64,000 nt of DNA from Caldifarciminota bacterium SM23_42. Lineage in GTDB: Bacteria > Hydrothermota > Tepidihabitantia > SM23-42. A model generated the notes under the pieces. It did not search any database and had not been told where the DNA came from. It saw only the letters and a list, made by a program, of their open reading frames with translations. The position numbers were made by a program, and so were the translations under genes. Shown here piece by piece: positions 1 through 64,000 of this stretch. Location: NCBI GenBank assembly GCA_001303785.1, contig LJUJ01000006.1, forward strand, positions 1-64,000, read 5' to 3'. How positions within the stretch are numbered: position 1 is the stretch's first letter; every line of letters starts with the position of its first letter.

Positions 1-431
1 ACTACATCCCACATAACACTATCCATATAAGCAAGCATCTCAGGTGAATACTCCATTTCCACATTTTGAAAAATATCTACCAGCACCAGTCCGATAATAT
101 TTTCAGGAGCCATCTTTGCAGTTTCAATGATATTATACGCACCCGAACAGAAACCGACAAGCACAACTTTTTTTAGGTTAAGCTTCTTAATAACAGCGGC
201 AACATCTTCACCAAATGATGCCGTCGTCCAATTGGTACGGTTATATCCGGATTCTCCAAAACCAGGAAGGTCGACAGCGATCACTCCGTATTTTTCTGAA
301 AAGTGAGCCATTTGTGCATCCCAGACACTCTTAGTGTTGCCCCAACCATGGACAAAAACAAGTGCAGGTTCACCTTCTCCCTGTTGATCGAAACTGATTT
401 TGACTGCTACAATACAAATCTTCCGCTTCAT
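1..431 (-). CDS. alpha/beta hydrolase, 3' part beyond window edge
   Basis: The first 143 codons of an alpha/beta-hydrolase-fold protein; the rest lies left of the window. Residues 25-31 (LVFVHGW) form the oxyanion-hole strand and turn, DLPGFGESG follows at 54-62, and the nucleophile elbow is GFCSG at 93-97. The residue in the nucleophile position is therefore Cys95 instead of the usual Ser, as in dienelactone hydrolases, although the rest looks like an ordinary esterase/haloperoxidase-type hydrolase. The ATG at 431 is preceded by GGAGG at good spacing and by a consensus promoter. Substrate unknown. The acid and histidine of the triad are outside the window. Confidence 0.8.
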   Translation of the reverse strand, partial: MKRKICIVAVKISFDQQGEGEPALVFVHGWGNTKSVWDAQMAHFSEKYGVIAVDLPGFGESGYNRTNWTTASFGEDVAAVIKKLNLKKVVLVGFCSGAYNIIETAKMAPENIIGLVLVDIFQNVEMEYSPEMLAYMDSVMWDV

Positions 432-464
432 TCTATCCTCCTTTTTCTCCTCTGCAATTTTAAA

Positions 465-492
465 AGTATATTTGTAGTCAGAGCGAAGTCAA
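465..492 (-). promoter_or_regulatory. promoter of the hydrolase gene
   Basis: TTGACT (492-487), 16-bp spacer, TATACT (470-465) on the minus strand, about 33 nt before the start codon, which has its own GGAGG. It fits the spacing found throughout the window. Confidence 0.7.
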
Positions 493-1042
493 TAGCCCAA
501 AACATACACCCTGAGTAACCACTTACCTCGTCAGGATGTCATAGACACCAAACAGGCAAAGCTATGGCACAACGACCACCCATCAGAAAACAGGTAGCCT
601 GAAATAGTTGTGATTGGGCGTTATGAATCAAATATATCATTAGGTCACGCGGATTATTAGTCCGTTGTTTGGGGATGTGTCAAATGATTAATCGGGGATT
701 TAACCCCGATTGGACCTCTGTCATCATCCAGTTCCCTGATCAATTCATAGAACAAGCTTGGCCGGATGATCCATAAGTATACGTTGGTCTGGATTCCCTG
801 GTCAAGCCGGAGAATCCAGCTGGTTGGTTTGTTTGCATCTGACTGCCGGTTTGCCGTGAAACTTTTGCCCGCTACCTGCGTATAATAATAGAATGGGTAT
901 TTTTGGTCATATTACATATAATGATATGAATAAAGCCCGCCGAGCGATCTGCCCGTGGTCTAAGTGCTGCAAGATAGAGACAACCTCTATGCCGTATAGG
1001 TAAATAATCAGAAATAAATAAAACATAAGAAAGGAAGAGATT
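493..1042. other. 550-bp gap with two hairpin repeats
   Basis: No convincing coding sequence on either strand; the short open frames have no ribosome site or recognisable domain. It contains an 8-bp inverted repeat at 690-711 (AATCGGGG/CCCCGATT around a 6-nt loop) and another at 789-819 (CTGGATTC/GAATCCAG), the latter resembling dispersed REP-like hairpins. AT-rich TATAAT-like stretches at 881 and 917 could belong to a promoter of the downstream peptidase, but no good -35 was found. Confidence 0.5.
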
Positions 1043-2077
1043 ATGTTTCGGCAATTTGAAGTCATCTTAACAACGGTATGCATGGGGCTTAGTGCACTGT
1101 TTTTTATATTAATTATCATTCGCATCAGGTGTATTCTTTTTAGGAAAGCCGCACGAGTACCTATATGGAATGAACGTGTCAGTATATTGGACAAAGCAGC
1201 CAAAATCATCACCGCGATATCACTGCCTCTCATGGCACTCGGCATTATTAATTTCATATTCATTGTTTCTGTACCTTCAGTAGTGATTAGAGTCTATGCA
1301 AAGACGTTTTTCATCATCATCTTTACTACCTGGACTCTTCTGGAAATTTTTCTGTGTCATTCAATTTCAGAAAAATTACTCACTGGCGGCATATTCAGAC
1401 GTATTTTGTTTTTCCTGGCAGCTATTGTGTGTATCGCCGGCGCGGTACGTTTTTTTCCGCTTATCCCCCAGTCATGGGCATACCCCTCAGAAAACGACTG
1501 TGTAATTCTTGACTTGCCTGTTCGTGGAGTCTGGCTTGCCGGGCAAGCAGGTGCCAGTGTACTCACGAACGGTCATATAACTAATCGCTATGCTATAGAT
1601 TTATTAAAACTCGGTCCGGATGGCAGACTGTACAAGGGGCAGGAAAAAAGTGTTACGGATTTTTATTCTTACAATGAAGAAGTCTATGCTCCTGCCGATG
1701 GAAGGATCACCGAGGTAATGGACGGCATCCAGAGTGATCTTATGGGAAATATGGACAAAGACCACCCCGGCGGCAACTATATCATCATGGATATAGGACA
1801 GGGAAAATATGTGTACTTTGGTCACTTAATAAATGGCAGCATCATGGTTAAAGAGAGTCAATCTGTCACAGCCGGTACTGTTTTAGGCCGTATTGGAAAC
1901 TCTGGTTACAGCACACATCCCCATCTTCATATGCATGTCCAGAACAAACCGGTATCTGATCCTGAGGGAAGGATCACCTATCCGTTTCGTTTTTCAAAAA
2001 TGCGCAGGAACAGGCTGATACTATGGGAAGTGGTCAGAAATGCTGACTTATTAAGGGGTGACAGGTTCAGCGATTAA
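1043..2077 (+). CDS. membrane-anchored M23 (LytM-type) metallopeptidase
   Basis: 344 residues. Four hydrophobic segments occupy roughly residues 8-28, 52-78, 82-105 and 120-140, followed by a soluble C-terminal M23 domain (about 165-315). The zinc-site motif HLHMHV is clear near residues 298-303, as are YFGHL and GRIGNSG, typical of M23 endopeptidases. The first zinc-ligand region reads GHITNRYAIDLL rather than the usual HxGxD; this form occurs in a subgroup with a longer H-to-D spacing, so activity is likely but not certain. It probably trims peptidoglycan cross-links in the periplasm. The ATG follows an AAGGAAGAG ribosome site. It stands alone between two long gaps. Confidence 0.82.
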   Translation: MFRQFEVILTTVCMGLSALFFILIIIRIRCILFRKAARVPIWNERVSILDKAAKIITAISLPLMALGIINFIFIVSVPSVVIRVYAKTFFIIIFTTWTLLEIFLCHSISEKLLTGGIFRRILFFLAAIVCIAGAVRFFPLIPQSWAYPSENDCVILDLPVRGVWLAGQAGASVLTNGHITNRYAIDLLKLGPDGRLYKGQEKSVTDFYSYNEEVYAPADGRITEVMDGIQSDLMGNMDKDHPGGNYIIMDIGQGKYVYFGHLINGSIMVKESQSVTAGTVLGRIGNSGYSTHPHLHMHVQNKPVSDPEGRITYPFRFSKMRRNRLILWEVVRNADLLRGDRFSD

Positions 2078-2642
2078 GGAGGCAGATGGAGTTAGGTCTC
2101 TCTTTGAGAATCCAGAAATCGACAAGTGTAGGCCTTAAGAACGGATGGTAAGTCCGTAAACCTACTAGTACTTAATTATGCAATGTGATATATTCAAAGA
2201 GCCTGTTTCGGATTACGCATGCTGTGTTTCGAAGCGACAGTAATATGTACTAACCTGTCGTAGATCCCGCCGAAGGTCATGAAAGGGAAGTGGCTATATT
2301 TTGTTAACTATCACGTGGTTGATTAACCGATATGTCGAAACCAACGATACGCCTTGTGATTTTCCGCGTTTTGTGGTTAACCTCTGAAAATACGCAACAG
2401 CGGGTTTTACATTTCGAATCATATACCCATATGCAATATTTGGTTAACTTTCGATGCCGACATCTTTCGAAACCGAAAAAAGTAAGACGTTGGTTCACAA
2501 ATGTGAGTTCTCGAATCGCCCGCCTCAGGCGGGCTCGCTCGAACAGGAAGATTATTTCCCTAAGTGAACGGGATGGATCAAACAGCGTAGTCGGGCGTCG
2601 TAATCGAGAGACGGTAGTCTTTTGCCTTTTCAAAATTAGGGG
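2078..2642. other. 565-bp non-coding gap with a GC hairpin
   Basis: No gene recognised. Opposed open frames of about 105-109 codons cross here, but neither has a ribosome site or a recognisable protein signature. A perfect hairpin GCCCGCC-TCA-GGCGGGC lies at 2518-2534, flanked by GTTC/GAAC that could extend it. The stretch is rich in TTCGA and GGTTAAC words. A structured RNA is possible; no tmRNA, RNase P or SRP RNA motif was found. Confidence 0.4.
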
Positions 2643-2670
2643 TTGACAAACTTAAATATTTGATTATAAT
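2643..2670 (+). promoter_or_regulatory. consensus promoter of the TPR gene
   Basis: Perfect TTGACA (2643-2648), 16-bp spacer, perfect TATAAT (2665-2670). The predicted start of transcription falls in the palindrome at 2675-2688. Confidence 0.85.
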
Positions 2671-2674
2671 TCGT

Positions 2675-2688
2675 TAGACTTAAGTCTA
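2675..2688. promoter_or_regulatory. 14-bp palindrome at +1, candidate operator
   Basis: TAGACTTAAGTCTA is a perfect palindrome starting 5 nt after the -10 box, so a protein bound here would cover the transcription start. It is followed by a 10-bp direct repeat (ATGGGTGTTG at 2690-2699 and 2702-2711). Confidence 0.5.
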
Positions 2689-2750
2689 GATGGGTGTTGA
2701 TATGGGTGTTGGCTCGAATCCAGGGCTAATTAAAGTGGAAGGAGATTACT

Positions 2751-4121
2751 ATGATATCGGCGCGTAAGGCCTATGCAATAGGTCAGATTCTTAAAAAGGC
2801 AAACGATTTGGAGATAAAAGGGCAGGTACAGGACGCAATCGACGAGGTGAGAAAAGCAGTCGATATTAACCCTGAGGATGGTAACCTCTACAATCGTCTG
2901 GGCGATCTCTATTTAAAACTGGACGAAAAAGATGAATCACTCGAGAATTTCCGGAAGGGAGTGGAGGCATTTCGTCGGGACAACTTTCCTCGCAACGCTC
3001 TTGCCTTGAGTAAGAAGATTTTGAGAAACGCCCCTGACCATTTTGATATGTATTACACGATTGCCGATCTGCTGGTTGAACTCGACGAAAAACAAGATGC
3101 TGCGAAATATATGTTTGAATACATTGAGAAACAGGCTAAGCGGGAAAAAGAAAAGGAGGTTCTGAACGCAATCGAATACCTTCAGAGTCTCGAGATACGA
3201 GATGACAGGGTTCAAGATCGCATTGCTGAGTGCTACAATATGTATAAAAATGGCAGTGTCGAAAAGAAGGATTCGAAAACAACCGTTAGCGAATCGGTGG
3301 AATTGGATGATGCAACGGCTGCAGCGCTTTTGAAACCTGAGACAGTCGCGCAAGATAAAAAAACTAAGGAACACAAAACCGAGGAACCACAAACAAAAAA
3401 ACACAAGGTTCCAGAAGTTGAAAAAATACTACACGAATTTGACGGAACGAACGTAATCCGAAAGGACATCGGTCAGCTTGATGATGCTGTAAAGCAAGTC
3501 GAGAATGCAGTTGTTGAGTTGCGCAAAACCATTCGGTTGGATGATGTTATTCTTGTTCTAGATAAGTCTTTGAGTGCTTTGTCCAAGGAACAGAAAAATG
3601 CCCTCGGAGCATTGCGTGATTCAGTGGTCGATAATCTGAACTACTTGCAGAAATCGATAGAAGAAATGAGCCAGAATTCGGGCAAGAACATGAGTGATAC
3701 ACAATCGATGCTCGACCGACTTAACAAGGCATTAGCGAGTTTGAGCAAGAATCAAGCAGTCATCGCCGAGGGACTAAAAGGTAGTCTCGCGAAATTGGAT
3801 GGTAGCTTCAAGACGACGACCGAGAATTCGCTAAGAGTGGTGAAATCCATACTCGAAAACTACAAGCATGCGACAGATGATATGTGCGCTCGCCTGGATG
3901 ATACAAAGGAAGCTAATGGAAAGTTGGTGCAATCAACCGACGAACTGGTGAAGTCAACTGGCGATATGAAACAAGAACTCAATGCGATGGGTGATTCTTT
4001 GTCAAAATTCATTGAGGCTCAGGAGTTTAGTGAGAAGAAGCGAGACCGCTATATTAAGATAATTCTTGTTATTATATCGGCGATTTGCGGGTTGTTTGTC
4101 GTTTCACTTATTCTGAAATAA
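2751..4121 (+). CDS. TPR and coiled-coil protein with C-terminal membrane anchor
   Basis: 456 residues. The N-terminal 150 residues contain TPR-like helical repeats (NPEDGNLYNRLGDLYLKL; NAPDHFDMYYTIADLLVEL). A charged linker follows (about 170-230), then a long region rich in heptad-like Leu/Ser/Lys/Asp resembling methyl-accepting or tether coiled coils (about 240-425). A single hydrophobic segment near the C-terminus (about 434-454) should make it tail-anchored, with the TPR part in the cytoplasm. GGAGATTACT precedes the ATG. No enzyme signature. It probably organises partner proteins at the membrane; function unknown. Confidence 0.75.
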   Translation: MISARKAYAIGQILKKANDLEIKGQVQDAIDEVRKAVDINPEDGNLYNRLGDLYLKLDEKDESLENFRKGVEAFRRDNFPRNALALSKKILRNAPDHFDMYYTIADLLVELDEKQDAAKYMFEYIEKQAKREKEKEVLNAIEYLQSLEIRDDRVQDRIAECYNMYKNGSVEKKDSKTTVSESVELDDATAAALLKPETVAQDKKTKEHKTEEPQTKKHKVPEVEKILHEFDGTNVIRKDIGQLDDAVKQVENAVVELRKTIRLDDVILVLDKSLSALSKEQKNALGALRDSVVDNLNYLQKSIEEMSQNSGKNMSDTQSMLDRLNKALASLSKNQAVIAEGLKGSLAKLDGSFKTTTENSLRVVKSILENYKHATDDMCARLDDTKEANGKLVQSTDELVKSTGDMKQELNAMGDSLSKFIEAQEFSEKKRDRYIKIILVIISAICGLFVVSLILK

Positions 4122-4138
4122 AAGACGTGTAATAATAC

Positions 4139-4161
4139 CCAACATCAGCGGTTTGTGTTGG
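4139..4161. terminator. weak hairpin between convergent genes
   Basis: CCAACA/TGTTGG inverted repeat with an 11-nt loop between the convergent TPR gene and prfB. There is no strong T-run on either side, so it may be only part of a Rho-dependent end. Confidence 0.3.
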
Positions 4162-4187
4162 ATTTCCGAATTAAGATTGCTTTTTAC

Positions 4188-5298
4188 CTATTTTTTTGCC
4201 TTTAAACTGAGAAATGCGTAGATGAAATCATCGATCTCACCGTCCATGACTTTGTCAACTTGTGATGTCTCATAGTCTGTACGGTGGTCTTTCACAAGCT
4301 TGTATGGATGAAATATGTAGGAACGTATCTGGTGGCCCCAGGCAATATCTGTTTTCTGCTCATTCAATTTTTCCAGTTTCTCATCCTCTTGTTTTTGGTA
4401 GTAGTCATAGAGTCGAGACTTCAGTATCTTCATGGCATTTGTTTTATTCTGAAATTGGGAGCGTTCATTCTGGCATTGAACCGTGATCCCGGTTGGGATA
4501 TGAGTAATCCTGACCGCCGATGATACTTTATTCACGTTCTGTCCACCATGGCCACCAGCCCGGTATGTGTCGATGCGCAGATCGTCTTCGTTGATCTCAA
4601 GACTTATGTCTTCCACCTCCGGGTAGACAAACACGGAGGCAAACGAAGTGTGACGCCGTGCGTTGGCATCAAACGGTGATATCCTCACCAATCGATGTAT
4701 ACCAACTTCTGCTTTCAATAGTCCATAGGTATATTTACCGATTACTTCGATGGTCGCATCCTTGATACCAGCGACCTCTCCAGGGAGGAGATTAAGGGTG
4801 CGATACTTGAAATTCCTAATCTGTAGCCAGCGTACATACATCCTGAAAAGAATCTCGGCCCAATCACAAGATTCAGTGCCTCCGGCTCCAGGATGAATCG
4901 TAAGGATGCAGTTCTTCGCGTCATCTTCTTTACCAAGAAGGATTTTCAACTCCAGTTCCCTGATTTTTCGTCCGATTTTTCTTGCCTCGCTGCTCGCTTC
5001 GGCAAGCATCTTGTCGTCGAGCTCGGGTAATGCGATCAAACCATTAAGCAGCTCGACGTCATCGTTAATCTCTTGGATTGACTGAAGCCAGAATTGCTTC
5101 TCATTGATATCCGACATTATCTTCTGGGCTTCGGACTGGTTCGACCAAAAATCTGGTGTGGAGGTTTTATTCTGTAGTTTTCTTAAATCTTTTTCAATCT
5201 CTTGAAGGTCAAAGATGCTCCTTCAAGTTTTCGAAGCGTGTTTTTAGGCTCTTTATTTCATCAACCGTGATGACGTTTTCGCGTATGGATTTCTTCAC
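4188..5298 (-). CDS. prfB: peptide chain release factor 2, with programmed +1 frameshift
   Basis: RF2 releases the finished peptide at UGA and UAA codons. The gene is read in two frames: 29 codons from the GTG at 5298 to a TGA at 5211-5209, then a +1 shift to GAC at 5210, giving 369 residues, the usual RF2 length. The peptidyl-hydrolysis loop GGHGGQN and the stop-recognition motif SPF (in [14 protein letters not shown]) are intact, which identifies RF2 rather than RF1. The GTG start lies 2 nt past the rpmE stop, with AGGAG inside the rpmE end, so it is the last gene of rho-rpmE-prfB. Annotation from the ATG at 5117 would lose the N-terminal 60 residues. Confidence 0.95.
5208..5223 (-). promoter_or_regulatory. 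RF2 autoregulatory frameshift site
   Basis: Reads AAGGAG-CAT-CTT-TGA-C: an internal Shine-Dalgarno-like AAGGAG 3 nt before the slippery CTT, then the UGA stop followed by C. This is the classical arrangement in which low RF2 makes the ribosome pause at UGA and slip +1. The element is seen directly; its action is known from E. coli and many other bacteria. Confidence 0.95.
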
Positions 5299-5300
5299 GA

Positions 5301-5531
5301 TTACTCCTTCTTCTGTGCTTTAGTGGTGGTTTTCTTTTTTGCGTATCTCTTTTTGAATTTTTCTACCCTGCCTGCCGAATCAACGATTTTCTGGCGGCCC
5401 GTGAAAAAAGGGTGACACTTCGAGCAAAGGTCAACAGTGATTTTTTCGACCGTCGATCGTGTTTCGACCCGATTACCGCAGGCACAGGTTATCACACAAG
5501 AAACGTATTTCGGATGGATTTTCTTCTTCAC
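5301..5531 (-). CDS. rpmE: 50S ribosomal protein L31, zinc-binding form
   Basis: 76 residues. It begins MKKKIHPKY and carries two cysteine pairs (CACG near 16-19 and CSKC at 36-39), the zinc-binding C+ form of L31. The usual [20 protein letters not shown] core is present, followed by a Lys/Thr-rich tail. It sits between rho and prfB with very short gaps, so it is co-transcribed. L31 bridges the two ribosomal subunits and, in its zinc form, can act as a zinc store. Confidence 0.95.
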
Positions 5532-5542
5532 GTTGTGCCTCC

Positions 5543-6799
5543 TTACTTATCAGTACTCATTGATTCTAGGAAATCCTTATTGCTCTTCGTGCGCACCATC
5601 TTCTCAATCAGGAATTCCATCTGCTCAATGGTATTCATTTCAGACAATAGTTTACGCATTATCCATAAGCGATTAAGCTCAAACTCAGTCAACAGCAGTT
5701 CTTCCTTGCGTGTTCCGGACTTGTATAGATCGAGAGCCGGGAAGATCCTTCGGTCTTGAAGCCTCCGATCGAGAATCAATTCCAGGTTACCGGTACCCTT
5801 GAATTCTTCGAAGATGACTTCATCCATGCGAGAACCGGTATCGATCAAGGCGGTTGCGATAATCGTCAGACTGCCGCCTTCTTCTATATTTCTGGCCGCT
5901 CCAAAGAATTTCTTTGGCTTTTGCAATGCTGTGGAATCTAATCCGCCAGATAGCGTCTTGCCAGAGTGAGGTACTACTGCGTTATGAGCGCGTGCCAAAC
6001 GTGTGAGACTATCCAGGAGTATCACAACATCCTTTTTCGTCTCGACCATGCGTTTGGCCCTTTCCAGAATAATCTCACCCACTTCAGTATGCCGTTCGGG
6101 TGTTTCATCAAAGGTTGACGAAACAACTTCTGCATCGACGGAGCGCTCGAAGTCAGTGACCTCTTCGGGTCTTTCATCGATGAGCAGTACGATCAAGTAT
6201 ATCTCTGGATGATTCGTGGTAATTGAATTCGCAATCTTCTGCAGAATAATGGTCTTGCCGGCCCGGGGCGGCGATACGATTAGCCCGCGCTGTCCCTTGC
6301 CAATGGGCGTAAAGAGATCGACGATCCGCATGGAGCGATCGTTCTTTTTTTCTATTTCCAGGTGAATTCGTTCATTGGGATACAGAGGCGTCAAGTTATC
6401 GAAAAGTACGCGCTCGCGGAATTCAGAGAGGGGAACGTTGTTGATATGTTCGATTTTTATCATTGCGAAATAGCGTTCGCCTTCGCGGGGTGGTCTGGCA
6501 AGTCCCCTGATGTGATCCCCGACCTTAAGATTGAATTTGCGTATCTGTGAGATCGAGAGATATATATCATCCTGGCTTTGCAGATAGTTGTAGTTCGGCG
6601 ATCGGAGGAATCCATAACCCTCAGGGTGTATCTGTAGGACTCCCTCAACCGGCACCAGTTCTGCACGCTTGGTCTCGGCCTCGATTATCGCGTGTATCAG
6701 ATCAGGCTTCTTAAGATCAGTAAAACTCGACAGACCCATGTCCTTGGCAATCGAGTGCAATTCTGTCACCTTTTTCTTCTTTAATTCATCTATTTCCAT
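5543..6799 (-). CDS. rho: transcription termination factor Rho
   Basis: 418 residues, the typical length. The N-terminal helical domain starts [19 protein letters not shown], followed by the RNA-binding cold-shock-like domain ([16 protein letters not shown], about 54-115). The ATPase domain has Walker [12 protein letters not shown] near 177-187 and Walker [15 protein letters not shown] near 260. Rho is a hexameric RNA translocase that ends untranslated transcripts; few intrinsic terminators are visible in this window, which fits heavy use of Rho. First gene of rho-rpmE-prfB, with a leader of roughly 137 nt from the promoter at 6943-6970. Confidence 0.97.
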
Positions 6800-6856
6800 T
6801 AATCACCTTCCATTTGCGGTCAATTTAAGTGTCGATAATATCAGTTAATTGCGGTC

Positions 6857-6869
6857 TTGCATTATGCAA
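6857..6869. promoter_or_regulatory. palindrome in the rho leader
   Basis: TTGCAT-T-ATGCAA, a perfect 6-bp inverted repeat inside the predicted rho leader. Rho often regulates its own leader; this could be a binding site or a small RNA hairpin, but nothing more is visible. Confidence 0.3.
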
Positions 6870-6942
6870 TGATGACCTATGGGCAACCTAAATTGAAAAC
6901 CTACTCTATGGAATTATTCAGGATCATTAATTAAACTATGAG

Positions 6943-6970
6943 ATTATACTTGTATTTTGTGATTTGTCAA
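6943..6970 (-). promoter_or_regulatory. promoter of rho-rpmE-prfB
   Basis: Perfect TTGACA (6970-6965), 16-bp spacer, perfect TATAAT (6948-6943) on the minus strand, just after the end of nadA. Confidence 0.82.
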
Positions 6971-6978
6971 GGCTAAAT

Positions 6979-7881
6979 TTAGAGGCTCAACATGCGTTCG
7001 ATTGACTGCAGGGCTTTGGCGCGTATCTGCTCTTCAACTGTAATTTCAAATTCCGATCTTTCTAATGACCAGAGAATCTTTTCAACCGTCGTCAGTTTCA
7101 TGTTGGGACAGATTGCATTTGGACTGCCGGGAATGAATTCTTTACCTGAGTTTTCTTTTTGCAGACGGTATAGCATGCCCAACTCGGTACAGATGATGAA
7201 CTGCTTCGCATCGCTTTCCTGCGCGTAACGAATCATCTGAGATGTCGAGCATATCTTATCCGCGATTTCCTGTACATCGAGACGACATTCTGGATGGGCA
7301 ACAATCTTGGCATCGGGATATTCTTCCTTGAGCTTCAAGAGACCTTCTTTGGAAAAGACCATATGGGTCGGGCAATAGCCTGGCCAGAAGCGGAATTGTT
7401 TAGCAGGCAAATGATTTGCTATGTAAGAACCCAGATATTTGTCAGGGACGCACAGAATTTTGTTCTCCTTCAATGCTTGTGCTACCCTGACACCGTTTGC
7501 CGAGGTACAACAGATGGTTGATAGGGCTTTCACGTCAGCGTTGGAGTTCACGTAGCAGATAACCGCTGCATCCGGATGAGCTTGCTTTTCGGCTAAGAGC
7601 TGGTGAGGAGATATCATGTTTGCCATCGGACATCCGGCGTGCTGGTCAGGCATCAAAACGGTTTTATTCGGGTTTAGTATTTTGGTGATTTCGGCCATGA
7701 AGTAGACGCCACAGAACAGTATTGTCTCCTGAGCAATACTCTGGGAAATTCTGGCAAGTTCTAGCGAATCACCCACGTAATCGGCAATATCCTGTATCTC
7801 GGGCAGCTGGTAATTGTGCGCGAGGATTATCGCATTCTTTTCTTCCTTTAATGCTGCTATCTTGTGGGTGATGTCTTGCAT
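6979..7881 (-). CDS. nadA: quinolinate synthase
   Basis: 300 residues. NadA condenses iminoaspartate with dihydroxyacetone phosphate to quinolinate in NAD synthesis, using one oxygen-sensitive [4Fe-4S] cluster. The N-terminal motif LAHNYQLPEIQDIADYVGDS is diagnostic. Candidate cluster cysteines in the three expected regions are FCGVYFMAE (about 84), CP in GYCPTHM (about 170) and AICPNMK (about 256). The start lies 5 nt after the stop of the upstream M23 peptidase gene, so the two share one transcript. No nadB or nadC is in the window. Confidence 0.95.
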   Translation of the reverse strand: MQDITHKIAALKEEKNAIILAHNYQLPEIQDIADYVGDSLELARISQSIAQETILFCGVYFMAEITKILNPNKTVLMPDQHAGCPMANMISPHQLLAEKQAHPDAAVICYVNSNADVKALSTICCTSANGVRVAQALKENKILCVPDKYLGSYIANHLPAKQFRFWPGYCPTHMVFSKEGLLKLKEEYPDAKIVAHPECRLDVQEIADKICSTSQMIRYAQESDAKQFIICTELGMLYRLQKENSGKEFIPGSPNAICPNMKLTTVEKILWSLERSEFEITVEEQIRAKALQSIERMLSL

Positions 7882-7886
7882 CTAAC

Positions 7887-8792
7887 TCAATCGACTATCG
7901 ATGAGGCGGTTAGTACATAGTTCATCGGGTTCACTGCGGCGTGGGATACACGTACTTCATAATGGAGATGGGGACCGGTAGACCGGCCAGTGTTGCCTAC
8001 GTAGGCAATGACATCGCCCCGCTTAACCCGCATGCCGGCATTTACCCTGATTCTCTGACAATGCCCGTAGACCGTGGTGAACCCATATCCGTGGTCTATC
8101 TCCACTAATAAACCAAAACCTTTCTTGTTCCCGGCATATCTGACCGTACCATCGGCGGGTGCCACAATTGGCGTCCCCGTTGGGGCGGCGATGTCCAGGC
8201 CCTCGTGCATTTTTACCTGACCGGTGAAAGGATCGATCTGATAACCAAATCCCCTTATCATCCAACCTTGAACTGGTGGGATCGAGGGCGTGTGACTTCT
8301 GAGATAGGCTTTTTCCCGAAGATAGTTGACCAGTTCATCGAAACTTGATTTCTGAAGTCTGGCTCGACCGACAAGATTGTCTAGGGTCTCAGACAGGTCG
8401 ACTAAGCCGTTTCTGATATCAAATGAAACTGCCTCTTGTTCAAAGAGTGGCTCATAGCCACCGACGCCCATACTGCGTAGCTCGTCATCGATCGGATTCA
8501 GGGGTGCGTAACTGCGTAATTTCTTGTCGTATATTTCAAGGCTGTCGATCAATTGCTGCAGACCGGTGATTTCTTTTTCGATTCTCGTGATTTCATGCTT
8601 GACGACTCGATTTTCTCTTTCCATTTGAGACAATCGGCTGCGATCTACTTCTTTCTTAGCAAAGTTTGTCAAACTGTAAACAAAAGACACCAGAATCGCT
8701 ATGCATCCGATTACGAGCAGTATCAAGAAGACCGGCTTGATGCGTAGGTTTGTTGTCTTGCTGTCTTTACCTGAAATGAGGATAATATCCAA
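7887..8792 (-). CDS. M23 peptidase with coiled coil (EnvC/NlpD/MepM type)
   Basis: 301 residues. One membrane segment (about 20-42), a coiled coil (about 48-105), then a C-terminal LytM domain (about 185-295). Active-site motifs are complete: HEGLDIA (HxxxD), VYGHC and GPHLHYEVR (HxH), so it should be a zinc endopeptidase or amidase activator acting on peptidoglycan from the periplasmic face. Translation begins at TTG 8792 behind AGGAG. It is the first gene of a two-gene unit with nadA, a pairing with no obvious functional sense. Confidence 0.88.
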   Translation of the reverse strand: MDIILISGKDSKTTNLRIKPVFLILLVIGCIAILVSFVYSLTNFAKKEVDRSRLSQMERENRVVKHEITRIEKEITGLQQLIDSLEIYDKKLRSYAPLNPIDDELRSMGVGGYEPLFEQEAVSFDIRNGLVDLSETLDNLVGRARLQKSSFDELVNYLREKAYLRSHTPSIPPVQGWMIRGFGYQIDPFTGQVKMHEGLDIAAPTGTPIVAPADGTVRYAGNKKGFGLLVEIDHGYGFTTVYGHCQRIRVNAGMRVKRGDVIAYVGNTGRSTGPHLHYEVRVSHAAVNPMNYVLTASSIVD

Positions 8793-8809
8793 TTATAATC
8801 TCCTGTTCA

Positions 8810-8837
8810 ATTATAGTGAACCACCAGTGAAAGTCAA
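8810..8837 (-). promoter_or_regulatory. promoter of the M23-nadA unit
   Basis: TTGACT (8837-8832), 16-bp spacer, TATAAT (8815-8810), followed by AGGAG and the TTG start at 8792. Confidence 0.82.
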
Positions 8838-8853
8838 GTACATGGAAGGCGTC

Positions 8854-10530
8854 CTAGTCCATTGGAATTTTGATGCCTTTTTGGACAGCAAATCGTTTCG
8901 CATCTTCATATCCAGCGTCATAGTGGCGGGCGATGCCAATACCTGGGTCGTTGGTCAGTACACGCTCGATTCTGCCGTCCATTTGCTCTGTACCATCACA
9001 TACGAGCACTTGACCGGCATGTATCGAGTAACCAATACCAACACCACCTCCGTGGTGTACCGATACCCAAGAAGCACCAGATGCCGTGTTGAGAAGACCG
9101 TTCAGAACTGGCCAGTCGGCAATTGCGTCAGAGCCATCGATCATGCTCTCGGTCTCGCGATACGGTGATGCAACCGAACCCGTATCCAGGTGGTCCCGGC
9201 CGATTACGATGGGTGCCTTGATTTTCCCTTGTCTGACCAGTCGGTTGATTTCGAGTCCTAGTTTGTCTCGCTCACCATAGCCGAGCCACATAATGCGGGA
9301 CGGCAAGCCCTGAAATGGAATCTTTTTCTGAGCAAGCTCAATCCACCTCCGTACCGATGCGTCATCACCAAACATCTCCAGGACTCTATCATCGAGCAGG
9401 CATATATCCTCACGGTCGCCGGAAAGCGCTGCCCAGCGAAAGGGACCACGGCCGCGGCAAAATAGTGGCCTAATATATTCAGGCACAAAACCAGGAATCG
9501 CAAATGGCTCGGCCACGCCTGCTTTCTTTGCCTGCCCCCGGATGTTGTTGCCGTAGTCGAATGCTACGGCACCTTTTTTTTGCATTTCGAGCATCGCCTC
9601 CATCTGGTTTGCGATCGATTCAAGAGAACGTTTCTTGTACGTCTCCGGGTCCCGAGCGCGTAACGCAAGAGCATCAGCTAGACTCATGCCACCCGGCACA
9701 TAACCGTTCAATTCATCGTGGGCTGAGGTTTGGTCGGTAAGCACATCGGGGATAACATTACGGCGAAGCAGTTCCGGTTCGATTTCCGAAGTGTTGCCAA
9801 CTAGACCCACGGAAAGTGGTCGTTTATTCTCAACCGCTTCAAAGACAAGCTTCAAGGCTTCATCAAGATTGTCGACCATCACGTCGCAGAACCCTTGTTT
9901 GATACGCTTTTCGATGCGCGCCGGGTCCACTTCGATGTCGAGGATCACCCCTTCATTCATCGTCACGGCAAGGGGCTGAGCACCGCTCATCCCGCCCATG
10001 CCGCCGGTGAGAATCCACTTACCCTTTAACGAGCCACCAAAGTGTTTGCGCGCGCACGCGGCAAATGTCTCGTAGGTACCCTGGATAATACCTTGGGTGC
10101 CAATATAGATCCAGGAACCGGCCGTCATCTGACCGTACATGATCAGACCGAGGGCTTCGAGCTTCCGAAAATAGTCCCAATTTGCCCAGTTCGGGACCAG
10201 CAACGAGTTGGCGATGAGAACACGGGGCGCGTGAACAAAGGTCTTGAAAATACCGACCGGCTTACCTGACTGCACGAGAAGGGTTTCATCATTCTCGAGT
10301 TTCTTGAGTGAATCTACGATTGCGTGATAGCATGCCCAATTTCGAGCGGCTTTGCCACTTCCGCCGTAGACAATCAATTCTTCAGGATTTTCTGCAACAT
10401 CGGGATCCAGGTTGTTCTGTAGCATTCTCATAGCAGCCTCTTGTTGCCAACTCTTGCACGATAACTTGGCGCCGTGTGGTGCGGAAATTGGTTTGTAAGT
10501 GAATTCCTTGATGGTCTTGGTTTTCTTCAT
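8854..10530 (-). CDS. hutU: urocanate hydratase
   Basis: 558 residues, the normal urocanase length. It converts urocanate to imidazolonepropionate, the second step of histidine breakdown, with tightly bound NAD+. Conserved segments include [11 protein letters not shown], the NAD-binding [26 protein letters not shown] and [24 protein letters not shown] precedes the ATG. hutH lies 5.6 kb away on the same strand with its own promoter; hutI and the later enzymes are not in the window. It is divergent from the HEAT-cysS unit. Confidence 0.96.
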
Positions 10531-10545
10531 GAGGCCTCCTGAATT

Positions 10546-10573
10546 ATTCTATGCTAAATGCCACTTTTGTCAA
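10546..10573 (-). promoter_or_regulatory. promoter of hutU
   Basis: TTGACA (10573-10568), 16-bp spacer, TAGAAT (10551-10546); a normal leader with AGGAGG follows. Confidence 0.8.
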
Positions 10574-10617
10574 GTTGACCAAGTTAGTCGATTAATAATG
10601 TCATTTCTCAGCTATTG

Positions 10618-10645
10618 TTGACTCGACTGGCAAAATATGTATAAT
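10618..10645 (+). promoter_or_regulatory. promoter of HEAT-cysS-efp, leaderless
   Basis: TTGACT (10618-10623), 16-bp spacer, TATAAT (10640-10645). The ATG at 10653 begins only 7 nt after the -10 box, so transcription should start at or next to the start codon. No Shine-Dalgarno sequence is present. Confidence 0.8.
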
Positions 10646-10652
10646 TCGCAGG

Positions 10653-11642
10653 ATGATGAAGGCAACTCTTTCCTTGATTCTGGTCTTATTGGCCTGTGGT
10701 ATTTCGCCTGAGGCCAGAGCAAAGATGATTCTCGAAGAGGGGCTGAGTGACGCTTCCATCATTGTGCAAATCGAGGCGGCAAAAGGTTTAATCAACATTG
10801 ATCGCGCACGCAGCGTGGCAGTCCTCGAGGGAATACTACAGAACGATGATCCAGATCTGCGCGCCGCGGCGCTAAACGCACTCTACGACATAGGAACAGA
10901 GGGAACCAATACAATGATTGTCCGTTTCTGCGGCGACCCAAACCCCGCGGTTCGCGAAGCCGCATATAGAATCGTTGGAGCACATGATGACGCGGAAACA
11001 AGAGAAGTTCTGGTGCAGGGTATTCATGATGAGTATGCAGGAGTCCGAAAGATTGCCTATCTTGGATTGAGTAAATTCGGGGAGCGTGAATTATTGCAAC
11101 GTGGATTGCGAGACGCTGAGCCACGCGTGCGAATTGCCGCAGCAAAGGCTCTGGGTGATTTGGGGGTAATGGGTATGGCCGAGCTTATCAAAGAGCATTT
11201 GAAACAGTTTGCCCCTGAAGTGTGGGGTGATGGCATCATCGCAATTGCCGAACTACGCGATACGGCTTCGGTTCAGGCCTTCAGGATTCTACTCCAGGAG
11301 GGCACCCCAGATTTGCGTGTTGATGCTGCTGAGGCACTTCTGATCCTCGATGATGATTCAGGGATCCATGCGTTGAGAATGGCGCTGCAGTCGAATGATC
11401 CCTTTGTCCGCATGCGTTCGGTTGGGGTTTTAACCAGGCATGACGTGCCGGATTCGTACGCTCAACTGGAAGCGACCACGCATGATGCTTTCGTAAATGT
11501 TGCGGTGCAGGCGGTGAAGGCATTAGCAGTGCATGACGTACGCGGTAGTGGCAAGCGTTTCAGGGAACTCTTGGATGCCCAGAATACACTGCTGCGTGTT
11601 ACGGCAGCGTCAGCAATCTTGAGGAATCAGAATGGCACTTAA
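10653..11642 (+). CDS. HEAT-repeat lipoprotein
   Basis: 329 residues. Signal peptide with a lipobox LLAC at about 17-20, so lipid-anchored in the periplasm or outer membrane. The mature part is a run of about nine HEAT/PBS-lyase-type helical repeats (for example DPDLRAAALNALYDIGTEG, DEYAGVRKIAYLGLSKFGE, EPRVRIAAAKALGDLG). Such solenoids are protein-binding scaffolds; no catalytic residues are evident. Its end overlaps the cysS start by 11 nt, so it leads the cysS-efp-roadblock unit. The start ATGATG lies right at the predicted transcription start. Confidence 0.82.
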   Translation: MMKATLSLILVLLACGISPEARAKMILEEGLSDASIIVQIEAAKGLINIDRARSVAVLEGILQNDDPDLRAAALNALYDIGTEGTNTMIVRFCGDPNPAVREAAYRIVGAHDDAETREVLVQGIHDEYAGVRKIAYLGLSKFGERELLQRGLRDAEPRVRIAAAKALGDLGVMGMAELIKEHLKQFAPEVWGDGIIAIAELRDTASVQAFRILLQEGTPDLRVDAAEALLILDDDSGIHALRMALQSNDPFVRMRSVGVLTRHDVPDSYAQLEATTHDAFVNVAVQAVKALAVHDVRGSGKRFRELLDAQNTLLRVTAASAILRNQNGT

Positions 11643-13110
11643 GTTGTACAATACCTTGAGTGGAAGATTGGAGAAATTCGTGCCGCTCGGCGACACCGTG
11701 CGCATTTACACGTGCGGATTGACAGTGCAGAGTGAACCGCATGTTGGACATATCCGTGCCGCGTTGGTCCGTGATATCTTGATGCGTTGGCTGAATCATC
11801 TAGATTATAAGGTTGTAGCATTGGAGAATTTCACTGATGTCGATGACAAGATAATCGAGAAACAGAAGGAATTCCAGAAAGACTGGCGTCTGATTGCGCA
11901 AGAACATATCGATACATATCTATGGTCGTGCGATAAACTGAATATCAAAAGAGCCAATTTTTACCCTAGGGCTTCGCAGCATATGGAGGAAATCATCAGC
12001 TTGGTCCAAAGGCTCGTTGAAAAAGGTTATGCGTATGAGAAAAATGGTGATGTATACTTTCGGGTACGTAAGTTCCCGGATTATGGTAAACTGTCAAAGA
12101 AGAGCATCGATGATCTCATGGCTGGTGCAAGAATCGCGCCAACCGAATTAAAAGAAGATCCGCTTGATTTTGCCCTATGGAAGGCGGCAAAACCAGATGA
12201 GCCCTTCTGGTTGAGCCCTTGGGGAAAAGGAAGACCAGGGTGGCATATTGAATGCTCGGCAATGTCGATGCACCATTTGGGCGATACCTTTGATATCCAT
12301 ACCGGTGGTGAAGATTTGGTATTTCCGCATCATGAAAACGAGATTGCCCAGTCAATGGCTGCGACCGGTAAACATTTTGCCAAATATTGGTTGCATAATG
12401 GCTGGGTGACCCTGACCGGCGAGAAGATGTCGAAATCGACCGGGCATTATTCGCCGGTTGTGGAAGTACTCGGGAGATATTCAGGTAACGTAATACGGAT
12501 GTACATGCTCAAGACTCATTACCGCAAGCAGTTAGAGTATGCTGAGGCAAGACTCGATGAGGCAAGAGCAGCATACGCAACGATAAAAACTTACCTTGAC
12601 AAACATGAAGAAATGCCGGAGCTCGCTGAGCCATTGATGCTGTCTGAATTCACTGAGGCTATGGATGACGATTTGAACACATCGCGGGCATTGGGCATAA
12701 TCTACGAGTTGATCAAGAAGGGTCACGAGACGGATAACCCTGAAATCACGGCGAGCGTGAAATACTACTTTTCGCTTCTTGGTTTTGTTGTAGAAGAAAA
12801 GGCTGTACTTGAACCTTACGCCGAGGTGATTACAATAATGAGGGATGTTGAAGAGAAATTACACAAAGAGAAGGAAAAAGATATACTGAATGACATCAAG
12901 ATTGATTTTTACGAAAGAGTCACGAAAATGAAAGATGTTCGTGAATTATCAAATCGAATCATAGGTTTATTGTTGGATATCAGGAATCGTTTCAGAAAAG
13001 AAAAGAAATACGATTTTGCCGATTACATAAGGCAACGACTCATGGATAATGGTATTGTTATTGACGACGAGAGTATCGATAAAAGTACCTTTCGATTGGA
13101 GGCGAAGTGA
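11632..13110 (+). CDS. cysS: cysteinyl-tRNA synthetase
   Basis: 492 residues. Class I synthetase charging tRNA-Cys. The zinc cysteine in YTCGLTVQSEP, the HIGH-type signature (EPHVGHIRAA), the second zinc Cys in WHIECSAMSMHHLG, HHENEIAQS and the KMSKS loop (GEKMSKSTG) are all present in order. The C-terminal helical anticodon domain is full length. It overlaps the HEAT gene upstream by 11 nt, and its TGA overlaps the GTG of efp, indicating translational coupling. Confidence 0.97.
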   Translation: MALKLYNTLSGRLEKFVPLGDTVRIYTCGLTVQSEPHVGHIRAALVRDILMRWLNHLDYKVVALENFTDVDDKIIEKQKEFQKDWRLIAQEHIDTYLWSCDKLNIKRANFYPRASQHMEEIISLVQRLVEKGYAYEKNGDVYFRVRKFPDYGKLSKKSIDDLMAGARIAPTELKEDPLDFALWKAAKPDEPFWLSPWGKGRPGWHIECSAMSMHHLGDTFDIHTGGEDLVFPHHENEIAQSMAATGKHFAKYWLHNGWVTLTGEKMSKSTGHYSPVVEVLGRYSGNVIRMYMLKTHYRKQLEYAEARLDEARAAYATIKTYLDKHEEMPELAEPLMLSEFTEAMDDDLNTSRALGIIYELIKKGHETDNPEITASVKYYFSLLGFVVEEKAVLEPYAEVITIMRDVEEKLHKEKEKDILNDIKIDFYERVTKMKDVRELSNRIIGLLLDIRNRFRKEKKYDFADYIRQRLMDNGIVIDDESIDKSTFRLEAK

Positions 13111-13664
13111 TACAGGCGACACAAATCAGAAAAGGCTCGCTGATCAAACTAGATGAATTTCCACATATCGTGTTGAGTGTTACACACATTACGCCAGGCA
13201 ACAAGAGGGGTATGATAATTTGTGGTTTGAGAAATCTCAAGACTGGTTTGTCTACGGAAAAGAGATTTCGTTCCGGCGACCGGATCGAGGAAGCAGAAAT
13301 TGAGCAAGTCGAAATGGAATACATTTATACTTCAGACGGTAACTTCTATTTCATGAACTCTGATAACTTTGAGCAGCTTGCCTTTGGTCCAGATATCATC
13401 GGTGATACGGCTAAATTCCTTAAGCCAAATATCCGAGTTAACGTCGAGTTCTATGAAGGTAAGCCATTTGGAATCATATTACCGAAATACGTAAACCTGA
13501 AGGTATTAGAGACACAGGCGTATATGAAAGATGCCACCGCCCAAGCACAGTCGAAGCCGGCCAAGTTGGAGGGTGGACACATCTGTCAGGTGCCGCCTTT
13601 TGTGGCAGTCGGTGACATCATCAAGGTAAACACCCAAACGGGTGATTATGTTGAAAGGGTATAG
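13107..13664 (+). CDS. efp: elongation factor P, unusual loop residue
   Basis: 185 residues with the three beta-barrel domains of EF-P, which helps ribosomes through polyproline. The C-terminal signature GDIIKVNTQTGDYVERV is clear. The domain I loop tip reads HITPGNKRGM; aligned without gaps to E. coli (KPGKGQ), the residue at the modified Lys34 position is Asn32, followed by Lys33. So it should not be a substrate of the EpmA (lysylation) or EarP (rhamnosylation) systems in the usual way. It starts at GTG 13107, overlapping the cysS stop by 4 nt. Confidence 0.93.
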   Translation: MIQATQIRKGSLIKLDEFPHIVLSVTHITPGNKRGMIICGLRNLKTGLSTEKRFRSGDRIEEAEIEQVEMEYIYTSDGNFYFMNSDNFEQLAFGPDIIGDTAKFLKPNIRVNVEFYEGKPFGIILPKYVNLKVLETQAYMKDATAQAQSKPAKLEGGHICQVPPFVAVGDIIKVNTQTGDYVERV

Positions 13665-13712
13665 GTGTTCGGGTGATTCGAGCGATATGTCGTATGCTAT
13701 GAAGGAGGAATA

Positions 13713-14102
13713 GTGCCCGACGAATTACAGGAAGAGATAAGAAGAGTCGCAGAAAAAATTCCGGGTTGTCGATATGCGAGCCTGGTGGGTTATGACGGCA
13801 TTTCTGTTGCCCAGCACATCATTGAAGCTAAATGTGATGTGAATGCCTATGATGCTGAAATTTCCTCAATCATGCTCGTGACCAAAGAGGTTAAGGATAA
13901 TCTTGCTATCAGTGAGGAACGTGAACTCATCTGGCTCACCGAAGAGTCATTCTTTATCATTCATCCGGTTGGTGACGATTACTTTGTTTACGCCTGCCTA
14001 AAGGCGGACGGTTCAAACCCGGGCGCCGCGCGCATTGCCTTGAACGAAGTAAAGCAAACGTTTTATAAAATCATCTACCGGGAAACAAGTGGCACCGAGT
14101 AA
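13713..14102 (+). CDS. roadblock/LC7 domain protein (MglB-like)
   Basis: 129 residues forming a single roadblock/LC7 fold: IPGCRYASLVGYDGISVAQ at 14-32, then EISSIMLVTKEV and the strand ESFFIIHPVGDDYFVYACLK. Such small proteins dimerise and in bacteria often act as partners or GAPs for MglA-type small GTPases. No GTPase gene is next to it here, so the partner is unknown. GTG start behind AAGGAGGA. It closes the HEAT-cysS-efp unit. Confidence 0.8.
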   Translation: MPDELQEEIRRVAEKIPGCRYASLVGYDGISVAQHIIEAKCDVNAYDAEISSIMLVTKEVKDNLAISEERELIWLTEESFFIIHPVGDDYFVYACLKADGSNPGAARIALNEVKQTFYKIIYRETSGTE

Positions 14103-14200
14103 CATTATTCGGGCCAACATCAGCGACATATAACGCTTTAGTTCTATCACATAACTGCTGTTTCAAAAAGAGTACCCCGCTGTGGGTTTGCATTAGCGTA

Positions 14201-14224
14201 TGGTAGTCATCAGTGGAACTACCA
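14201..14224. terminator. 7-bp hairpin after the roadblock gene
   Basis: TGGTAGT/ACTACCA around a 10-nt loop, about 100 nt past the roadblock stop and before comEC. The following bases are only moderately T-rich (CCTTTG), so it is a weak terminator candidate. Confidence 0.35.
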
Positions 14225-14273
14225 CCTTTGATGCAGGGAGGATGTAGTTAAGAGATTAGCAATTCTCGTTCTG

Positions 14274-16118
14274 TTGTCGATTGTGTTCGGCACATTGCTT
14301 CAGTCGGTACTGAACGTTCCTATCTTTTACTACGTTGCCGCATCTGGAGTTGCTCTCGTCGTATCCTTTTGGAATAGACGATTTCTCTACGTACTCATCA
14401 TGATGATGGCCGCAGTCAACATGGATTTACGACTACCTGGGGGAATTGACATTGGTGAACGGGATTTACAATACTCGGGAATCGTCATTGGCGAGGATTA
14501 TCACGAACATTACACAAGATTATTGCTGCATGTCGATAGAGTGGTTGTGCGTACTGACACGATGCACTTCGATTTGCCGGTTGAGTATTATGCACGTCAG
14601 CAGGCGGTGCTACTGGGAAAAAGATTGACGATAAGAGGAAGAATTAGATCGTCACGATACGCTCATCGGCCGTATATATTGTCAGGAGATATTATTGCGT
14701 TCCGGTCTCATAGACATCTATTCAGTGCTGTGCTTAATCCAGTAAGGAAATACATCGATGATTCATTGCGAGAGTTGTTTGATGATGAGCACTACCGGAT
14801 TGCCAGTGGTCTGACCCTGGGTGGTAGCGGGCGACTGGATGGAGAATTGAAAGAAGTATTCAGCCGCGCCGGTATCTTGCACATCTTAGCCGTTTCAGGT
14901 CTGCATGTTGGGTTCGTGAGTTTATTTCTAGGTCTTATTTTGTTGTTTACACCATTGGATCATCGTCTGAAATTCCTCATTGTTATGTGCGGATTGGTTC
15001 TTTATGCTGGCGTGACGGGCTTTCGACCGAGTGTCTGTCGAGCAACACTCATGGCTTTTCTCTTGGGACTTGCTCTGGTCTTGCAGCGTAATATCAACCA
15101 CATACATGTCATCAACATAACCGGAATTGTGTTCCTGGTGGCCAATCCGCTGTTGATATTTGACGTTGGCGCACAGTTTTCGTTCGCTGCCGTGTATGGC
15201 ATTCTGTATTTATATCCCAAAATTGAGGAGAGGATAATAAGAAAGGTACATCAGCGGTTCATTCGTATATTGCTGACACCAATGGCAGTTTCCCTTTCCG
15301 CACAGACTTTTGTAGCACCCTTTGCGATATACTATTTTCATCGACTACCCACGCTGGCGGTTTTCACAAATCTGATTATTGTACCCGTTGCCTCAATAAT
15401 CATCGTCTTGCTCTTTATTAGTTTCCTCACGGGATTGGTGTGTTTCACCTTCGCCAAGATCATTGTAGTACCGGCAAGCCTGTTGATTGCCTTTTTGATT
15501 GGATTATCAAAATTCTTTGCCAGTATACCTTTTTCTGCAATAAATCTGACTGTTTCGCCGGTTGTTCTAATTCCTTTCTATCTAATGATTTGGAAGAAAA
15601 TCAGAAAATTGGTACTCTTTGTGTTATTGGCAATTATCCTCATTTTATCACTTGCCTCATCAATTAACCACCTGACCGTGCGCATCGCGGCAAAGGGTGT
15701 TTTGATCACAATGCCAGATGGAAGAAATATTCTTGTGTCACGCCAAACATCCTTGGCGCAACGTATTTTCCTCGAGAAACAGGGAATAACTGAATTGGAC
15801 TATCTTGTTTCTCCATCCATGGCTTACGCCATCAGGCATAAGCATATAACGTTTCCGGAAAGAATGAACTTCAGAAGATTGAATTATGGTGATACGGAAA
15901 TCTATGTCGCGGACCGTGTCGTCATCACGTTTCGTACCGATAAGATCGAGTTTGACTGGGATGATTTGACAAAGATTTCGAGGGATGGAAGGATTACCTA
16001 CATAATTTCCAACGGCGAAGAACAACAGGTTCTTCGTGGGTCTCTGTATAGCTCAATTGTAGAACAGACGGTCTTGGATATACGAATTGTTCTTGCCCGA
16101 TTAAGTACAATATTCTAA
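14274..16118 (+). CDS. comEC: ComEC/Rec2-type DNA uptake channel, degenerate C-terminal domain
   Basis: 614 residues. An N-terminal hydrophobic part and an OB-like segment (about 60-140) are followed by the competence domain with the hallmark ILHILAVSGLHVGF (about 203-216) and GVTGFRPSVCRA, and multiple membrane helices to about 470. The C-terminal metallo-beta-lactamase-like part (about 475-614) lacks the HxHxDH metal motif, so its nuclease function is probably lost. The start is uncertain: TTG 14274 is the first usual codon, but GGGAGG at 14236-14241 points to a start near 14247, where the in-frame codon is GTT. It ends overlapping hutH by 4 nt, tail to tail. Confidence 0.85.
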   Translation: MSIVFGTLLQSVLNVPIFYYVAASGVALVVSFWNRRFLYVLIMMMAAVNMDLRLPGGIDIGERDLQYSGIVIGEDYHEHYTRLLLHVDRVVVRTDTMHFDLPVEYYARQQAVLLGKRLTIRGRIRSSRYAHRPYILSGDIIAFRSHRHLFSAVLNPVRKYIDDSLRELFDDEHYRIASGLTLGGSGRLDGELKEVFSRAGILHILAVSGLHVGFVSLFLGLILLFTPLDHRLKFLIVMCGLVLYAGVTGFRPSVCRATLMAFLLGLALVLQRNINHIHVINITGIVFLVANPLLIFDVGAQFSFAAVYGILYLYPKIEERIIRKVHQRFIRILLTPMAVSLSAQTFVAPFAIYYFHRLPTLAVFTNLIIVPVASIIIVLLFISFLTGLVCFTFAKIIVVPASLLIAFLIGLSKFFASIPFSAINLTVSPVVLIPFYLMIWKKIRKLVLFVLLAIILILSLASSINHLTVRIAAKGVLITMPDGRNILVSRQTSLAQRIFLEKQGITELDYLVSPSMAYAIRHKHITFPERMNFRRLNYGDTEIYVADRVVITFRTDKIEFDWDDLTKISRDGRITYIISNGEEQQVLRGSLYSSIVEQTVLDIRIVLARLSTIF

Positions 16119-17638
16119 TCTAAGCTACCCACCGTTTTTTCGACGGCTTCAAGAATTTCGCAGGATTTGATGAGCTCCTTCATTCTGTTATGATCATCAT
16201 ATAATGGGCGGTCCTCGTCGAGATGCGCAACGTATTTTCTCACGACTTTTTTGGCCGTTGCCACGCCCTTCCCTGGTTGAAAATCGCGGAAATCCAGCGC
16301 TTGAGCAGCAGCCATGAATTCGATGCCCAGAATTCCGTAGGCATTGTCGATAATCTGAAGATTCTTCAGTGCCGTATTCATGCCCATGGAGACAAAGTCT
16401 TCTTGGTCGGCCGCCGCCGGTATCGACATTGTGGATGCTGGTGCCGAAAGAATGCGCTGCTCAACAATAAGCGTGTCGGCCGTGTATTGGCTCAGCATCA
16501 TTCCCGAGAACATGCCGGCTCCCTTGGTCAAGAAGGCGGGTAGGCCAACACTTAGATTCGGATTGGTCAGCCGATTCAAACGCCTCTCAGAGAGAACACA
16601 AACCATGGTAACGGCTGCCCCAATCATATCCATGGGTAGCGATATCGGTGTACCCTGGAAGTTTGCGCCGGTTAAGGTCAATTTGTATTCAGGGAAGAAT
16701 ACTGGATTATCACCCGCGCCATTGAGTTCGATCTCGACCTGTTTCCTTGCGTAGACGACTGCATCGTGTGCTGCACCAATAACTTGGGGCGAGGAGCGCA
16801 TTGAATAGGCATCCTGGACCTTCATTTTATGTTTGCCGGCTAGCAGGTCACTGCCTTCAACACACCTCATCAGAGCGCGCGCCGTTCTGACTGCACCGGG
16901 AAAACCACGTGCTTCATGCAAACGGGTATCGTAAGGTTTAAGGTTTGCTAGGAGTGCTTCGAGCGTCATGGCGCAGGCGATCTCGGCGTGCTTGAGCCAG
17001 CGATTGATGTCAAAGAGCTGTAGCGCACTAATGGCAGTAATAAGATTGGAGCCGTTGATGCAGGACAAGCCGTCGCGTGCTTGCAGGCCCGGAACCATAA
17101 TATTGGCTTTCTCCATGGCGACCTTACCCGGCAGACGTTCATCCTTGTAGAATGCTTCGCCTTCGCCCATCATGAGCAGGGCGATCTGAGACATTGGTGC
17201 GAGATCGCCGCATGCACCAACAGACCCTTTTTGGCAGACAACGGGCGTCACACCTTTGTTTAACATTTCAACATAGGTAAGAGGGATTTCGGGCCGGCAC
17301 CCAGACATTCCTTTGCACATTACGTTGACGCGACTGGCCATGGCACCTCGGATGTGTTCAATGGGCGCTGGATCCCCAATGCCCGCGGCATGGTTGTAAA
17401 TAAGGTACTTTTGAAATTGCTTTACTTGTTCATCAGTGAGCACGACTTCGGACAGTTCGCCAATGCCCGTATTGATACCATACATGATCTCCCGCGCCTT
17501 TATTTTCTCTTCGAGCATGGCGCGGCATTTTTTGATTTTTTCTAATGAAGCTGGTGCAATCTCAACGTTTTCATTGTTTCGGGCGATATCAACGAGTTTT
17601 TCGATTGTCAAATGCTCGCCCTCTAGCATAATTGCCAT
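16115..17638 (-). CDS. hutH: histidine ammonia-lyase with Ala-Cys-Gly MIO triad
   Basis: 507 residues. HAL releases ammonia from histidine to give urocanate, the substrate of HutU in this window. The family layout is complete: YGINTGIGELS, GSVGACGDLAPMSQ, SMRSSPQVIGAAHD and AADQEDFVSMG. The self-cyclising triad that forms the MIO prosthetic group is Ala142-Cys143-Gly144 instead of Ala-Ser-Gly. The glutamate in QEDFVSMG favours HAL over phenylalanine or tyrosine lyases, but an aromatic amino acid lyase is not excluded. AAGGAG precedes the ATG. Confidence 0.9.
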   Translation of the reverse strand: MAIMLEGEHLTIEKLVDIARNNENVEIAPASLEKIKKCRAMLEEKIKAREIMYGINTGIGELSEVVLTDEQVKQFQKYLIYNHAAGIGDPAPIEHIRGAMASRVNVMCKGMSGCRPEIPLTYVEMLNKGVTPVVCQKGSVGACGDLAPMSQIALLMMGEGEAFYKDERLPGKVAMEKANIMVPGLQARDGLSCINGSNLITAISALQLFDINRWLKHAEIACAMTLEALLANLKPYDTRLHEARGFPGAVRTARALMRCVEGSDLLAGKHKMKVQDAYSMRSSPQVIGAAHDAVVYARKQVEIELNGAGDNPVFFPEYKLTLTGANFQGTPISLPMDMIGAAVTMVCVLSERRLNRLTNPNLSVGLPAFLTKGAGMFSGMMLSQYTADTLIVEQRILSAPASTMSIPAAADQEDFVSMGMNTALKNLQIIDNAYGILGIEFMAAAQALDFRDFQPGKGVATAKKVVRKYVAHLDEDRPLYDDHNRMKELIKSCEILEAVEKTVGSLD

Positions 17639-17705
17639 AAAATCTCCTTCTTATTCGAACTAAAAATAAATGCCGTAAAAAACAACTATTGTCTAAGGAT
17701 GAACA

Positions 17706-17733
17706 ATACTATCCAAATTTCAGCAAAAGTCAA
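17706..17733 (-). promoter_or_regulatory. promoter of hutH
   Basis: TTGACT (17733-17728), 16-bp spacer, TAGTAT (17711-17706), with a leader of about 60 nt carrying AAGGAG. Confidence 0.75.
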
Positions 17734-17736
17734 CGG

Positions 17737-17756
17737 CCAGACAAGGTGTCGTCTGG
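17737..17756. promoter_or_regulatory. inverted repeat next to the hutH -35 box
   Basis: CCAGAC-N8-GTCTGG, ending 4 bp upstream of the hutH -35. The place and spacing suit an activator or repressor dimer for histidine use; no regulator gene is adjacent. Confidence 0.4.
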
Positions 17757-17836
17757 GTGTTCATTTTCCTTTACATGATGTGAGTTTCTCCGTATTCGGC
17801 TTGACATAACGCATGTCTATGCATTTTCCTTATGGC

Positions 17837-17865
17837 TTGACGTGTGTTTTCCGTACCGTTATAAT
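17837..17865 (+). promoter_or_regulatory. promoter of the radical SAM gene, leaderless
   Basis: TTGACG (17837-17842), 17-bp spacer, TATAAT (17860-17865). The GTG start at 17871 follows after 5 nt, with no ribosome site between. Confidence 0.75.
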
Positions 17866-17870
17866 TTTTC

Positions 17871-18908
17871 GTGCAATGTCAGTTGTGTGACCGCGAGGCA
17901 GAAATCTCTAAAGCCCTGCCATATTGCCCGAAATGCATACGGGATAAATTTCAGGAAATTCAATCGGACATCATGAGAATTCACGCCTTAACGAGAAAAC
18001 CCCATGCGCTGCCCGAACGAATTCCCGACAGTGAACTTGGCGTCAAGTGCTCGTTTTGCATTAATCGATGTAGGATTGCCGAGGGCGATTTTGGGTATTG
18101 CGGTGTACGGCAGAATTTGGATGGGATCATTGTTGGACCGGACAAGCACTGGGCATATGTTGATTGGTATCACGATCCGCTGCCGACGAATTGTGTTGCG
18201 GATTGGGTATGCAAGGGAAGTAAAGATCATGGGCAGACAAACCTCGCGGTTTTCTATGAAGCGTGTACATTCAATTGTCTATTCTGCCAAAACTGGCACT
18301 ACCGTGACAGGAAAAATAAGGCTTCGACTGAGGAATTGGTGAGGGCAGCTGATGCCTCAACCGGGTGCATATGTTATTTTGGCGGTGATCCGACGCCCTT
18401 TGCATTACATAGTATGGAAGTGGCTGAGCTGTTGCAGGAAAGGAAGAGAAATTTCAGGACATGTTGGGAGACGAATGGTTCGGTTGCGCCGAAGTATATG
18501 AAGCGATGGATCGACTATGCGTTGGTAAGTGACGGTTGCATTAAGATTGACTTCAAGACGTTTAGCGAGAATCTAAATATAGCCCTTTGTGGAACTTCCA
18601 ATAGGAATACTAAGATGAATATCAAGTTGGTCGCTGAAAGCATGAAAAAGAGGGTGACACCGCCGATTCTTGTTGTGAGTACTCTCTTAATACCGGGCTA
18701 CCTTGATAAACAGGAACTTGAATACATGGCATCGTTCATCAGTTCGATTGACAAGGATATACCGTGGTCTTTTCTTGGTTTCTATCCACATTTTCACTTT
18801 AATGATATGCCGTGCACATCACGCGAACAGGCCGAGATGGCTTTAAACATTGCTGAGGAGCATGGTATAAAGAACACGCACCTCGGCAACATTCATCTCT
18901 TACGATAA
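17871..18908 (+). CDS. radical SAM protein, AmrS/PflA-related (COG1180-like)
   Basis: 345 residues. An N-terminal zinc-finger-like pair (CQLC and CPKC, residues 3-22) is followed by CSFCINRC...GYCGVR, as in AmmeMemoRadiSam-type proteins, then the radical SAM cluster motif CTFNCLFC with the typical QNW after it. A glycine-rich SAM-binding segment (YFGGDPTPF) and ETNGS follow. It should cleave S-adenosylmethionine to a 5'-deoxyadenosyl radical; the target is unknown, and the AMMECR1 and Memo partners are not adjacent. Starting at GTG 17871 keeps the first Cys pair and matches the promoter. Confidence 0.82.
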   Translation: MQCQLCDREAEISKALPYCPKCIRDKFQEIQSDIMRIHALTRKPHALPERIPDSELGVKCSFCINRCRIAEGDFGYCGVRQNLDGIIVGPDKHWAYVDWYHDPLPTNCVADWVCKGSKDHGQTNLAVFYEACTFNCLFCQNWHYRDRKNKASTEELVRAADASTGCICYFGGDPTPFALHSMEVAELLQERKRNFRTCWETNGSVAPKYMKRWIDYALVSDGCIKIDFKTFSENLNIALCGTSNRNTKMNIKLVAESMKKRVTPPILVVSTLLIPGYLDKQELEYMASFISSIDKDIPWSFLGFYPHFHFNDMPCTSREQAEMALNIAEEHGIKNTHLGNIHLLR

Positions 18909-18982
18909 AGCATACAAGACCTTTGCCGCATGGATGCTGATGTTAGATAGTCGACGCGGCTATGTGGCCGTCACTGCGATCA

Positions 18983-19010
18983 TTGATTATTATCACATTT
19001 AGGGTATACT
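18983..19010 (+). promoter_or_regulatory. promoter of the flippase gene
   Basis: TTGATT (18983-18988), 16-bp spacer, TATACT (19005-19010). The ATGATG start begins 10 nt after the -10, leaving a leader of only a few bases and no ribosome site. Confidence 0.65.
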
Positions 19011-19020
19011 GACTCCATAT

Positions 19021-20448
19021 ATGATGAAGATATCAAGGAATTTCCTGTCGTTGTTCATCAGTGATGGTATCACACGGTTGATTGGCTTTGCGGCAACCGT
19101 GTATATTGCGCGTTTGCTCGCGGTCGAGGGTTTCGGCCTGATCAGCTACGGTGTGGCATTCATAAGCTATGCGCTGTTATTCGCAAATCCCGGTTTGACC
19201 GTAATCGGTGCGCGGGAAGTTGCCAAGGCTCCGCAAGACCGCCGCTTCATTGAAGAGACACTTGGCTTGCGTCTTATGTTGACGATTGTGATATTTACCA
19301 TCTTTTTTGTTGGTACACGGTTTATCCCCGGTGAGAATACGACAAGACAGATCATTCTTGTTTATGCGCTTGCCCTGTTTCCGTTTGCGATCCTTCTGGA
19401 GTTTGTATTTCAGGGTAGGGAAGAGATGCAATACATTGGTGTCGGGCGTATTCTTCAATCTGGTGTTTACCTTGCTCTTCTGGTGTTGTTTTTGAAAGGT
19501 GCTAGAGACATTTTAGTCGTACCGATTTCGTTCGTCATCGGATACGTAATATCAACACTTTTTCTGATCGTCATTTTTTTGAAAAGATACGGTTCTCTTA
19601 GATTGAGATTCTCTTTCTCGCAATGGCGTATGATTCTGACCGCGGCGATTCCGGTCGGCTTGGCAATCATTTTTAATCAAGTCACAATCAGCCTGCCGCC
19701 AATCGTACTTGGGATATTTGAAACCAGCTATGAAGTTGGGATTTTCAGTGCCGGCTATAAAATTGTCTTTATGTTGTTAATAATCGAGCGGGTCTTTTAC
19801 TATGTATTCTTTCCAATCTTGTCAAAACAACATGTGCAGAACCCAGAGAAACTAAAGGGCAATTTCAACTTGCTGACCCGGTTCTTGTTTGCACTCACGA
19901 TTCCGCTGGCCATAGGTGGATTGATATTGGCGCCCAGATTAATCAATCTAATTTACGGCCATGCGTTTCATGGGGCGATCAATGTGTTCAGGATTCTTCT
20001 GTTGTATTTCATTATAGTGCCGATTAATACGGTTTTTGGCTATGGATTGGTTGCTATTGATCAGGAAAGGCGCTTCTTCAAAGTCATTAGCATTACGGCG
20101 CTGCTCAATACAGTCCTGATCGTATTGTTGGGTTTGAGGTTTAGCGTTTACGGTGCGGCAACGGCTTTGTGCATCAGCGAGTTGGCGAGTATCGTCCTGA
20201 TGAAGAGAGAATTGAGGAAATTCGTTCGTTTTAGAGCTCTAGGATTTGTGTTTAAACCTTTGCTGGCCTCGCTGTTCATGGCTGCCGGTTTGGTTTTACT
20301 GCTGCAGTGGAATCTTATAATACTGATGTTGACGGGTGTCATAGTCTATGTAGCAATCCTATATGTGATCCAAGGTTTCACGAGATATGATGTGGCGAAC
20401 ATCAAACAAATATTCGCGAAAAAATCGTCCGATCGAACGAAAAAGTAG
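19021..20448 (+). CDS. polysaccharide flippase (MOP superfamily, Wzx-like)
   Basis: 475 residues with about twelve to fourteen hydrophobic helices. The N-terminus (FLSLFISDGITRLIGFAATVYIARLL) and the pattern EGFGLISYGVAF...NPGLTVIGAREVAK are typical of O-antigen and lipid-linked oligosaccharide translocases. It probably flips an undecaprenyl-linked glycan across the inner membrane. No glycosyltransferases are adjacent, so the cargo is unknown. A single-gene unit with its own promoter. Confidence 0.85.
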   Translation: MMKISRNFLSLFISDGITRLIGFAATVYIARLLAVEGFGLISYGVAFISYALLFANPGLTVIGAREVAKAPQDRRFIEETLGLRLMLTIVIFTIFFVGTRFIPGENTTRQIILVYALALFPFAILLEFVFQGREEMQYIGVGRILQSGVYLALLVLFLKGARDILVVPISFVIGYVISTLFLIVIFLKRYGSLRLRFSFSQWRMILTAAIPVGLAIIFNQVTISLPPIVLGIFETSYEVGIFSAGYKIVFMLLIIERVFYYVFFPILSKQHVQNPEKLKGNFNLLTRFLFALTIPLAIGGLILAPRLINLIYGHAFHGAINVFRILLLYFIIVPINTVFGYGLVAIDQERRFFKVISITALLNTVLIVLLGLRFSVYGAATALCISELASIVLMKRELRKFVRFRALGFVFKPLLASLFMAAGLVLLLQWNLIILMLTGVIVYVAILYVIQGFTRYDVANIKQIFAKKSSDRTKK

Positions 20449-20464
20449 TCATCCTTCAATACTG

Positions 20465-20492
20465 TTGACTTTACGCCCAAAATAGCTATAAT
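20465..20492 (+). promoter_or_regulatory. promoter of the ALDH-aminotransferase unit
   Basis: TTGACT (20465-20470), 16-bp spacer, TATAAT (20487-20492), with an 80-nt leader ending in AGGAGG before the ATG at 20577. Confidence 0.85.
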
Positions 20493-20576
20493 AGAAAAAA
20501 AGCGGGTATTTTTTTGCCTTTTGTTATCGAATTCAGGTTATTTAACCTCAAAACAGACAAAGAAACAGGAGGTTTC

Positions 20577-22064
20577 ATGAAGAAGTATCAGAACTTTATT
20601 AATGGAAAATTGATGGATTCAAAATCAGGACGTACCTTCGAGAACCGAAACCCGGCAAATTGGGACGAGGTAGTGGGGGTATTTCCAAAATCAAACGTCG
20701 AGGACTTGAACCTGGCTATTGCCGCAGCAAAAAAGGCGTTTATGAAATGGCGGAAGGTGCCCTGGCCTAGGCGCTCCGAGATCATGAGAAAGGCGGCCGA
20801 GATCATGCTCGAGAAAAAAGAACATGTGGCGCAGATCATGACTCGCGAAATGGGTAAGGTTATTAAGGAAACGAGAGGCGATATGCAGGAGGGCATTGAT
20901 ACCGCCTTGTACGCCTCAATCGAAGGCAGAAAGTACTTTGGTTACACACTGCCCTCAGAATTACCAAATAAGTCATGTATGACCCGACGCGATCCAATGG
21001 GGGTGTGGGGTTTGATCACGCCGTGGAATTTCCCGATTGCCATTCCCTCCTGGAAGATATTTCCTTGTCTGTTGAGCGGCAATACCGCAGTCATCAAGCC
21101 CGCAACCTACACACCGGCATGCGTTGGTGAACTGGCCCAGATTCTCCACGAAGCTGGATTGCCCGATGGTGTTCTGAATGTCGTTTACGGCGGCGGTGGT
21201 GAGATTGGTGAAGGTCTATTGAAACATTCGGACATCGCTGGGATATCATTTACCGGGTCTTCAGATATCGGTATGAGAATCGGAGAAGTTTGTGGTAAAA
21301 CACTCAAACGGTGCTCCCTTGAGTTGGGTGGCAAGAATGGTCAGGTAGTGCTCAAGGATGCGAGTCTTCAACTTGCACTCGAAGGCGTACTCTGGGGAGC
21401 CTTCGGTACTACTGGGCAGCGTTGCACCGCCACCTCGAGACTAATAATCGAAGAACCGATTTACGACAAGTTCATCGAGATGCTAAAAGCACGCACTGAA
21501 AAATTGAAGCTCGGGAATGGTCTCAATGAGGACGTAGATGTAGGGCCGACGGTTAGTGAATCACAGCGCGAATCAATCCATTCTTACGTGGAAATAGGCA
21601 AGAAAGAAGGCGCGAAGTTAATCACCGGAGGTGAATTCTATACCGAAGGTGAATGTGCTAAAGGATGGTTTTACAAACCTTCGATATTCATAGACGTATT
21701 GCCGACGATGAGAATTGCACAAGAGGAGATTTTCGGGCCCGTGCTCTCGGTAATCAAGGCGAAGAACTTCGATGAAGCGATTGAAATTCTGAACGGTACG
21801 GTGTATGGCCTTTCTTCGAGTATTTACACCAATGACTTGAACAGTGCCCACAAAGCAATTGAGCGCGCCGAAACCGGCATCGTATATATCAATGCGCCAA
21901 CCATCGGCGCGGAGTGCCACTTGCCGTTCGGCGGCATGAAGAATACAGGTAACGGACATCGCGAGGGCGGCTGGACTGCGTACGAGATTTTCACTGAGAT
22001 CAAGAGCGTGTACATCGATTATTCCGGTGCATTGCAAAAGGCACAGATTGACACATGGGACTGA
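20577..22064 (+). CDS. NAD(P)-dependent aldehyde dehydrogenase
   Basis: 495 residues, standard ALDH length. Catalytic and cofactor motifs: [26 protein letters not shown], general base Glu in LELGGKNGQ, nucleophile Cys in [12 protein letters not shown], and [10 protein letters not shown]. It oxidises an aldehyde to the acid; with the adjoining omega-aminotransferase it could run GABA, beta-alanine or lysine-type catabolism (semialdehyde to acid). A TTG at 20514 extends the frame, but AGGAGG in front of ATG 20577 and family alignment favour the shorter form. The stop overlaps the next start. Confidence 0.93.
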
Positions 22065-23485
22065 TGAGAGCAGAAGTGATGACAAAACCGAAGAGAATGA
22101 AGACAAAGCGTACAGTGAGCAAAAACCGCGCGCGCACTAAGAACACTAAAACCAACAGAATGCCGAATATTGCCACTGAATTGCCCGGTCCGAAGGCAAA
22201 ACGTATACTCAATAAAGACCACAAGTACGTCTCGCCATCTTACACGCGTTATTATCCGGCAGTGATCGAAAGAGGTCAAGGAGTATGGGTCACTGATGTC
22301 GACGGCAATGTTTTTCTGGATTTTTCAGCCGGCATTGGTGTCGTATCAACCGGGCATTGTCACCCGGAAGTAGTCAAGGCGATAAAGGAGCAGTCGGCTA
22401 AGCTGCTCCACATGTCAGGTACTGATTTCTACTACCCAAATCAAGCTAACTTGGCAGAAAAGCTCGCCGAGATTGTTCCAGGGGCAAAGAACAAGAAAGT
22501 GTTCTTCTGCAATTCCGGTGCAGAATCTGTAGAATGTGCCATGAAATTGGCGCGGTACCACAAGAGAAGGTCGCGTTATATCGCGTTCACGGGTGCATTC
22601 CACGGACGGACGTTCGGCGCCTTGTCGTTGACCGCTTCCAAGGTGTCGCAGCGCAGGCACTTCGCACCGCTATTATTCGGAGTAACCCATGTCTCTTATG
22701 CATATTGCTATCGCTGTCCATTCCATCTGCAGTACCCGGCTTGCGGTGTAGCATGTGTTAAGTACATAGATGATGTGTTGCTCAAAAAGGTTGTGCCTCC
22801 CGAAGAGGTAGCCGCAGTATTTGTCGAACCTATACAAGGCGAGGGTGGTTATATAGTCCCACCACCAGGATTCATTCCCGCATTGCGGGCATTGTGCGAC
22901 AAGTATGACATCCTACTGGTCGATGATGAGGTCCAGTCGGGTATGGGTAGGACCGGGAAAATGTTTGCTATTGAACACTTCAACACCAAGGCTGATATCT
23001 ACAGTATAGCAAAAGGTATTGCTTCAGGATTACCACTGGGTGCCTGTGTGTCGAGGGCGGGGATTATGGATTGGGAACCCGGGTCGCACGCCTCGACATT
23101 CGCCGGCAATCCGGTGAGCTGTGCTGCTGCGCTCAAGACGATCGAACTCCTGGAGAATGGTCTGGTAGAAAATGCTGCTCGCCTCGGTGAAGTAGCGCTC
23201 GAGCGGCTCTCCGAGTTGAAGAAGCAGTATGAATTCGTCGGTGATGTCCGCGGCAAGGGTCTGATGATCGGTGTCGAATTTGTGGGTGATGCCATTTCCA
23301 AAGAGCCGGTCAAAGACCGACGTAACGCCGTTGTCTTCGAGTCTTTTAAAAGAGGTTTGCTGCTATTGGGCGCCGGTGAATCGGCCGTGCGGTTCATTCC
23401 ACCACTGGTGATCAATGAACAGGAGTTGCATACGGGGCTTGATATATTTGAACAAGCGGTGAGGTCAGTTTTTCGAGTAAGATGA
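22064..23485 (+). CDS. class III (omega) aminotransferase, PLP-dependent
   Basis: 473 residues. Class III signatures: FLDFSAGIGVVSTGHCHPEV, the phosphate-binding NSGAESVECAMK, FHGRTFGALSLT, the DDEVQSGMGRTG segment and the PLP lysine in SIAKGIASGLPLG. Close to 4-aminobutyrate and acetylornithine-type aminotransferases; substrate not determinable here. The first 33 residues are very Lys/Arg/Thr-rich and outside the fold. The start is uncertain: the ATG at 22064 overlaps the ALDH stop in a TGATG pair and is used here; an ATG at 22055 and one at 22160 (start of the conserved part) are alternatives. Confidence 0.9.
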   Translation: MRAEVMTKPKRMKTKRTVSKNRARTKNTKTNRMPNIATELPGPKAKRILNKDHKYVSPSYTRYYPAVIERGQGVWVTDVDGNVFLDFSAGIGVVSTGHCHPEVVKAIKEQSAKLLHMSGTDFYYPNQANLAEKLAEIVPGAKNKKVFFCNSGAESVECAMKLARYHKRRSRYIAFTGAFHGRTFGALSLTASKVSQRRHFAPLLFGVTHVSYAYCYRCPFHLQYPACGVACVKYIDDVLLKKVVPPEEVAAVFVEPIQGEGGYIVPPPGFIPALRALCDKYDILLVDDEVQSGMGRTGKMFAIEHFNTKADIYSIAKGIASGLPLGACVSRAGIMDWEPGSHASTFAGNPVSCAAALKTIELLENGLVENAARLGEVALERLSELKKQYEFVGDVRGKGLMIGVEFVGDAISKEPVKDRRNAVVFESFKRGLLLLGAGESAVRFIPPLVINEQELHTGLDIFEQAVRSVFRVR

Positions 23486-23515
23486 AAACAAAAAAGGGGC
23501 CTTTCTAGGCCCCTT
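23484..23515 (-). terminator. intrinsic terminator of the lipoprotein gene
   Basis: On the minus strand, an 8-bp GC-rich stem (AAGGGGCC/GGCCCCTT, 6-nt loop, 23515-23494) runs into TTTTTTGTTTT. It lies between convergent genes; the plus-strand side has no T-run, so it serves mainly the minus strand. Confidence 0.85.
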
Positions 23516-23547
23516 GTCAATTCTCGATACCCGACTTAACTCAATAG

Positions 23548-24030
23548 CTAATCAAGCAGGTATATGCCAAACCATGCGGTACAGGTGTCAGTCTGCTCTG
23601 GGTCGTATTCACTCTCCGCCACGAAATGTAGATATGCCCGCGCCGCCGCGTTGTCTCCTCCAAGATGGTCTCGTGCGGGTTGCAGGGGCAGAGCTAGATT
23701 CTCGATGGTCGTCGTGTCCACTTCTTCAGGGTTAACTCGTCCTTCGATCTTTGCGAATAGTGCGAGAGGTGCGCCTACGTAGAACGTATCGTAATTTGCG
23801 TCCACATATTCCCAGGTGACTTCACGCAGATAGCAATCTACAGAGTTCGTGGCGACGAATTTTATTTCCTCAATCACCGCAACCACTGCTGTATCAAAGG
23901 GACTTGTATACCAGCCTATTGGATTCATGAACACTACTTCAATATCTGGCTTATATTCTAATGATTCTTTTGCGTAGTCACATGCCATGAACATAATTAC
24001 CAACAGCATAAGTGCCATGAACTTCTTCAT
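23548..24030 (-). CDS. small lipoprotein of unknown function
   Basis: 160 residues. Signal peptide MKKFMALMLLVIMFMAC with the lipobox MAC, then an extracytoplasmic domain of about 140 residues with alternating beta-type sequence and one internal cysteine pair candidate. No known family recognised. Of two adjacent ATGs, 24030 is best placed behind AAGGAGG; a longer in-frame form from 24066 would spoil the signal peptide. Monocistronic, between its own promoter and terminator. Confidence 0.7.
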   Translation of the reverse strand: MKKFMALMLLVIMFMACDYAKESLEYKPDIEVVFMNPIGWYTSPFDTAVVAVIEEIKFVATNSVDCYLREVTWEYVDANYDTFYVGAPLALFAKIEGRVNPEEVDTTTIENLALPLQPARDHLGGDNAAARAYLHFVAESEYDPEQTDTCTAWFGIYLLD

Positions 24031-24055
24031 CATTCCTCCTTTTCGGATTTTGTAA

Positions 24056-24083
24056 ATTTTATTCAATATTTTAAATTTGTCAA
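24056..24083 (-). promoter_or_regulatory. promoter of the small lipoprotein gene
   Basis: TTGACA (24083-24078), 16-bp spacer, TAAAAT (24061-24056); AAGGAGG follows just before the start. Confidence 0.78.
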
Positions 24084-24130
24084 GGATTAATTTCAGCTAA
24101 CTGTACTATGTAGTGTAAATTTTGAGTAAT

Positions 24131-24526
24131 TTATTTTTTGCGTCGTAGTTTGTCTCTTTTTGTTACTAGTTTCGGTTGATATCCCTTTACGAACACCTCA
24201 TCGAAGTCATAGACATCCTTAAAATCTTCGAGTTTATCTTCCGGTGTTTTGCTGAGTATTTTTCCATTTACCATGTTAAGGACAATGTTACCGAAATCTA
24301 TTGTTTTCTCAATACCCCAGTGTTCGAAGACTATTTTGGCCATGGCTCCATAGCGATTCAGGGCAAGGTCTTTGATGCCTTCAAGCAACTGCTGGCCAGT
24401 GACGTGGCCTTTGGCTTTTATCTTGCCGCGCGTATGGTGCAGTGCTTCGAGAACGAATATATAAGCTTCTACTGCATAACGGGGGTCCCGTTTGAGGATG
24501 TTCCTAAGGGCTCTACGGTCGCGCAT
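24131..24526 (-). CDS. Minf_1886 family protein, function unknown
   Basis: 131 residues. The pattern RDPRYAVEAYIFVLEALHHT, then HVTGQQLLEGIKDLALNRYG, then a W-containing VFEHWGIEKTIDFGNIVLNMV and SKTPEDKLEDF matches the conserved uncharacterised Minf_1886 family, found in many phyla. A basic C-terminal tail (KRDKLRRKK) may contact nucleic acid. It is the last minus-strand gene after the redox cluster, but a weak promoter directly before the ATG suggests separate, possibly leaderless, expression. Confidence 0.75.
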   Translation of the reverse strand: MRDRRALRNILKRDPRYAVEAYIFVLEALHHTRGKIKAKGHVTGQQLLEGIKDLALNRYGAMAKIVFEHWGIEKTIDFGNIVLNMVNGKILSKTPEDKLEDFKDVYDFDEVFVKGYQPKLVTKRDKLRRKK

Positions 24527-24532
24527 CGGCTA

Positions 24533-24561
24533 AGCCTACCCGTACAATGGTTCTGAGTCAA
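24533..24561 (-). promoter_or_regulatory. possible weak leaderless promoter
   Basis: TTGACT (24561-24556), 17-bp spacer, TAGGCT (24538-24533), with the ATG 6 nt later. The -10 is poor (three of six matches), so this rests mainly on the -35 and on the spacing seen at other leaderless genes. Confidence 0.35.
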
Positions 24562-24671
24562 GTACTTTATGAGTATACCACCAGGACTGATAATGCAGTT
24601 GGGTCTGCCAAGAATTTTGTGTCAAAGATGATACGTAGGTAAGCTTGTCTGCTAATCTGACAGTGCAATAA

Positions 24672-24848
24672 TCAAGTGGTCTTATCCGTGCCGCCTGCTT
24701 TTTCCTTTTCTCTCTTTCTATCAAGCCGGACACTGTTGGAACCACACTTGGGACAGGTTCTTTCCTGCATCACTCCCTTGGTGTAGGGCAATTTAAATTC
24801 CGCACCACATCTTAGGCATTTGAAGTCTTTTTCTTCAGTCTCGGCCAT
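24672..24848 (-). CDS. small zinc-ribbon protein, 58 residues
   Basis: ATG at 24848 behind GGAGG, stop TGA at 24672. The sequence carries two CxxC knuckles, CLRCG at 11-15 and CPKCG at 32-36, separated by about 17 residues, followed by a charged Lys/Arg/Glu tail. This is a typical FmdB/rubredoxin-like zinc ribbon, possibly a regulator or an assembly factor. It lies downstream of the four-helix-bundle gene in the same direction, separated by an 8-nt repeat array. Confidence 0.75.
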   Translation of the reverse strand: MAETEEKDFKCLRCGAEFKLPYTKGVMQERTCPKCGSNSVRLDRKREKEKAGGTDKTT

Positions 24849-24869
24849 GAACGCCTCCGGGTATTGGTC

Positions 24870-24957
24870 TTATAGTCTTATGGTCTGATAGTCGTATAGT
24901 TGCATTCGCTTGTGGTCTTATAGTTCTACGGTCGGACCGGCGCATAGTCTTATTGTC
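24870..24957. repeat. 8-nt periodic array, 11 units
   Basis: Eleven consecutive 8-nt units of consensus NNATNGTC (for example TTATAGTC, TTATGGTC, TGATAGTC, GCATAGTC, TTATTGTC), in strict register from 24870 to 24957. The last unit provides the stop codon and the C-terminal Arg-Gln of the four-helix-bundle gene. Same family as 28851-28930 and 31173-31333. Confidence 0.85.
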
Positions 24958-25336
24958 GGGATTTACCTGATTTTACAGATCTGCTGAGATAAGAGATGAA
25001 AGCTGAAATCAGCCGACCCGTTAAACACGCCTGTTCGTATAGTTCGTCGAATTTTTCTGCTGATAGGTAGTCATCATCTAGAGCCGCATAAAGATGATTT
25101 CTGACTTCGCCGCAAGACCTTCGTGCATAATTGAGAAAGTTGATAGATTCTTTGTCGGTACTCGACTCGAACCCCTCTGCGATATTTGACATCACAGAAA
25201 GTGCAGCGTTTCGTATTTGATTGTAGAAGACGATGTCCCGTTTGATATCTGGCCCACGTGTTATTCTACTAACCATTTTCCTTAACGCCCGCGCTTCTTG
25301 CCAGCACTTCAAGTCCTCAAATCTTTTCACCTTCAT
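24950..25336 (-). CDS. four-helix-bundle protein (S23/IVP family)
   Basis: 128 residues. RFEDLKCWQEARALRKMV, then IRNAALSVMSNIAEGFE, then FLNYARRSCGEVRNHLYAAL are the classical signature of the S23-type four-helix-bundle family, first met as ORFs in 23S rRNA intervening sequences and later as free-standing genes near repeats. The start is ATG 25336 behind GGAGG; an upstream in-frame ATG at 25369 lacks one. It sits just after the HdrA1 gene, and its stop lies in an 8-nt repeat array, so it looks like a later insert in the operon. Confidence 0.85.
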   Translation of the reverse strand: MKVKRFEDLKCWQEARALRKMVSRITRGPDIKRDIVFYNQIRNAALSVMSNIAEGFESSTDKESINFLNYARRSCGEVRNHLYAALDDDYLSAEKFDELYEQACLTGRLISAFISYLSRSVKSGKSRQ

Positions 25337-25373
25337 TCGACCTCCACTTATATCTAATGACAAGACCATCCGA

Positions 25374-27791
25374 CTATTTCTTCTTCCGCTTCTCCTCTTC
25401 CTCGGTAATAACCTTTACCGTATGTTCGATTTCATCTTTGGTCACTTTCTTCCTCAGTTCTTCAATATCTTGCATGGTTTTCTGGAATCGCTGTCCCTCA
25501 GCCGCACTTATCCACTCGAGTAGCAACCTTTCGGGTCTGATGCCCCATTTTTCCAATTTGTCCCACAACTTCTCGACTCGCTTCTGAGTCCAGCGATTGG
25601 CATCAATATAGTGGCAGTCAACATAATGGCATCCGGATACGACGACCATCGGAGCACCTTTCTTGAATGCATGGAGAACGAATTTTTCATCGACTCTGCC
25701 GCTACACATGGTTCTGATCAACCGTTGATTGGGGGGATATTGTAAGCGGGCACCGCCGCACGTGTCGGCGCCAGCATAAGAGCACCAGTTACAGGCAAAT
25801 ACAATGACCTTATCGTGAGGGTTCTCCTCGAGATGTGCATCGATCTGGGTAATGATTTGCTCGTCCGTGAAATGCTTCATCGTTAGTGCACCAAAGCGAC
25901 ATTCAGCAGCGCACGTACCACATCCCTTACAAAGAGCCTCAACATAGCTAATCGTCTTCTTCTTCGGGTCTACAGTGAATGCTCCATATGGGCATACCCT
26001 CGCACATGAAGCACAGTAGTGGCATAAATCCGTGTTCAGGGTCGACGTGATCGCCTCGAGTTTTACCTTACCAGCAGATAACAAGGTCTCCGCCCTCGCT
26101 GCTGCGGCACTAGCTTGGGTCACCGAGTCTTTGACGTCCTTCGGTGCTTCGGCACAGCCAGCAAAGTATATGCCCATTGAAGGTGCATCAACCGGTTTCA
26201 ATTTAGGGTGCGCTTCCATGAAGAAACCGTCAGGCGTTTTTGAGAGGGTCAGTAGTTTCTGAACCTCGGGCATGTCTAATCTAGGAGTCACGCCGATTGA
26301 GAGCACCATCATGTCAAATTCATGATCTTCGATTTTGTTTGAGGTAGTATCCTCAACCATGACCCTCAAGTTACGAGTCTTGGGGTCCTCGGTTATCTCG
26401 CCGGGAATGCCCCTTATGTACTGTACGCCTGCCTCTTTGCTTCGATTGAACAAGTCCTCAAAACCCTTACCGAAAGCCCTGATATCGATATAGAATACTT
26501 TTGCCTGTATATCAGGGTAATGATCCTTCAGAAGTAGCGTGTCTTTGATTGTATTCATGCAGCAGATGTTGCTGCAATAGGGTTTGCCGATTTTCTCGCA
26601 GCGGGAACCAACACATTGGACAAAACCGACTGTCTTTGGTCTTTGTCTATCAGTTGGCCGGATGAAGTGTCCATCAGATGGTCCTCCGGCCGACAATAGT
26701 CGCTCAAATTCCATGCTCGTAACGACGTTCTCGTATTTAGTGTATCCGTACTCTTCTAGAATCGTAGGATCGAATACGTCCATTCCCGTTGCCACAATGA
26801 CGGTGCCGACTTTGAACTCGATTGTCTCGTCCTTTGCGTCGTAATCAATACACTTCTTATCGCATTTCTCGGCGCACTTGCCGCAGGCAATTGGATTTGT
26901 GCCGAGACAGCTTTCCATATCGATCAGAGATGCTGAAGGTACGGCTTGAGGGAATGGAATGTAAATAGCCTTTCGTGACGAAAGACCCTGCTGATACTCA
27001 TCAGGGACAACTACAGGGCATACTTCAGCGCAATCTCCGCATGCAGTACATTCGTTTTCGTTTACGTACCGTGCCTTCTTCAGTACCTTAACTTGAAAGT
27101 TGCCGACGTAACCGTGTATCGACTCTACCTTGCTGTATGTTAAGAGTTTTATGTTGGGATGTCGACCGACATCCATCATCTTCGGACCGAGTATTCATAT
27201 CGCGCAGTCCATTGTCGGGAATGTCTTTGCCAGTTGCGCCATGATTCCGCCGAGTGCGGGTTCCTTCTCAACCAAGTATACTTGATACCCAGCGTCGGCC
27301 AAATCGAGTGCTGACTGCATGCCGGCTATGCCACCGCCGATTATCAAAGTTGCTTTTTCTACCAGTATTTCCGTTTCGTCCTGTGCGGCAAGATACCGTG
27401 CCCGCGCAACATATGCCTTCGTAATGTCTTTTGCTTTCTGAGTTGCTGCTTCACGCATTCCCATGTGTACCCACGAACATTGCTCTCGGATGTTGGCCAT
27501 ATCGACTAAATATGGATTCATGCCAACCGAAGAAACGCATTCTCTGAACGTTGGTTCGTGCATACGCGGTGAACAAGCTGCTATAATGACCCTATCTAGC
27601 TTCTGTTCCTTAATCGCATTTTTGATTTCTGCCTGACCGGGTTCTGAGCACATATAGCGATTCTTTGCGGTGTAAACAACATTGCCGAAATTTTTTGCGT
27701 CTTCGACCAATTTATCAACATCAACTGAACCAGCGATGTTGGTACCGCACTCGCATATGAAAACCCCGATCTTGAGATCGTCCTGCGGCAT
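25374..27791 (-). CDS. HdrA-MvhD fusion, selenocysteine-containing (TGA at 27195-27197)
   Basis: 805 residues if TGA is read as Sec199. HdrA is the FAD protein that bifurcates electrons in heterodisulfide reductase-type complexes. In order: HdrA N-terminal domain (FICECGTNIAG; about 5-145), FAD motif IIGGGIAGMQSALDLADAG (about 150-168), FPTMDCAI-Sec-ILGPK, a [4Fe-4S] motif (CTACGDCAEVCP, about 248), VQCVGSRCEK, two further ferredoxin motifs (CHYCASCARVCP; CKGCGTCAAEC), and an MvhD domain from about 660 (FACNWCSYAGAD). The paralogue at 44759-46708 has Cys at the TGA position. ATG 27791 follows AGGGGGTG; GTG 27800 is the alternative. Read without recoding, it would look like a broken gene. Confidence 0.88.
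27157..27174 (-). promoter_or_regulatory. candidate bacterial SECIS hairpin of HdrA1
   Basis: Beginning 20 nt after the TGA, GGATGTC-GGTC-GACATCC forms a perfect 7-bp stem with a GGUC loop. The GG-U loop and the distance fit known bacterial SECIS elements. A matching hairpin lies at the same distance in HdrA2; the Cys-type HdrA3 lacks it. Confidence 0.65.
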
Positions 27792-27819
27792 TTTAATCAC
27801 CCCCTTTCTGGGTAAACTC

Positions 27820-27953
27820 TAAATTCGAAATTCTAAATGCTAAACAATCTCCAAATCCGAAATCCGAATGTTCAAAACTGTGTCTAGCGTATTTTCTTTT
27901 TTGTGCAAATTCGAAATTCAAATCTCGAAATTCGAATTTTTCTGATGTAGAGT
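27820..27953. repeat. degenerate 7-nt AAATTCG-type array
   Basis: Between hdrB1 and hdrA1: repeated words AAATTCG, AAATTCT, AAATCCG, AAATCCG in roughly 7-nt register (27828-27880), an unrelated centre, then AAATTCG-like words again up to the hdrB1 stop. Non-coding. Confidence 0.65.
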
Positions 27954-28838
27954 TCATACTTTTGCTTTATCCTTCATTTTCTCTATAATCTTGTCTGCCT
28001 TTATCCGATGGGTGTGGAGTCCTACTTCTTCCGGCTCCATGCCTTGGGCAAGACCGAGAAGCTGAAACAAATAAATAACAGGTATATTATATGTCTTTCC
28101 TCTCTTGCGAGAAATCATTATCTGCCCCAAATCAAAGGAAGAAAAACATGTTGGGCAGATCAATCCCATACAATCTGCACTACTTGCTTCAATCGATGCG
28201 AATATCGATTCAGTCATATCTAATGGTAGATCTTCATCCATGCATCCTTTTCCGCAGCACAAAAGCTTCTCCTTGTGCTCTACAGGAATCGCACCCATTG
28301 CCGTTATGAAATCATCCAGAATACTCGGGTAGTCTGCATCGTCGACATGCATTATCTGGCTCGGTTTCAATATATGACAGCCATAATGGATCGCGACTTT
28401 TATTTCTTCGAGTGGTTGTTTTACTGATTTTTTCACAACATCCAGACCTAACTCGTCTCTAATGAGAACTACTGCATGACTGACTTTTACTTTTCCCTTG
28501 TATTCTTTATTCACTCTCTTCAGGCGTTTGTTAACTTCGTCTTTGAGTGCTGGATCTTCTTCGAGAGTGTATTGTGTCTCGCGCAGAGTTGAGATACAGC
28601 CCGAGCACATGGTGACCACGTCGAGACCAGTTTCCTCGGCCACGGCAAGATTTCTAGCCGCGATGGTCAGCCACTTGATTTTGTCGCGTGCCTTGAAATA
28701 AATAGGATCGGGACAACATGTGAATCCGTCGACATCCACCAGTTCAACACCGAGATTAGGCATTGTCTTTCTGATTGCTAGTTCCATTTGCGGATATTTC
28801 AGGGGCATCATACAACCCCAGAACGGAATGATCTTCAT
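27954..28838 (-). CDS. HdrB-type subunit (two CCG domains)
   Basis: 294 residues. HdrB carries the noncubane [4Fe-4S] clusters that reduce disulfides in heterodisulfide reductase. Both cysteine-rich CCG domains are intact: WGCMMP...FTCCPDP...CSGC and HYGCHILKPSQ...LLCCGKGC...CPTC. No membrane segment, so it is cytosolic and works with the HdrC just upstream and HdrA1 just downstream. The natural disulfide substrate in a bacterium is unknown. The ribosome site before the ATG is weak. Confidence 0.9.
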   Translation of the reverse strand: MKIIPFWGCMMPLKYPQMELAIRKTMPNLGVELVDVDGFTCCPDPIYFKARDKIKWLTIAARNLAVAEETGLDVVTMCSGCISTLRETQYTLEEDPALKDEVNKRLKRVNKEYKGKVKVSHAVVLIRDELGLDVVKKSVKQPLEEIKVAIHYGCHILKPSQIMHVDDADYPSILDDFITAMGAIPVEHKEKLLCCGKGCMDEDLPLDMTESIFASIEASSADCMGLICPTCFSSFDLGQIMISRKRGKTYNIPVIYLFQLLGLAQGMEPEEVGLHTHRIKADKIIEKMKDKAKV

Positions 28839-28850
28839 GGTCGATTCATC

Positions 28851-28930
28851 CTATTGTCGAATAGTCTTATGGTCTGATAGTCGCATGGTCTCATCGTCGT
28901 ATGGTCTCCTTGCCTCATAGTCTCATTGTC
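28851..28930. repeat. 8-nt periodic array, 10 units
   Basis: Ten 8-nt units in exact register, consensus NNATNGTC (CTATTGTC, GAATAGTC, TTATGGTC, TGATAGTC, GCATGGTC and so on). It fills the whole hdrC1-hdrB1 gap and runs into the hdrC1 3' end, supplying its last codons and stop. Confidence 0.88.
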
Positions 28931-29441
28931 GCTCGTCATTATCTTTGTTGTCCTTTGGTGGTTCTTCCTGGTCAGCTAAGATTTCCTTGAGTTCCTCAAT
29001 GGGTACCGTTCTCAACTCAGGAAGACCCAGTTCTTGTCGTCTTCTGTGAACCGTTGAAGTAACCGTAACACTCAATCCTGTTTGTGCGATGTTCTGTGAG
29101 AGTTTTGCCAGATTCTCAGGTGCGGTTCCTTTTTCCACGGCCATATTCTTTAGCGCGATGATGACTTCTATGGGCCGTACATCCTGTGGACATCGCTCAT
29201 AGCACGAATAGCAGTTTGTGCAGAGCCAGATAGGCGAATCCTTACCGAGCAATTCCTCTTCGGCACCTAACAGTGCTTTCAAGAGGATGACTCGAGGGTT
29301 GAATTCGTCAGTAAAGCGAGCCGCCGGGCATATTGCTACACATGCACTACATTGATAGCAGTAGTTATGATGTTTTCCGCCCTGGACTTTATTGAGTTTG
29401 TCCCTGAACCGGTAATTTACTACGATTTTGTCCTTAGCCAT
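28923..29441 (-). CDS. HdrC-type iron-sulfur subunit
   Basis: 172 residues from ATG 29441. Two [4Fe-4S] motifs, CYQCSACVAICP near 28-39 and CTNCYSCYERCP near 80-91, as in HdrC, which relays electrons from HdrA to HdrB. A longer frame from 29486 is built of repeat sequence and was not used. The C-terminus is acidic and hydrophilic and ends in Glu-Arg-Gln derived from the 8-nt array. Confidence 0.88.
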   Translation of the reverse strand: MAKDKIVVNYRFRDKLNKVQGGKHHNYCYQCSACVAICPAARFTDEFNPRVILLKALLGAEEELLGKDSPIWLCTNCYSCYERCPQDVRPIEVIIALKNMAVEKGTAPENLAKLSQNIAQTGLSVTVTSTVHRRRQELGLPELRTVPIEELKEILADQEEPPKDNKDNDERQ

Positions 29442-29459
29442 AAATCTCTCTGAGATAAA

Positions 29460-29580
29460 TACCAAATAACAAGCACCAAACTTCAAACAAATTCATAAAT
29501 TCCAATCTACCAAAACTTGAAATTTGGATATTGGGATTTATTTGTGATTTGGAATTTGAAGTTTGGATTTTGCGGTTTGT
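29460..29580. repeat. inverted two-arm array of 7-nt-like words
   Basis: The gap between the hdrD-like gene and hdrC1 is a degenerate array in two opposed arms: CCAAACTTCAAA at 29476-29487 is matched by its exact reverse complement TTTGAAGTTTGG at 29555-29566, and neighbouring words (ATTTGG, AATTTGG) also mirror. It could fold into a long imperfect hairpin in RNA. Confidence 0.7.
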
Positions 29581-29582
29581 AA

Positions 29583-30737
29583 TCATTTGTCTGTTTCCTC
29601 TATAAGATCGGCGATGAACGTAACGAGCTGGACCGTTTCAATCTTAGATTCTTTGCCCGCTCTTTCGTCTTTCATCGCGCAATTGAAGTGGATTTCGCAT
29701 TTGGGGCAGGAAAGAACAAACAGATCCGCCTCGGTTTCTTTCGCTTCTTTCAGACGCGCGAGTTGGATGCTTTTTGAGTAGGTCGAACAGTTCATCCATG
29801 CGCTCACTCCGCAGCATATTGCACGATTCTTATTTCTCGTCATTTCATTGAATTTTATATCCGGTACCGCGGCGATAGCGTTTCTGGGTTCATCGTATAT
29901 TCCCAAGTGCCGGCCCAGCCGGCAGGGATCCTGGAAGGTCACGACTTTGTTAAAATTCTTGAGCCTTATTTGTTCATTAGATATCGCATCGCTTATTATT
30001 TCGGTAATATGTGCTACCTCAATATTGAAACCAAAGTATTTTGGATAATCGACCTTAAATGTTCTATATCCCTCAGGGCAAGAAAAGATTATTTTCTTTA
30101 CACCAGACTGCTTGATCTCGTTAATATTATGTTCGGCCAATTTCTTGAAATTCTCAAAATCACCGCCCCAGAGAAGGTCATGTCCGCAGCAACGCTCTTG
30201 AGGCAAAACCACTGGTGTTATACCTAAGTGGTTCAGAATCTTGATGCTCGCCTTTGCGGCCTTCAGGGTGTTGACTTCTATGTCGCTGAATAGGGTGTCA
30301 AAATACGGCAGACAACCCACGAAGTAGAGGACATCACCAGACTCAGCAGTCTTCAGCTCATCGTCGATCCAGGCCATGCGTTTTTGCTCCAGGTCCGGGG
30401 AAGTCATTATACGCATCAGGGTTTGTGCAGCACCGCCGTGTGAGCACATGGCTTCCTCGCCGATTTTCTGGGCTTCAAGGCGTGTTGCTAGAGTCAAATC
30501 GATATACTCGATCCCAGCCGGGCACCGCTCATCACAGAGCTTACAGGTTAAACATGCCCAGATATTTTTGTCTTTTAATAGATCGAGGTCGTCACTACGT
30601 ATTGCCTTGTTGACGAGTACCCGCGGTGAATACCCGTGATTGAAGCGTGAAACCGGGCACGAACCAGTGCACTTGCCGCACTCCATGCAGAGATAGGCTC
30701 TGGATGCCTTGATGGCCGCTGATATGTTGCTAATCAT
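29583..30737 (-). CDS. HdrD-like iron-sulfur oxidoreductase (4Fe-4S plus two CCG domains)
   Basis: 384 residues combining an HdrC-like N-terminus (CMECGKCTGSCP and CLTCKLCDERCP) with two CCG domains (VGCLPYF...ERCCGHDL...SCPEGY; QDPCRLGR...AICCGVSAW...SCPKCEIH). This is the architecture of HdrD and related Fe-S oxidoreductases, a soluble thiol/disulfide or membrane-quinone-linked electron carrier. In the first CCG domain the last motif is CPEG rather than CxxC, so that cluster may be altered. It overlaps mvhD1 by 8 nt. Confidence 0.83.
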   Translation of the reverse strand: MISNISAAIKASRAYLCMECGKCTGSCPVSRFNHGYSPRVLVNKAIRSDDLDLLKDKNIWACLTCKLCDERCPAGIEYIDLTLATRLEAQKIGEEAMCSHGGAAQTLMRIMTSPDLEQKRMAWIDDELKTAESGDVLYFVGCLPYFDTLFSDIEVNTLKAAKASIKILNHLGITPVVLPQERCCGHDLLWGGDFENFKKLAEHNINEIKQSGVKKIIFSCPEGYRTFKVDYPKYFGFNIEVAHITEIISDAISNEQIRLKNFNKVVTFQDPCRLGRHLGIYDEPRNAIAAVPDIKFNEMTRNKNRAICCGVSAWMNCSTYSKSIQLARLKEAKETEADLFVLSCPKCEIHFNCAMKDERAGKESKIETVQLVTFIADLIEETDK

Positions 30738-31200
30738 GTGTCTTTTCCGCTTTCAAGTTATCTAAGGTTTTCTTTCTAATCTGCGACGGTCCGAGCTTCC
30801 TGATCGTATCGGTGAATTCCTGAGCAACCCTCGCGAATTTTGAGGCCTCCGCAGAGGAGATCCAGTCGAGCTTGAGGCGTTCTTTCTCAATGCCTAGCAT
30901 TTCGGTGAGTTTCTCGGTTATCTTGTGCACGTCAGCAGCCTTTCGAGCCCCGAACATGTAGTGGCAATCTTCAAAATGGCAGGTAGCAACCAAGACCCCA
31001 TCGGCACCTAGCTCGAACGCCTTTAGCACAAAGGCTGGCGTAACGCGACCCCCGCACATCACCCTTACGATTCTGATGTTGGTCGGATATTGAAGCCTTG
31101 CGACGCCGGCACCGTCGGCGGCTGGGTAAGAGCACCAGTTGCAGCAAAAGGCGACGATTTTCGGTTCGAACTGCGTAGTCTTATTGTCTGATGGTCTCAT
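30730..31200 (-). CDS. MvhD-type [2Fe-2S] subunit
   Basis: 156 residues. FCCNWCSYPAADGAGVARLQYP, MCGGRV and CHFEDCHYMFG are the MvhD/FrhD-like cysteine motifs. MvhD carries electrons between a donor module and HdrA. The same fold is fused to HdrA1 and stands next to HdrA3. The ATG at 31200 lies inside the 8-nt repeat array, and the first nine residues are array-encoded; GGAG is 11 nt away, so initiation may be inefficient or begin nearer residue 10. Confidence 0.85.
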   Translation of the reverse strand: MRPSDNKTTQFEPKIVAFCCNWCSYPAADGAGVARLQYPTNIRIVRVMCGGRVTPAFVLKAFELGADGVLVATCHFEDCHYMFGARKAADVHKITEKLTEMLGIEKERLKLDWISSAEASKFARVAQEFTDTIRKLGPSQIRKKTLDNLKAEKTHD

Positions 31201-31333
31201 GGTCGTATCGTCTCCGTGTCTTCGTTTCTGACCATGAGACTATAGGGCCATTCGACTATAGGACTATAGGGTAATCCGACCATCCGACTATAGAACAATC
31301 GGACTATCGGACTATAAGACAATCCGACTACTG
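31173..31333. repeat. 8-nt periodic array in two opposed arms
   Basis: Left arm 31173-31228: seven 8-nt units, NNATNGTC-like (TTATTGTC, TGATGGTC, TCATGGTC, GTATCGTC). Right arm 31230-31333: thirteen units of the reverse-complement type GACNATNN (GACCATGA, GACTATAG, GACTATAG, GACCATCC, GACTATCG). TCATGGTC at 31197-31204 and GACCATGA at 31230-31237 are exact complements. It fills the hdrA2-mvhD1 gap to within 2 nt of the hdrA2 stop. Confidence 0.88.
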
Positions 31334-31335
31334 TG

Positions 31336-34300
31336 CTATGCACCAAAAAGCGCCTCCAACTGAGCCTCGATCTGTTCACTCCTGAAGTGTTTCAGGTCGA
31401 TCGCACCGGTAGGACATGCCGCGACGCAGGTTCCACACCCTTTGCACAGTGCTTCGTTAACTTGCGCAACGAAAACACCCTTTTCCTTCTCGACCAATTC
31501 TATTGCACGGAATTCGCACACCTCAGCGCACCTGCCACATCCTCGACAATACTCTTCGATAACCGTCGAGGTTATCGGCGCCAGGGTAATCTTATCCCGG
31601 CTGAGCAGTGCTGCAACCTTGGAAGCCACGGCTGATGCTTGAGAGATCGAATCCCCGATGTCCTGCGGGAACTGACAACAACCACACAAGAAGACACCCT
31701 CAACCGTTGTCTCCACCGGACCGAATTTCGAGTGACGCTCCAAGAAGAATTTGTCTGGACCACGTGGTACCTTGAACAACTCCGAGAGGCGGGCTGAATC
31801 GGCAGCCGGTACCATACCCACAGAGAGCACAACGAGATCAACCGGGATGGTGATGTTCGCGTCAATGTCGGACGAGGGAATTGTAACGGCTTTGACCTTA
31901 TCCGTGCTCGTGATTTCTGGCTCTCCCTCGTACGGTAAGAAGAGAACGCCCAGTTCTCGTGCCTTTCGGTACATCCGCTCGGCGCCTTTGGAATAAACCC
32001 TGACGCCGCGGTTGAGAATCGCGACATCGATCCCTTTTTCTCTTAAGTGAATCGCTTCCTTTATCGCTGCTTGGCAGCAATAGCGAGAACAACCAGGGTT
32101 GCCGTCGTCACCCCTTGAGCCGATACATTGGAAAAAAACAACGGATTTCACGTGTTCAATATCGCCCGCTAGTATTTCTTGCTCTAACTCCATATTGGTT
32201 ATGACATTCGGGAATCGACCGTAGCCAAAGCGCTCGCCTGGGTCATACAGCTCTGATCCGGTGGCGAGTACAATAGCGCCCACCGTGAATTCACGTTCTT
32301 GTGCTTTGATCTTCACCTTGACCTGGAAATTGCCGACATAACCAGTAACATCGATAAGCTCGGCTGACGTCAGGAGTTCACCACCCGCACTATTGAATTC
32401 ACTGATCAGTTTCTCTATGATCTCTTTCCCTTTTTTGAAACTTGGATAAATACTGGAAAGATTACGCACAAGACCACCTGATACTTCCTTCTTTTCGATG
32501 ATCTTGACATTAAAACCGCGAAGCATTAAATCAATTCCACAGCGCAGGCCAGTGATGCCAGCGCCAATGATAGCAACATCTCGGTTAACCGGGAGCTCTT
32601 TCATGAAGAGGGGACCGAGCTTTCGGACGCGCGCCACCGACATTCTTACCAATTCTTTTGCCTTCTCGGTTGCCTTTTCTGGTTCTCGCTGGTGTACCCA
32701 GGAGCATTGGTTTCTGATGTTCGCAATATCAAAAAGGTACGGGTTGAGACCAACTGCAGTCAATGAATCCTGAAAGCTCATCTCATGTGTCTTAGGCGTA
32801 CAGGCGGCGACAACGACTCGGTTCAGTTTATGTTCGGCTATCCGTTCTTGAATCTGATGTTGTGATGTTTCAGAACAGGCAAAAGTATGTTCCTCAGTGA
32901 ATACCACATCCGGCAATGTCTTGGCATATTCGACGACGTCTTTGATATCAACAACCCTTGAAATATTCGGTCCGCAATGGCAAACAAAGACACCGACGCG
33001 CGGCGGGCCGGAAACATCAACCTGTTCGATTTCTTTTTCCTCGATCGGAAGTTCGTGGCCCTCTAGAAAACATGCTGCCTTCGCCGCGGCACCGCTTGCC
33101 TCGGCGATCGAATCGGTAATGTCCTTAGGGCCTGTGGCACAACCGCATACCATAATACCGTTTTTCGTTGACTCGAGCGGTCTGATTGCTGGCTCGACGT
33201 TCTTGAAAAAACCATCATCGTCAGTTTCAACGCCGAGCAATTCGGCTAATTCCTTGCACCCTTTTGAGGGAATCAGCGCCGAAGAAAGGCATACCGCATC
33301 AAATGTCATTTCGCTAGAGCGTCCCTGCTCATCTTCATAATGGATGACTAAATTTCCCTGATCATCCTCGATGACCTTTGATGGTTTACCCCTAACATAT
33401 CTCACACCCTTTTCGAGTGACCGATTATAGAATTCTTCAAACCCTTTTCCAAAAGCTCTGATATCTATGTAGAATACTACTATGTTCGCATCAGGATAGT
33501 GCTCTTTCAGGACCAGGCTATCCTTGATTGTGTTCATACAACAGATGCGACTGCAATAGTTGATGTCACGACGCATATTGCGCGAGCCGACACACTGGAT
33601 GAATGCAAAACGCAGCGGTCCTTCCAGTTCTTTGCCCAGAGGAAGTTCTCCACTGCTCGGGCCATCTTCGCTCATGATTCTCTCGATCTCAAAAGATGTA
33701 TAGATGTTTTTGAAGCGCCGGTATCCGTACTCACTTGCTTCCCTGGGATTAAGATAGTCGACACCCGTCGTAACGACGATCGAACCCACATCCAAGTCAA
33801 CGAATTCATCCACCATGTCGTGAACGATGGCATTTGGTTCACAGGCCTTAACGCATTCGAGGCACTCTGCACAACCGGCGCAGCTGAGACATCGGGCTGC
33901 TTCGCGTTTGGCCTGGTCTTCGGAAAAGCCTTGGGCGACTTCTTCGAAACCCTTTTTTGCTTTCTCCACATCGAGTAAAGGCATCTCGGTTCTTTTCTCA
34001 GTCCCTGTGTCCTCCGGAATCTCGATATCTTCATCCTTGACCCGAGCATCCCGTTTTTTCCTGTTCTTTTTCAAGTCCACACCCCTGATGAATCGGTCGA
34101 TCGATTCCGCAGCTTCTTTTCCGGCGGCAATCGCCTCGATTATTGTTGCTGGTCCAGTAACCGCATCGCCACCGGCAAAAATACCGGGTATGTTTGTCTG
34201 CAGTGTATCAGGGTCCACGGCGAAGGTCCCCCACCTCGTCAACTCGAAGCTTTCTTCTTTCGTTAGAAACGAGACATCGGCCGCCTGGCCAATTGCCATT

Positions 34301-35760
34301 ATTACCATGTCCAAATCGATGGTGAATTCAGAGCCCTCGATGGGTATTGGTCGCCTTCGGCCCGAAGAGTCAGGCTCGCCGAGCTTCATCTTTATACACT
34401 CCATTCCTGTGACCTTACCGTCTTTGCCGAGTATCTGTGTCGGATTGGTCAAATAATGAATTTTTATCCCCTCTTTCTCTGCCTCGACGATCTCCTCTTC
34501 GTTCGCGGGCATTTCTTTGCGCGAGCGGCGATACACGACAAACGCCTCTTCGGCGCCGAGACGCAATGCGGTGCGAACCGCATCGATTGCTGAATTCCCG
34601 CCGCCGACCACGGCCACCCGTTTACCTACCGGGATACTCGATTCACGGACGACATTCTGGAGAAACTCGACACATAGTACTACACCCTTCAAATCCTCAC
34701 CATTGATGCCCATGGCTTTTTCCTTGGCCGCGCCTAACCCGAGAAAGATTGCCTTGTAATCCTTTGCGAAGAGATCTTTGATGCCAAAGTCCTTGCCCAA
34801 GACAGTGCCCGTCTTGATCTCGACACCCCAGCTCTTTATGTAATCCAAGTCACGCTGTAGTGCCTTTTCTGGTAATCTGAATCGCGGTATTGCCCAGTAC
34901 AGTAGTCCCCCGGGATGATCCGTAGCCTCGAAAACCGTTGAACAGTATCCTCTCTTGGCAAGAAAATATGCGACAGACAATCCTGCTGGTCCGGCGCCAA
35001 CGACGGCGACCTTCTCTTTGTTCAATTCGGGACTCGGCTGTGGGAGCTCGGGTTCCTGATCAGATATGAAGCGCTTGAGCTGAGCAATGGCCAGCGGTTC
35101 ATCCACGTCTTTGCGCTTACAGTCCGATTCGCAGGGATGGGTGCATACACGCCCGCAGACAGCCGGGAATGGATTATCCCTGCGTTCGAGCTCCAGAGCT
35201 TCTTCGTATTTGCCCTGTGAAATGAGCGCGATATACCCCTGAGCATTGACTCCTGCGGGACAGGCATATCGGCAGGGCGCCGCGCCCTTTTTGTCAATAA
35301 GGAATTTGTTAGGAACTGCCTGGGGATACTGACGATATATTGCTCTTCGTTTTGAAAGGTCTAATTGAAACTCATCATTGACTTGCACCGGGCACACCGT
35401 TGGACATTCGCCGCATCCAGTACATTTGTCCCAGTCGACAAATGTGGACTTGCGCTTAACCTTCACTCGAAAATCAGGTGCTTCTCCCTCGACGCTAATC
35501 ACTTCGCTATTGGCGAGGATTTCGATGTTAGGATGCCGACCGACATCCATCAGCTTAGGACCGAGGATTCAGCTAGTGCAATCCATCGAGGTGAAGATTT
35601 TGTGAATCTGGGATGTCCGACCGCCCAGGCATGGGCCACGTTCGACAAGGAAGACCTTGAACCCGGCATTGGCCAAATCCAACGCGGACTGAACCCCAGC
35701 TACACCTCCACCTATGACGAGTGCTCCTTTTGGCATAGTATCCTTCTGTTCCTTGTTCAT
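31336..35760 (-). CDS. giant HdrA-GltD-like-HdrA fusion flavoprotein, selenocysteine-containing
   Basis: 1474 residues if the TGA at 35569-35571 is read as Sec64. In order: FAD motif [19 protein letters not shown] (13-31), MDCTS-Sec-ILGPK, [4Fe-4S] [12 protein letters not shown] (about 115), an inserted glutamate-synthase-small-subunit-like module (about 160-570) with [32 protein letters not shown] and [15 protein letters not shown], then the rest of HdrA (VQCVGSR-like FIQCVGSRN), and a second HdrA from about 930 ([25 protein letters not shown]; terminal motifs [11 protein letters not shown] and [11 protein letters not shown]). It probably links NAD(P)H to Hdr and ferredoxin. ATG 35736 behind AAGGA is an alternative start. 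Confidence 0.85.
35531..35548 (-). promoter_or_regulatory. candidate bacterial SECIS hairpin of HdrA2
   Basis: Starts 20 nt after the TGA, as in HdrA1: GGATGTC-GGTC-GGCATCC, a 7-bp stem with one G-U pair and the same GGUC loop. The A-to-G difference from HdrA1 keeps the pairing. Part of the likeness may reflect the conserved peptide VGRHPN. Confidence 0.63.
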
Positions 35761-35761
35761 G

Positions 35762-36325
35762 TTAATTCTTTTGCGAATCGCCTTGCCTTTTCACGGCCTC
35801 GAGTCCATAATTGTAGCCGCGATCGAATGCCTTCAGGTTCAATTCCAGGGCTTTTTCGGGAACCGATTCTGGCAAAGCCTTTTTCATTGCATCATAACTG
35901 ACGACCCCTGTGATCGCGGTGAAGAATCCAAGCATGACCACATTGGCAACGATTTTATGGCCCAATTCTTCAGCAAACCGCGTTGCCGGTATGGCATGCG
36001 CCGCAATGTGTCCGCGCGACTGCTTGGGCTTCACAAGATCTTCATCGTACAGTAACCTTCCCTGCTCACTCATTTCCGGCTCAAACTTATCATAGCCGGC
36101 TTGTGACATGGCAACCAGAATGTCGGATTCCGTAATATACGGATATAACACTTTGCTCTCGGAAACGACCAATTGTGAGCTACATGCACCACCGCGTGCT
36201 TCGGGCCCAAATGATTGGCTCATTGTTGCGTGCTTGTTGTCATAGATTGAAGCTGCCCTTCCTGCAATAATTCCGGACCTGATGATGCCCTGACCTCCAT
36301 AACCTGCAAATCTGATTTCAGCCAT
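35762..36325 (-). CDS. 2-oxoacid:acceptor oxidoreductase, gamma subunit
   Basis: 187 residues from ATG 36325 behind AGGAGG (an upstream in-frame extension to 36490 lies inside the previous gene). [25 protein letters not shown] and [13 protein letters not shown] are the gamma-subunit signatures of the pyruvate/2-oxoglutarate:ferredoxin oxidoreductase family. It follows two alpha-beta pairs with no second gamma, so it may serve both. It stops 1 nt before the HdrA2 start, suggesting tight coupling of 2-oxoacid oxidation to the giant HdrA. Confidence 0.88.
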
Positions 36326-37103
36326 TCTTGCCTCCTGATACCTTCTGCTTCTCCGAAGCAGGACCATGAGGAGTAAACTTGTCACCAAGTATTTTAGTGT
36401 GCTGAACATTGTATGAATCAATGAATGTTGGTCTTTCCTTGTCTGTAAATTTACCGACAATGATTTTATCATCTCCAGTGATGGCAGCATTCCTTGGGTC
36501 TTCGTTGTTTTTCACAACTGAGTTTTCAAAGTAGAACTGCAGGAGTTCCGACTCAACGACATCGATACGCCGGTAATAATTAGGCCCCGGCGCAAGGACT
36601 TCGATCATAGAGAGGCCTCGTTTGTGCAGTGCCTCGCTAACAGAAGCGGCAAGTTCTTTGGTGTGTAAGGCTGTCCATCGAGCAGTGTAGACCGCCCCAC
36701 AGGAGTTGCCAAGATGTGGAAAATTGAACGGTTCTTCGAATGTTGAATAAGGTGAAAAAGTCGCTTGCGTGGAGGGTGCGGGTATGCCTGCGATCTTCTT
36801 GTAAACAAAATTATTGACGCATATGACAAGGAGCTCCATGTTCCTTCTTCCTCCATGCACAAAGTGGTTTCCACCGAGTGTCATCAGATCACCCACGACT
36901 GGAATTACCTTGAGACTTGGATTACCTAATTTCAGCCCTGTGCCAAAAGCAATGGCGCGTCCGCGCGGGGTCTGGAAATAATCGACCCCTAAGGACCTAA
37001 CAGCTTCTGGCTCAAATGGAATGTCTGATGTAATACTGATTCTTTTGCGATCGACACCAGCCGCTTCTATTCCTTTGTTGAGTGCGCTGATAATTGAATT
37101 CAT
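36318..37103 (-). CDS. degenerate 2-oxoacid oxidoreductase beta subunit (korB')
   Basis: 261 residues, related to the thiamine-diphosphate beta subunit at 38338-39225 but altered. The N-terminal HIWCPTCG cluster segment is missing; the protein starts directly at the first helix. The ThDP/Mg motif GDG is GDL (residues 71-73) and NNFIYAMTGGQ has become NNFVYKKIAGI. GGNHFVHGGRRN and the rest of the fold are kept. It probably no longer binds ThDP and its cluster normally, and could be a structural or specificity partner of korA'. It overlaps korA' and korC. Confidence 0.8.
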   Translation of the reverse strand: MNSIISALNKGIEAAGVDRKRISITSDIPFEPEAVRSLGVDYFQTPRGRAIAFGTGLKLGNPSLKVIPVVGDLMTLGGNHFVHGGRRNMELLVICVNNFVYKKIAGIPAPSTQATFSPYSTFEEPFNFPHLGNSCGAVYTARWTALHTKELAASVSEALHKRGLSMIEVLAPGPNYYRRIDVVESELLQFYFENSVVKNNEDPRNAAITGDDKIIVGKFTDKERPTFIDSYNVQHTKILGDKFTPHGPASEKQKVSGGKNG

Positions 37104-38341
37104 TCCTTTAATTTGAAACCTCCCTCAAAGACTGATTTCTGCAACCGAGTCTTGAATTCAACGAGACCTTCGATTTTTTTCTCTTCTCTGACAGCCATCT
37201 CGATTGCATCGGCGATGTCATTTGGATTGTGAACGCCGGCACCACCATGAGGAACGAGTACGACATTCGCGTCGCCGTGAGCACACCGAGCAACGTCATA
37301 AACGACCTGTCCGTAATTTATTTCAGGAACCACAAACGCTCTTGCTTTCTTCGCGAGTTCACTCATTCTATCATCAGGAAAGGGCCATACCGTAACGAGT
37401 CGTAGCGTCCCGACCTTGATGCCTTTTTCCCTTGCTATCTCGACTCCCTTTACCGCTACCCTTGATGATATCCCGTATGAGACGACGATGACATCTGCGT
37501 CATCAGTTCCTTCTTCTCTCAACTCGATGATATTGTTTCTGTTGAGTCGAATCTTGTCGACCAGCCTTCTAACATACTTAGATTTGTACGCTGAATCCTC
37601 GACCGGATAGCCTCTTTCGTCATGCACCAGGCCTGTGATATAAAGTCTGAGTCCATCGCCGGCTTTTGCCATTTTTGGTACCAGGTCAGGTTCCGGCTTA
37701 AACGGCAAGTAGTCTTCTGCCGGACCAGTATATAGCCTCCTGGGTTCGACCTCAATCCCGTCGGCTTCGGGTATCACTACTTTTTCAGTCATATGGCCGA
37801 CACATTCATCAGACATTATCATGACCGGGCAACGATACTTTTCCGCGAGATTAAATGCCTTGATAGTGTAATCAAACATTTCTTGGGGCGAATCTGGTGC
37901 GAGGGCGATGAGTTCATAATCTCCGTGAGAGCCCCACCTCGATTGCATTATGTCTGCCTGCCCGGTCTTAGTAGGAACACCGGTGGAAGGTCCGCCGCGT
38001 TGAATGTTGAGTAGGACAAACGGTGTTTCCAACATCGCGCCGAAGCCAATACACTCTTGCATAAGAGAGTAACCCGGGCCAGAAGTAATGGTCATGGTCT
38101 TGACTCCTGACCAGGCCGCACCAACTATTGCGGATATGGAGCCCAGTTCATCTTCCATTTGAATAAACACAGCTCCGACCTGCGGCCCCCTACGACACAC
38201 TGCTTCGAACGCCTCGGTTGATGGGGTAATCGGATAGCCCGCAACAAATTTGCATCCAGCGGCCAGGGCCCCGTAGCCCGAAGCCACGTCGCCATCTATG
38301 TAGTAGATACCAGTGAGCACATCCTTTGGATTAGCCTTCAC
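37100..38341 (-). CDS. 2-oxoacid:ferredoxin oxidoreductase alpha subunit, second copy (korA')
   Basis: 413 residues from GTG 38341, which overlaps the korB TGA in a GTGA pair; the open frame extends to 38401 but that part lies inside korB. The alpha-subunit core is intact: GYPITPSTEAFE, FIQMEDELGSISAIVGAAWSG, TSGPGYSLMQE, RGGPSTGVPTKTGQADIMQ, and a C-terminal domain with LVTVWPFPDDRM. Similar to KorA/VorB types. It probably pairs with the degenerate korB' or competes with korA for korB. Confidence 0.88.
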   Translation of the reverse strand: MKANPKDVLTGIYYIDGDVASGYGALAAGCKFVAGYPITPSTEAFEAVCRRGPQVGAVFIQMEDELGSISAIVGAAWSGVKTMTITSGPGYSLMQECIGFGAMLETPFVLLNIQRGGPSTGVPTKTGQADIMQSRWGSHGDYELIALAPDSPQEMFDYTIKAFNLAEKYRCPVMIMSDECVGHMTEKVVIPEADGIEVEPRRLYTGPAEDYLPFKPEPDLVPKMAKAGDGLRLYITGLVHDERGYPVEDSAYKSKYVRRLVDKIRLNRNNIIELREEGTDDADVIVVSYGISSRVAVKGVEIAREKGIKVGTLRLVTVWPFPDDRMSELAKKARAFVVPEINYGQVVYDVARCAHGDANVVLVPHGGAGVHNPNDIADAIEMAVREEKKIEGLVEFKTRLQKSVFEGGFKLKE

Positions 38342-39225
38342 TTCCTGCTCCCACGTTGCCCACCCGAACGCCTTCCTGCGGTTTTCACATCCGAAAGCCA
38401 TTGATTGTATCTTTCCATGTAGGAGGGTCTTTCTCGATCAACGAATTTACCACAAATGATTTTTGTTTGAAACCCAATATCTAAATTCTTCGTATCTTCA
38501 CCGTGTCTTATTTCAACATTGTCGTGATAGAATCGCATCATATCGAGTCCATCACCGAGCCGGTTAATTCTCGAATAATACATACCACATGGAGAAATTG
38601 CTTCGACTACGGCAAATCCTTTCTTTTGTAGCGCTTCAGTCAAGGAATTGGTCAGCCGGCGCACGTGAAGTGTTGTCCATCGTGCTACGTACACCGCGCC
38701 GGATGAATCGGCGAGATATGGAATATTAAAAGGCGGTTCGACACATCCGTAAGGAGATGTCGTGGCGTAAGCAGCTAATGGCGTTGTTGGGGCTACTTGG
38801 CCTCCGGTCATCGCATAGATGAAGTTGTTAACACATACCACAAGCATGTCGATGTTTCTCCGGGCAGCATGTATGAAATGATTTCCGCCGATTGCGATCA
38901 GGTCGCCATCGCCAGAAAAGACAACAACTTTTGTTTTCGGACTGGCAACTTTTATCCCAGTTGCAAAGGCAATTGGCCGACCATGCGTCGTATGGAATGA
39001 GTCTAGTTTCACATAACCGGCAACTCGACCCGTACAACCGATGCCCGAGACAATGCTCACGGTGTTGGGATCGATCTTTGCCTTTTCAAGTGCCGCCGTG
39101 AAGGCAGTGACCGCGATACCAATCCCGCAGGTTGGGCACCAGATATGTGGCATTCTGTCCATGCGGAGTAAATTCTCCATCGGATGGATTTCTTGTTTGC
39201 TGTCGGTTCTTAACGCTTCCATCAT
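38338..39225 (-). CDS. korB: 2-oxoacid:ferredoxin oxidoreductase beta subunit
   Basis: 295 residues. Complete ThDP-binding subunit: HIWCPTCGIG (cluster cysteines), SGIGCTGR, THGRPIAFATG, the ThDP/Mg motif FSGDGDLIAIGGNHFIHAARRN and NNFIYAMTGGQ. It decarboxylates a 2-oxoacid and passes electrons to ferredoxin; the likeness to KorB suggests 2-oxoglutarate, but branched-chain 2-oxoacids are possible. ATGATG follows GGGAGAG. A C-terminal Lys/Arg-rich extension reaches into the korA' start. Confidence 0.9.
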   Translation of the reverse strand: MMEALRTDSKQEIHPMENLLRMDRMPHIWCPTCGIGIAVTAFTAALEKAKIDPNTVSIVSGIGCTGRVAGYVKLDSFHTTHGRPIAFATGIKVASPKTKVVVFSGDGDLIAIGGNHFIHAARRNIDMLVVCVNNFIYAMTGGQVAPTTPLAAYATTSPYGCVEPPFNIPYLADSSGAVYVARWTTLHVRRLTNSLTEALQKKGFAVVEAISPCGMYYSRINRLGDGLDMMRFYHDNVEIRHGEDTKNLDIGFQTKIICGKFVDRERPSYMERYNQWLSDVKTAGRRSGGQRGSRK

Positions 39226-39232
39226 CTCTCCC

Positions 39233-40426
39233 TTATGCTAATTCAATGATTCCGCTTTTTGCTACGTTAGTCTGAGAGGCCTGTTTGATTGCCGAAAGGA
39301 TATCTTCGGTATGTTCAACTCCGTTGTCGCCATGGGGTACGAAGAATACATTTGCTTCTCCGTAAGTATTCCTTTCCACTTCGAGAACGACCTGACCACA
39401 ATTCATTTCCGGTACCACAAAAGCCCTTGCTCTCTTGGCAAGTTCGGCCACTCTCTTTTCAGGAAATGGCCATACGGTAACCAGTTTAAGGCTTCCCACC
39501 TTGATTCCGGAGTCACGGGCTTGCTTTATTGCTTTGAGCGCCGCCCGGGAGGTAGCGCCGTAAGAGACCACGACAACATCTGCCTCATCTGTATCCGTCT
39601 CTTGTACCTCCACGATTTTGTCGGCCGCTTGGCGTATCTTCCATACCAAGGGATGAACATTGTACTCCTGACATTCCTCGAACATAATTGGATAACCGCG
39701 GTCGTCATGGGTTAGTCCCGTAACATGGAATCGGTAGCCCTGCCCGATGTCAACCATGCGAGGCACAAAGTCTTTATCACGCTTAAAGGGCAAGTAGCTA
39801 TCTTTTGCTCCCTCATAATATCGGCGTGGTTCAACATTAATTTGGTCGGCCGGGGGAATCAACACAGTTTCCTTGAGTCGAGCAACATGGGCGTCTGACA
39901 TTATTGCAACAGGTATACGATAGCGTTCAGAGAAATTAAAGGCCTTGATAGTGTAGTCAAACATTTCTTGTGGCGAACTTGGCGCCAGTGCTACGATTTC
40001 ATAGTCACCGTGTGAACCCCATCGTGCTTGCATCATGTCACCTTGCGCTGGATGTGTTGGCAGCCCCAAACCTGGCCCGACCCCTTGAATATCTGCAATC
40101 ACGCATGGCGTTTCTAGCATTACACCAAGTCCAAGATGCTCCATCATGAGTGATAGACCTGGGCCAGAAGTCACGGTCATTGATTTCTTGCCGGTCCATG
40201 ATGCGCCAAGGACGGCGGCAAGCGCAGAAACCTCATCCTCCATTTGGATGAAGGTGGCGCCTACTTGAGGGGCTCGCTCGAGGAATCTCTCGGAGATTTC
40301 GATCGAGGGTACGATCGGGTAAAGTCCCAAGAAGCGACATCCAGCGGCCAAAGCACCCTCAGCGCATGCCTGGTTGCCACTGAGAACATGGGAGCCGCTC
40401 AGCACTCCGTTCTTATCTGCTTTCAT
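39233..40426 (-). CDS. korA: 2-oxoacid:ferredoxin oxidoreductase alpha subunit
   Basis: 397 residues. Alpha subunit with FIQMEDEVSALAAVLGASWTG, TSGPGLSLMMEHLG, the substrate loop GVGPGLGLPTHPAQGDMMQARWGSHGD and the C-terminal LVTVWPFPEKR. The YPITPS motif of its relatives is YPIVPS here, and RGGPSTG is VGPGLG, so specificity may differ from korA'. It starts after GGGAGAAGG, 97 nt past frdA, the largest gap in this half of the cluster; no clear promoter was found there. Confidence 0.9.
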   Translation of the reverse strand: MKADKNGVLSGSHVLSGNQACAEGALAAGCRFLGLYPIVPSIEISERFLERAPQVGATFIQMEDEVSALAAVLGASWTGKKSMTVTSGPGLSLMMEHLGLGVMLETPCVIADIQGVGPGLGLPTHPAQGDMMQARWGSHGDYEIVALAPSSPQEMFDYTIKAFNFSERYRIPVAIMSDAHVARLKETVLIPPADQINVEPRRYYEGAKDSYLPFKRDKDFVPRMVDIGQGYRFHVTGLTHDDRGYPIMFEECQEYNVHPLVWKIRQAADKIVEVQETDTDEADVVVVSYGATSRAALKAIKQARDSGIKVGSLKLVTVWPFPEKRVAELAKRARAFVVPEMNCGQVVLEVERNTYGEANVFFVPHGDNGVEHTEDILSAIKQASQTNVAKSGIIELA

Positions 40427-40523
40427 CCTTCTCCCTTCTCAGGTGCTGGATCATTTTTAGTATTGTGGGGATACCTAATAGGCTTTCCTGGGATTCAGTG
40501 CTCAGTTGTAAGGCAGGTCATGT

Positions 40524-42179
40524 TCAAAATACGTCAATCATTCTCGCGAGTGCTGCCTTGCCTCGATAATCCGGTAGTATGATCGGTGCTCTTCTCGTAC
40601 GCTTTATGCCAGCTTCTTCAAGCTGTTGAACATACTGGTTTAGGTGGTCTATTGTGACACTGATTTCTCCACTGTACGATTTGACATAATCTGCAGTGCT
40701 CATACCTGCTCTCCTACCGAATACCAGGCAGTCGAGAGTGGAATTTCCCATTAAACGATTCTTGCCGTGGACACCGCCCGATACTTCGCCGGCAACCCAG
40801 AGTCCTTCGATGTTTGTTCTGCCCGAAGGGTCGGTCTCTACGCCGCCATTCTGATAATGCAGGGTAGGGAAGACGAGTACTGGATCCTTACGGATGTCGA
40901 TATCGTAGCGTTTGTACATTCTGATCATTCCTGGAAAAGCCTTCTCTATGTAACCCTTCCCATTCTTGATTTCAATAAGAGGTGTATCAAGCCAGACGCC
41001 CCGCAGGCCCGTCGGCGTCGTAATACCCTTGTCGCGGACATAGCACTCCCTGATGATGGACGCGGCCTCAACATCCCTTGGCTCTAAAGGATAGACGAAT
41101 GCTTCACCATCGGCGTTTACTGGTTGAGCACCGCTGCCGCGTAGTTTTTCAGTGAGCAGGTAGCCCACAATCTGAATTGGATACGCAGCACCGGTCGGAT
41201 GATATTGCACGGCGTCGATGTCGCGCAGTTTTGCACCCGCCCTATAGGCTAACACCACGCCATCGAAAGTAGCGCCGTAGTGATTAGTGGTTGGAAATCC
41301 TCTTATGTGGAGCCGACCATAACCACCAGTGGCAATGATCGTTGCCTTTGCTTTGACAATCTTGTAGTCTCCTGTCTCAATGTTCCAAAGGATTGCACCG
41401 GTAACTCGATTACCTTCGGTGAGCAATTCAATGGCCGGGTAATGTTCCAGATATGAGATTCCTCGGGTCCTGAATTCGTCTCTCAGCACCCTGAATTCCT
41501 CAAGCCCGGTGTAGTCGCGGCAGGAGTGCATTCTCTTCACAGACAAGCCTCCGGCGAGCTTTTCTGCGAGATCGCCGTTTTCCTCCCGGTCAAAAATCGC
41601 GCCCAGCTCGCATAGCCATTTCATGATCAACGGCGCGTCTTCGACCAGTGCTCTGGTGACATCGGGTTTGTTGGTGAAGTGACCGCCACCAATGGTGTCT
41701 ATGTAGTGTTTCACGATCGAGTCAACTTCACGGTCCGCGGCCTGCGTTCCGCCCTCGGCCATGATTGAATTAGCATCCCCATGCCTCAATTTGTTCGTGA
41801 GCAGAATATTTTCTTTTGCGACACCGCTGTCATGCGCCCATAATGCGGCAGACGTACCTGCCAACCCACCACCGATTATCAGAATATCGGGATTGTAGTC
41901 GATCTGAGAGAGATCGACCTCGCCCTTTTCGACCAATGGGTAAGCCTCCAGCAGATCGGCTACTTCGTTGGGAGCATTTTGACCCTTGTTTGGTCCGACT
42001 GATATCTCTCGCTTGCCGCCCGGAGCGTAGTCTGGGTGTACTCTCAGGACTTCGTCTCTTTGCTTCATGGTCATGGCTGGTGGTGTGTAATCCAGCCTTT
42101 TGTCACGGGTCTTCGCCACCTTTTCGATTTCCTTTCTCATGTATTCAGGGTATCCTTCAATGTATGTGAGTTCTGCCAT
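40524..42179 (-). CDS. fumarate reductase/succinate dehydrogenase-type flavoprotein
   Basis: 551 residues. FAD motif IIGGGLAGTSAALWAHDSG at about 100, MAEGGTQAAD, the catalytic-domain pattern QYHPTGAA, HYQNGGVETDPSGRT and AGEVSGGVHGKNRLMGNSTLDCLVFGRRAG are those of FrdA/SdhA-like and TfrA-like flavoproteins. At the place of the covalent-FAD histidine (SHTVAAQGG in SdhA) it reads ANSIMAEGG, so the FAD is probably non-covalent. The usual C-terminal helical domain is short. With frdB and HdrBC next door it resembles thiol:fumarate reductase logic. Confidence 0.88.
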   Translation of the reverse strand: MAELTYIEGYPEYMRKEIEKVAKTRDKRLDYTPPAMTMKQRDEVLRVHPDYAPGGKREISVGPNKGQNAPNEVADLLEAYPLVEKGEVDLSQIDYNPDILIIGGGLAGTSAALWAHDSGVAKENILLTNKLRHGDANSIMAEGGTQAADREVDSIVKHYIDTIGGGHFTNKPDVTRALVEDAPLIMKWLCELGAIFDREENGDLAEKLAGGLSVKRMHSCRDYTGLEEFRVLRDEFRTRGISYLEHYPAIELLTEGNRVTGAILWNIETGDYKIVKAKATIIATGGYGRLHIRGFPTTNHYGATFDGVVLAYRAGAKLRDIDAVQYHPTGAAYPIQIVGYLLTEKLRGSGAQPVNADGEAFVYPLEPRDVEAASIIRECYVRDKGITTPTGLRGVWLDTPLIEIKNGKGYIEKAFPGMIRMYKRYDIDIRKDPVLVFPTLHYQNGGVETDPSGRTNIEGLWVAGEVSGGVHGKNRLMGNSTLDCLVFGRRAGMSTADYVKSYSGEISVTIDHLNQYVQQLEEAGIKRTRRAPIILPDYRGKAALARMIDVF

Positions 42180-42193
42180 TCTTCTCTCCTTTC

Positions 42194-42952
42194 CTATTCT
42201 GGCTCTTTTTCGCGTTCAGTATATATCTTTCGTAGCTCATCGATAGCGCAGGTTGTGATCCTAGCCATTTCCTGATTGAATTTGCCTTCGTTTATCTCCT
42301 TGACTCTTTTTCTCAGGTGATCCGGAACCCCTTGCCCATAGCGACCAAACATTCTTCGGCCTAGTTGAGCGACATGATACTGCACGATCTCGGCTGGACA
42401 CCGCATCGCGCACAGTCCGCACTGTATGCAGTCAAAAGAAATATCGGCTAATGCATTGAAATCACCGCGTATGGCGTCTTGTACGTAGTCCATGACCTCC
42501 AAGTCTTGCGGGCACGCCTTTGTGCACGTATTACAGGACACACACCTGGTGACCTCAGGGTAATACTTGATAAAAACTGATGCTTCATAGGGTTCTTTGG
42601 TTATGTCGTAGTCTGCCTTTTCTGCAGGCGTAAACGGGATCTGAACGAGGTACATGCCGTCTTCGGCTCTGGTTTGGCAGGCCATACCCGTTTGCAGCTT
42701 GTAGTCTCCTTTCTTTCTGAATACTGTTGCGCAAGCGCCGCAAAAACCCTGCCGGCAGCCAACGCCTCGGACGAATTTGTACCCCGCGTATTCCATTGCC
42801 GTCAGAATTGTCAAATCGGCCGGGACCTTGTAGGCTTTGCCCATGATGTATATTTCGATCCAGTTTTTGATATCCGTGGCATCAATACCGGTCGTTGCTG
42901 CCTTATTCGCCTCGGCGATTCTTTCCATGATTGGGCTTTTGTTATCTACCAT
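42194..42952 (-). CDS. fumarate reductase-type iron-sulfur subunit
   Basis: 252 residues. An N-terminal [2Fe-2S] domain (CRQGFCGACA...MAC, about 66-92) is followed by two [4Fe-4S] motifs (CVSCNTCTKACP, about 137; CIQCGLCAMRCP, about 176). This is the FrdB/SdhB/TfrB-type wire; it lacks the long CCG extension of archaeal TfrB, which is here supplied by the separate HdrB2 encoded directly upstream. No membrane anchor genes (FrdC/D) exist nearby, so the complex should be soluble. It starts 2 nt after the hdrB2 stop. Confidence 0.9.
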   Translation of the reverse strand: MVDNKSPIMERIAEANKAATTGIDATDIKNWIEIYIMGKAYKVPADLTILTAMEYAGYKFVRGVGCRQGFCGACATVFRKKGDYKLQTGMACQTRAEDGMYLVQIPFTPAEKADYDITKEPYEASVFIKYYPEVTRCVSCNTCTKACPQDLEVMDYVQDAIRGDFNALADISFDCIQCGLCAMRCPAEIVQYHVAQLGRRMFGRYGQGVPDHLRKRVKEINEGKFNQEMARITTCAIDELRKIYTEREKEPE

Positions 42953-42954
42953 TA

Positions 42955-43914
42955 TTAGCTCTCCTGTTGTTGTTCTATTAATGATTTCTTTCGGAGCAAC
43001 GGCCGTGGATCAACATAATTCTGATCGAATCCATAGCATTCACCATCTAAACCGAAGGCAATTGCCATCAGTTGTGTAACATAAAATACGGGAATCTCTG
43101 TGAAGTCAGGATGCTTGGCCTTCACTTCTTTCTGCCGATGATCAAGATTGAAGGCGCACAGCGGGCAGACAGTTGCTAATGCCTCGGCACCTTCTTTTTG
43201 AGCATGAGTGAGGATATCGTAAGCCAATTCGGCAACGATATCTTTATCTTTGACCGTCTGGTAACTGCCACAGCACACTCTCTTGTAAGGGGTGTCGACC
43301 GCATCCGCGCCGAGTGATTCGAGAAGGTCTCTTTGTATTGTTGGATCTTCTGGGTCGTCGATACCAACTTCCTGGGGTCGTAGAATCATACATCCGTAGT
43401 ATGGAGCGACCTTCAGATCTTTGAGCGGTTTCTTCACCCTGTCGTGGATTTTTTCGAAGCCTAACGCTTTTAGAACTTCGAGAAAATGGATTACTTCGAC
43501 TTTACCCTGATAGTCCTCTTCTCGATACATGAGATCGTTTATCTTGCTCAGGTCTTCGGCATTATTCTTCATACGCAAATTCGTGCTTTTTAGCGTATTG
43601 AAACACATTGCGCATAATGTTACCAAGCGATTCTCATTCTTCACCAGGCCATAATCATTCATCTCCTGGACGCGGATGAAATTACGGACCGATGCTACGT
43701 GGTGTATCAAATCATCGTCGGCAAGCGAGAAGACAGTGCCGCAGCAATTCCATCGAGGTATCTCTAGCAGTTCGATACCTAGGGCACGGGCCGCGGCCAG
43801 GGCTGAGTTTTCAAAGTTCTTTGCCGTTGTTTTCAGGGTGCAGCCTGGATAATATGGTATTTTTGAATTGCCAGTGGCCGTCGTTTTCGTAGTCTCGGGT
43901 TTTGTTGTGGTCAT
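42955..43914 (-). CDS. HdrB-type subunit, second copy
   Basis: 319 residues with two CCG domains: YPGCTLKTTAKNF...WNCCGTVF...CAMCFNTL and YYGCMILRPQE...VCCGSYQT...CPLCAFNL, the ligands of two noncubane clusters. It matches HdrB and the C-terminal half of archaeal TfrB. The order hdrA3-mvhD2-hdrC2-hdrB2-frdB-frdA suggests one complex in which HdrB2 hands electrons either to a disulfide or to FrdAB. AGGAGG before the ATG. Confidence 0.9.
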   Translation of the reverse strand: MTTTKPETTKTTATGNSKIPYYPGCTLKTTAKNFENSALAAARALGIELLEIPRWNCCGTVFSLADDDLIHHVASVRNFIRVQEMNDYGLVKNENRLVTLCAMCFNTLKSTNLRMKNNAEDLSKINDLMYREEDYQGKVEVIHFLEVLKALGFEKIHDRVKKPLKDLKVAPYYGCMILRPQEVGIDDPEDPTIQRDLLESLGADAVDTPYKRVCCGSYQTVKDKDIVAELAYDILTHAQKEGAEALATVCPLCAFNLDHRQKEVKAKHPDFTEIPVFYVTQLMAIAFGLDGECYGFDQNYVDPRPLLRKKSLIEQQQES

Positions 43915-43923
43915 TTCTACCTC

Positions 43924-44328
43924 CTATCCCGTAAATTTGCGGCAGGCGCTAACCAATGCAATTTGGGGAAGGCAAGCCAATTCGTCTTTTGGTATTGCTT
44001 TGAGGTCGATGTAATCTATTGCTTTGCGCAGTATGATTTGTCTTAGAGCCTCGGCTACCTTGGATACATCAATCTTTCTCGGGCACCGTACCGTACACGT
44101 AAAACAGGAAGCACATACCCAGACCGCTTTGAAATCGAGAACCTCTTTCAATCCTAGCTGCACGAGCCTCATCCATTGCGAAGGAGTGATGTCCATCTCG
44201 CCGACAAGAGGACATCCGCCTGAACAAGTGCCACACTGTTCACACAGGGTTACGACTTGGCCACTCAGCTCATTGACTTTGTTCAGGAACTTTTCGTTTT
44301 CGGGTGTGATTTCCACTTTCTTGATCAT
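43924..44328 (-). CDS. HdrC-type iron-sulfur subunit, second copy
   Basis: 134 residues. Two [4Fe-4S] motifs, CEQCGTCSGGCP near 34-45 and CASCFTCTVRCP near 77-88, as in HdrC; it links HdrA3 to HdrB2. Its ATG, behind AAGGAGG, overlaps the mvhD2 stop in an ATGA pair. Confidence 0.9.
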   Translation of the reverse strand: MIKKVEITPENEKFLNKVNELSGQVVTLCEQCGTCSGGCPLVGEMDITPSQWMRLVQLGLKEVLDFKAVWVCASCFTCTVRCPRKIDVSKVAEALRQIILRKAIDYIDLKAIPKDELACLPQIALVSACRKFTG

Positions 44329-44762
44329 GACGCCTCCTTGACTTTGCGTTCGGTACTCAGATTGAGTGGTCCAAGTTCAGCCATTTCATCGATGAATTCG
44401 TTCACAACTTTTTGGAACTTTCCGCCCTCGTTTGCCGATATCCACTCCAATCTTACCCTTTGCGGCGCGATACCGAGTTCTTCAAGTAGATTCTTAAGCA
44501 GTAATATCCTATTTTGTGTCCGGTAGTTACCCGTAACATAATGGCAGTCGCCCGGGTGACAGCCGGCAACCAGTACACCCCAAGCACCTTTCTTGAACGT
44601 GTCGAGAATCATTTCGGGGTCGATGCGGCTTGAGCACATGGCGCGTATTATTCTGAAATACGGTTTCATTTGTAGCCTCGACGTGCCTGCAGCATCGGCT
44701 CCAGCATAGGAACACCAGTTGCAGCAAAACGCGACTATTTTGGGTTCGAGATTGCTTTTCAT
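44325..44762 (-). CDS. MvhD-type [2Fe-2S] subunit, second copy
   Basis: 145 residues from ATG 44762, which overlaps the hdrA3 stop in an ATGA pair and follows AGGAGG; the open frame continues upstream inside hdrA3. FCCNWCSYAGADAAGTSRLQ, MCSSRIDPE and CHPGDCHYVTG are the family motifs. In methanogens MvhD bridges a hydrogenase or formate dehydrogenase to HdrA; no hydrogenase is present here, so the donor is probably ferredoxin or NAD(P)H. Confidence 0.88.
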   Translation of the reverse strand: MKSNLEPKIVAFCCNWCSYAGADAAGTSRLQMKPYFRIIRAMCSSRIDPEMILDTFKKGAWGVLVAGCHPGDCHYVTGNYRTQNRILLLKNLLEELGIAPQRVRLEWISANEGGKFQKVVNEFIDEMAELGPLNLSTERKVKEAS

Positions 44763-46708
44763 TCTTCCTCCTCTCCAAGTGCTGCGCCAACCATCGCCCT
44801 TAGTTGATTGTTCATGAACCAATGCTGCTGTGAAGCTCCAGAGGGACATGCCGCTGAGCAGGAGCCACAGCCCTGACAGAGGATTTCGTTTACCTTGGCG
44901 ACTCTCTTGTCATCTTTTAGCTCAGTCTTCACTGCATCATATGGGCAGACACTCACACAGGTCGCACATCCACTGCAGAGGTCTTCATCGACAACGGCGG
45001 TGATGGGTTCGACTGCGTACACGCCCTTGTTCATCAGCCTTATTGCCCGCGCAGCGGCAGCACTGGCCTGTGCCACGGTGTCCGGGATATCCTTGGGCCC
45101 TTGAGCGCAACCGCATATGAACACGCCGTCGTTAAGGGTGTCCACGGGTTTGAATTTCGGGTGTGCTTCTTGCAGAAAACCACCCGGGCTTCGCGTCATG
45201 CGTAGCACATCGGCCGCTTGCTTGGTTCCTGCGCCCGGTGTCATGCCCACGGAGAGTACTACGAGGTCGAACTCCGATTCAATTATCTGGCGGGCAAGTG
45301 TGTCTTCAACTTTGAGAATTACTTTACCAGTCTTGGAATCTTCATTCACCTCGGCTACTCTTCCCCTGACGAACTTGACGCCTGTTCTCTGTGCCCGCTT
45401 GTAGTATTCTTCGAAACCCTTGCCAAAGGCCCGGAGATCCGTGTAGAATACGTAAACGTCCTTTTTCGGATCACCCCGCTTTAGGAGCTGCGAGAGTTTT
45501 GTCGCGTACATGCAGCAGATCCGAGAGCAGTATTCGTTTCCGATCTGCTCATCCCGAGACCCGACACATTGTATGAACGCGATTCTCTTACCAATCTCTC
45601 TGGTCGCTCGACCCTCAGCCTCGTGGACGATCATCCGCTCCATTTCTAGCGAGGTTATTACGTTCTTGTTGGTGCCAAAGCCGTATACCTTTTTCTCTGT
45701 AGCATCAAAAATATCATACCCAGTGGCGACAATTATCGTGTCCACCTTGATCTCTATTTTCTCTGGTTTTTGTGTAAAATCAACTGCGTCGTGGGGGCAC
45801 ACTTTTTGACAATTTCCACACTTCCCGTCCTTTAAGTAGATGCAAATGTCTTCATCGATAAGATACCTGTACGGCACCGCGAACTCAAAGGGCACGTATA
45901 TCGCCCTGCGTTTTGTTAATCCTTGCTCAAATTCATTGGGAACCTTGACCGGGCACTTTTCCTCACAGATGCCACAGGCGACACAATTTTCATTCACATA
46001 CGTGGGTTTTTTGTGGATTGTCACTTCGAAGTTGCCCAGAAAACCGCTGATTTTTTCGACTTGCGAGTTAGTGTATAGTGTTATATTGGGATTACTCGGA
46101 ACATCAGCCATCTTCGGAGAGAGGATGCATGCCGCACAGTCCTCGGTTGGAAAGGTTCTTGACAGCTGCGCCATTTTTCCACCGATCGTAGGCTCTTTTT
46201 CAACGAGGTGAACCTCAAACCCGGCATCACCCAGATCCAGGGCTGCTTGAATGCCGGCGATACCGGCACCAATAACGAGGACTCTCTTGCCGATGGGCAT
46301 GGTCTTTCTTTCTAAGGATTCATCTAATTTCACTTTCGCAATTGAGACATTAACTAGATCCCTTGCCTTTCTTGTGGCAAGATCAGGTTCGTCGAAATGG
46401 GGCCACGAGCACTGCTCGCGGATGTTTGCCATCTCGAAGACATACGGTGAGAGTCCAGCCTTCTCAACGATGTCCATGAAAGTCTTCCCGTGGAATTGGG
46501 GTGAACAGGCCGCAACAACTATGCGATCAAGATTGTGCTCTTTTATGTCTTCAAGAACAAGATTTCGACCAACGTCAGAACACATATGCGCGTTGTCTCG
46601 CACTATGGCGACATCACCTTGCTTCTCGGCAAACGACGTTACTTTCTTGATGTCGACGACTTCAGATATGTTCCCGCCACAATGGCAAACATACACACCG
46701 ATCTTCAT
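44759..46708 (-). CDS. hdrA: HdrA flavoprotein, cysteine form
   Basis: 649 residues. N-terminal domain YVCHCGGNISEVVDIKKV, FAD motif VIGAGIAGIQAALDLGDAG (about 146-164), FPTEDCAACILSPKM with Cys at the position that is TGA in the two paralogues (codon 46127-46129), ferredoxin insert CVACGICEEKCP, a further CGNCQKVCP motif, [10 protein letters not shown], and terminal ferredoxin motifs CSGCATCVSVCP and CQGCGSCSAACP. It should bind FAD and several clusters and perform bifurcation. First large gene of the supercluster, behind AAAGGAGTGAGTC; its start overlaps a small leader ORF. Confidence 0.93.
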   Translation of the reverse strand: MKIGVYVCHCGGNISEVVDIKKVTSFAEKQGDVAIVRDNAHMCSDVGRNLVLEDIKEHNLDRIVVAACSPQFHGKTFMDIVEKAGLSPYVFEMANIREQCSWPHFDEPDLATRKARDLVNVSIAKVKLDESLERKTMPIGKRVLVIGAGIAGIQAALDLGDAGFEVHLVEKEPTIGGKMAQLSRTFPTEDCAACILSPKMADVPSNPNITLYTNSQVEKISGFLGNFEVTIHKKPTYVNENCVACGICEEKCPVKVPNEFEQGLTKRRAIYVPFEFAVPYRYLIDEDICIYLKDGKCGNCQKVCPHDAVDFTQKPEKIEIKVDTIIVATGYDIFDATEKKVYGFGTNKNVITSLEMERMIVHEAEGRATREIGKRIAFIQCVGSRDEQIGNEYCSRICCMYATKLSQLLKRGDPKKDVYVFYTDLRAFGKGFEEYYKRAQRTGVKFVRGRVAEVNEDSKTGKVILKVEDTLARQIIESEFDLVVLSVGMTPGAGTKQAADVLRMTRSPGGFLQEAHPKFKPVDTLNDGVFICGCAQGPKDIPDTVAQASAAAARAIRLMNKGVYAVEPITAVVDEDLCSGCATCVSVCPYDAVKTELKDDKRVAKVNEILCQGCGSCSAACPSGASQQHWFMNNQLRAMVGAALGEEEE

Positions 46709-46791
46709 GACTCACTCCTTTGGATTTTATGCGACATTGCCATTGTAATTACTCCCCTGACAACTTTACACAACCAAGAAAATCCGGTCAT
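46705..46791 (-). CDS. possible small ORF coupled to hdrA3 (28 residues)
   Basis: ATG 46791 behind AAGGAG, ending in an ATGA overlap with the hdrA3 start. It begins MTGFSWLCKVV and has no recognised family. The coupling at both ends makes it a plausible leader peptide controlling hdrA3 translation, but coding is unproven. Confidence 0.4.
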   Translation of the reverse strand: MTGFSWLCKVVRGVITMAMSHKIQRSES

Positions 46792-46862
46792 GAGTTACAC
46801 TCCTTCAGTTTTTTAAATTCACCAAATTTCGCTTCTGTCAAAGAATCGATTATACTCTTCAT
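46788..46862 (-). CDS. possible small ORF in the hdrA3 leader (24 residues)
   Basis: ATG 46862, beginning MKSIIDSLTEAKFG, ends in an ATGA overlap with the next small ORF. No clear ribosome site of its own. Listed because the chained overlaps are unlikely in plain untranslated RNA. Confidence 0.3.
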   Translation of the reverse strand: MKSIIDSLTEAKFGEFKKLKECNS

Positions 46863-46947
46863 AATAGCGATTTCGCGTTTCTGATGGGTCAAATATCGCG
46901 ATTCCAGTCTTAATGGGATTGTTTGTTACAATAACCCCCGATGCCAT
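46819..46947 (-). CDS. possible leaderless small ORF (42 residues)
   Basis: ATG 46947 lies 4 nt after a perfect TATAAT, the layout of the leaderless genes in this window. The sequence starts MASGVIVTNNPIKTG and ends in an aromatic-rich RYYEEYNRFFDR segment. No family recognised. It overlaps the 24-residue ORF in another frame. Confidence 0.4.
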   Translation of the reverse strand: MASGVIVTNNPIKTGIAIFDPSETRNRYYEEYNRFFDRSEIW

Positions 46948-46951
46948 TGAT

Positions 46952-46979
46952 ATTATAGTAAAAACAGAACAAGTGTCAA
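46952..46979 (-). promoter_or_regulatory. promoter of the redox supercluster
   Basis: Perfect TTGACA (46979-46974), 16-bp spacer, perfect TATAAT (46957-46952). Transcription starting near 46946 gives about 238 nt of leader before hdrA3. It is the only strong promoter seen upstream of the series of same-strand genes that follows. Confidence 0.82.
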
Positions 46980-47128
46980 CATGCTTGTTCATCAAACCAT
47001 AATCCTTTTTTCAACTGGTTGGTATATTTTAAACGTGCCTTCCACGTGATGTGTTATTGTTGAAAGTGGAACAATCAATGTTCTATTCAATAACGTCAAC
47101 TTCGAATTATCTTAATTAAAGGTTTTAT

Positions 47129-47422
47129 TTATCCCTTCTCTTCGGCTAGGCTACCAATTTCTTCCTCGTGTTTAAGGGTTATGTAGATTGCAAACTCCGG
47201 ACACAGCATCTCACAGAGGTGGCATTCAACGCATGCATCGGCTTTCACAGCAACCGGGGGGTGGTAGCCTTTTAAGTTGAACTCCTCAGACATTTCCAGA
47301 ACATCCCGAGGACAGTATTCCACGCAAAAGCCACAACCCTTACAACGTTCCTTGATAATGTGTATGTCGCCGTGGCTTACTCTTATCCTATCGCTGTCCA
47401 AGGGTTTTCTCCAATGGCGCAT
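47129..47422 (-). CDS. two-[4Fe-4S] ferredoxin-type delta subunit (KorD-like)
   Basis: 97 residues from ATG 47422 behind AAGGAG. Two ferredoxin motifs, CKGCGFCVEYCP and CVECHLCEMLCP, match the delta subunit of 2-oxoacid:ferredoxin oxidoreductases. It is encoded directly upstream of the supercluster, whose korAB and korA'B'C genes have no delta gene of their own, so it probably completes that enzyme, though it has a separate promoter. Confidence 0.85.
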   Translation of the reverse strand: MRHWRKPLDSDRIRVSHGDIHIIKERCKGCGFCVEYCPRDVLEMSEEFNLKGYHPPVAVKADACVECHLCEMLCPEFAIYITLKHEEEIGSLAEEKG

Positions 47423-47439
47423 GTTGTCTCCTTGCCGCA

Positions 47440-47467
47440 ATTATATGCGAAAAATCGTCTATGTCAA
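47440..47467 (-). promoter_or_regulatory. promoter of the KorD-like gene
   Basis: TTGACA (47467-47462), 16-bp spacer, TATAAT (47445-47440). Its -35 box is back to back with that of the tamB promoter, separated by 2 bp. Confidence 0.85.
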
Positions 47468-47469
47468 TA

Positions 47470-47497
47470 TTGACGAGCAGGTATCCGACGCTATAAT
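47470..47497 (+). promoter_or_regulatory. promoter of tamB-tamA, leaderless
   Basis: TTGACG (47470-47475), 16-bp spacer, TATAAT (47492-47497). The ATG at 47504 follows after 6 nt without a ribosome site. Confidence 0.85.
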
Positions 47498-47503
47498 GTA
47501 GTG

Positions 47504-50500
47504 ATGCGTAAGCTTGTACTCATTCCCGTAATCAGCGGCGCGCTTCTGGCCATCGTTTTCCTTCTCGCAGGAACGCCCTTTGTCTTGGCTATAGTCAAAG
47601 AAAAAATAGAAACAGCGGTGAATCAGTCGACGGGCGTACCTTTGATGATCGGTCGCTTGCGGGGGAATCTGTTTTATGCAACACAATTGGAGGATATTGA
47701 TTTTGCAAATACCATACAGGTCGAGAAACTAAGGGTCAAGTACAACCCCTTTCGGTTGCTAGCAAAGCAGGTGGAGATCACATCCATACAAATATCTGGG
47801 GTACACGTTGACTTTGACCGCCTCGAGGCGTTCTTGAAGACGTTGCCCGAGAAAACGGAAGAGACCAAGGCCGAGACCAAGGCCGAAACCAGGGCGTTCG
47901 GCATCACTATTCGGGAGTTTTCCATTATGGATAGTGATTTATTTGGAACGGTCGGCAATACGTCCCTGCGGGTGTTGCTGGCCACAAGAGGCAGCCTGAT
48001 GCACGACCAGTTCGAGCTGGACAGTTTGTGCATCGTGACCGAAAATTCCCAGGTCATGATCTCCGGGAGCATCCCGTTGAACGAGCAAGATGATATTTCG
48101 CTTGAGTTTGATATGGCAGTTACGGTCGAAGAACTGGGGATACCGGGCTTTGCCGGTGAGATCAATGGACGGGGTTCTGTGAGCGGTAAGTTTTCTGCTA
48201 TCGCATTGCAGGGGATAATGCAGCTAGATGTTCGATATCTTGAAAATAGCCTGAGCGGTGATGTGGCATTGGAATGGCTCATACCGAATTTTCGAGATTT
48301 GAACGTCGAAGCACGATTGCTAGCAAAGACCCTGCCTCTCCGGAAAGATTCAGACCGACCGGATCGTTGGGATCTGAGTTTGAAAATCAATGATGCGAAT
48401 TTAGATTGTGACGTTAGTTCGAATCTCGGTGACCTAAGCTTACGTGGTGTTTTGAAGAGCGATTTCACAGAACCGTATTTCAAAGGCACGGTCGAGGGAA
48501 GGTTTGACTATGCTGATTTCGAACCTTCGTTCAGCGGGCGCCTATACTACCGGAACGATACACTGGAATTGAGTGAATTCGAGCTACTCAGTAGACGAGT
48601 TGACGTGGGTATGGCATTGCTGCTGAGGACCGATACGAAAAGAATATTGAAAGCCGAAGCGGATCTAGTGTGCAATGATCTGAGCGTAGTAGACAATTTC
48701 TTCAATAGCGGCCAGGCGATTACCGGAAAATTGCGGTGTAGGCTGAGCGCGTCTGGAACATTAGATAATTCACTAGCCAGTGCAACGGTGGGCATGTCGG
48801 ATGTTGTGATTTATGGCGAAAAAATCCCAGTTGCACTTTTTGACCTGTCCGTACAAAACAGCACTGTACGGCTCGATTCTGGGTTCATTGAGAGCGAGCG
48901 CGGCAAGATCACACTCGCGGGTTCGTGTGACTTGCAGAGCCTTGATTTTACAGCCAGCCTATATAGCGATGGCATTGTGTTCAAACCGCCCGAGGTGTTC
49001 GGTACGACAACACTTCCCTTGGGTGGTACGGTGGGTCTGGACCTGGCGGCTCAAGGGAACGTGCATGCTCCGAGGGTCCAAGGTGAGATATTTGTCAATG
49101 ATTTTGTGTATGATACGTTGTATTTTGGTAACTATCATCTGGAATGTCGACTCGATGCTGATACGCTGCAATTTTCTTTCATGACTGAAAAGGAGGATCT
49201 GGTTCTTGATGCGACAATGATCCTTGGTGGTGTCTTCCCCTACACAGCGAATCTAGAGCTACGGCATTACGTGGTTGACAGGTATATTACACCGGCAACA
49301 GGGTATGTCACTGCCCGAATATCTGCCGAGGGCGCCCTGGTACAAATCATAGACGCATCAGGTTCAGTCGCTATCGACACGGTAAAGCTTTTTGTGGAAG
49401 GGCAGCCGATCGAGAATGTGGGTACGATCAATGTCCAGCTAAAGGATCGCATATTTCACTTACGGTCATGTGAGGTTATCATCGCCGGCCAGTATCTTCA
49501 TGCGAACGGCAGCATTCCATTGGAATTCGCTGCTGGATCTATTGATATTACGGCGAGTTCCGGGCAGATACAACTGGCAGATATCGCATATCTGTTGCCG
49601 CACGATCCCGCTATCCGCGGCCTGCTCAGATTCGACTTGCGTGTTCAAGGAGTGCAGAAGGCGCTCGATGTTGATGGCATGCTGTCGTTGACCGACGCAT
49701 CATACAAGGCGGGTAACATTTCAGTCGATTCGGTTAACGGTCTTTTGAGATTCAAGAACGGGTTGGCTACGGTTGACCGTTTGACAGGAAAGGTAAATAA
49801 GGGCCGTTTCGAAGTCGTGGGGTTTGCCGATGTTTCTCGAGGCTTGATCGACACAATGTTACTCCAGATTAAACTGAACCGAATTGACTACACCAACAAG
49901 GATTTTGGTTATATAGTATGTAGCGCTGATTTGCATGCTGGAGCAAGAAAGGATTCGTTACGGATCAGTGGTGAAGTTATCATTGATGAGGCAGCGTATA
50001 CTGCACCCATGAGGCTGCAGACATATGTCAGGCTTCTGACGAATGCCAACCGGCCAGCACCGCAACAGCCAGAAATGGCTAAACGTATCTACTGTGATAT
50101 TAGTATTGTAGTACCGGATAGTGTCGTCATCGACAATAATGTTGCCGATCTGGCGGTAAAGGCCGATCTGCAATTGAAGGGATATCTCGCGCGCCTCAAT
50201 GTGTACGGCACGATTGCCGCGCTGGACGAGGGAAAGATTCATTATCTCGGTAAGAAGTTCACGATCGTGAATGCAGTTATCCAGTTTGATGATCCGTACA
50301 AGATAGATCCGGTTATTGAGCTGATGGCGACCAGCACAATAACCGCGGCCGACGGTGATTATGAAATATTCTTGCTGCTTGAGGGAACCGCGACAACCTG
50401 GCAGCTAGAATTGAATTCAGACCCACCGTTGCCTGAACAGGATATTGTCAGCCTTATCCTGATCGGGCAGCGTCGTCCCGGTGGCGCGGGCGGCATGGCG

Positions 50501-50827
50501 AAAGAGCTGGATCTGAAGGGTAAGGTAAGGGATTATGCACTCGATATGGTACGCCACAACATCGAGAAGAAGACCGAAGAGATTCTCGGTCTGGACAAAT
50601 TCACGCTAAGCGGTGACCTGAGCGATCCATCGACAATGCGCATCGGTATTGAGAAGAGCATTGCCGAAGACTTCAGGTTGCATTACAGCACCGGCGTGGA
50701 ATCATGGGAATTATATCAGGTGGGCGCCAGTTATGATCTGACTGACAAGCTCTCGATCTTCACCTTGTACGATCAGGAAAACCGAAACACCAGCGTTGAT
50801 CTGGAGTATCATCTTAAGATAAAATGA
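47504..50827 (+). CDS. tamB: TamB-type (DUF490) translocation/assembly protein
   Basis: 1107 residues. A single N-terminal membrane segment (about 5-28) is followed by a very long beta-rich periplasmic region of repeating short strands, and a conserved C-terminal DUF490 region (LNSDPPLPEQDIVSLILIGQ; LDKFTLSGDLSDPSTMRIGIEKSI). AsmA/TamB proteins bridge inner and outer membranes and move lipids or assist outer membrane protein assembly. The next gene is its Omp85 partner, overlapping by 4 nt. GTG 47501 directly before the ATG is an alternative start. Confidence 0.9.
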   Translation: MRKLVLIPVISGALLAIVFLLAGTPFVLAIVKEKIETAVNQSTGVPLMIGRLRGNLFYATQLEDIDFANTIQVEKLRVKYNPFRLLAKQVEITSIQISGVHVDFDRLEAFLKTLPEKTEETKAETKAETRAFGITIREFSIMDSDLFGTVGNTSLRVLLATRGSLMHDQFELDSLCIVTENSQVMISGSIPLNEQDDISLEFDMAVTVEELGIPGFAGEINGRGSVSGKFSAIALQGIMQLDVRYLENSLSGDVALEWLIPNFRDLNVEARLLAKTLPLRKDSDRPDRWDLSLKINDANLDCDVSSNLGDLSLRGVLKSDFTEPYFKGTVEGRFDYADFEPSFSGRLYYRNDTLELSEFELLSRRVDVGMALLLRTDTKRILKAEADLVCNDLSVVDNFFNSGQAITGKLRCRLSASGTLDNSLASATVGMSDVVIYGEKIPVALFDLSVQNSTVRLDSGFIESERGKITLAGSCDLQSLDFTASLYSDGIVFKPPEVFGTTTLPLGGTVGLDLAAQGNVHAPRVQGEIFVNDFVYDTLYFGNYHLECRLDADTLQFSFMTEKEDLVLDATMILGGVFPYTANLELRHYVVDRYITPATGYVTARISAEGALVQIIDASGSVAIDTVKLFVEGQPIENVGTINVQLKDRIFHLRSCEVIIAGQYLHANGSIPLEFAAGSIDITASSGQIQLADIAYLLPHDPAIRGLLRFDLRVQGVQKALDVDGMLSLTDASYKAGNISVDSVNGLLRFKNGLATVDRLTGKVNKGRFEVVGFADVSRGLIDTMLLQIKLNRIDYTNKDFGYIVCSADLHAGARKDSLRISGEVIIDEAAYTAPMRLQTYVRLLTNANRPAPQQPEMAKRIYCDISIVVPDSVVIDNNVADLAVKADLQLKGYLARLNVYGTIAALDEGKIHYLGKKFTIVNAVIQFDDPYKIDPVIELMATSTITAADGDYEIFLLLEGTATTWQLELNSDPPLPEQDIVSLILIGQRRPGGAGGMAKELDLKGKVRDYALDMVRHNIEKKTEEILGLDKFTLSGDLSDPSTMRIGIEKSIAEDFRLHYSTGVESWELYQVGASYDLTDKLSIFTLYDQENRNTSVDLEYHLKIK

Positions 50828-52533
50828 TCGGTATATTGTTATTGTTTATGAGTACAAGTGAATTCCGAGTCCGGAGCGTCGAGGTGATGGGTAACGAATA
50901 TTTCAAAGAGTCAGCGATTACAAAAATCATGTTGACCAAGACTAAGAATTTTATTCGTAAGGGTGTTTTCAATGAGAGTGTGTTCAATGGTGATATCAAG
51001 GCGGTTGAGAATCTATACATCTACGAAGGTTTTGTCGATGTAAGTGTTGATCACAGTCTGCGGTATGACAGCACTGAAATGCGGATAGATATCACTTTGC
51101 AGATCACCGAAGGTAAGCAGCATTTTGTGCAGAATATCAAGTTCGAAGGCAACGAGGTTTTTACTGCCGAATTTCTGGCTCAAGAGCTCACGATGGAGCC
51201 GGGTGAGATTTTCGACCCGCGTAAGATGACCGCGGATAATTACGTCATTAGATATCTGTATGACAATCTGGGTTATGCTGACGTGAAGGTTGAATCCGAA
51301 TACCGCCTTGAGGATGAAAGCGTTCGTGTCACCCACGGTATTGAAGAAGGAAAGAAACAATATGTGGGTAAGATCGAGATAATCGGACTCAAGCATACCG
51401 ACACGTCGGTCGTGATGCGTCAAATAAACATGGTGCGCGGGGATATTTTTCGCTATGCGCGCATACTGGAGAGTCAGCGTAAGCTATATAAATTGGGTAT
51501 CTTTATGGCCATAAGAACTCAGATCAAAAATTCTACGATCCAGGAACATAAGGACATACAGTTCTTGCTAAGAGAAAGAGAATGGATGGCTGTTGATCTG
51601 CGTGCCGGTTACGGCACGCGCGACCGGTTGCGCTTTGGTCTTGGTTTTACACATTACAATATGCTAGGACGGGCTTGGCAGGGCAAAGTGGAGGGGAAGC
51701 TTAGTTTCATCGAACAGAGAGTAGGCTTACAAATAACTTTTCCAAGAGCATTTCTTCTGCCCGGTAAACTCGGGTTCGGTTTTTTCTTCAAACGCCTCCA
51801 GGAGATCGGCTACGAAACACAATCACTGGGTGGGAACATCATAACAAGGTTTGAATTTGACGCAAGCGAATTGTCTGCAAAATATGAAGTAGAGCGGGTA
51901 AAAACATACTACGGAGAAAACGATAGCACGAAAAGTGATTTACTCCATGGTTTCATCGTCGGTTGGCTCCGCGACAAACGAGATGATCCATTTTACACGA
52001 CTCGTGGCAATTACATCAATACGAATCTGGAACTCAAAGGTGTTATATTGCCTTCGGATGTCGATTACGTACGCCCGACTGCACAGATACGCTTGTATAA
52101 AAATTTTGTCGGCATCGTGTTTGCCTCCGCAGTCAAGACTGGTGTGGTGACTCCTTTTGCGCCCACGGTCGAGGTTCCGATCTATAAAAGATTCTTTTGT
52201 GGTGGTGCCTCGTCGGTCCGGGGTTATTCCGAGCGAGCGATTGGCCCAGTCGATGAGAATGATAATCCTTTAGGTGGCAGGTATCTCGGCGAGGTGTCTG
52301 TTGAATTGCGTTTTCCGATATACAAGTTCGTTGGTGGCGTCGTCTTCATTGATGGCGGAAACATTTGGCAACAACGCGAAGAGATATCCGGGCGTCTAAG
52401 ATGGGGCATCGGTGGTGGTCTGCGTCTTAAGAGTTTTTTGGGAAGTATCAGACTCGATTATGGTTTTAAGATACAACGTGAGGCTGATGAGCCGATTGGA
52501 GCCTTACACTTCGCTATCGGCGAAGCATTTTGA
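50824..52533 (+). CDS. tamA: TamA/BamA-type Omp85 outer membrane protein
   Basis: 569 residues. Three POTRA-type domains (about 12-90, 93-170, 172-245) followed by a beta-barrel with the Omp85 hallmark FFCGGASSVRGYSERAIGP near 458-476 and a closing strand region. It inserts or assembles proteins in the outer membrane, here most likely with TamB. The start is close to the first POTRA and the hydrophobic N-terminus (MIGILLLFMS) is short, so the signal peptide is weak or atypical. Its ATG overlaps the tamB stop. Confidence 0.9.
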   Translation: MIGILLLFMSTSEFRVRSVEVMGNEYFKESAITKIMLTKTKNFIRKGVFNESVFNGDIKAVENLYIYEGFVDVSVDHSLRYDSTEMRIDITLQITEGKQHFVQNIKFEGNEVFTAEFLAQELTMEPGEIFDPRKMTADNYVIRYLYDNLGYADVKVESEYRLEDESVRVTHGIEEGKKQYVGKIEIIGLKHTDTSVVMRQINMVRGDIFRYARILESQRKLYKLGIFMAIRTQIKNSTIQEHKDIQFLLREREWMAVDLRAGYGTRDRLRFGLGFTHYNMLGRAWQGKVEGKLSFIEQRVGLQITFPRAFLLPGKLGFGFFFKRLQEIGYETQSLGGNIITRFEFDASELSAKYEVERVKTYYGENDSTKSDLLHGFIVGWLRDKRDDPFYTTRGNYINTNLELKGVILPSDVDYVRPTAQIRLYKNFVGIVFASAVKTGVVTPFAPTVEVPIYKRFFCGGASSVRGYSERAIGPVDENDNPLGGRYLGEVSVELRFPIYKFVGGVVFIDGGNIWQQREEISGRLRWGIGGGLRLKSFLGSIRLDYGFKIQREADEPIGALHFAIGEAF

Positions 52534-52536
52534 CTA

Positions 52537-55452
52537 TTAATCACACTTCAATTTGTCGAGTATATTAGCTATTGCGTGCGTGACCTCACCACGCGTTTTA
52601 TTGAATTCGTCGTATAGTTGCTTTCCATTCTGATACCGCATGATGTGTGCCGCGGTGTTCAACATCGCAGACATTATCATGTCGGTTGCCCCAACGGTGA
52701 GACGGTAGCTATTCCTGAGATTATTTAAGAAATTGAAACCAGTTGACAATCGAAGTAAGTCTTCTCTTAGCTCTTCTTGCTTAGCGGCAATTTCGATGAA
52801 GATTTTCGAATTTACTGGTTGCATAATACCACACTCTGCTTTGATGATGAGCAGAATCATCTCGAGGTCTCTCAAACCACCGACACCTTCTTTGATATTG
52901 TCTTCGATTATTGTTCGTTGGGCGCCCGCCGCTTTGTGTCTTGAGCTGATTTCTTCAGACATTTGCCTGATGTATTCATCTTTCTGATCGAGAATGTAGG
53001 GCCTTATTACCCGATCGAAGAAGTCTTTTTCAAAACGGTGCGATCCTACTACTAAGCGAGCCCCCAGTATCTGAGATTTCTCAATAAATATATCTGTCCG
53101 CTCTTCGCTCAACAGACGTTCGACTTCCTTGAGGAGAATGACATACCGGCCGAAATAATCGGCGAATCTATGATGAGGAATCGTGCTGCGTTTGATGATC
53201 TCACTGTTCATTTTGCTGATTATTTTGTTACAATACGAGAGTACCTCCTGATTGTCTGAGTTTAGTAGCACAATTATATCATAGTCATCGTCATATGCCT
53301 GTTCCCGTGCATGGCCACCTGCCGCAAAAATCGCCAACAGGTCGTCGGTGATTATACGTTTTGCGTATTGTGTGTCTATTTCCTGGCGACAGATGTCAAA
53401 GAGGGTGCGAATGTATCGGTCAGAGAATTCAGTGTATTCGGTGTTGATTTCATCGGCCGTGGTACCGCTCAATGTTCTCAGACCTACCCGCATCATTTCA
53501 AAATCATAGTAATCACCCAGTTTTTCAATTTTCTCTTTGGATGTCGGCATCGACTGGACATCACTATATATGCCATCGCCGAATTCTCTAAGCAGCTCTG
53601 GGTTCTTTATGGCTTGGATCGCTTCAGGATATCGTTCGGTGATCCTCAAGAAGAATCTCTTGTAGAACACACTACTGGACAGATGAATATCGATTAGTGA
53701 TTTTAGATTGTCGATGATGGCGGCGATTTCTTTTTCATAAATGCGTGTTTCCAGTAGTTTCAGGTAGAGCTCTAGCGTCTTGTCATCATTAAGGGACAGA
53801 TAATTGTTGATGAGATGCGGGAAACGATTGAAAACGTACGACATTTTTCTCACAACGTCTGGCATTTCCTCGAGCATTTCCAGTAATTGTTTGTTAAGAT
53901 CGACAAACAGTGTGTGTCCGATCTTGGTTCTGCCGAGCGTTGTTAGGAATTTAATCGAAGAGTACAGATCGTATCTAACCCATTCGATATATCCGTTAAT
54001 TAGTTTCTTTCTCTTAGCGGGCGGGAAGGCATCAAGGTCACTGATAAATCGGTTCAACAAAGCTTCACTCTCGAAGTCGCCCAGAATATCATCCCAGAAC
54101 GATGTTCCACGGAAGAATTTGAACTTCGTGAGGAAGTCTTGTGCGATGTTTGCACCGTAGTCAGGATCCAGTATCGAGACGAATATTGAATTGTCTTCAA
54201 GATGCGCCTTGAGATCTTTGAGCAGAGTGGGCACAATGTTTCGTACATTCTGAATGTGTTCGTAATAATGCACCAGAAGATGTTCTTCTGCATGGCACTT
54301 ACCTAGGTCCGTATATCCCATGGTTCTTGCTACTCTGCGGATATTTTTGAATGAGGCTATGTCGAGTTCGACCTCTTCATCTTGAGTGACGAGTAGTTGA
54401 TAAAGGTATCTGAAAACCTCGGAGAATGTTAACGAACGTTCGAGGTCACCGTATTCACGAAACCTCTTCGCATCTTTTTTCCGTAAGTCGTCCAAAATTT
54501 GCCAGGCATTTACCTTATCAACATCAAAGACTGTTTTTTGAGCACAGATGATATTCTTTATAATGCGCAGATTATCTTCTTTGAAGTTGATGTGATTCGA
54601 ACTGATCGGCCTTGCGAGTAACGAGTTGACGTCGCCGAGTATTCCTCTTAAGTAAGCCTCATGATGTTTATTGTCACGGTTTGGGTGATAGAAATACTTT
54701 TCAATGATTTCTTTTTGATATTCTTCGAAGAGTTGTTTATTTCCCGTAATCACTGCGCCGCTGAGCATTTCGTTTATTATTACATAGTCACCGATTTGAT
54801 GTTTCAACGCTTTCTTGTATTCGTCCACTGAGGCAGAGTAATACTGGCCGCCAATATGCTCGGAAAGGTGAAAGTGGAACGTGATCGCGGATTTCAGCAT
54901 TTCTTGGCTGATTTGAGAAATCGCCCGGTTGAATTCCCGGCGGTTTCTTGTTCCGCTGTCGATGATACCGACATCGATGTCATCCTGGTCGGCTTTTGTG
55001 CCTACTCCGAGGATTACAAATTCCGGACACGAGGTTTCATCAACGAACAAGTTCAACAACTGATTGATATAATGTGTTGTGAGCATACGGAAATTATTGC
55101 CGGCGTCGATCATAAATTTTTTATAGACAGAAAACTTATTCGCACCAGATGCTATGACGCCCATTCTCAAATGATCTACCGCCTGACGATTCATGAGTAG
55201 GAATTGTAGTGAGAAGAAAGTATTAACAAAATTGAGTTTCTCCTGTCTGTTGTTGCCGCTGCTCGCAACAATTGCGAGCTGCGTGCCGAAATCGTAAGTT
55301 GGATGCAAAATATGTACGGCATCTCGTCTCTTTCTTTCCTCAAGTCTTTGAATAAGAGAATCAAGATTCCTTTGTACGGTCTGAAGGTACTTCTGATAGT
55401 GATTCCCGAATTCAGCATGTTGTTCTTTCAATTGCGTTAAGAAATCTTTCAT
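52537..55452 (-). CDS. large protein with two nucleotidyltransferase-like domains (GlnD/GlnE-like)
   Basis: 971 residues. Two domains resemble the Pol-beta nucleotidyltransferase core: VILGVGTKADQDDIDVGIID near 147-166 and FAAGGHAREQAYDDDYDIIVLL near 705-725, each with the DxD metal pair. A GlnD/GlnE-like segment (EGVGGLRDLEMILLIIKAECG) follows the second near 865. The middle 450 residues are helical. Tandem transferase domains recall GlnE, which adenylylates glutamine synthetase, but motifs differ and no glnA or glnB is near. A signalling nucleotidyltransferase is likely; target unknown. The start overlaps the preceding gene by 4 nt. Confidence 0.65.
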   Translation of the reverse strand: MKDFLTQLKEQHAEFGNHYQKYLQTVQRNLDSLIQRLEERKRRDAVHILHPTYDFGTQLAIVASSGNNRQEKLNFVNTFFSLQFLLMNRQAVDHLRMGVIASGANKFSVYKKFMIDAGNNFRMLTTHYINQLLNLFVDETSCPEFVILGVGTKADQDDIDVGIIDSGTRNRREFNRAISQISQEMLKSAITFHFHLSEHIGGQYYSASVDEYKKALKHQIGDYVIINEMLSGAVITGNKQLFEEYQKEIIEKYFYHPNRDNKHHEAYLRGILGDVNSLLARPISSNHINFKEDNLRIIKNIICAQKTVFDVDKVNAWQILDDLRKKDAKRFREYGDLERSLTFSEVFRYLYQLLVTQDEEVELDIASFKNIRRVARTMGYTDLGKCHAEEHLLVHYYEHIQNVRNIVPTLLKDLKAHLEDNSIFVSILDPDYGANIAQDFLTKFKFFRGTSFWDDILGDFESEALLNRFISDLDAFPPAKRKKLINGYIEWVRYDLYSSIKFLTTLGRTKIGHTLFVDLNKQLLEMLEEMPDVVRKMSYVFNRFPHLINNYLSLNDDKTLELYLKLLETRIYEKEIAAIIDNLKSLIDIHLSSSVFYKRFFLRITERYPEAIQAIKNPELLREFGDGIYSDVQSMPTSKEKIEKLGDYYDFEMMRVGLRTLSGTTADEINTEYTEFSDRYIRTLFDICRQEIDTQYAKRIITDDLLAIFAAGGHAREQAYDDDYDIIVLLNSDNQEVLSYCNKIISKMNSEIIKRSTIPHHRFADYFGRYVILLKEVERLLSEERTDIFIEKSQILGARLVVGSHRFEKDFFDRVIRPYILDQKDEYIRQMSEEISSRHKAAGAQRTIIEDNIKEGVGGLRDLEMILLIIKAECGIMQPVNSKIFIEIAAKQEELREDLLRLSTGFNFLNNLRNSYRLTVGATDMIMSAMLNTAAHIMRYQNGKQLYDEFNKTRGEVTHAIANILDKLKCD

Positions 55453-56183
55453 GATGCCCCCAGCGTTTGTTGACCAATCGGTGAAATTCCTAAGTCATCA
55501 TATCCCAATGCTGGTGCAGCTCTAAGAAGCTCGAGGAATCTCGCCTTGAATGCTCGCTCTTCGCAAAGGAATTGCGCTCTCGTAATGATGCGCTGCCAGA
55601 AATCGAGATTGTTCTTCTCCTTGTTGTACACGGCATAGATGTGCCTGACGTCGATACTGGTATCGACACCTAAGGAAATATCCCTTTCCGTACGCGGTGA
55701 TACAATCTTGCTGACGATGATATCCCATGGATGTGCCAGATAGAGCGAAATTTCGAAATCCGTTTCGTGCAATTTCATTGGTTGCTCATATGACATCAAA
55801 TTGGTAATGTCTTCTGTATAGAATCTAAATAGATAGTCACACAAGATGTAGTCTACATTAAACCAGGTTTTGGCAAACGCCCAGGCAGAATGGAAACTGG
55901 TGATATGTGCGCTTACCATGAGCTCATCGTCGTAGTCTACAATCTTCAAATTCTCAGATTTCGAAGAGTTGACAAATTCCTTCAATTTTGCCTCACTCCT
56001 GAAGAGTAGATCAACATCCCACAACGCAGTGTATCGCAAATAATCATGCATTAGCAGAGGCAATGCGCCGATGATTATGAAGTCTGGAAGCAGTTTTTTT
56101 TGGAGCCGCGATATTTCGCCGAGTATCTGTAACAAACTGAACCGTCTTCGTTCATCGACGAAATCTAACCATTTAGGATTCAC
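55449..56183 (-). CDS. nucleotidyltransferase-fold protein, function unknown
   Basis: 244 residues. The N-terminal segment FIIIGALPLLMHDYLRYTALWDVDLLFRS resembles the minimal nucleotidyltransferase core, with one DxD pair, as in the AbiEii/MNT-like fold. Its GTG start at 56183 lies 29 nt after korC without a good ribosome site, and its end overlaps the tandem-transferase gene in an ATGA pair, so the two products probably work together. It looks unlike a toxin-antitoxin pair because of the size of the partner. Confidence 0.55.
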   Translation of the reverse strand: MNPKWLDFVDERRRFSLLQILGEISRLQKKLLPDFIIIGALPLLMHDYLRYTALWDVDLLFRSEAKLKEFVNSSKSENLKIVDYDDELMVSAHITSFHSAWAFAKTWFNVDYILCDYLFRFYTEDITNLMSYEQPMKLHETDFEISLYLAHPWDIIVSKIVSPRTERDISLGVDTSIDVRHIYAVYNKEKNNLDFWQRIITRAQFLCEERAFKARFLELLRAAPALGYDDLGISPIGQQTLGAS

Positions 56184-56212
56184 AGGAAATCTTTGATATT
56201 GTACAATTCTCG

Positions 56213-56758
56213 TTATTTGAATTGTTGAGCCATCTCGATGCCCGTGTTAAATGCCTTTAGATTTAAATCCTCCGTTCCCTTGGGCACGCGTGATAGGATT
56301 GCTGCTTCGACTGCTTCCTTTGAAATGACGCCGGTCACCTGTGTAATGATACCGATGGCCACTATGTTTGCGACCAATGCCTTGCCGACTTTCGTTTCAG
56401 CGGTTTCGGTAATGGGCACCGAATACACCTTATACTTCCCTTTTGGGATTTTTGTTACATAACTCTCATCAACGAGTAATATTCCCATCTCTTTTACATC
56501 CTGATGGTATTTGTCGCAAGCTTCTTGGGTAAAACAGAGGAGTAGGTCAATGTTCACTGCTTTTGGATAATCAATCTCCTCATCAGAGACAATGACTTCG
56601 GAACGACTCGAACCACCACGCGCCTCAGGCCCGTATGATTGACTCTGGGTGGCATTTTTGCCGTCATAGATTGCCGCTGCCTCAGCAAGAATCTTTCCTG
56701 CCAATATCAACCCCTGGCCTCCAGAACCGCTCAATCTAAACTCATATCTGAAACCCAC
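56213..56758 (-). CDS. korC: 2-oxoacid:ferredoxin oxidoreductase gamma subunit
   Basis: 181 residues. RLSGSGGQGLILAGKILAEAAA and QSYGPEARGGSSRSEV define the gamma subunit of the KorDABC-type enzyme. GTG start behind AGGAGG. Last gene of a complete D-A-B-C set, most likely 2-oxoglutarate:ferredoxin oxidoreductase feeding reduced ferredoxin to biosynthesis or to the Hdr complexes. Confidence 0.92.
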   Translation of the reverse strand: MGFRYEFRLSGSGGQGLILAGKILAEAAAIYDGKNATQSQSYGPEARGGSSRSEVIVSDEEIDYPKAVNIDLLLCFTQEACDKYHQDVKEMGILLVDESYVTKIPKGKYKVYSVPITETAETKVGKALVANIVAIGIITQVTGVISKEAVEAAILSRVPKGTEDLNLKAFNTGIEMAQQFK

Positions 56759-56772
56759 AGAAACCTCCTACT

Positions 56773-57594
56773 TCACTTATTGTCCGTTTTCATAATTCGG
56801 GCAGATAGTTTCTGGTATTCCTCACAATACTCTGGTCTCTCGGCATCGTGGAGAATACCTATTGTGATTTTTTCTTTCTTTTCTTGTTCTGAAACCTTTC
56901 GTGCGATTTCAACCGGTATGCTGTTTTCCTTATACCAGTGCATCATATCGACCACATTGCCTAGGCGATTAGGCCGTGCATAATACGTGGGACAAGGTGT
57001 CATGGCTTCGATAACAGAAAACCCTTTTTTCAATAGGCCCTTATGGATGTATTTATCGAGTTGAACCGCATGATAACAGGTGCTCCGTGCTACGAATGAG
57101 GCGCCGGCGGCAATTGCCAGTGCCGATACGTCAAATGCTGGCTCGATATTACCGTATGGTGCCGTGCTTCCTTTTTTTCCGGCTGGTGTTGTCGGTGAAG
57201 CTTGTCCGCCGGTCATGCCATAAATGTAATTGTTGTAGATAACAACCGTCATGTCTAGATTACGTCGCGCAGCATGTATGAAATGATTTCCTCCGATGGC
57301 GGTAGCATCGCCATCACCGGTGACGACAATGACGTTCAGCTCCTTCTTGGCCAGCTTGAGGCCGGTGGCGAAGGCAATTGCTCTGCCGTGTGTCGTGTGC
57401 AGTGTGTTGAAATCTACGTAGCCAGGAGTTCGGGAAGAACAGCCAATACCAGAGACGAGGGCGATGTCATCTTTTGCTATCTTGCTTTTCTCTATCGCGC
57501 GTAACAGTGCTTTCAGAACAATGCCACATCCACAGCCCGTACACCAAATATGGGGGAATTTGTTGCGTCTCAGATATTTCTCATACGGAAACAT
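56773..57594 (-). CDS. korB: 2-oxoacid:ferredoxin oxidoreductase beta subunit
   Basis: 273 residues. HIWCTGCGCGIVLKA (cluster cysteines), SGIGCSSRTPGYVDF, THGRAIAFATG, the ThDP motif TGDGDATAIGGNHFIHAARRN and NNYIYGMTGGQ are all present, in contrast to the degenerate paralogue at 36318-37103. The ThDP-binding catalytic subunit. It overlaps korA by 14 nt. Confidence 0.93.
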   Translation of the reverse strand: MFPYEKYLRRNKFPHIWCTGCGCGIVLKALLRAIEKSKIAKDDIALVSGIGCSSRTPGYVDFNTLHTTHGRAIAFATGLKLAKKELNVIVVTGDGDATAIGGNHFIHAARRNLDMTVVIYNNYIYGMTGGQASPTTPAGKKGSTAPYGNIEPAFDVSALAIAAGASFVARSTCYHAVQLDKYIHKGLLKKGFSVIEAMTPCPTYYARPNRLGNVVDMMHWYKENSIPVEIARKVSEQEKKEKITIGILHDAERPEYCEEYQKLSARIMKTDNK

Positions 57595-58717
57595 TCTTTA
57601 TCGCCTCCAGGATCTCATCCGGCGTGATTAACCCGCCGTCAATGCGGTTAACTTGTGCGACCTCGTGTTTAGCAGCGCATGTAACCTCGTGTGCGATCTG
57701 ACCGAGATTCATCTCCGGCACAATGAATTTCTCGACGCGGCGTGCTAGTTTATCCAATTCTTGGTAGGGGAAAGGCCAAAGCACAAACATTTTGAATATA
57801 CCAACCTTCAGGCCCAACGCTCTGGCATTTCGTACTGCTCGGTAAGCGGATCGTGCGGTGGAACCATACGCGACAACCACAATGTCGGCGTCTTCGAGTA
57901 ACTCCGTTTTGTAATGCACTATTTCGTTTCTGTAGCGTTCAATCTTCCGGTTGAGCCGGCGGTGCAATAAATCAACCTTCTTGGGATCATTGGCTGGAAA
58001 ACCCGTTTCATCGTGACTGAGTCCGGTAACATTGTATCTGTAGCCCGAGCCAAAATCAGCGAATGGAGGGATGTCTGAATCAGTCAGTGCGTATGGTAAG
58101 TAGTCTTTGGGATCTTGCGTCGTGCGGTCTCGGTCGATTACTTCGAATTCTCCTCTCGTGGGAACGATGATCTTCTCGTTTACGTGAGCGACAATTTCAT
58201 CAAGCAGGACAACAACCGGCACACGGAATCGTTCCGCAAAGTTGAATGCCTTGATGGTCCAATCGTATGTCTCACGCACCGTTGATGGCGCCACAACAAT
58301 CACGGGGTGGTCGCCATGGGTTCCCCATCGGGCCTGCATCACATCCGACTGAGAAGGTAGCGTGGGTAGCCCGGTGCTCGGGCCCCCTCTTTGAACATTT
58401 ACAATGACACAGGGCACTTCTGCCATTGATGCATACCCGATATTTTCCTGCATCAGGGAAAATCCGGGTCCACTCGTAGCCGTCATTGATTTCACTCCGG
58501 TTAATGAAGCGCCGATTATGGCCGCCATCGAAGCTAATTCATCCTCCATCTGAATGAACGTGCCACCCTCTTGGGGAAGGCGGCGGGCGAGGCACTCCGC
58601 GATTTCAGAACTCGGAGTTATGGGGTATCCCGCAAAAAAGCGCATGCCGGCAACGAGTGCGGCTTCAGCACAGGCTTCGTTGCCCGTCATCAACCTCGCG
58701 TCGTCTTCACGCATCAT
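57581..58717 (-). CDS. korA: 2-oxoacid:ferredoxin oxidoreductase alpha subunit
   Basis: 378 residues from ATG 58717 (or the adjoining 58714), which overlaps the end of korD; a longer frame to 58861 lies inside korD. GYPITPSSEIAE, FIQMEDELASMAAIIGASLTG, TSGPGFSLMQENIG and RGGPSTGLPTLPSQSDVMQARWGTHGD are standard KorA motifs. The likely substrate is 2-oxoglutarate, judging from the D-A-B-C gene order. Confidence 0.92.
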   Translation of the reverse strand: MMREDDARLMTGNEACAEAALVAGMRFFAGYPITPSSEIAECLARRLPQEGGTFIQMEDELASMAAIIGASLTGVKSMTATSGPGFSLMQENIGYASMAEVPCVIVNVQRGGPSTGLPTLPSQSDVMQARWGTHGDHPVIVVAPSTVRETYDWTIKAFNFAERFRVPVVVLLDEIVAHVNEKIIVPTRGEFEVIDRDRTTQDPKDYLPYALTDSDIPPFADFGSGYRYNVTGLSHDETGFPANDPKKVDLLHRRLNRKIERYRNEIVHYKTELLEDADIVVVAYGSTARSAYRAVRNARALGLKVGIFKMFVLWPFPYQELDKLARRVEKFIVPEMNLGQIAHEVTCAAKHEVAQVNRIDGGLITPDEILEAIKNVSV

Positions 58718-58928
58718 GTTTCTCTTCGATTTTGTTGACTGATATTGCAAAATCAGGGCAGAGTATCTCACAAAGAAGACAACCAATACAGGCATCGGGT
58801 TCGGCGACTCTTGCTTCAGCTTTCTCCATTTCCAATACCTGTTTTGGGCAGAAGGCGACACACAGAAGACATCCTTTGCACCTATTTTGGTCGATAGTCA
58901 CTCTAAACTTGCGTGTTTTCACGGTCAC
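58707..58928 (-). CDS. korD: ferredoxin-type delta subunit, leaderless GTG start
   Basis: 73 residues from GTG 58928. Two ferredoxin motifs, CKGCLLCVAFCP and CIGCLLCEILCP, carry electrons from the ThDP site. The in-frame ATG at 58937 overlaps the -10 box and cannot be on the mRNA if the promoter is right, so the GTG 7 nt after the -10 is preferred; it would be a leaderless start. First gene of korDABC. Confidence 0.85.
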   Translation of the reverse strand: MTVKTRKFRVTIDQNRCKGCLLCVAFCPKQVLEMEKAEARVAEPDACIGCLLCEILCPDFAISVNKIEEKHDA

Positions 58929-58935
58929 GGTGTAC

Positions 58936-58963
58936 ATTATAATCACAAAAGTGTGAACGTCAA
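58936..58963 (-). promoter_or_regulatory. promoter of korDABC, leaderless
   Basis: TTGACG (58963-58958), 16-bp spacer, TATAAT (58941-58936). No ribosome site lies between it and the GTG at 58928. Confidence 0.82.
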
Positions 58964-59060
58964 GCACACTCTCGCTGCGCGCGATTGTCTGTTTTAAACA
59001 GATGTCGAAAAACTACGTGGGTAATACTCTACAGATGGTTTCTACGACTTCGCAGGGGGA

Positions 59061-60212
59061 TTAGATATTTGCACCGAGGAAATAGTTCATGAATTCGCGT
59101 ACGAAGATGGTGACTGGGATAGCCAATACAACCCCCCAGAAACCAAATGTTACGCCACCAATAATTAGAACGGCCATGACGACAAGTGGGTGAAGCTTTG
59201 ATGCCCGGCCGATTATCGCTGGTGCCAGGAAGAAATTCTCGATCAGCTGCTCTCCGACATAGACCGACACGATTTTTATGCAGTTCACAAGGGGAGAAGG
59301 ACTGGTGATGCCAATCAGGATTGCCGGGATGAAGCTCAGGATGTATCCGACGTTGGGTATGAGATTGCATACGGCCGCGATCATTCCCAAAAGTAAATAG
59401 TACTTTATGCCTAAAAGCCAGAGTGCGAAACCGACGATGAATCCAACGACGGCCATCAGCATCAGTTGGCCGCGGAAGAACCGGCCGAGTGAAACATTAA
59501 GTTTTTGAATAAATCCATCGATTTTCCGACCTTCTTCACGGGAAAACTGGTTGCGAAACCAATTCATGATTTTATTTCGATCTGACAGAAAGAGATATGC
59601 GGATATAGGGATAACAATGAGGTTATATATTACTACGATGATACTCCCGATGCCTTTTCCGATTTGGTCGATGGTCGTAAATACGCCGGCAAGAATATTG
59701 TTCAATTGTGTCGTGATAGTATTCGAGAGTATGTCGGGTTCGATATCAATGCCCCACTCAACAAGTTTGTCTATCGCGACACCGAAATAGATTTGTCCCT
59801 GTTCTATCACTTCGGGCAATTTCTTGATTAATCCCTGTAGTTCATCTACCAATCCAGAAATGACCAGGACGATCAAAAGAGGGAAGAAGGCAATGATCGG
59901 TAAGAGGCAGGCCAGGATCGCGAGAATTCTTGGGGTCCTCTTGCGTTCAAGGAAATCGACGATGGGTGTGAGTATGTAAGCAAGCCCGATACCGATTACG
60001 AAAGGAGCCAAAATGCCAAAATAATTGAATAATACGAAAAGAAGCAATAGGAGTATGCTTAGCAGATACACTGGGCGCACGTTCTCCGACTTTCGTTGAG
60101 GCCAGAGTATTAGCATGACGACGACCAACAGCCAGATGGGGGAGAAACTTTGGGAAAGAACCACAAAGGCGGCAATCAGGATTAGTGAAATGTAAAGGAC
60201 TACATTTTGCAC
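59061..60212 (-). CDS. AI-2E family membrane permease (UPF0118/PerM-type)
   Basis: 383 residues with about seven to eight membrane helices: two or three at the N-terminus, a central soluble insert (about 120-200), and a C-terminal set with the conserved VCNLIPNVGYILSFIPAILIGI and the end LAIPVTIFVREFMNYF. Family members export autoinducer-2 or act as ion antiporters; the substrate here is unknown. It starts at GTG 60212, 6 nt after the -10, so it is leaderless. Confidence 0.87.
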   Translation of the reverse strand: MQNVVLYISLILIAAFVVLSQSFSPIWLLVVVMLILWPQRKSENVRPVYLLSILLLLLFVLFNYFGILAPFVIGIGLAYILTPIVDFLERKRTPRILAILACLLPIIAFFPLLIVLVISGLVDELQGLIKKLPEVIEQGQIYFGVAIDKLVEWGIDIEPDILSNTITTQLNNILAGVFTTIDQIGKGIGSIIVVIYNLIVIPISAYLFLSDRNKIMNWFRNQFSREEGRKIDGFIQKLNVSLGRFFRGQLMLMAVVGFIVGFALWLLGIKYYLLLGMIAAVCNLIPNVGYILSFIPAILIGITSPSPLVNCIKIVSVYVGEQLIENFFLAPAIIGRASKLHPLVVMAVLIIGGVTFGFWGVVLAIPVTIFVREFMNYFLGANI

Positions 60213-60218
60213 GAGTAA

Positions 60219-60246
60219 ATTATATGTAGTGGCGTAATAAAATCAA
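60219..60246 (-). promoter_or_regulatory. promoter of the permease gene, leaderless
   Basis: TTGATT (60246-60241), 16-bp spacer, TATAAT (60224-60219). Back to back with the next promoter, with 3 bp between the -35 boxes. Confidence 0.78.
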
Positions 60247-60249
60247 GCC

Positions 60250-60277
60250 TTGACTTTCAGAGTCTTTTATATAGAAT
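60250..60277 (+). promoter_or_regulatory. promoter of the three-parvulin unit
   Basis: TTGACT (60250-60255), 16-bp spacer, TAGAAT (60272-60277), then AAGGAG and the ATG at 60294. Confidence 0.8.
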
Positions 60278-60293
60278 TGCGAAAGGAGTGCAC

Positions 60294-61583
60294 ATGCAAT
60301 ATTTGAAATACTTTTTGGTCCCTCTTTTTTTGTTAATCGTCAGTTGTTCTTTCGAGGGAAGAACACTGGTGACGATTAATGGAGAAGATTATTCGGTGGC
60401 GGATTTTCGAGATAGATTTCAATTCGTACCGACCGATGATTCTGCAAAAAGGAGTGAGAAATTCGATGAGTTTGTTAACCAGATGCTGGTAATCGAAGAA
60501 GCAAAAAACCTTGGTTACGAGGATGATCCGGTGGTACGGGCTGCATTCGAGACCAACCGGAGGGATGTCATATGGCGTACATATTACAATAACGTCATCA
60601 AGAAAAGAGTAAAAGTCCGTGATTCTGAGGTGAGAGACATTTACGATAAAGTGGTTGAGCAGTATCACCTTGCCCAGATCGTGGTGGCCGAAGAATCGCT
60701 TGCCAATCATTTGAGTAGAGAATTGAAAAAAGGTGCATCTTTTGAAGAATTGATGGTGTTCTCTTTGGATACGCTTTCCGAGAACGGAGACATCGGTACT
60801 TTCTCGGTGATTTCCATCCCCCCCGAGATAATGGATGAACTCCAGATGGTAAAAGAGGGCGGCGTCACCGAACCGGTGAGATTTGGCGAGTACTATCTGA
60901 TTTTCAAAGTAGTTGAGCACAGTATTGCCGAACAACCTAAATATGAGGACATAAAGGAGAACATCAGGCAAAACTTATCGCAAGAAAGGGCGCGAGAAGA
61001 GGCTGAGAAATACTACAACAAGGTTAGAGAGAGGGCCAGAGTCGAGTACAACCCTGAAGGGTTGGAGATTTTGATCAAGCCCGAATCGCTCATTACCGAT
61101 GAAGACCTTAATACGTGGGTGGTCAAGAAGTATGATACCTCGTATGTTTATGTGAGGACGGTGATAAACGCGGTACAATATATGCGTAGTGGTACAATGA
61201 TCGATCCGCAATTGTTGATTGATAAAGAACTGTTACCCGATTTGGTCTATGATGAGGCAATTAAGAATTACCACGACAAGCGACCAGCGACGAAGAGACA
61301 GCTGGATAAGACCTACTCGTCATTGCTGTACCAGAAGTACTATTCCGATGAGGTGGTCGAAAGGGCGGTTGTCGATTCAGTGGAAGTGGCAGAATATTAC
61401 AATACACACCGCGATGAATTCAAGGATAAAAGCTTGAGCGAAGCTTTCTCACTTGCGAAAGCACATGTGAGGGAAGCTAAAATTGATGGTCTGAGAAGCA
61501 GTTTGTTCAAGATGCTTCGTGAAAAGTATAAGCCTGAGGTCAACGAAAAAGTGTTGGCCCAGCTGTTGAAGGAGGAAAAGTGA
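60294..61583 (+). CDS. parvulin-type peptidyl-prolyl isomerase lipoprotein
   Basis: 429 residues. Signal peptide with lipobox IVSC (about 15-18), an N-terminal SurA-like helical part (VADFRDRFQF...FVNQMLVIEEAKNLGYEDD), a PpiC/parvulin domain (about 117-217, with EELMVFSLDTLSENGDIGTFS), then a second helical region. It should fold outer membrane proteins in the periplasm. ATG 60294 sits 5 nt after AAGGAG; a GTG at 60288 is less likely. Its end overlaps the next gene in a GTGA pair. Confidence 0.85.
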   Translation: MQYLKYFLVPLFLLIVSCSFEGRTLVTINGEDYSVADFRDRFQFVPTDDSAKRSEKFDEFVNQMLVIEEAKNLGYEDDPVVRAAFETNRRDVIWRTYYNNVIKKRVKVRDSEVRDIYDKVVEQYHLAQIVVAEESLANHLSRELKKGASFEELMVFSLDTLSENGDIGTFSVISIPPEIMDELQMVKEGGVTEPVRFGEYYLIFKVVEHSIAEQPKYEDIKENIRQNLSQERAREEAEKYYNKVRERARVEYNPEGLEILIKPESLITDEDLNTWVVKKYDTSYVYVRTVINAVQYMRSGTMIDPQLLIDKELLPDLVYDEAIKNYHDKRPATKRQLDKTYSSLLYQKYYSDEVVERAVVDSVEVAEYYNTHRDEFKDKSLSEAFSLAKAHVREAKIDGLRSSLFKMLREKYKPEVNEKVLAQLLKEEK

Positions 61584-62395
61584 AGAGATTCTTTTTGCTT
61601 TTGTTGCTGTTATTGCTTTTTAATTGTGCTGAGCAAGAAAAGGATATTATCGTAACCGTGAATGGTTCGAATCTTACGAAGCAGGAATTCGAACAGTACG
61701 TACCCGATGTCGATTACCAACAGATCGGTGAGGATAGAATCAAGTCTTTTCTTGATGATTGGGTGCAGCAAGAAATCCTGTATCTACAGGCAAAGAAATT
61801 GGGTATGCACCAGGAAGACTCGGTGAAATTCGTGCTTGCACAGTATACCAAGAATTTTCTAGCCATGGAGTTGGTGCGGCGCGAATTTGGGACCACGACG
61901 GTTACCGAACAGGAAATCCGTGGATACTTTGAACAACACCAAGATGAGTTTCTCTACGCAGTCAAACTGGCTCAGATCGTCTTGCCGACGCGCGAGCTAG
62001 CGATGCGTACGTCCGAAGAAATAAAGGCAGGCGCCGACTTCTTCAAACTAGCCCGGGAGCGCTCACTGACAAGATACCAGGATCCCGAGAATCCCCGGAT
62101 TATAACTGACTACTTACCGCGTGGTGTCATTGCGGATTTCGCAATCGAAGAGATAATCTTCAGTATGAAGCCAGGCGAGATTTCTGATGTAATACCGTAC
62201 GTGCAGGGTACGCATCTAATTGTAAAGGTGGTCGACAAAAAGAAGATGAAGGCGAAGGCTGAGCTCACCGATGAAATCAAGGGGCAGATATACAATCACC
62301 TTATGGCAACGAAGTATCAGAGTTTCTTGAAGGACTACGTCGACAGTCTGAAGACATCCTACAAAATCACCACCGATCTAGCGCCTTTGAAGTAA
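61580..62395 (+). CDS. parvulin-type peptidyl-prolyl isomerase lipoprotein, second copy
   Basis: 271 residues. Poly-leucine signal peptide with lipobox FNC (about 14-16), then the SurA-like LTKQEFEQYV helical part and one parvulin domain (YAVKLAQIVLPTRELAMRTSEEIKAGADF; IIFSMKPGEISDVIPYVQGTHLIVKV). GTG start overlapping the previous stop, behind AAGGAGG. Similar in layout to its neighbour, so probably from tandem duplication. Confidence 0.86.
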   Translation: MKRFFLLLLLLLLFNCAEQEKDIIVTVNGSNLTKQEFEQYVPDVDYQQIGEDRIKSFLDDWVQQEILYLQAKKLGMHQEDSVKFVLAQYTKNFLAMELVRREFGTTTVTEQEIRGYFEQHQDEFLYAVKLAQIVLPTRELAMRTSEEIKAGADFFKLARERSLTRYQDPENPRIITDYLPRGVIADFAIEEIIFSMKPGEISDVIPYVQGTHLIVKVVDKKKMKAKAELTDEIKGQIYNHLMATKYQSFLKDYVDSLKTSYKITTDLAPLK

Positions 62396-62436
62396 TAATT
62401 GATTGTCTATAGTGATTTTCTGAGGGTAACAAAGAG

Positions 62437-63663
62437 ATGTTGATAATCTTTTTCCTTGCCGCTACATTGGCTGATCAGATTGCGGCTTTTGTCGGAAATG
62501 ACGTCATATTACAGAGCGAGATCTCGGAGAACATAGGTATTCTGGCAAATGACCCTATGGCAATGCAGATGTTTTCTTCGGAACAGGAGATGAATGAGTA
62601 TGTTGTGGAACAGCTTGTTGCCAACAAATTACTGCTGATCGAGGCCGAGCAAGAATCAATCTTCGTAGACGACGATGAGGTCGTGCCGATGGTTAACCAG
62701 AATGTAGATAATCTGATGAGCAATTTTCCGTCAGAGGCAGATTTCTTCAAGTATCTGGAAGACCAGGGCCTTAGTCTCAGCGAATTAAAAGATTACTATC
62801 GAAAGAACCTAAAATCCCGAATGATCATGGAGAGGCTGATCTCAAAGAAATTCGCTTCGAAGATAATGATTTCGCCGATCGAAGTTAAGGAATTCTATGA
62901 AGAAAACAAAGATTCGATTGCCAATGTGCCGGGTAGGGTGAAGTTGTCGCACATGCTCTTACCGATTGTGCCGAGTCAGGACGAAATGGTAAGAGGTTTT
63001 GAACGGGCGACCGACGTCTACAAACTGTTACTCACGGGTGGCGATTTCGCGATCATTGCCCAAGAGTTCTCAGAGGATGAGAATTCAAGAGGAAGAGGTG
63101 GCATGCTGGGCAAAATCAGAAAAGGCGAAACCATTGAGGATTTTGAGGCGGTTGTCTTTTCTCTTAAGCCCGGGACGCTTTCACAACCGTTTCCTACTAG
63201 ACTTGGTTATCATATCGTCGAGGTTTTGAACAAGGGTTCGGACTGGGTGTTGCTTAGACAAATTCTCATCAAAGTCGACATCACGCGACAAGATACGTTG
63301 CGGGTCAAACAGCAGGCTCAAGAGATTGAAGCACTGATCAAGGGCGGTGCTGATTTTGACAGCCTGGCGGGAATCCATTCCAAAGATCCGAATATCGATC
63401 TCGGCGAATTCTATATTGATCGACTTACACCACCGTTCAATGAGGTCGTGAAAGACATGGACGAGAGAGAAGTGAGTGAACCAATACTCACTCCCTACGG
63501 CTATCACCTTCTGTATGTTCGGGAGAAAGTGGCGCAGCGTACTCTGACTTTTGAGGAATTGCGGGATCAAATAATGCAATACCTCTATCAACAGGAAATA
63601 CAAGAGAAGTACGATGAACTGCTCGCCGAACTTAAAGAACGGGTATTTGTAAAAATCCTGTAA
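62437..63663 (+). CDS. surA: SurA-like periplasmic chaperone with two parvulin domains
   Basis: 408 residues. A short signal peptide (MLIIFFLAATLA) is followed by the SurA N-terminal chaperone part (DQIAAFVGNDVILQSEISENI) and two parvulin domains (about 163-270: VKLSHMLLP...GGDFAIIAQEFSEDENSRGRGGMLG; about 275-385: VLLRQILIKV...GGADFDSLAGIHSKDP). This is the full SurA layout, escorting outer membrane proteins to the BAM/TAM machinery. Third gene of the unit, 41 nt after the second. Confidence 0.9.
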   Translation: MLIIFFLAATLADQIAAFVGNDVILQSEISENIGILANDPMAMQMFSSEQEMNEYVVEQLVANKLLLIEAEQESIFVDDDEVVPMVNQNVDNLMSNFPSEADFFKYLEDQGLSLSELKDYYRKNLKSRMIMERLISKKFASKIMISPIEVKEFYEENKDSIANVPGRVKLSHMLLPIVPSQDEMVRGFERATDVYKLLLTGGDFAIIAQEFSEDENSRGRGGMLGKIRKGETIEDFEAVVFSLKPGTLSQPFPTRLGYHIVEVLNKGSDWVLLRQILIKVDITRQDTLRVKQQAQEIEALIKGGADFDSLAGIHSKDPNIDLGEFYIDRLTPPFNEVVKDMDEREVSEPILTPYGYHLLYVREKVAQRTLTFEELRDQIMQYLYQQEIQEKYDELLAELKERVFVKIL

Positions 63664-63696
63664 CCGAGCTAGGCTGGACTTAGACAGGAAGAAAAA

Positions 63697-63736
63697 GAGA
63701 CAAGGGGACGGGGAGACGCGGAGACATAGGGACAAG
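63697..63736. repeat. 8-nt periodic array, GRGACNNN units
   Basis: Five 8-nt units in register (GAGACAAG, GGGACGGG, GAGACGCG, GAGACATA, GGGACAAG) just after the last gene. Same period as the arrays at 24.9, 28.9 and 31.2 kb but a different word. Confidence 0.75.
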
Positions 63737-63805
63737 GCATAAAATCGTCCGATAGATCAGACCAAAATACAACTTCGGGTTGGTTCACCTTCGTTCATAC
63801 ATAGC

Positions 63806-63937
63806 ATGTCAGGTGATCAGTGTATCAGTAAGCAGAACATCAGCAGATCAGGATACGCTACTCGCTCGGCACTGCACATTTTGTTCCTGATGTGCTGGAG
63901 CTTTGATATTCTACCCGCTGGTATTCTGATATCCTGA
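63806..63937. repeat. 8-nt array in two opposed arms (TCAG / CTGA)
   Basis: Left arm 63806-63853: six exact 8-nt units with TCAG at the same place in most (ATGTCAGG, TGATCAGT, GTATCAGT, CATCAGCA, GATCAGGA). Right arm about 63883-63937: the reverse-complement word, CTGA, in roughly 8-nt register (GTTCCTGA, TATTCTGA, TATCCTGA). No coding sequence was seen from 63664 to the window end. Confidence 0.75.
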
Positions 63938-64000
63938 TCCGCCACACGGTGTACAGATAGATTGTCCAAACTCTATCGGGACATGCGAGCCTATCGAGAA

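Follow-up and report, generated by a model that had tools for sequence, protein, structure and literature searches.

An in-frame TGA almost certainly read as selenocysteine in an HdrA-MvhD fusion of a WOR-3 bacterium, and relatives with two TGA codons at the site

Introduction

Does a TGA within an hdrA gene end the protein, or is it read as an amino acid? The question is raised by a 64,000-nucleotide stretch of DNA (the window) from a bacterium of candidate division WOR-3, whose members stand under Caldifarciminota in NCBI names; the genome comprises 2.53 Mb in 59 contigs and is 97.17% complete. A preliminary description of the window had proposed that two open frames join in the same phase across a single TGA, that the joined protein is a full HdrA-MvhD, and that this bacterium inserts selenocysteine (Sec) in HdrA.

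Bacterial precedents exist for such a protein. Sixteen Sec-HdrA sequences were counted in 2006 (PMC1794560), HdrA1, HdrA2, HdrL1 and HdrL3 of Desulfobacterium autotrophicum HRM2 were reported in 2009 to contain Sec (PMC2702500), and a 2026 review gives HdrA (NF040770) the motif CxxU with one Sec (PMC13188914). The bacterial SECIS sits within the coding region (PMC1794560, PMC13188914). With Sec-HdrA and Sec-HdrL of bacteria already in print, the genes described here add members to a known group; they are two in number, whereas the preliminary description took the window to hold a single Sec-HdrA gene.

Results

A full-length HdrA-MvhD spans the TGA

The two frames (27800-27195 and 27179-25374, minus strand) are in phase across the TGA with no other stop, as had been proposed (Table 1). 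Their joined product scores 1171.6 bits over residues 10-791 against the NCBIfam HdrA2 model NF040770 (cut-off 1100), aligns to the HdrA of a solved structure (5odc_A, E = 9.1e-235) and carries a C-terminal MvhD/FlpD domain (PF02662, residues 665-781), which confirms a full HdrA-MvhD. UGA stands in frame at the second Cys of the CxxC motif, and the paralogue of HdrA elsewhere in the window does have Cys there, as the preliminary description had noted. Translation probably starts at ATG 27791, three codons downstream of the listed GTG 27800, because AAAGGGGGTGAT lies just upstream and TAA or TAG codons fall between the GTG and ATG positions in three relatives (L038, L039 and L045).

Table 1. 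Genes, TGA codons and predicted RNA hairpins of the hdrA region (positions in the window)
Feature	Position	Strand	Description
hdrA-mvhD fusion gene	25374-27800	minus	read through TGA; 805 aa with Sec199 from ATG 27791, or 808 codons with Sec202 from GTG 27800
hdrA SECIS hairpin GAUGUC-GGUC-GACAUC	27158-27173	minus	loop starts 27 nt after TGA; extra G-C pair 27174/27157 gives 7 bp, -9.4 kcal/mol
In-frame TGA, predicted Sec codon	27195-27197	minus	second position of CxxU (DCAIU-ILGPK); residue 197 of 5odc_A by alignment
TGC, first CxxU position	27204-27206	minus	TGA here in UxxU relatives
HdrB-like	27954-28838	minus	TIGR03288 305.6 bits, below cut-off 345.15
HdrC-like	28923-29438	minus	TIGR03290 110.2 bits, below cut-off 160
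HdrD/TfrB/GlpC-like Fe-S protein	29583-30737	minus	NF004898 141.1 bits, below cut-off 385
Stand-alone MvhD	30730-31200	minus	PF02662 169.6 bits, over cut-off; no internal stop
HdrL-type gene	31336-35760	minus	1474 aa through TGA: N-truncated HdrA with TGA, GltD-like domain, second HdrA
HdrL-type SECIS hairpin GAUGUC-GGUC-GGCAUC	35532-35547	minus	loop 27 nt after TGA; 7 bp with closing G-C; -8.8 kcal/mol
Second in-frame TGA, predicted Sec, residue 64	35569-35571	minus	DCTSU-ILGPK, homologous site
2-oxoacid:acceptor oxidoreductase genes	35762-40426	minus	two subunit sets
2-oxoacid oxidoreductase gamma	35762-36340	minus	below cut-off
2-oxoacid oxidoreductase betas	36318-37103, 38338-39225	minus	below cut-offs
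2-oxoacid oxidoreductase alpha	37100-38401	minus	NF006412 519 bits, over 411
2-oxoacid oxidoreductase alpha	39233-40426	minus	NF006412 499 bits, over 411
Fumarate-reductase-like flavoprotein	40524-42179	minus	TfrA model 309.5 bits, below cut-off
Fe-S protein, named by eye	42194-42952	minus	no NCBIfam match at 1e-20
HdrB/SdhE-like protein	42955-43914	minus	below cut-off
Cys paralogue of HdrA (DCAACILSPK)	44759-46708	minus	at most 4/6 hairpin pairs can form

The TGA is conserved across relatives

Searching 120 related genomes with the protein (query P0002) returned matches at E <= 1e-80 in 97. We fetched the 30 best-scoring loci, namely the window's own and 29 others with 58-92% identity, and found TGA at the site in every one (21 CxxU, 9 UxxU). 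The preliminary description had named TGC or TGT at this codon as the state that would speak against Sec; it occurred in none of the 29 relatives. An alignment of 133 distinct homologues comprised 58 C/U, 55 C/C, 11 U/U and no U/C pairs, with the pair absent from the remaining nine.

We also scanned one genome per species and analysed the best 80 of at least 589 loci. A strict motif assigned 31 as CxxU, 2 as UxxU and 37 as CxxC, with 10 unmatched; a looser motif recovered three more CxxU loci (L066, L098 and L141) and one CxxC (L140). As these relatives are ranked by similarity, the CxxU, UxxU and CxxC counts are not independent events, and nearly all the sister genomes are metagenome-assembled genomes (MAGs). 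Within the best 80, the CxxU form occurred in records of Chloroflexota, Planctomycetota, Acidobacteriota, Zixiibacteriota, KSB1, Thermodesulfobacteriota and others, including the isolate Desulfocicer vacuolatum DSM 3385 (L102), and Cys forms appeared at 62-64% identity and below (L067, L080, L081, L085 and L105). The locus of candidate division WOR-3 bin65 (L064, CP070686.1) shares 92% identity with the window's protein. Even within the genus the gene is not present throughout: of seven genomes searched, four (G003-G006) lacked such an orthologue, and their best paralogues reached 46-47% identity.

This distribution bears on the simplest objection, that the TGA is a point error in sequencing or the mark of a pseudogene with a decayed Cys codon. 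TGA is a single base from TGC and TGT, and assemblies may contain errors; however, the same codon recurs in all 29 further loci and in many phyla, an isolate among them, and a second, homologous TGA lies in the window itself. Conservation refutes this explanation, which we regard as extremely unlikely.

The genome encodes selenocysteine machinery and uses TGA as a stop

The preliminary description held that a complete genome devoid of selB and tRNA-Sec would contradict Sec insertion. We sought the genes in the 97%-complete assembly, revealing selA (478.9 bits), selB (338.6 bits), selD (317.6 bits) and selC, the tRNA-Sec (74.3 bits, anticodon tca), each over its cut-off and all on one contig (C5). 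SelB was recognized by TIGR00475, with no match in the genome to the Pfam wing domain PF09106. The selD gene has a TGA of its own in CAGUASK, a UxxK site of the kind listed for SelD (PMC13188914). In the wider set, selB scored over the cut-off in 12 of 13 CxxU genomes, all 10 UxxU genomes and none of the six with the type-Ia CxxC form (G105, G114, G101, G112, G089 and G093), as well as in four of five genomes with another CxxC type. The remaining CxxU genome (G027, 91% complete) has a selB match under the cut-off, at 190.2 bits.

TGA also serves as an ordinary stop, terminating 19 of the 44 other window ORFs of at least 150 aa (called mechanically and mostly non-overlapping). ARAGORN found no tRNA genes in the window. 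At 4188-5240 on the minus strand lies prfB, encoding release factor 2 (TIGR00020, 450 bits; cut-off 370), the listed ORF of which lacks the N-terminus. Upstream of that ORF reads AAGGAG-CAT-CTT-TGA-C, with the TGA at 5209-5211; we take CTT-TGA-C to resemble the usual programmed +1 frameshift site of release factor 2.

Could the lineage instead have changed its genetic code, with TGA read as Trp or Gly? An in-frame TGA is what such a change would produce, but the TGA-terminated ORFs and the release factor 2 gene with its frameshift site distinguish this genome from those with reassigned codes (tables 4 and 25), and the cognate tRNA-Sec and SelB are encoded. The chance of a code change is vanishingly small.

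A bacterial-type SECIS hairpin follows the TGA

Twenty nucleotides past the hdrA TGA begins GGATGTC-GGTC-GACATCC. In the published model of bacterial SECIS elements, a stem of 4-16 bp closes a 3-9-nt loop in which a G comes early, the distance from the UGA is 16-37 nt and the minimum free energy (MFE) is at most -7.5 (PMC13188914); the hdrA hairpin agrees with it throughout (GGUC loop, 7 bp, 27 nt and -9.4 kcal/mol). Because the hairpin also encodes a conserved peptide, DVGRHP, codon choice provides a test of whether RNA pairing itself is conserved. With stretches identical over 63 nt counted once, all six inner pairs were complete in 55 of 56 CxxU and 9 of 11 UxxU stretches as compared with 2 of 48 CxxC stretches, and among those encoding the same peptide, D[VA]GRHP, in 54/54 CxxU, 9/10 UxxU and 0/5 CxxC. 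Hairpin MFE was -7.5 or lower in 53/56, 11/11 and 1/48 stretches, respectively.

Compensatory changes support the pairing. Pair 38-45 is U-A in 34, C-G in 14 and U-G in 8 of the 56 CxxU stretches and broken in none, the change from Val (GTC) to Ala (GCC) going with an Arg codon that ends in G. In the CxxU alignment, 22 cells had both sides changed against a shuffled mean of 10.7, a value reached in 0 of 500 shuffles; two of the five covariation measures did not exceed shuffles, namely how many pairs show a double change (2; 500/500 shuffles) and how many pair types occur (9; 290/500). Pairing in CxxU fell from 81.3% to 23-45% when the partner was slid by one to three columns, the former figure including the first helix, which is not fully formed in CxxU; helix 2 alone was 99.7% paired. 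One relative (L150) has the peptide altered to SAGRHE and keeps five of the six pairs. The HdrA-MvhD homologue of the isolate D. vacuolatum DSM 3385 (L102), with DCSIU at the site, has this hairpin too.

Folding energies relative to synonymous shuffles gave mean z-scores of -1.63 for CxxU, -3.39 for UxxU and -0.48 for CxxC, with z < -1 in 39 of 55 CxxU versus 13 of 40 CxxC stretches. The window's own hdrA site reached only -0.98, this being a weak test for the site itself, and pair counts and compensatory changes are the better test of the hairpin. Rfam models at gathering thresholds matched nothing in the whole window, and a permissive scan of 26000-28500 gave three chance-like microRNA and snoRNA matches and no SECIS, which we set aside.

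The hairpin also weighs on the possibility that the gene is split into two polypeptides, the second starting at ATG 27179. This ATG lies five codons past the TGA, and the mechanical ORF caller begins there. A pattern admitting TAA, TAG, TGA or TGG at the site nevertheless matched in 33 of the 147 phylum genomes (reversed control, 0 of 147), with TGA in all 33 and TAA or TAG in none; the hairpin stands where a SECIS is expected and is rare in Cys homologues; and the Cys homologues of six phylum genomes, the type-Ia set above, match over the full length without a stop. A split would, moreover, probably cut the FAD domain. We therefore consider two separate polypeptides very improbable.

Facultative decoding of UGA as Sec or Cys is known in principle from other organisms. 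If the Sec machinery acted here and the residue were often Cys, the product would be mixed; this is compatible with the sequence data, although nothing in the analysis favours a mixture, and we regard it as improbable.

Together, the conserved TGA, the sel genes with tRNA-Sec and the bacterial-type SECIS support, at the level of sequence, the earlier proposal that this bacterium inserts Sec in HdrA, and the TGA at 27195-27197 is almost certainly read as selenocysteine.

A second TGA lies in an HdrL-type gene of the same cluster

The second gene, of HdrL type, has UGA at the homologous CxxU site and its own SECIS hairpin (Table 1). As listed, the ORF begins at ATG 35550, just past the TGA; the frame is open upstream to ATG 35760, which we propose as the start. 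Between the two HdrA parts lies the GltD-like domain (NF009410, 594.3 bits; cut-off 516), making this an HdrA with an inserted GltD, and NF040770 scored 1017.3 bits in four stretches, under its full-length cut-off of 1100. The second HdrA half has the N-terminal HdrA domain and lacks CxxC, the aligned positions being K and E (L026). We conclude with high confidence that both TGA-containing HdrA-type genes of the cluster, hdrA-mvhD and the HdrL-type gene, are selenoprotein genes, with Sec placed at the second CxxC position through SelB and the hairpin. This revises how two large redox proteins of an uncultured phylum are read and links an HdrA gene cluster to selenium.

UxxU relatives carry a second UGA and a second hairpin

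Of the 147 phylum genomes, 10 contain the motif DUAIU, with UGA at both positions, as against none for the reversed control; G011, G013 and G022 among them belong to the window's family. In a tree of 113 rows, from which the second L093 copy and L143 had been dropped beforehand as too short, the 11 UxxU rows formed two branches, of 4 and 7 rows, within a 27-row clade with an SH-aLRT of 98; the other 16 rows of that clade make up its third branch, the CxxU group to which the window's gene belongs. The UxxU rows may have a single origin, and the change between CxxU and UxxU may have run in either direction. A further UxxU hdrA (L096, 3001-5469) lies on the chromosome of a Gemmatimonadota MAG, bin29 (CP070758.1), and groups inside the WOR-3 UxxU rows, reflecting either gene transfer or a binning error.

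Directly after the second UGA (UGA2), every UxxU gene has an extra SECIS-like hairpin (hairpin 1) with 6/6 pairs, which was complete in 11 of 11 UxxU, 0 of 56 CxxU and 0 of 48 CxxC stretches; an MFE of -7.5 or lower followed the same division (11/11, 0/56 and 0/48). Its sequence is AUCCUC-GGUCC-GAGGAU, or GUCCUG-GGACC-CAGGAU in some members, and it is accompanied by Arg AGG in all 11 UxxU and none of 104 other stretches, the latter having Lys AAG or AAA. Three related members (L053, L057 and L058) show C-G changed to G-C at pair 18-24, a double change that may represent one event. Both hairpins taken together were 98.5% paired in UxxU genes versus 25.8-50.8% when slid, and double changes occurred at three pairs, equalled in 2 of 500 shuffles; the number of pair types was not above shuffles (306/500).

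These genes bear on the question of whether one SECIS suffices for two close UGA codons or a second is needed. One reading is that UxxU HdrA has one SECIS per UGA, as two hairpins in tandem within the coding sequence, and that the window's gene represents the single-Sec state of the lineage; we hold the chances of this to be evenly balanced. Hairpin 1 would serve the ribosome at the first UGA (UGA1) and be melted as translation advances three codons, after which hairpin 2, the one common to CxxU genes, would act at UGA2. Alternatively, hairpin 2 might serve both codons, since it lies 36 nt after UGA1, within the published range, and the loop of hairpin 1, at 15-16 nt after UGA1, is at the lower edge of that range.

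A selB gene adjoins the UxxU hdrA in all three genomes of the window's family (L173, 2413-4332; L174, 4381-6285; L175, 1592-3514), followed by an HdrL-type gene in L173 and L174. One of the three genomes, G022, has two selB genes over the cut-off.

Discussion

Proposed role of the selenocysteine

The site of Sec aligns without gaps to a residue of known function, query residue 202 (counted from the GTG) falling on residue 197 of 5odc_A (query 111-213 on chain 106-208). Cys197 is reported to be a ligand given to the N-terminal Fe-S cluster of the partner subunit (PMC9012536). Both this ligand role and the SelB/SECIS mechanism come from papers. In the window's gene, SelB carrying Sec-tRNA-Sec would bind the hairpin through the GGUC loop 27 nt downstream of the UGA, and Sec would be inserted at the second CxxC position. 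The residue corresponding to Cys197 would then coordinate the partner HdrA's N-terminal [4Fe-4S] cluster, which lies on the ferredoxin branch, and selenium would stand in for sulfur as a ligand of a cluster that two HdrA units have in common. We infer that selenium is incorporated at the site, where it may tune the cluster or its repair, with potential, repair and oxygen tolerance as possible targets. The preliminary description had invoked a cluster-ligand Sec in HdrA of archaeal Methanococcus; the alignment fits the ligand role, but Sec-HdrA has long been known in bacteria as well (PMC1794560). The 11 UxxU relatives complete a natural comparison of CxxC, CxxU and UxxU from which the part played by selenium at an Fe-S cluster ligand might be learned.

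Relation to known selenoproteins

Like the Sec-HdrA described before (PMC1794560, PMC2702500, PMC13188914), the window's protein is encoded with UGA in place of the second CxxC cysteine and has an HdrA/MvhD context. It differs in its WOR-3 lineage, in the fusion of MvhD to HdrA and in the clustering of two Sec-HdrA-type genes with 2-oxoacid oxidoreductase genes. Selenocysteine in HdrA of WOR-3 was the subject of no paper found in the open-licence literature searched, part of it represented by listings; one WOR-3 paper ties selenocysteine to glycine reductase.

The HdrL-type protein shares its GltD/glutamate-synthase-like part with HdrL of D. autotrophicum (PMC2702500) and with type III HdrA carrying an inserted GltD (PMC12054007). 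Its first half has Sec and is devoid of the N-terminal domain, the second half being the reverse, an order opposite to that of the fused HdrA3/4 (PMC9012536). The complementarity of the halves fits that fused protein, with the order reversed.

The UxxU relatives depart further from precedent in carrying two Sec, a state not listed for HdrA in the accessible parts of PMC1794560, PMC2702500 and PMC13188914. Selenoproteins with UxxU are known from other families (Prx-like, putative mercuric reductase and FmdB-family proteins; PMC13188914, PMC9312934, PMC2398784), in which the UGA codons are likewise three apart and for which the available portions of these sources mention no second SECIS. Neither UxxU HdrA, two-Sec HdrA nor a tandem SECIS was found described in the open-licence literature searched, some of it in the form of listings.

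Other HdrA-related genes and the gene cluster

Elsewhere in the genome, an HdrA-MvhD-like protein (contig C55, 5009-7000; L022) has YPEGTPYSHTL instead of the CxxC pair, so it may be a partner form that does not donate a ligand. We rejected Sec in this C55 homologue: CxxC is absent, and the TGA comes close to where the frame ends. Matches to the formate dehydrogenase alpha model were also rejected as selenoprotein candidates, being below the cut-off and having no internal stop, and none of the genome's four MvhD domains contains one either.

The neighbours of the window's hdrA-mvhD, comprising HdrB- and HdrC-like proteins, MvhD, 2-oxoacid oxidoreductases and a fumarate-reductase-like flavoprotein (Table 1), suggest from gene content that 2-oxoacid oxidation feeds the Hdr system. 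The three genes at 40524-43914 (minus strand) possibly encode a soluble fumarate reductase tied to Hdr.

Follow-up and report, generated by a model that had tools for sequence, protein, structure and literature searches.

Our analysis indicates that the array at positions 28851-28930 (minus strand) of the window, the 64,000-nucleotide stretch of DNA analysed in this study, is very probably an arm orphaned from an IVS-like S23 element, which is small and apparently mobile. The complete form of such an element comprises an S23/IVP (PF05635) gene of about 120-140 codons placed between two degenerate tandem arrays. The units of these arms are 7-11 nt long, each S23 subfamily having its own word and unit length, and the two arms are usually oppositely oriented. 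The closest named relatives of the source genome belong to candidate division WOR-3 / Ca. Stahlbacteria, and the array lies within an hdr operon, between hdrC (4Fe-4S; 28923-29486, minus strand) and the downstream hdrB (CCG domains; 27954-28838, minus strand).

Read on the minus strand, the array consists of the units GACAATGA GACTATGA GGCAAGGA GACCATAC GACGATGA GACCATGC GACTATCA GACCATAA GACTATTC GACAATAG, which can be summarized as GACNATNN with positions 4, 7 and 8 free. The spacing is exactly 8 nt over all ten units (12, if two weak ones extending to 28835 are counted), as an earlier note on this DNA had described for the hdrC-hdrB gap. Bases are identical at lag 8 in 47 of 72 positions, compared with a mean of 19.4 and a maximum of 33 in 5000 mononucleotide shuffles, and a mean of 20.1 and a maximum of 38 in 5000 dinucleotide-chain shuffles. 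Both sets, a comparison with shuffled sequence which the note itself had named as able to refute its claim, rule out chance as the source of the periodicity. Among all 80-nt stretches of the window, those at 28853 and 31251 share the top lag-8 score, those at 24865 and 31169 come next, and all four of these stretches carry the GACNATNN word. When the scan was extended to the source genome (the window and about 235 kb outside it, with 66 kb of contig C13 masked; about 233 kb unmasked), a clear excess was found only for periods of 7, 8 and multiples of 8, and shuffled sequence gave none.

The variation between units, which had been noted as unlike that of a slippage microsatellite, is confined to fixed columns. 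Over 160 GACNATNN units, collected in the hdr regions of nine genomes, information content is 1.24-1.76 bits in the core columns and 0.18-0.25 in columns 4, 7 and 8, although the loose core match used for entry favours the core somewhat. By these column values the array departs from slippage microsatellites, whose units are near-identical and whose changes are not restricted to fixed columns. Nor do other classes of repeats describe it well. CRISPR arrays are built of repeats of some 20-50 nt with unique spacers between them, whereas the units observed here are 8 nt long and contiguous. STRRs have a 7-nt unit, although 7-nt families are also present in the window. The array is flanked by hdr genes and not located in a 23S rRNA helix, and an Rfam search of positions 24600-36000 produced no match. 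It contains no ORF, and with its units in one orientation it is unstructured as RNA (-7.2 kcal/mol), which rules out a hairpin formed by this array alone. The hdrC reading frame closes with ...CGA CAA TGA inside the first minus-strand unit, so that the last two codons and the stop (R-Q-stop) are supplied by the array, in agreement with the earlier description. At present the array is probably a passive relic, which provides hdrC with its stop codon and separates it from hdrB by an 84-nt spacer.

In three genomes of the same genus only a few nucleotides, and no array, separate the end of hdrC from the start of hdrB; the junction in the window is about 90-100 nt longer. Since the two genes nearly abut in these relatives, sequence comparison identifies the array as an insertion. 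Compared between species, the whole array is either present or absent. The corresponding junction of another genome (G018) is occupied instead by an inverted TATCAGNN pair, which, together with the empty junctions of the same-genus genomes, implies that different arrays come and go between hdrC and hdrB. TATCAGNN is a second real array family of the source genome, and it surfaced through a pattern that had been chosen as a search control. One of its arrays is located near the right end of the window (63807-63939) and has the word of S23 loci L196 and L211; a neighbouring GGAGACA-like array (63678-63738) has a word that is also found beside S23 locus L200.

The hdr operon carries further arrays. 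Heptamer arrays of the AAATTCN family occupy the hdrB-hdrA gap (27814-27939), with a word similar to that beside an S23 gene of the same genome (G000:C5:11309), and another array of this family lies at 29519-29577 (minus strand). The hdrA2-mvhD junction contains an inverted pair with a left arm at 31173-31220 (minus strand) and a right arm of about 13 units at 31230-31341 (plus strand), which together fold with -62.7 kcal/mol; G025 and G013 have an S23 gene at this junction, the window arrays without a gene. A separate observation concerns the HdrA genes. Both contain a single in-frame TGA within the same motif (DCAI*ILGPKM and DCTS*ILGPKL), at 27195-27197 (minus strand) and at the equivalent codon just before 35550, and in the relatives examined the hdrA1 copy is divided into its two halves at this very point. 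This suggests a selenocysteine HdrA.

The owner of the GACNATNN word lies in the same operon, 4 kb from the focal array. It is an S23/IVP four-helix bundle gene (24950-25369, minus strand) which matches PF05635 (E 4e-28), TIGR02436 (E 7e-26) and PDB 2gsc (E 4e-7), the latter being the X. campestris protein XCC0516, to which its product is related. Downstream, a 3' arm of 12 GACNATNN units, some of them decayed, extends over 24862-24957 (minus strand) and overlaps the end of the ORF. Upstream, about three units in the opposite orientation (25356-25379, plus strand) are what remains of the 5' arm. The earlier note had recognized the same word at 24870-24957 and proposed a dispersed family. Both points were borne out, but the gene flanked by this word had been overlooked, as had the comparable arrays with other words which adjoin other S23 genes. 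The focal array and the 3' arm have an exact stretch of 23 nt in common, and no more than 15 nt is shared exactly with any of 21 further arrays, taken from the source genome and from others; in a null model, 0.3% of arrays assembled from randomly drawn units reach at least 22 nt. A single-sequence AlphaFold model of the S23 protein has four helices (mean pLDDT 54) and is too poor for a fold search.

S23 genes with the GACNATNN word occupy hdr junctions of three genomes (G025, G013 and G018), and in G022 one lies next to an hdrA-like gene; four such genes from four genomes form a single clade on the protein tree. Among the loci read in the array-bearing genomes G006, G010, G020, G008 and G021, no S23 gene of this clade was recognized. 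Five of the other GACNATNN matches of the source genome are not intergenic; they lie in frame in paralogous genes (C13:42191 and 46513, C33:12475 and 19526, C38:5304; loci L023, L024, L040, L030 and L052). These in-frame arrays sit in paralogous C-terminal domains resembling FlgD-like/sorting domains (GRLVRQWDYPTxRLSD), some of which are preceded by linkers with arrays of other words (TATCAG, GATACAT), and they may have been turned into coding sequence.

The association between S23 genes and arrays extends far beyond this word. PF05635 genes of WOR-3, Cyanobacteriota, Bacteroidota, Neomarinimicrobiota and Gemmatimonadota commonly stand between degenerate tandem arrays with a period of 7-11, usually in opposite orientation and with a word particular to each gene; in the source genome and ten relatives we observed many words and periods of 7, 8, 9, 10 or 11. 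When the upstream flank was aligned with the reverse complement of the downstream flank, 73 WOR-3 S23 loci had a mean Smith-Waterman score of 17.1, compared with 9.8 for 409 control ORFs, and a score of at least 20 was reached by 33% of the former and by none of the latter. Orthologous loci and their words are not independent in these flank statistics, a dependence that is addressed in part by thinning to less than 50% identity, after which 18 of 33 S23 loci and 1 of 409 controls scored at least 16 (Mann-Whitney p 2.6e-10). The score of upstream flanks paired with their own downstream flanks was equalled or exceeded in 8 of 2000 permutations of this pairing. In a joint-word score, 65% of 82 S23 loci, with words differing by locus, lay above the best of 150 control genes, and about 28% fell under the 95th percentile of the controls, as loci that have decayed or diverged or that have no array. 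Unit length changes 9 times on the S23 protein tree, compared with 21.0 times in shuffles (0 of 200 as low), a clustering to which near-copies contribute. Upstream arms were richer in purine than downstream arms at 37 of 45 loci, gene starts having been called by simple rules.

The same architecture was found around plasmid-borne S23 genes of Nostoc, Calothrix, Aulosira, Picosynechococcus, Geminocystis, Anabaena, Stanieria and Riemerella, with G-rich heptamers adjoining the genes on Nostoc and Calothrix plasmids. Two of 11 genomes reached through loci contained S23 loci, and one of these two, from Neomarinimicrobiota, displays this architecture. Some arms are direct or one-sided, and arrays of mixed or direct orientation accompany S23 genes of Gemmatirosa and Pseudanabaena; the arrays of the Pseudanabaena gene (L271), (AAAAGCT)n and (AAAAGCC)n, are long, almost perfect and directly oriented. 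Several WOR-3 genera also have an S23 gene inserted between one and the same pair of tRNA genes (L176, L177, L178 and L168), with ATGGCTT-type heptamers at three of these loci. Since S23 elements occupy junctions between mostly co-directional genes, often at the stop codon of the upstream gene, they are probably transcribed together with the operon.

Comparison of occupied and empty sites revealed that the S23 gene and its arrays enter operon junctions as one unit. In Picosynechococcus PCC 7003 an S23 gene with GGAGATAA-type arms separates cas10 from cmr3; on pAQ6 of PCC 7002, whose flanks are 93% identical, these genes are about 12 nt apart, with neither S23 gene nor array. On two Nostoc plasmids, S23 elements that differ in their word occupy adjacent junctions of one operon, each plasmid being empty where the other is occupied. 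In these comparisons S23 was the sole gene content of the inserts, and no target-site duplication was clearly readable at the reciprocal Nostoc sites or at the copies in G013. One orthologous junction of WOR-3 genomes, between hdrA1C and the zinc-ribbon gene, presents all the stages: a complete S23 element (the source genome and G018), inverted arms without a gene (G023 and G025), a single array (G010), a remnant (G007) and nothing (G001). It is the single-array stage that the focal array represents, although the stages carry no set order and could reflect either loss or stepwise gain. Two genomes are distinctive in the distribution of the word. In the 3.1-Mb genome G025 all 23 strict GACNATNN matches fall within about 7 kb of the hdr operon (L147, G025:C41:87055-94121), which is a hot spot for these arrays. 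G013 has 190 strict matches genome-wide (L160-L166), with many inverted pairs of about five units per arm whose unit orders recur, and which resemble a proliferated MITE-like derivative.

Other origins of the focal array were considered. Its fixed core with free positions is what might be expected of a cis-regulatory array of the hdr operon, bound as DNA or mRNA by a host regulator or by S23, and the concentration of the GACNATNN family in the hdr operons of several genera, above all in G025, points the same way. We nevertheless regard this as unlikely, because the location of the arrays within the operon varies, the three same-genus operons have none between hdrC and hdrB, the word is scattered across the whole genome of G013, and S23 genes in the vicinity of tRNA, CRISPR and nrd genes are bordered by comparable arrays of other words. 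The stricter version, in which the array has a regulatory role only, was dropped, since its position is not conserved. The numerous similar inverted elements of G013, and the fact that PF05635 has no known catalytic domain, would also suit a MITE/BIME-like repeat that depends on an unrelated transposase for its movement and often carries S23 along as a passenger; this seems quite unlikely given that unit length follows the S23 phylogeny and that inserts hold only S23 when compared with empty sites.

Array-only sites are common, and the same junctions may hold an S23 gene in another genome, as would be the case if the arrays were pre-existing repeats serving as insertion targets for S23 genes and the focal array were an unoccupied target. 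This is very unlikely, considering that the empty sites of PCC 7002, Nostoc and the WOR-3 genome G001 are devoid of the array as well as the gene, and that the word tracks the S23 clade to different junctions. A decayed slippage microsatellite is strongly disfavoured, to the point of being hardly credible. The array is tandem and in a single orientation, and individual units could stem from slippage, but three free and five conserved columns recur alike in the 160 units from several genera, and neither the inverted pairing nor the link with S23 would be expected of such a process.

Under the S23-element reading, the pentameric S23 protein probably binds its own units, and each protomer may plausibly contact one of them. 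The specificity of word and period, the fixed spacing and the reported homopentameric torus of XCC0516-type S23 protein (PDB 2gsc; PMC4990558) are the grounds for this suggestion, and such binding would yield fixed spacing and a conserved core with free positions. In RNA, the arms could pair into a stem that RNase III might cut as in 23S IVSs; inverted array pairs fold into long imperfect stems of -18 to -63 kcal/mol (absolute energies). To our knowledge, PF05635 has no catalytic activity or domain, and movement of the element would require a catalytic partner. By analogy, a reverse transcriptase acting in trans is a candidate, because Avd, the accessory protein of DGRs, has a related four-helix bundle fold (structure 4DWL has been compared with the PF05635 structure 2GSC) and is a partner of reverse transcriptase (PMC10053308).

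The elements resemble in several respects the 23S rRNA IVSs of Coxiella, Leptospira and Brucella, whose S23p-bearing forms have complementary ends and undergo RNase III excision (PMC4990558). A PF05635-type ORF in sense orientation within a probably co-transcribed element is common to both, complementary ends recur at many S23 loci of WOR-3 and cyanobacteria, and in Coxiella tandem heptamers (GACAGAT), variable in number between strains, precede the S23p ORF within terminal inverted repeats (PMC4990558). In contrast to these IVSs, the elements described here occupy operon junctions outside 23S rRNA, their arms are degenerate arrays of greater length whose words are specific to the subfamily, and gene-less and single-arm forms are dispersed. 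RAYT/REP systems combine an HUH-type TnpA gene with REP palindromes. In them, too, a protein gene is accompanied by dispersed repeats that belong to one family with it and by non-autonomous inverted intergenic pairs (REPINs, BIMEs), but S23 has no recognized transposase domain, and tandem arrays take the place of a single 20-40 bp palindrome. Intergenic heptamers with fixed and free columns, (GGGANTN)n, are also shared with STRRs, known from Calothrix and Nostoc, and with the GGGAATC and GGGGA(C/T)T arrays of Xanthomonas/Nostoc; the Xanthomonas arrays include 70 and 75 inverted pairs, and none of these families is connected with a protein in that paper (PMC4692102). The TAACTGA repeats of Beggiatoaceae are heptamers as well, described as lying just upstream of start codons and proposed to act with a post-transcriptional regulator; their units, however, are identical, and no link to S23 is stated in the abstract (PMC4679880).

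Apart from the Coxiella heptamers, we found no link in the open-access literature between PF05635/S23/four-helix-bundle genes and dispersed tandem arrays, and the novelty of this association is therefore provisional. S23 elements were also observed inside CRISPR operons (L246, L270 and L271), between cas10 and cmr3 and, with different words, between cas6 and cas4 in Anabaena and Pseudanabaena, and a CRISPR figure legend names 23S rRNA IVP among its domains (PMC10910872). S23 genes in cas operons may be inserted elements and not CRISPR components, and the occupied cas10-cmr3 junction of PCC 7003, empty in PCC 7002, is a warning for guilt-by-association surveys. As both are research strains, this pair makes the S23-element reading directly testable.

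To conclude, S23, a large protein family of unknown function, gains a candidate role, that of a reader of its cognate array, together with a genomic context. It is quite possible, and we propose it tentatively, that S23 genes mark a class of mobile elements of wide distribution, with a pentamer reading its own array at one 7-11 nt unit to each subunit, that many of the dispersed arrays of heptamers and octamers so far unexplained (cyanobacterial STRRs, Xanthomonas GGGAATC, WOR-3 octamers) represent their arms or non-autonomous derivatives, and that rRNA IVSs are the special case of insertion into 23S. This would trace back to one origin the short-repeat families that have been described independently from cyanobacteria, Xanthomonas, Coxiella and candidate phyla. 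That five bacterial phyla share this architecture suggests that such elements are a source of many unexplained short repeats in bacterial genomes.
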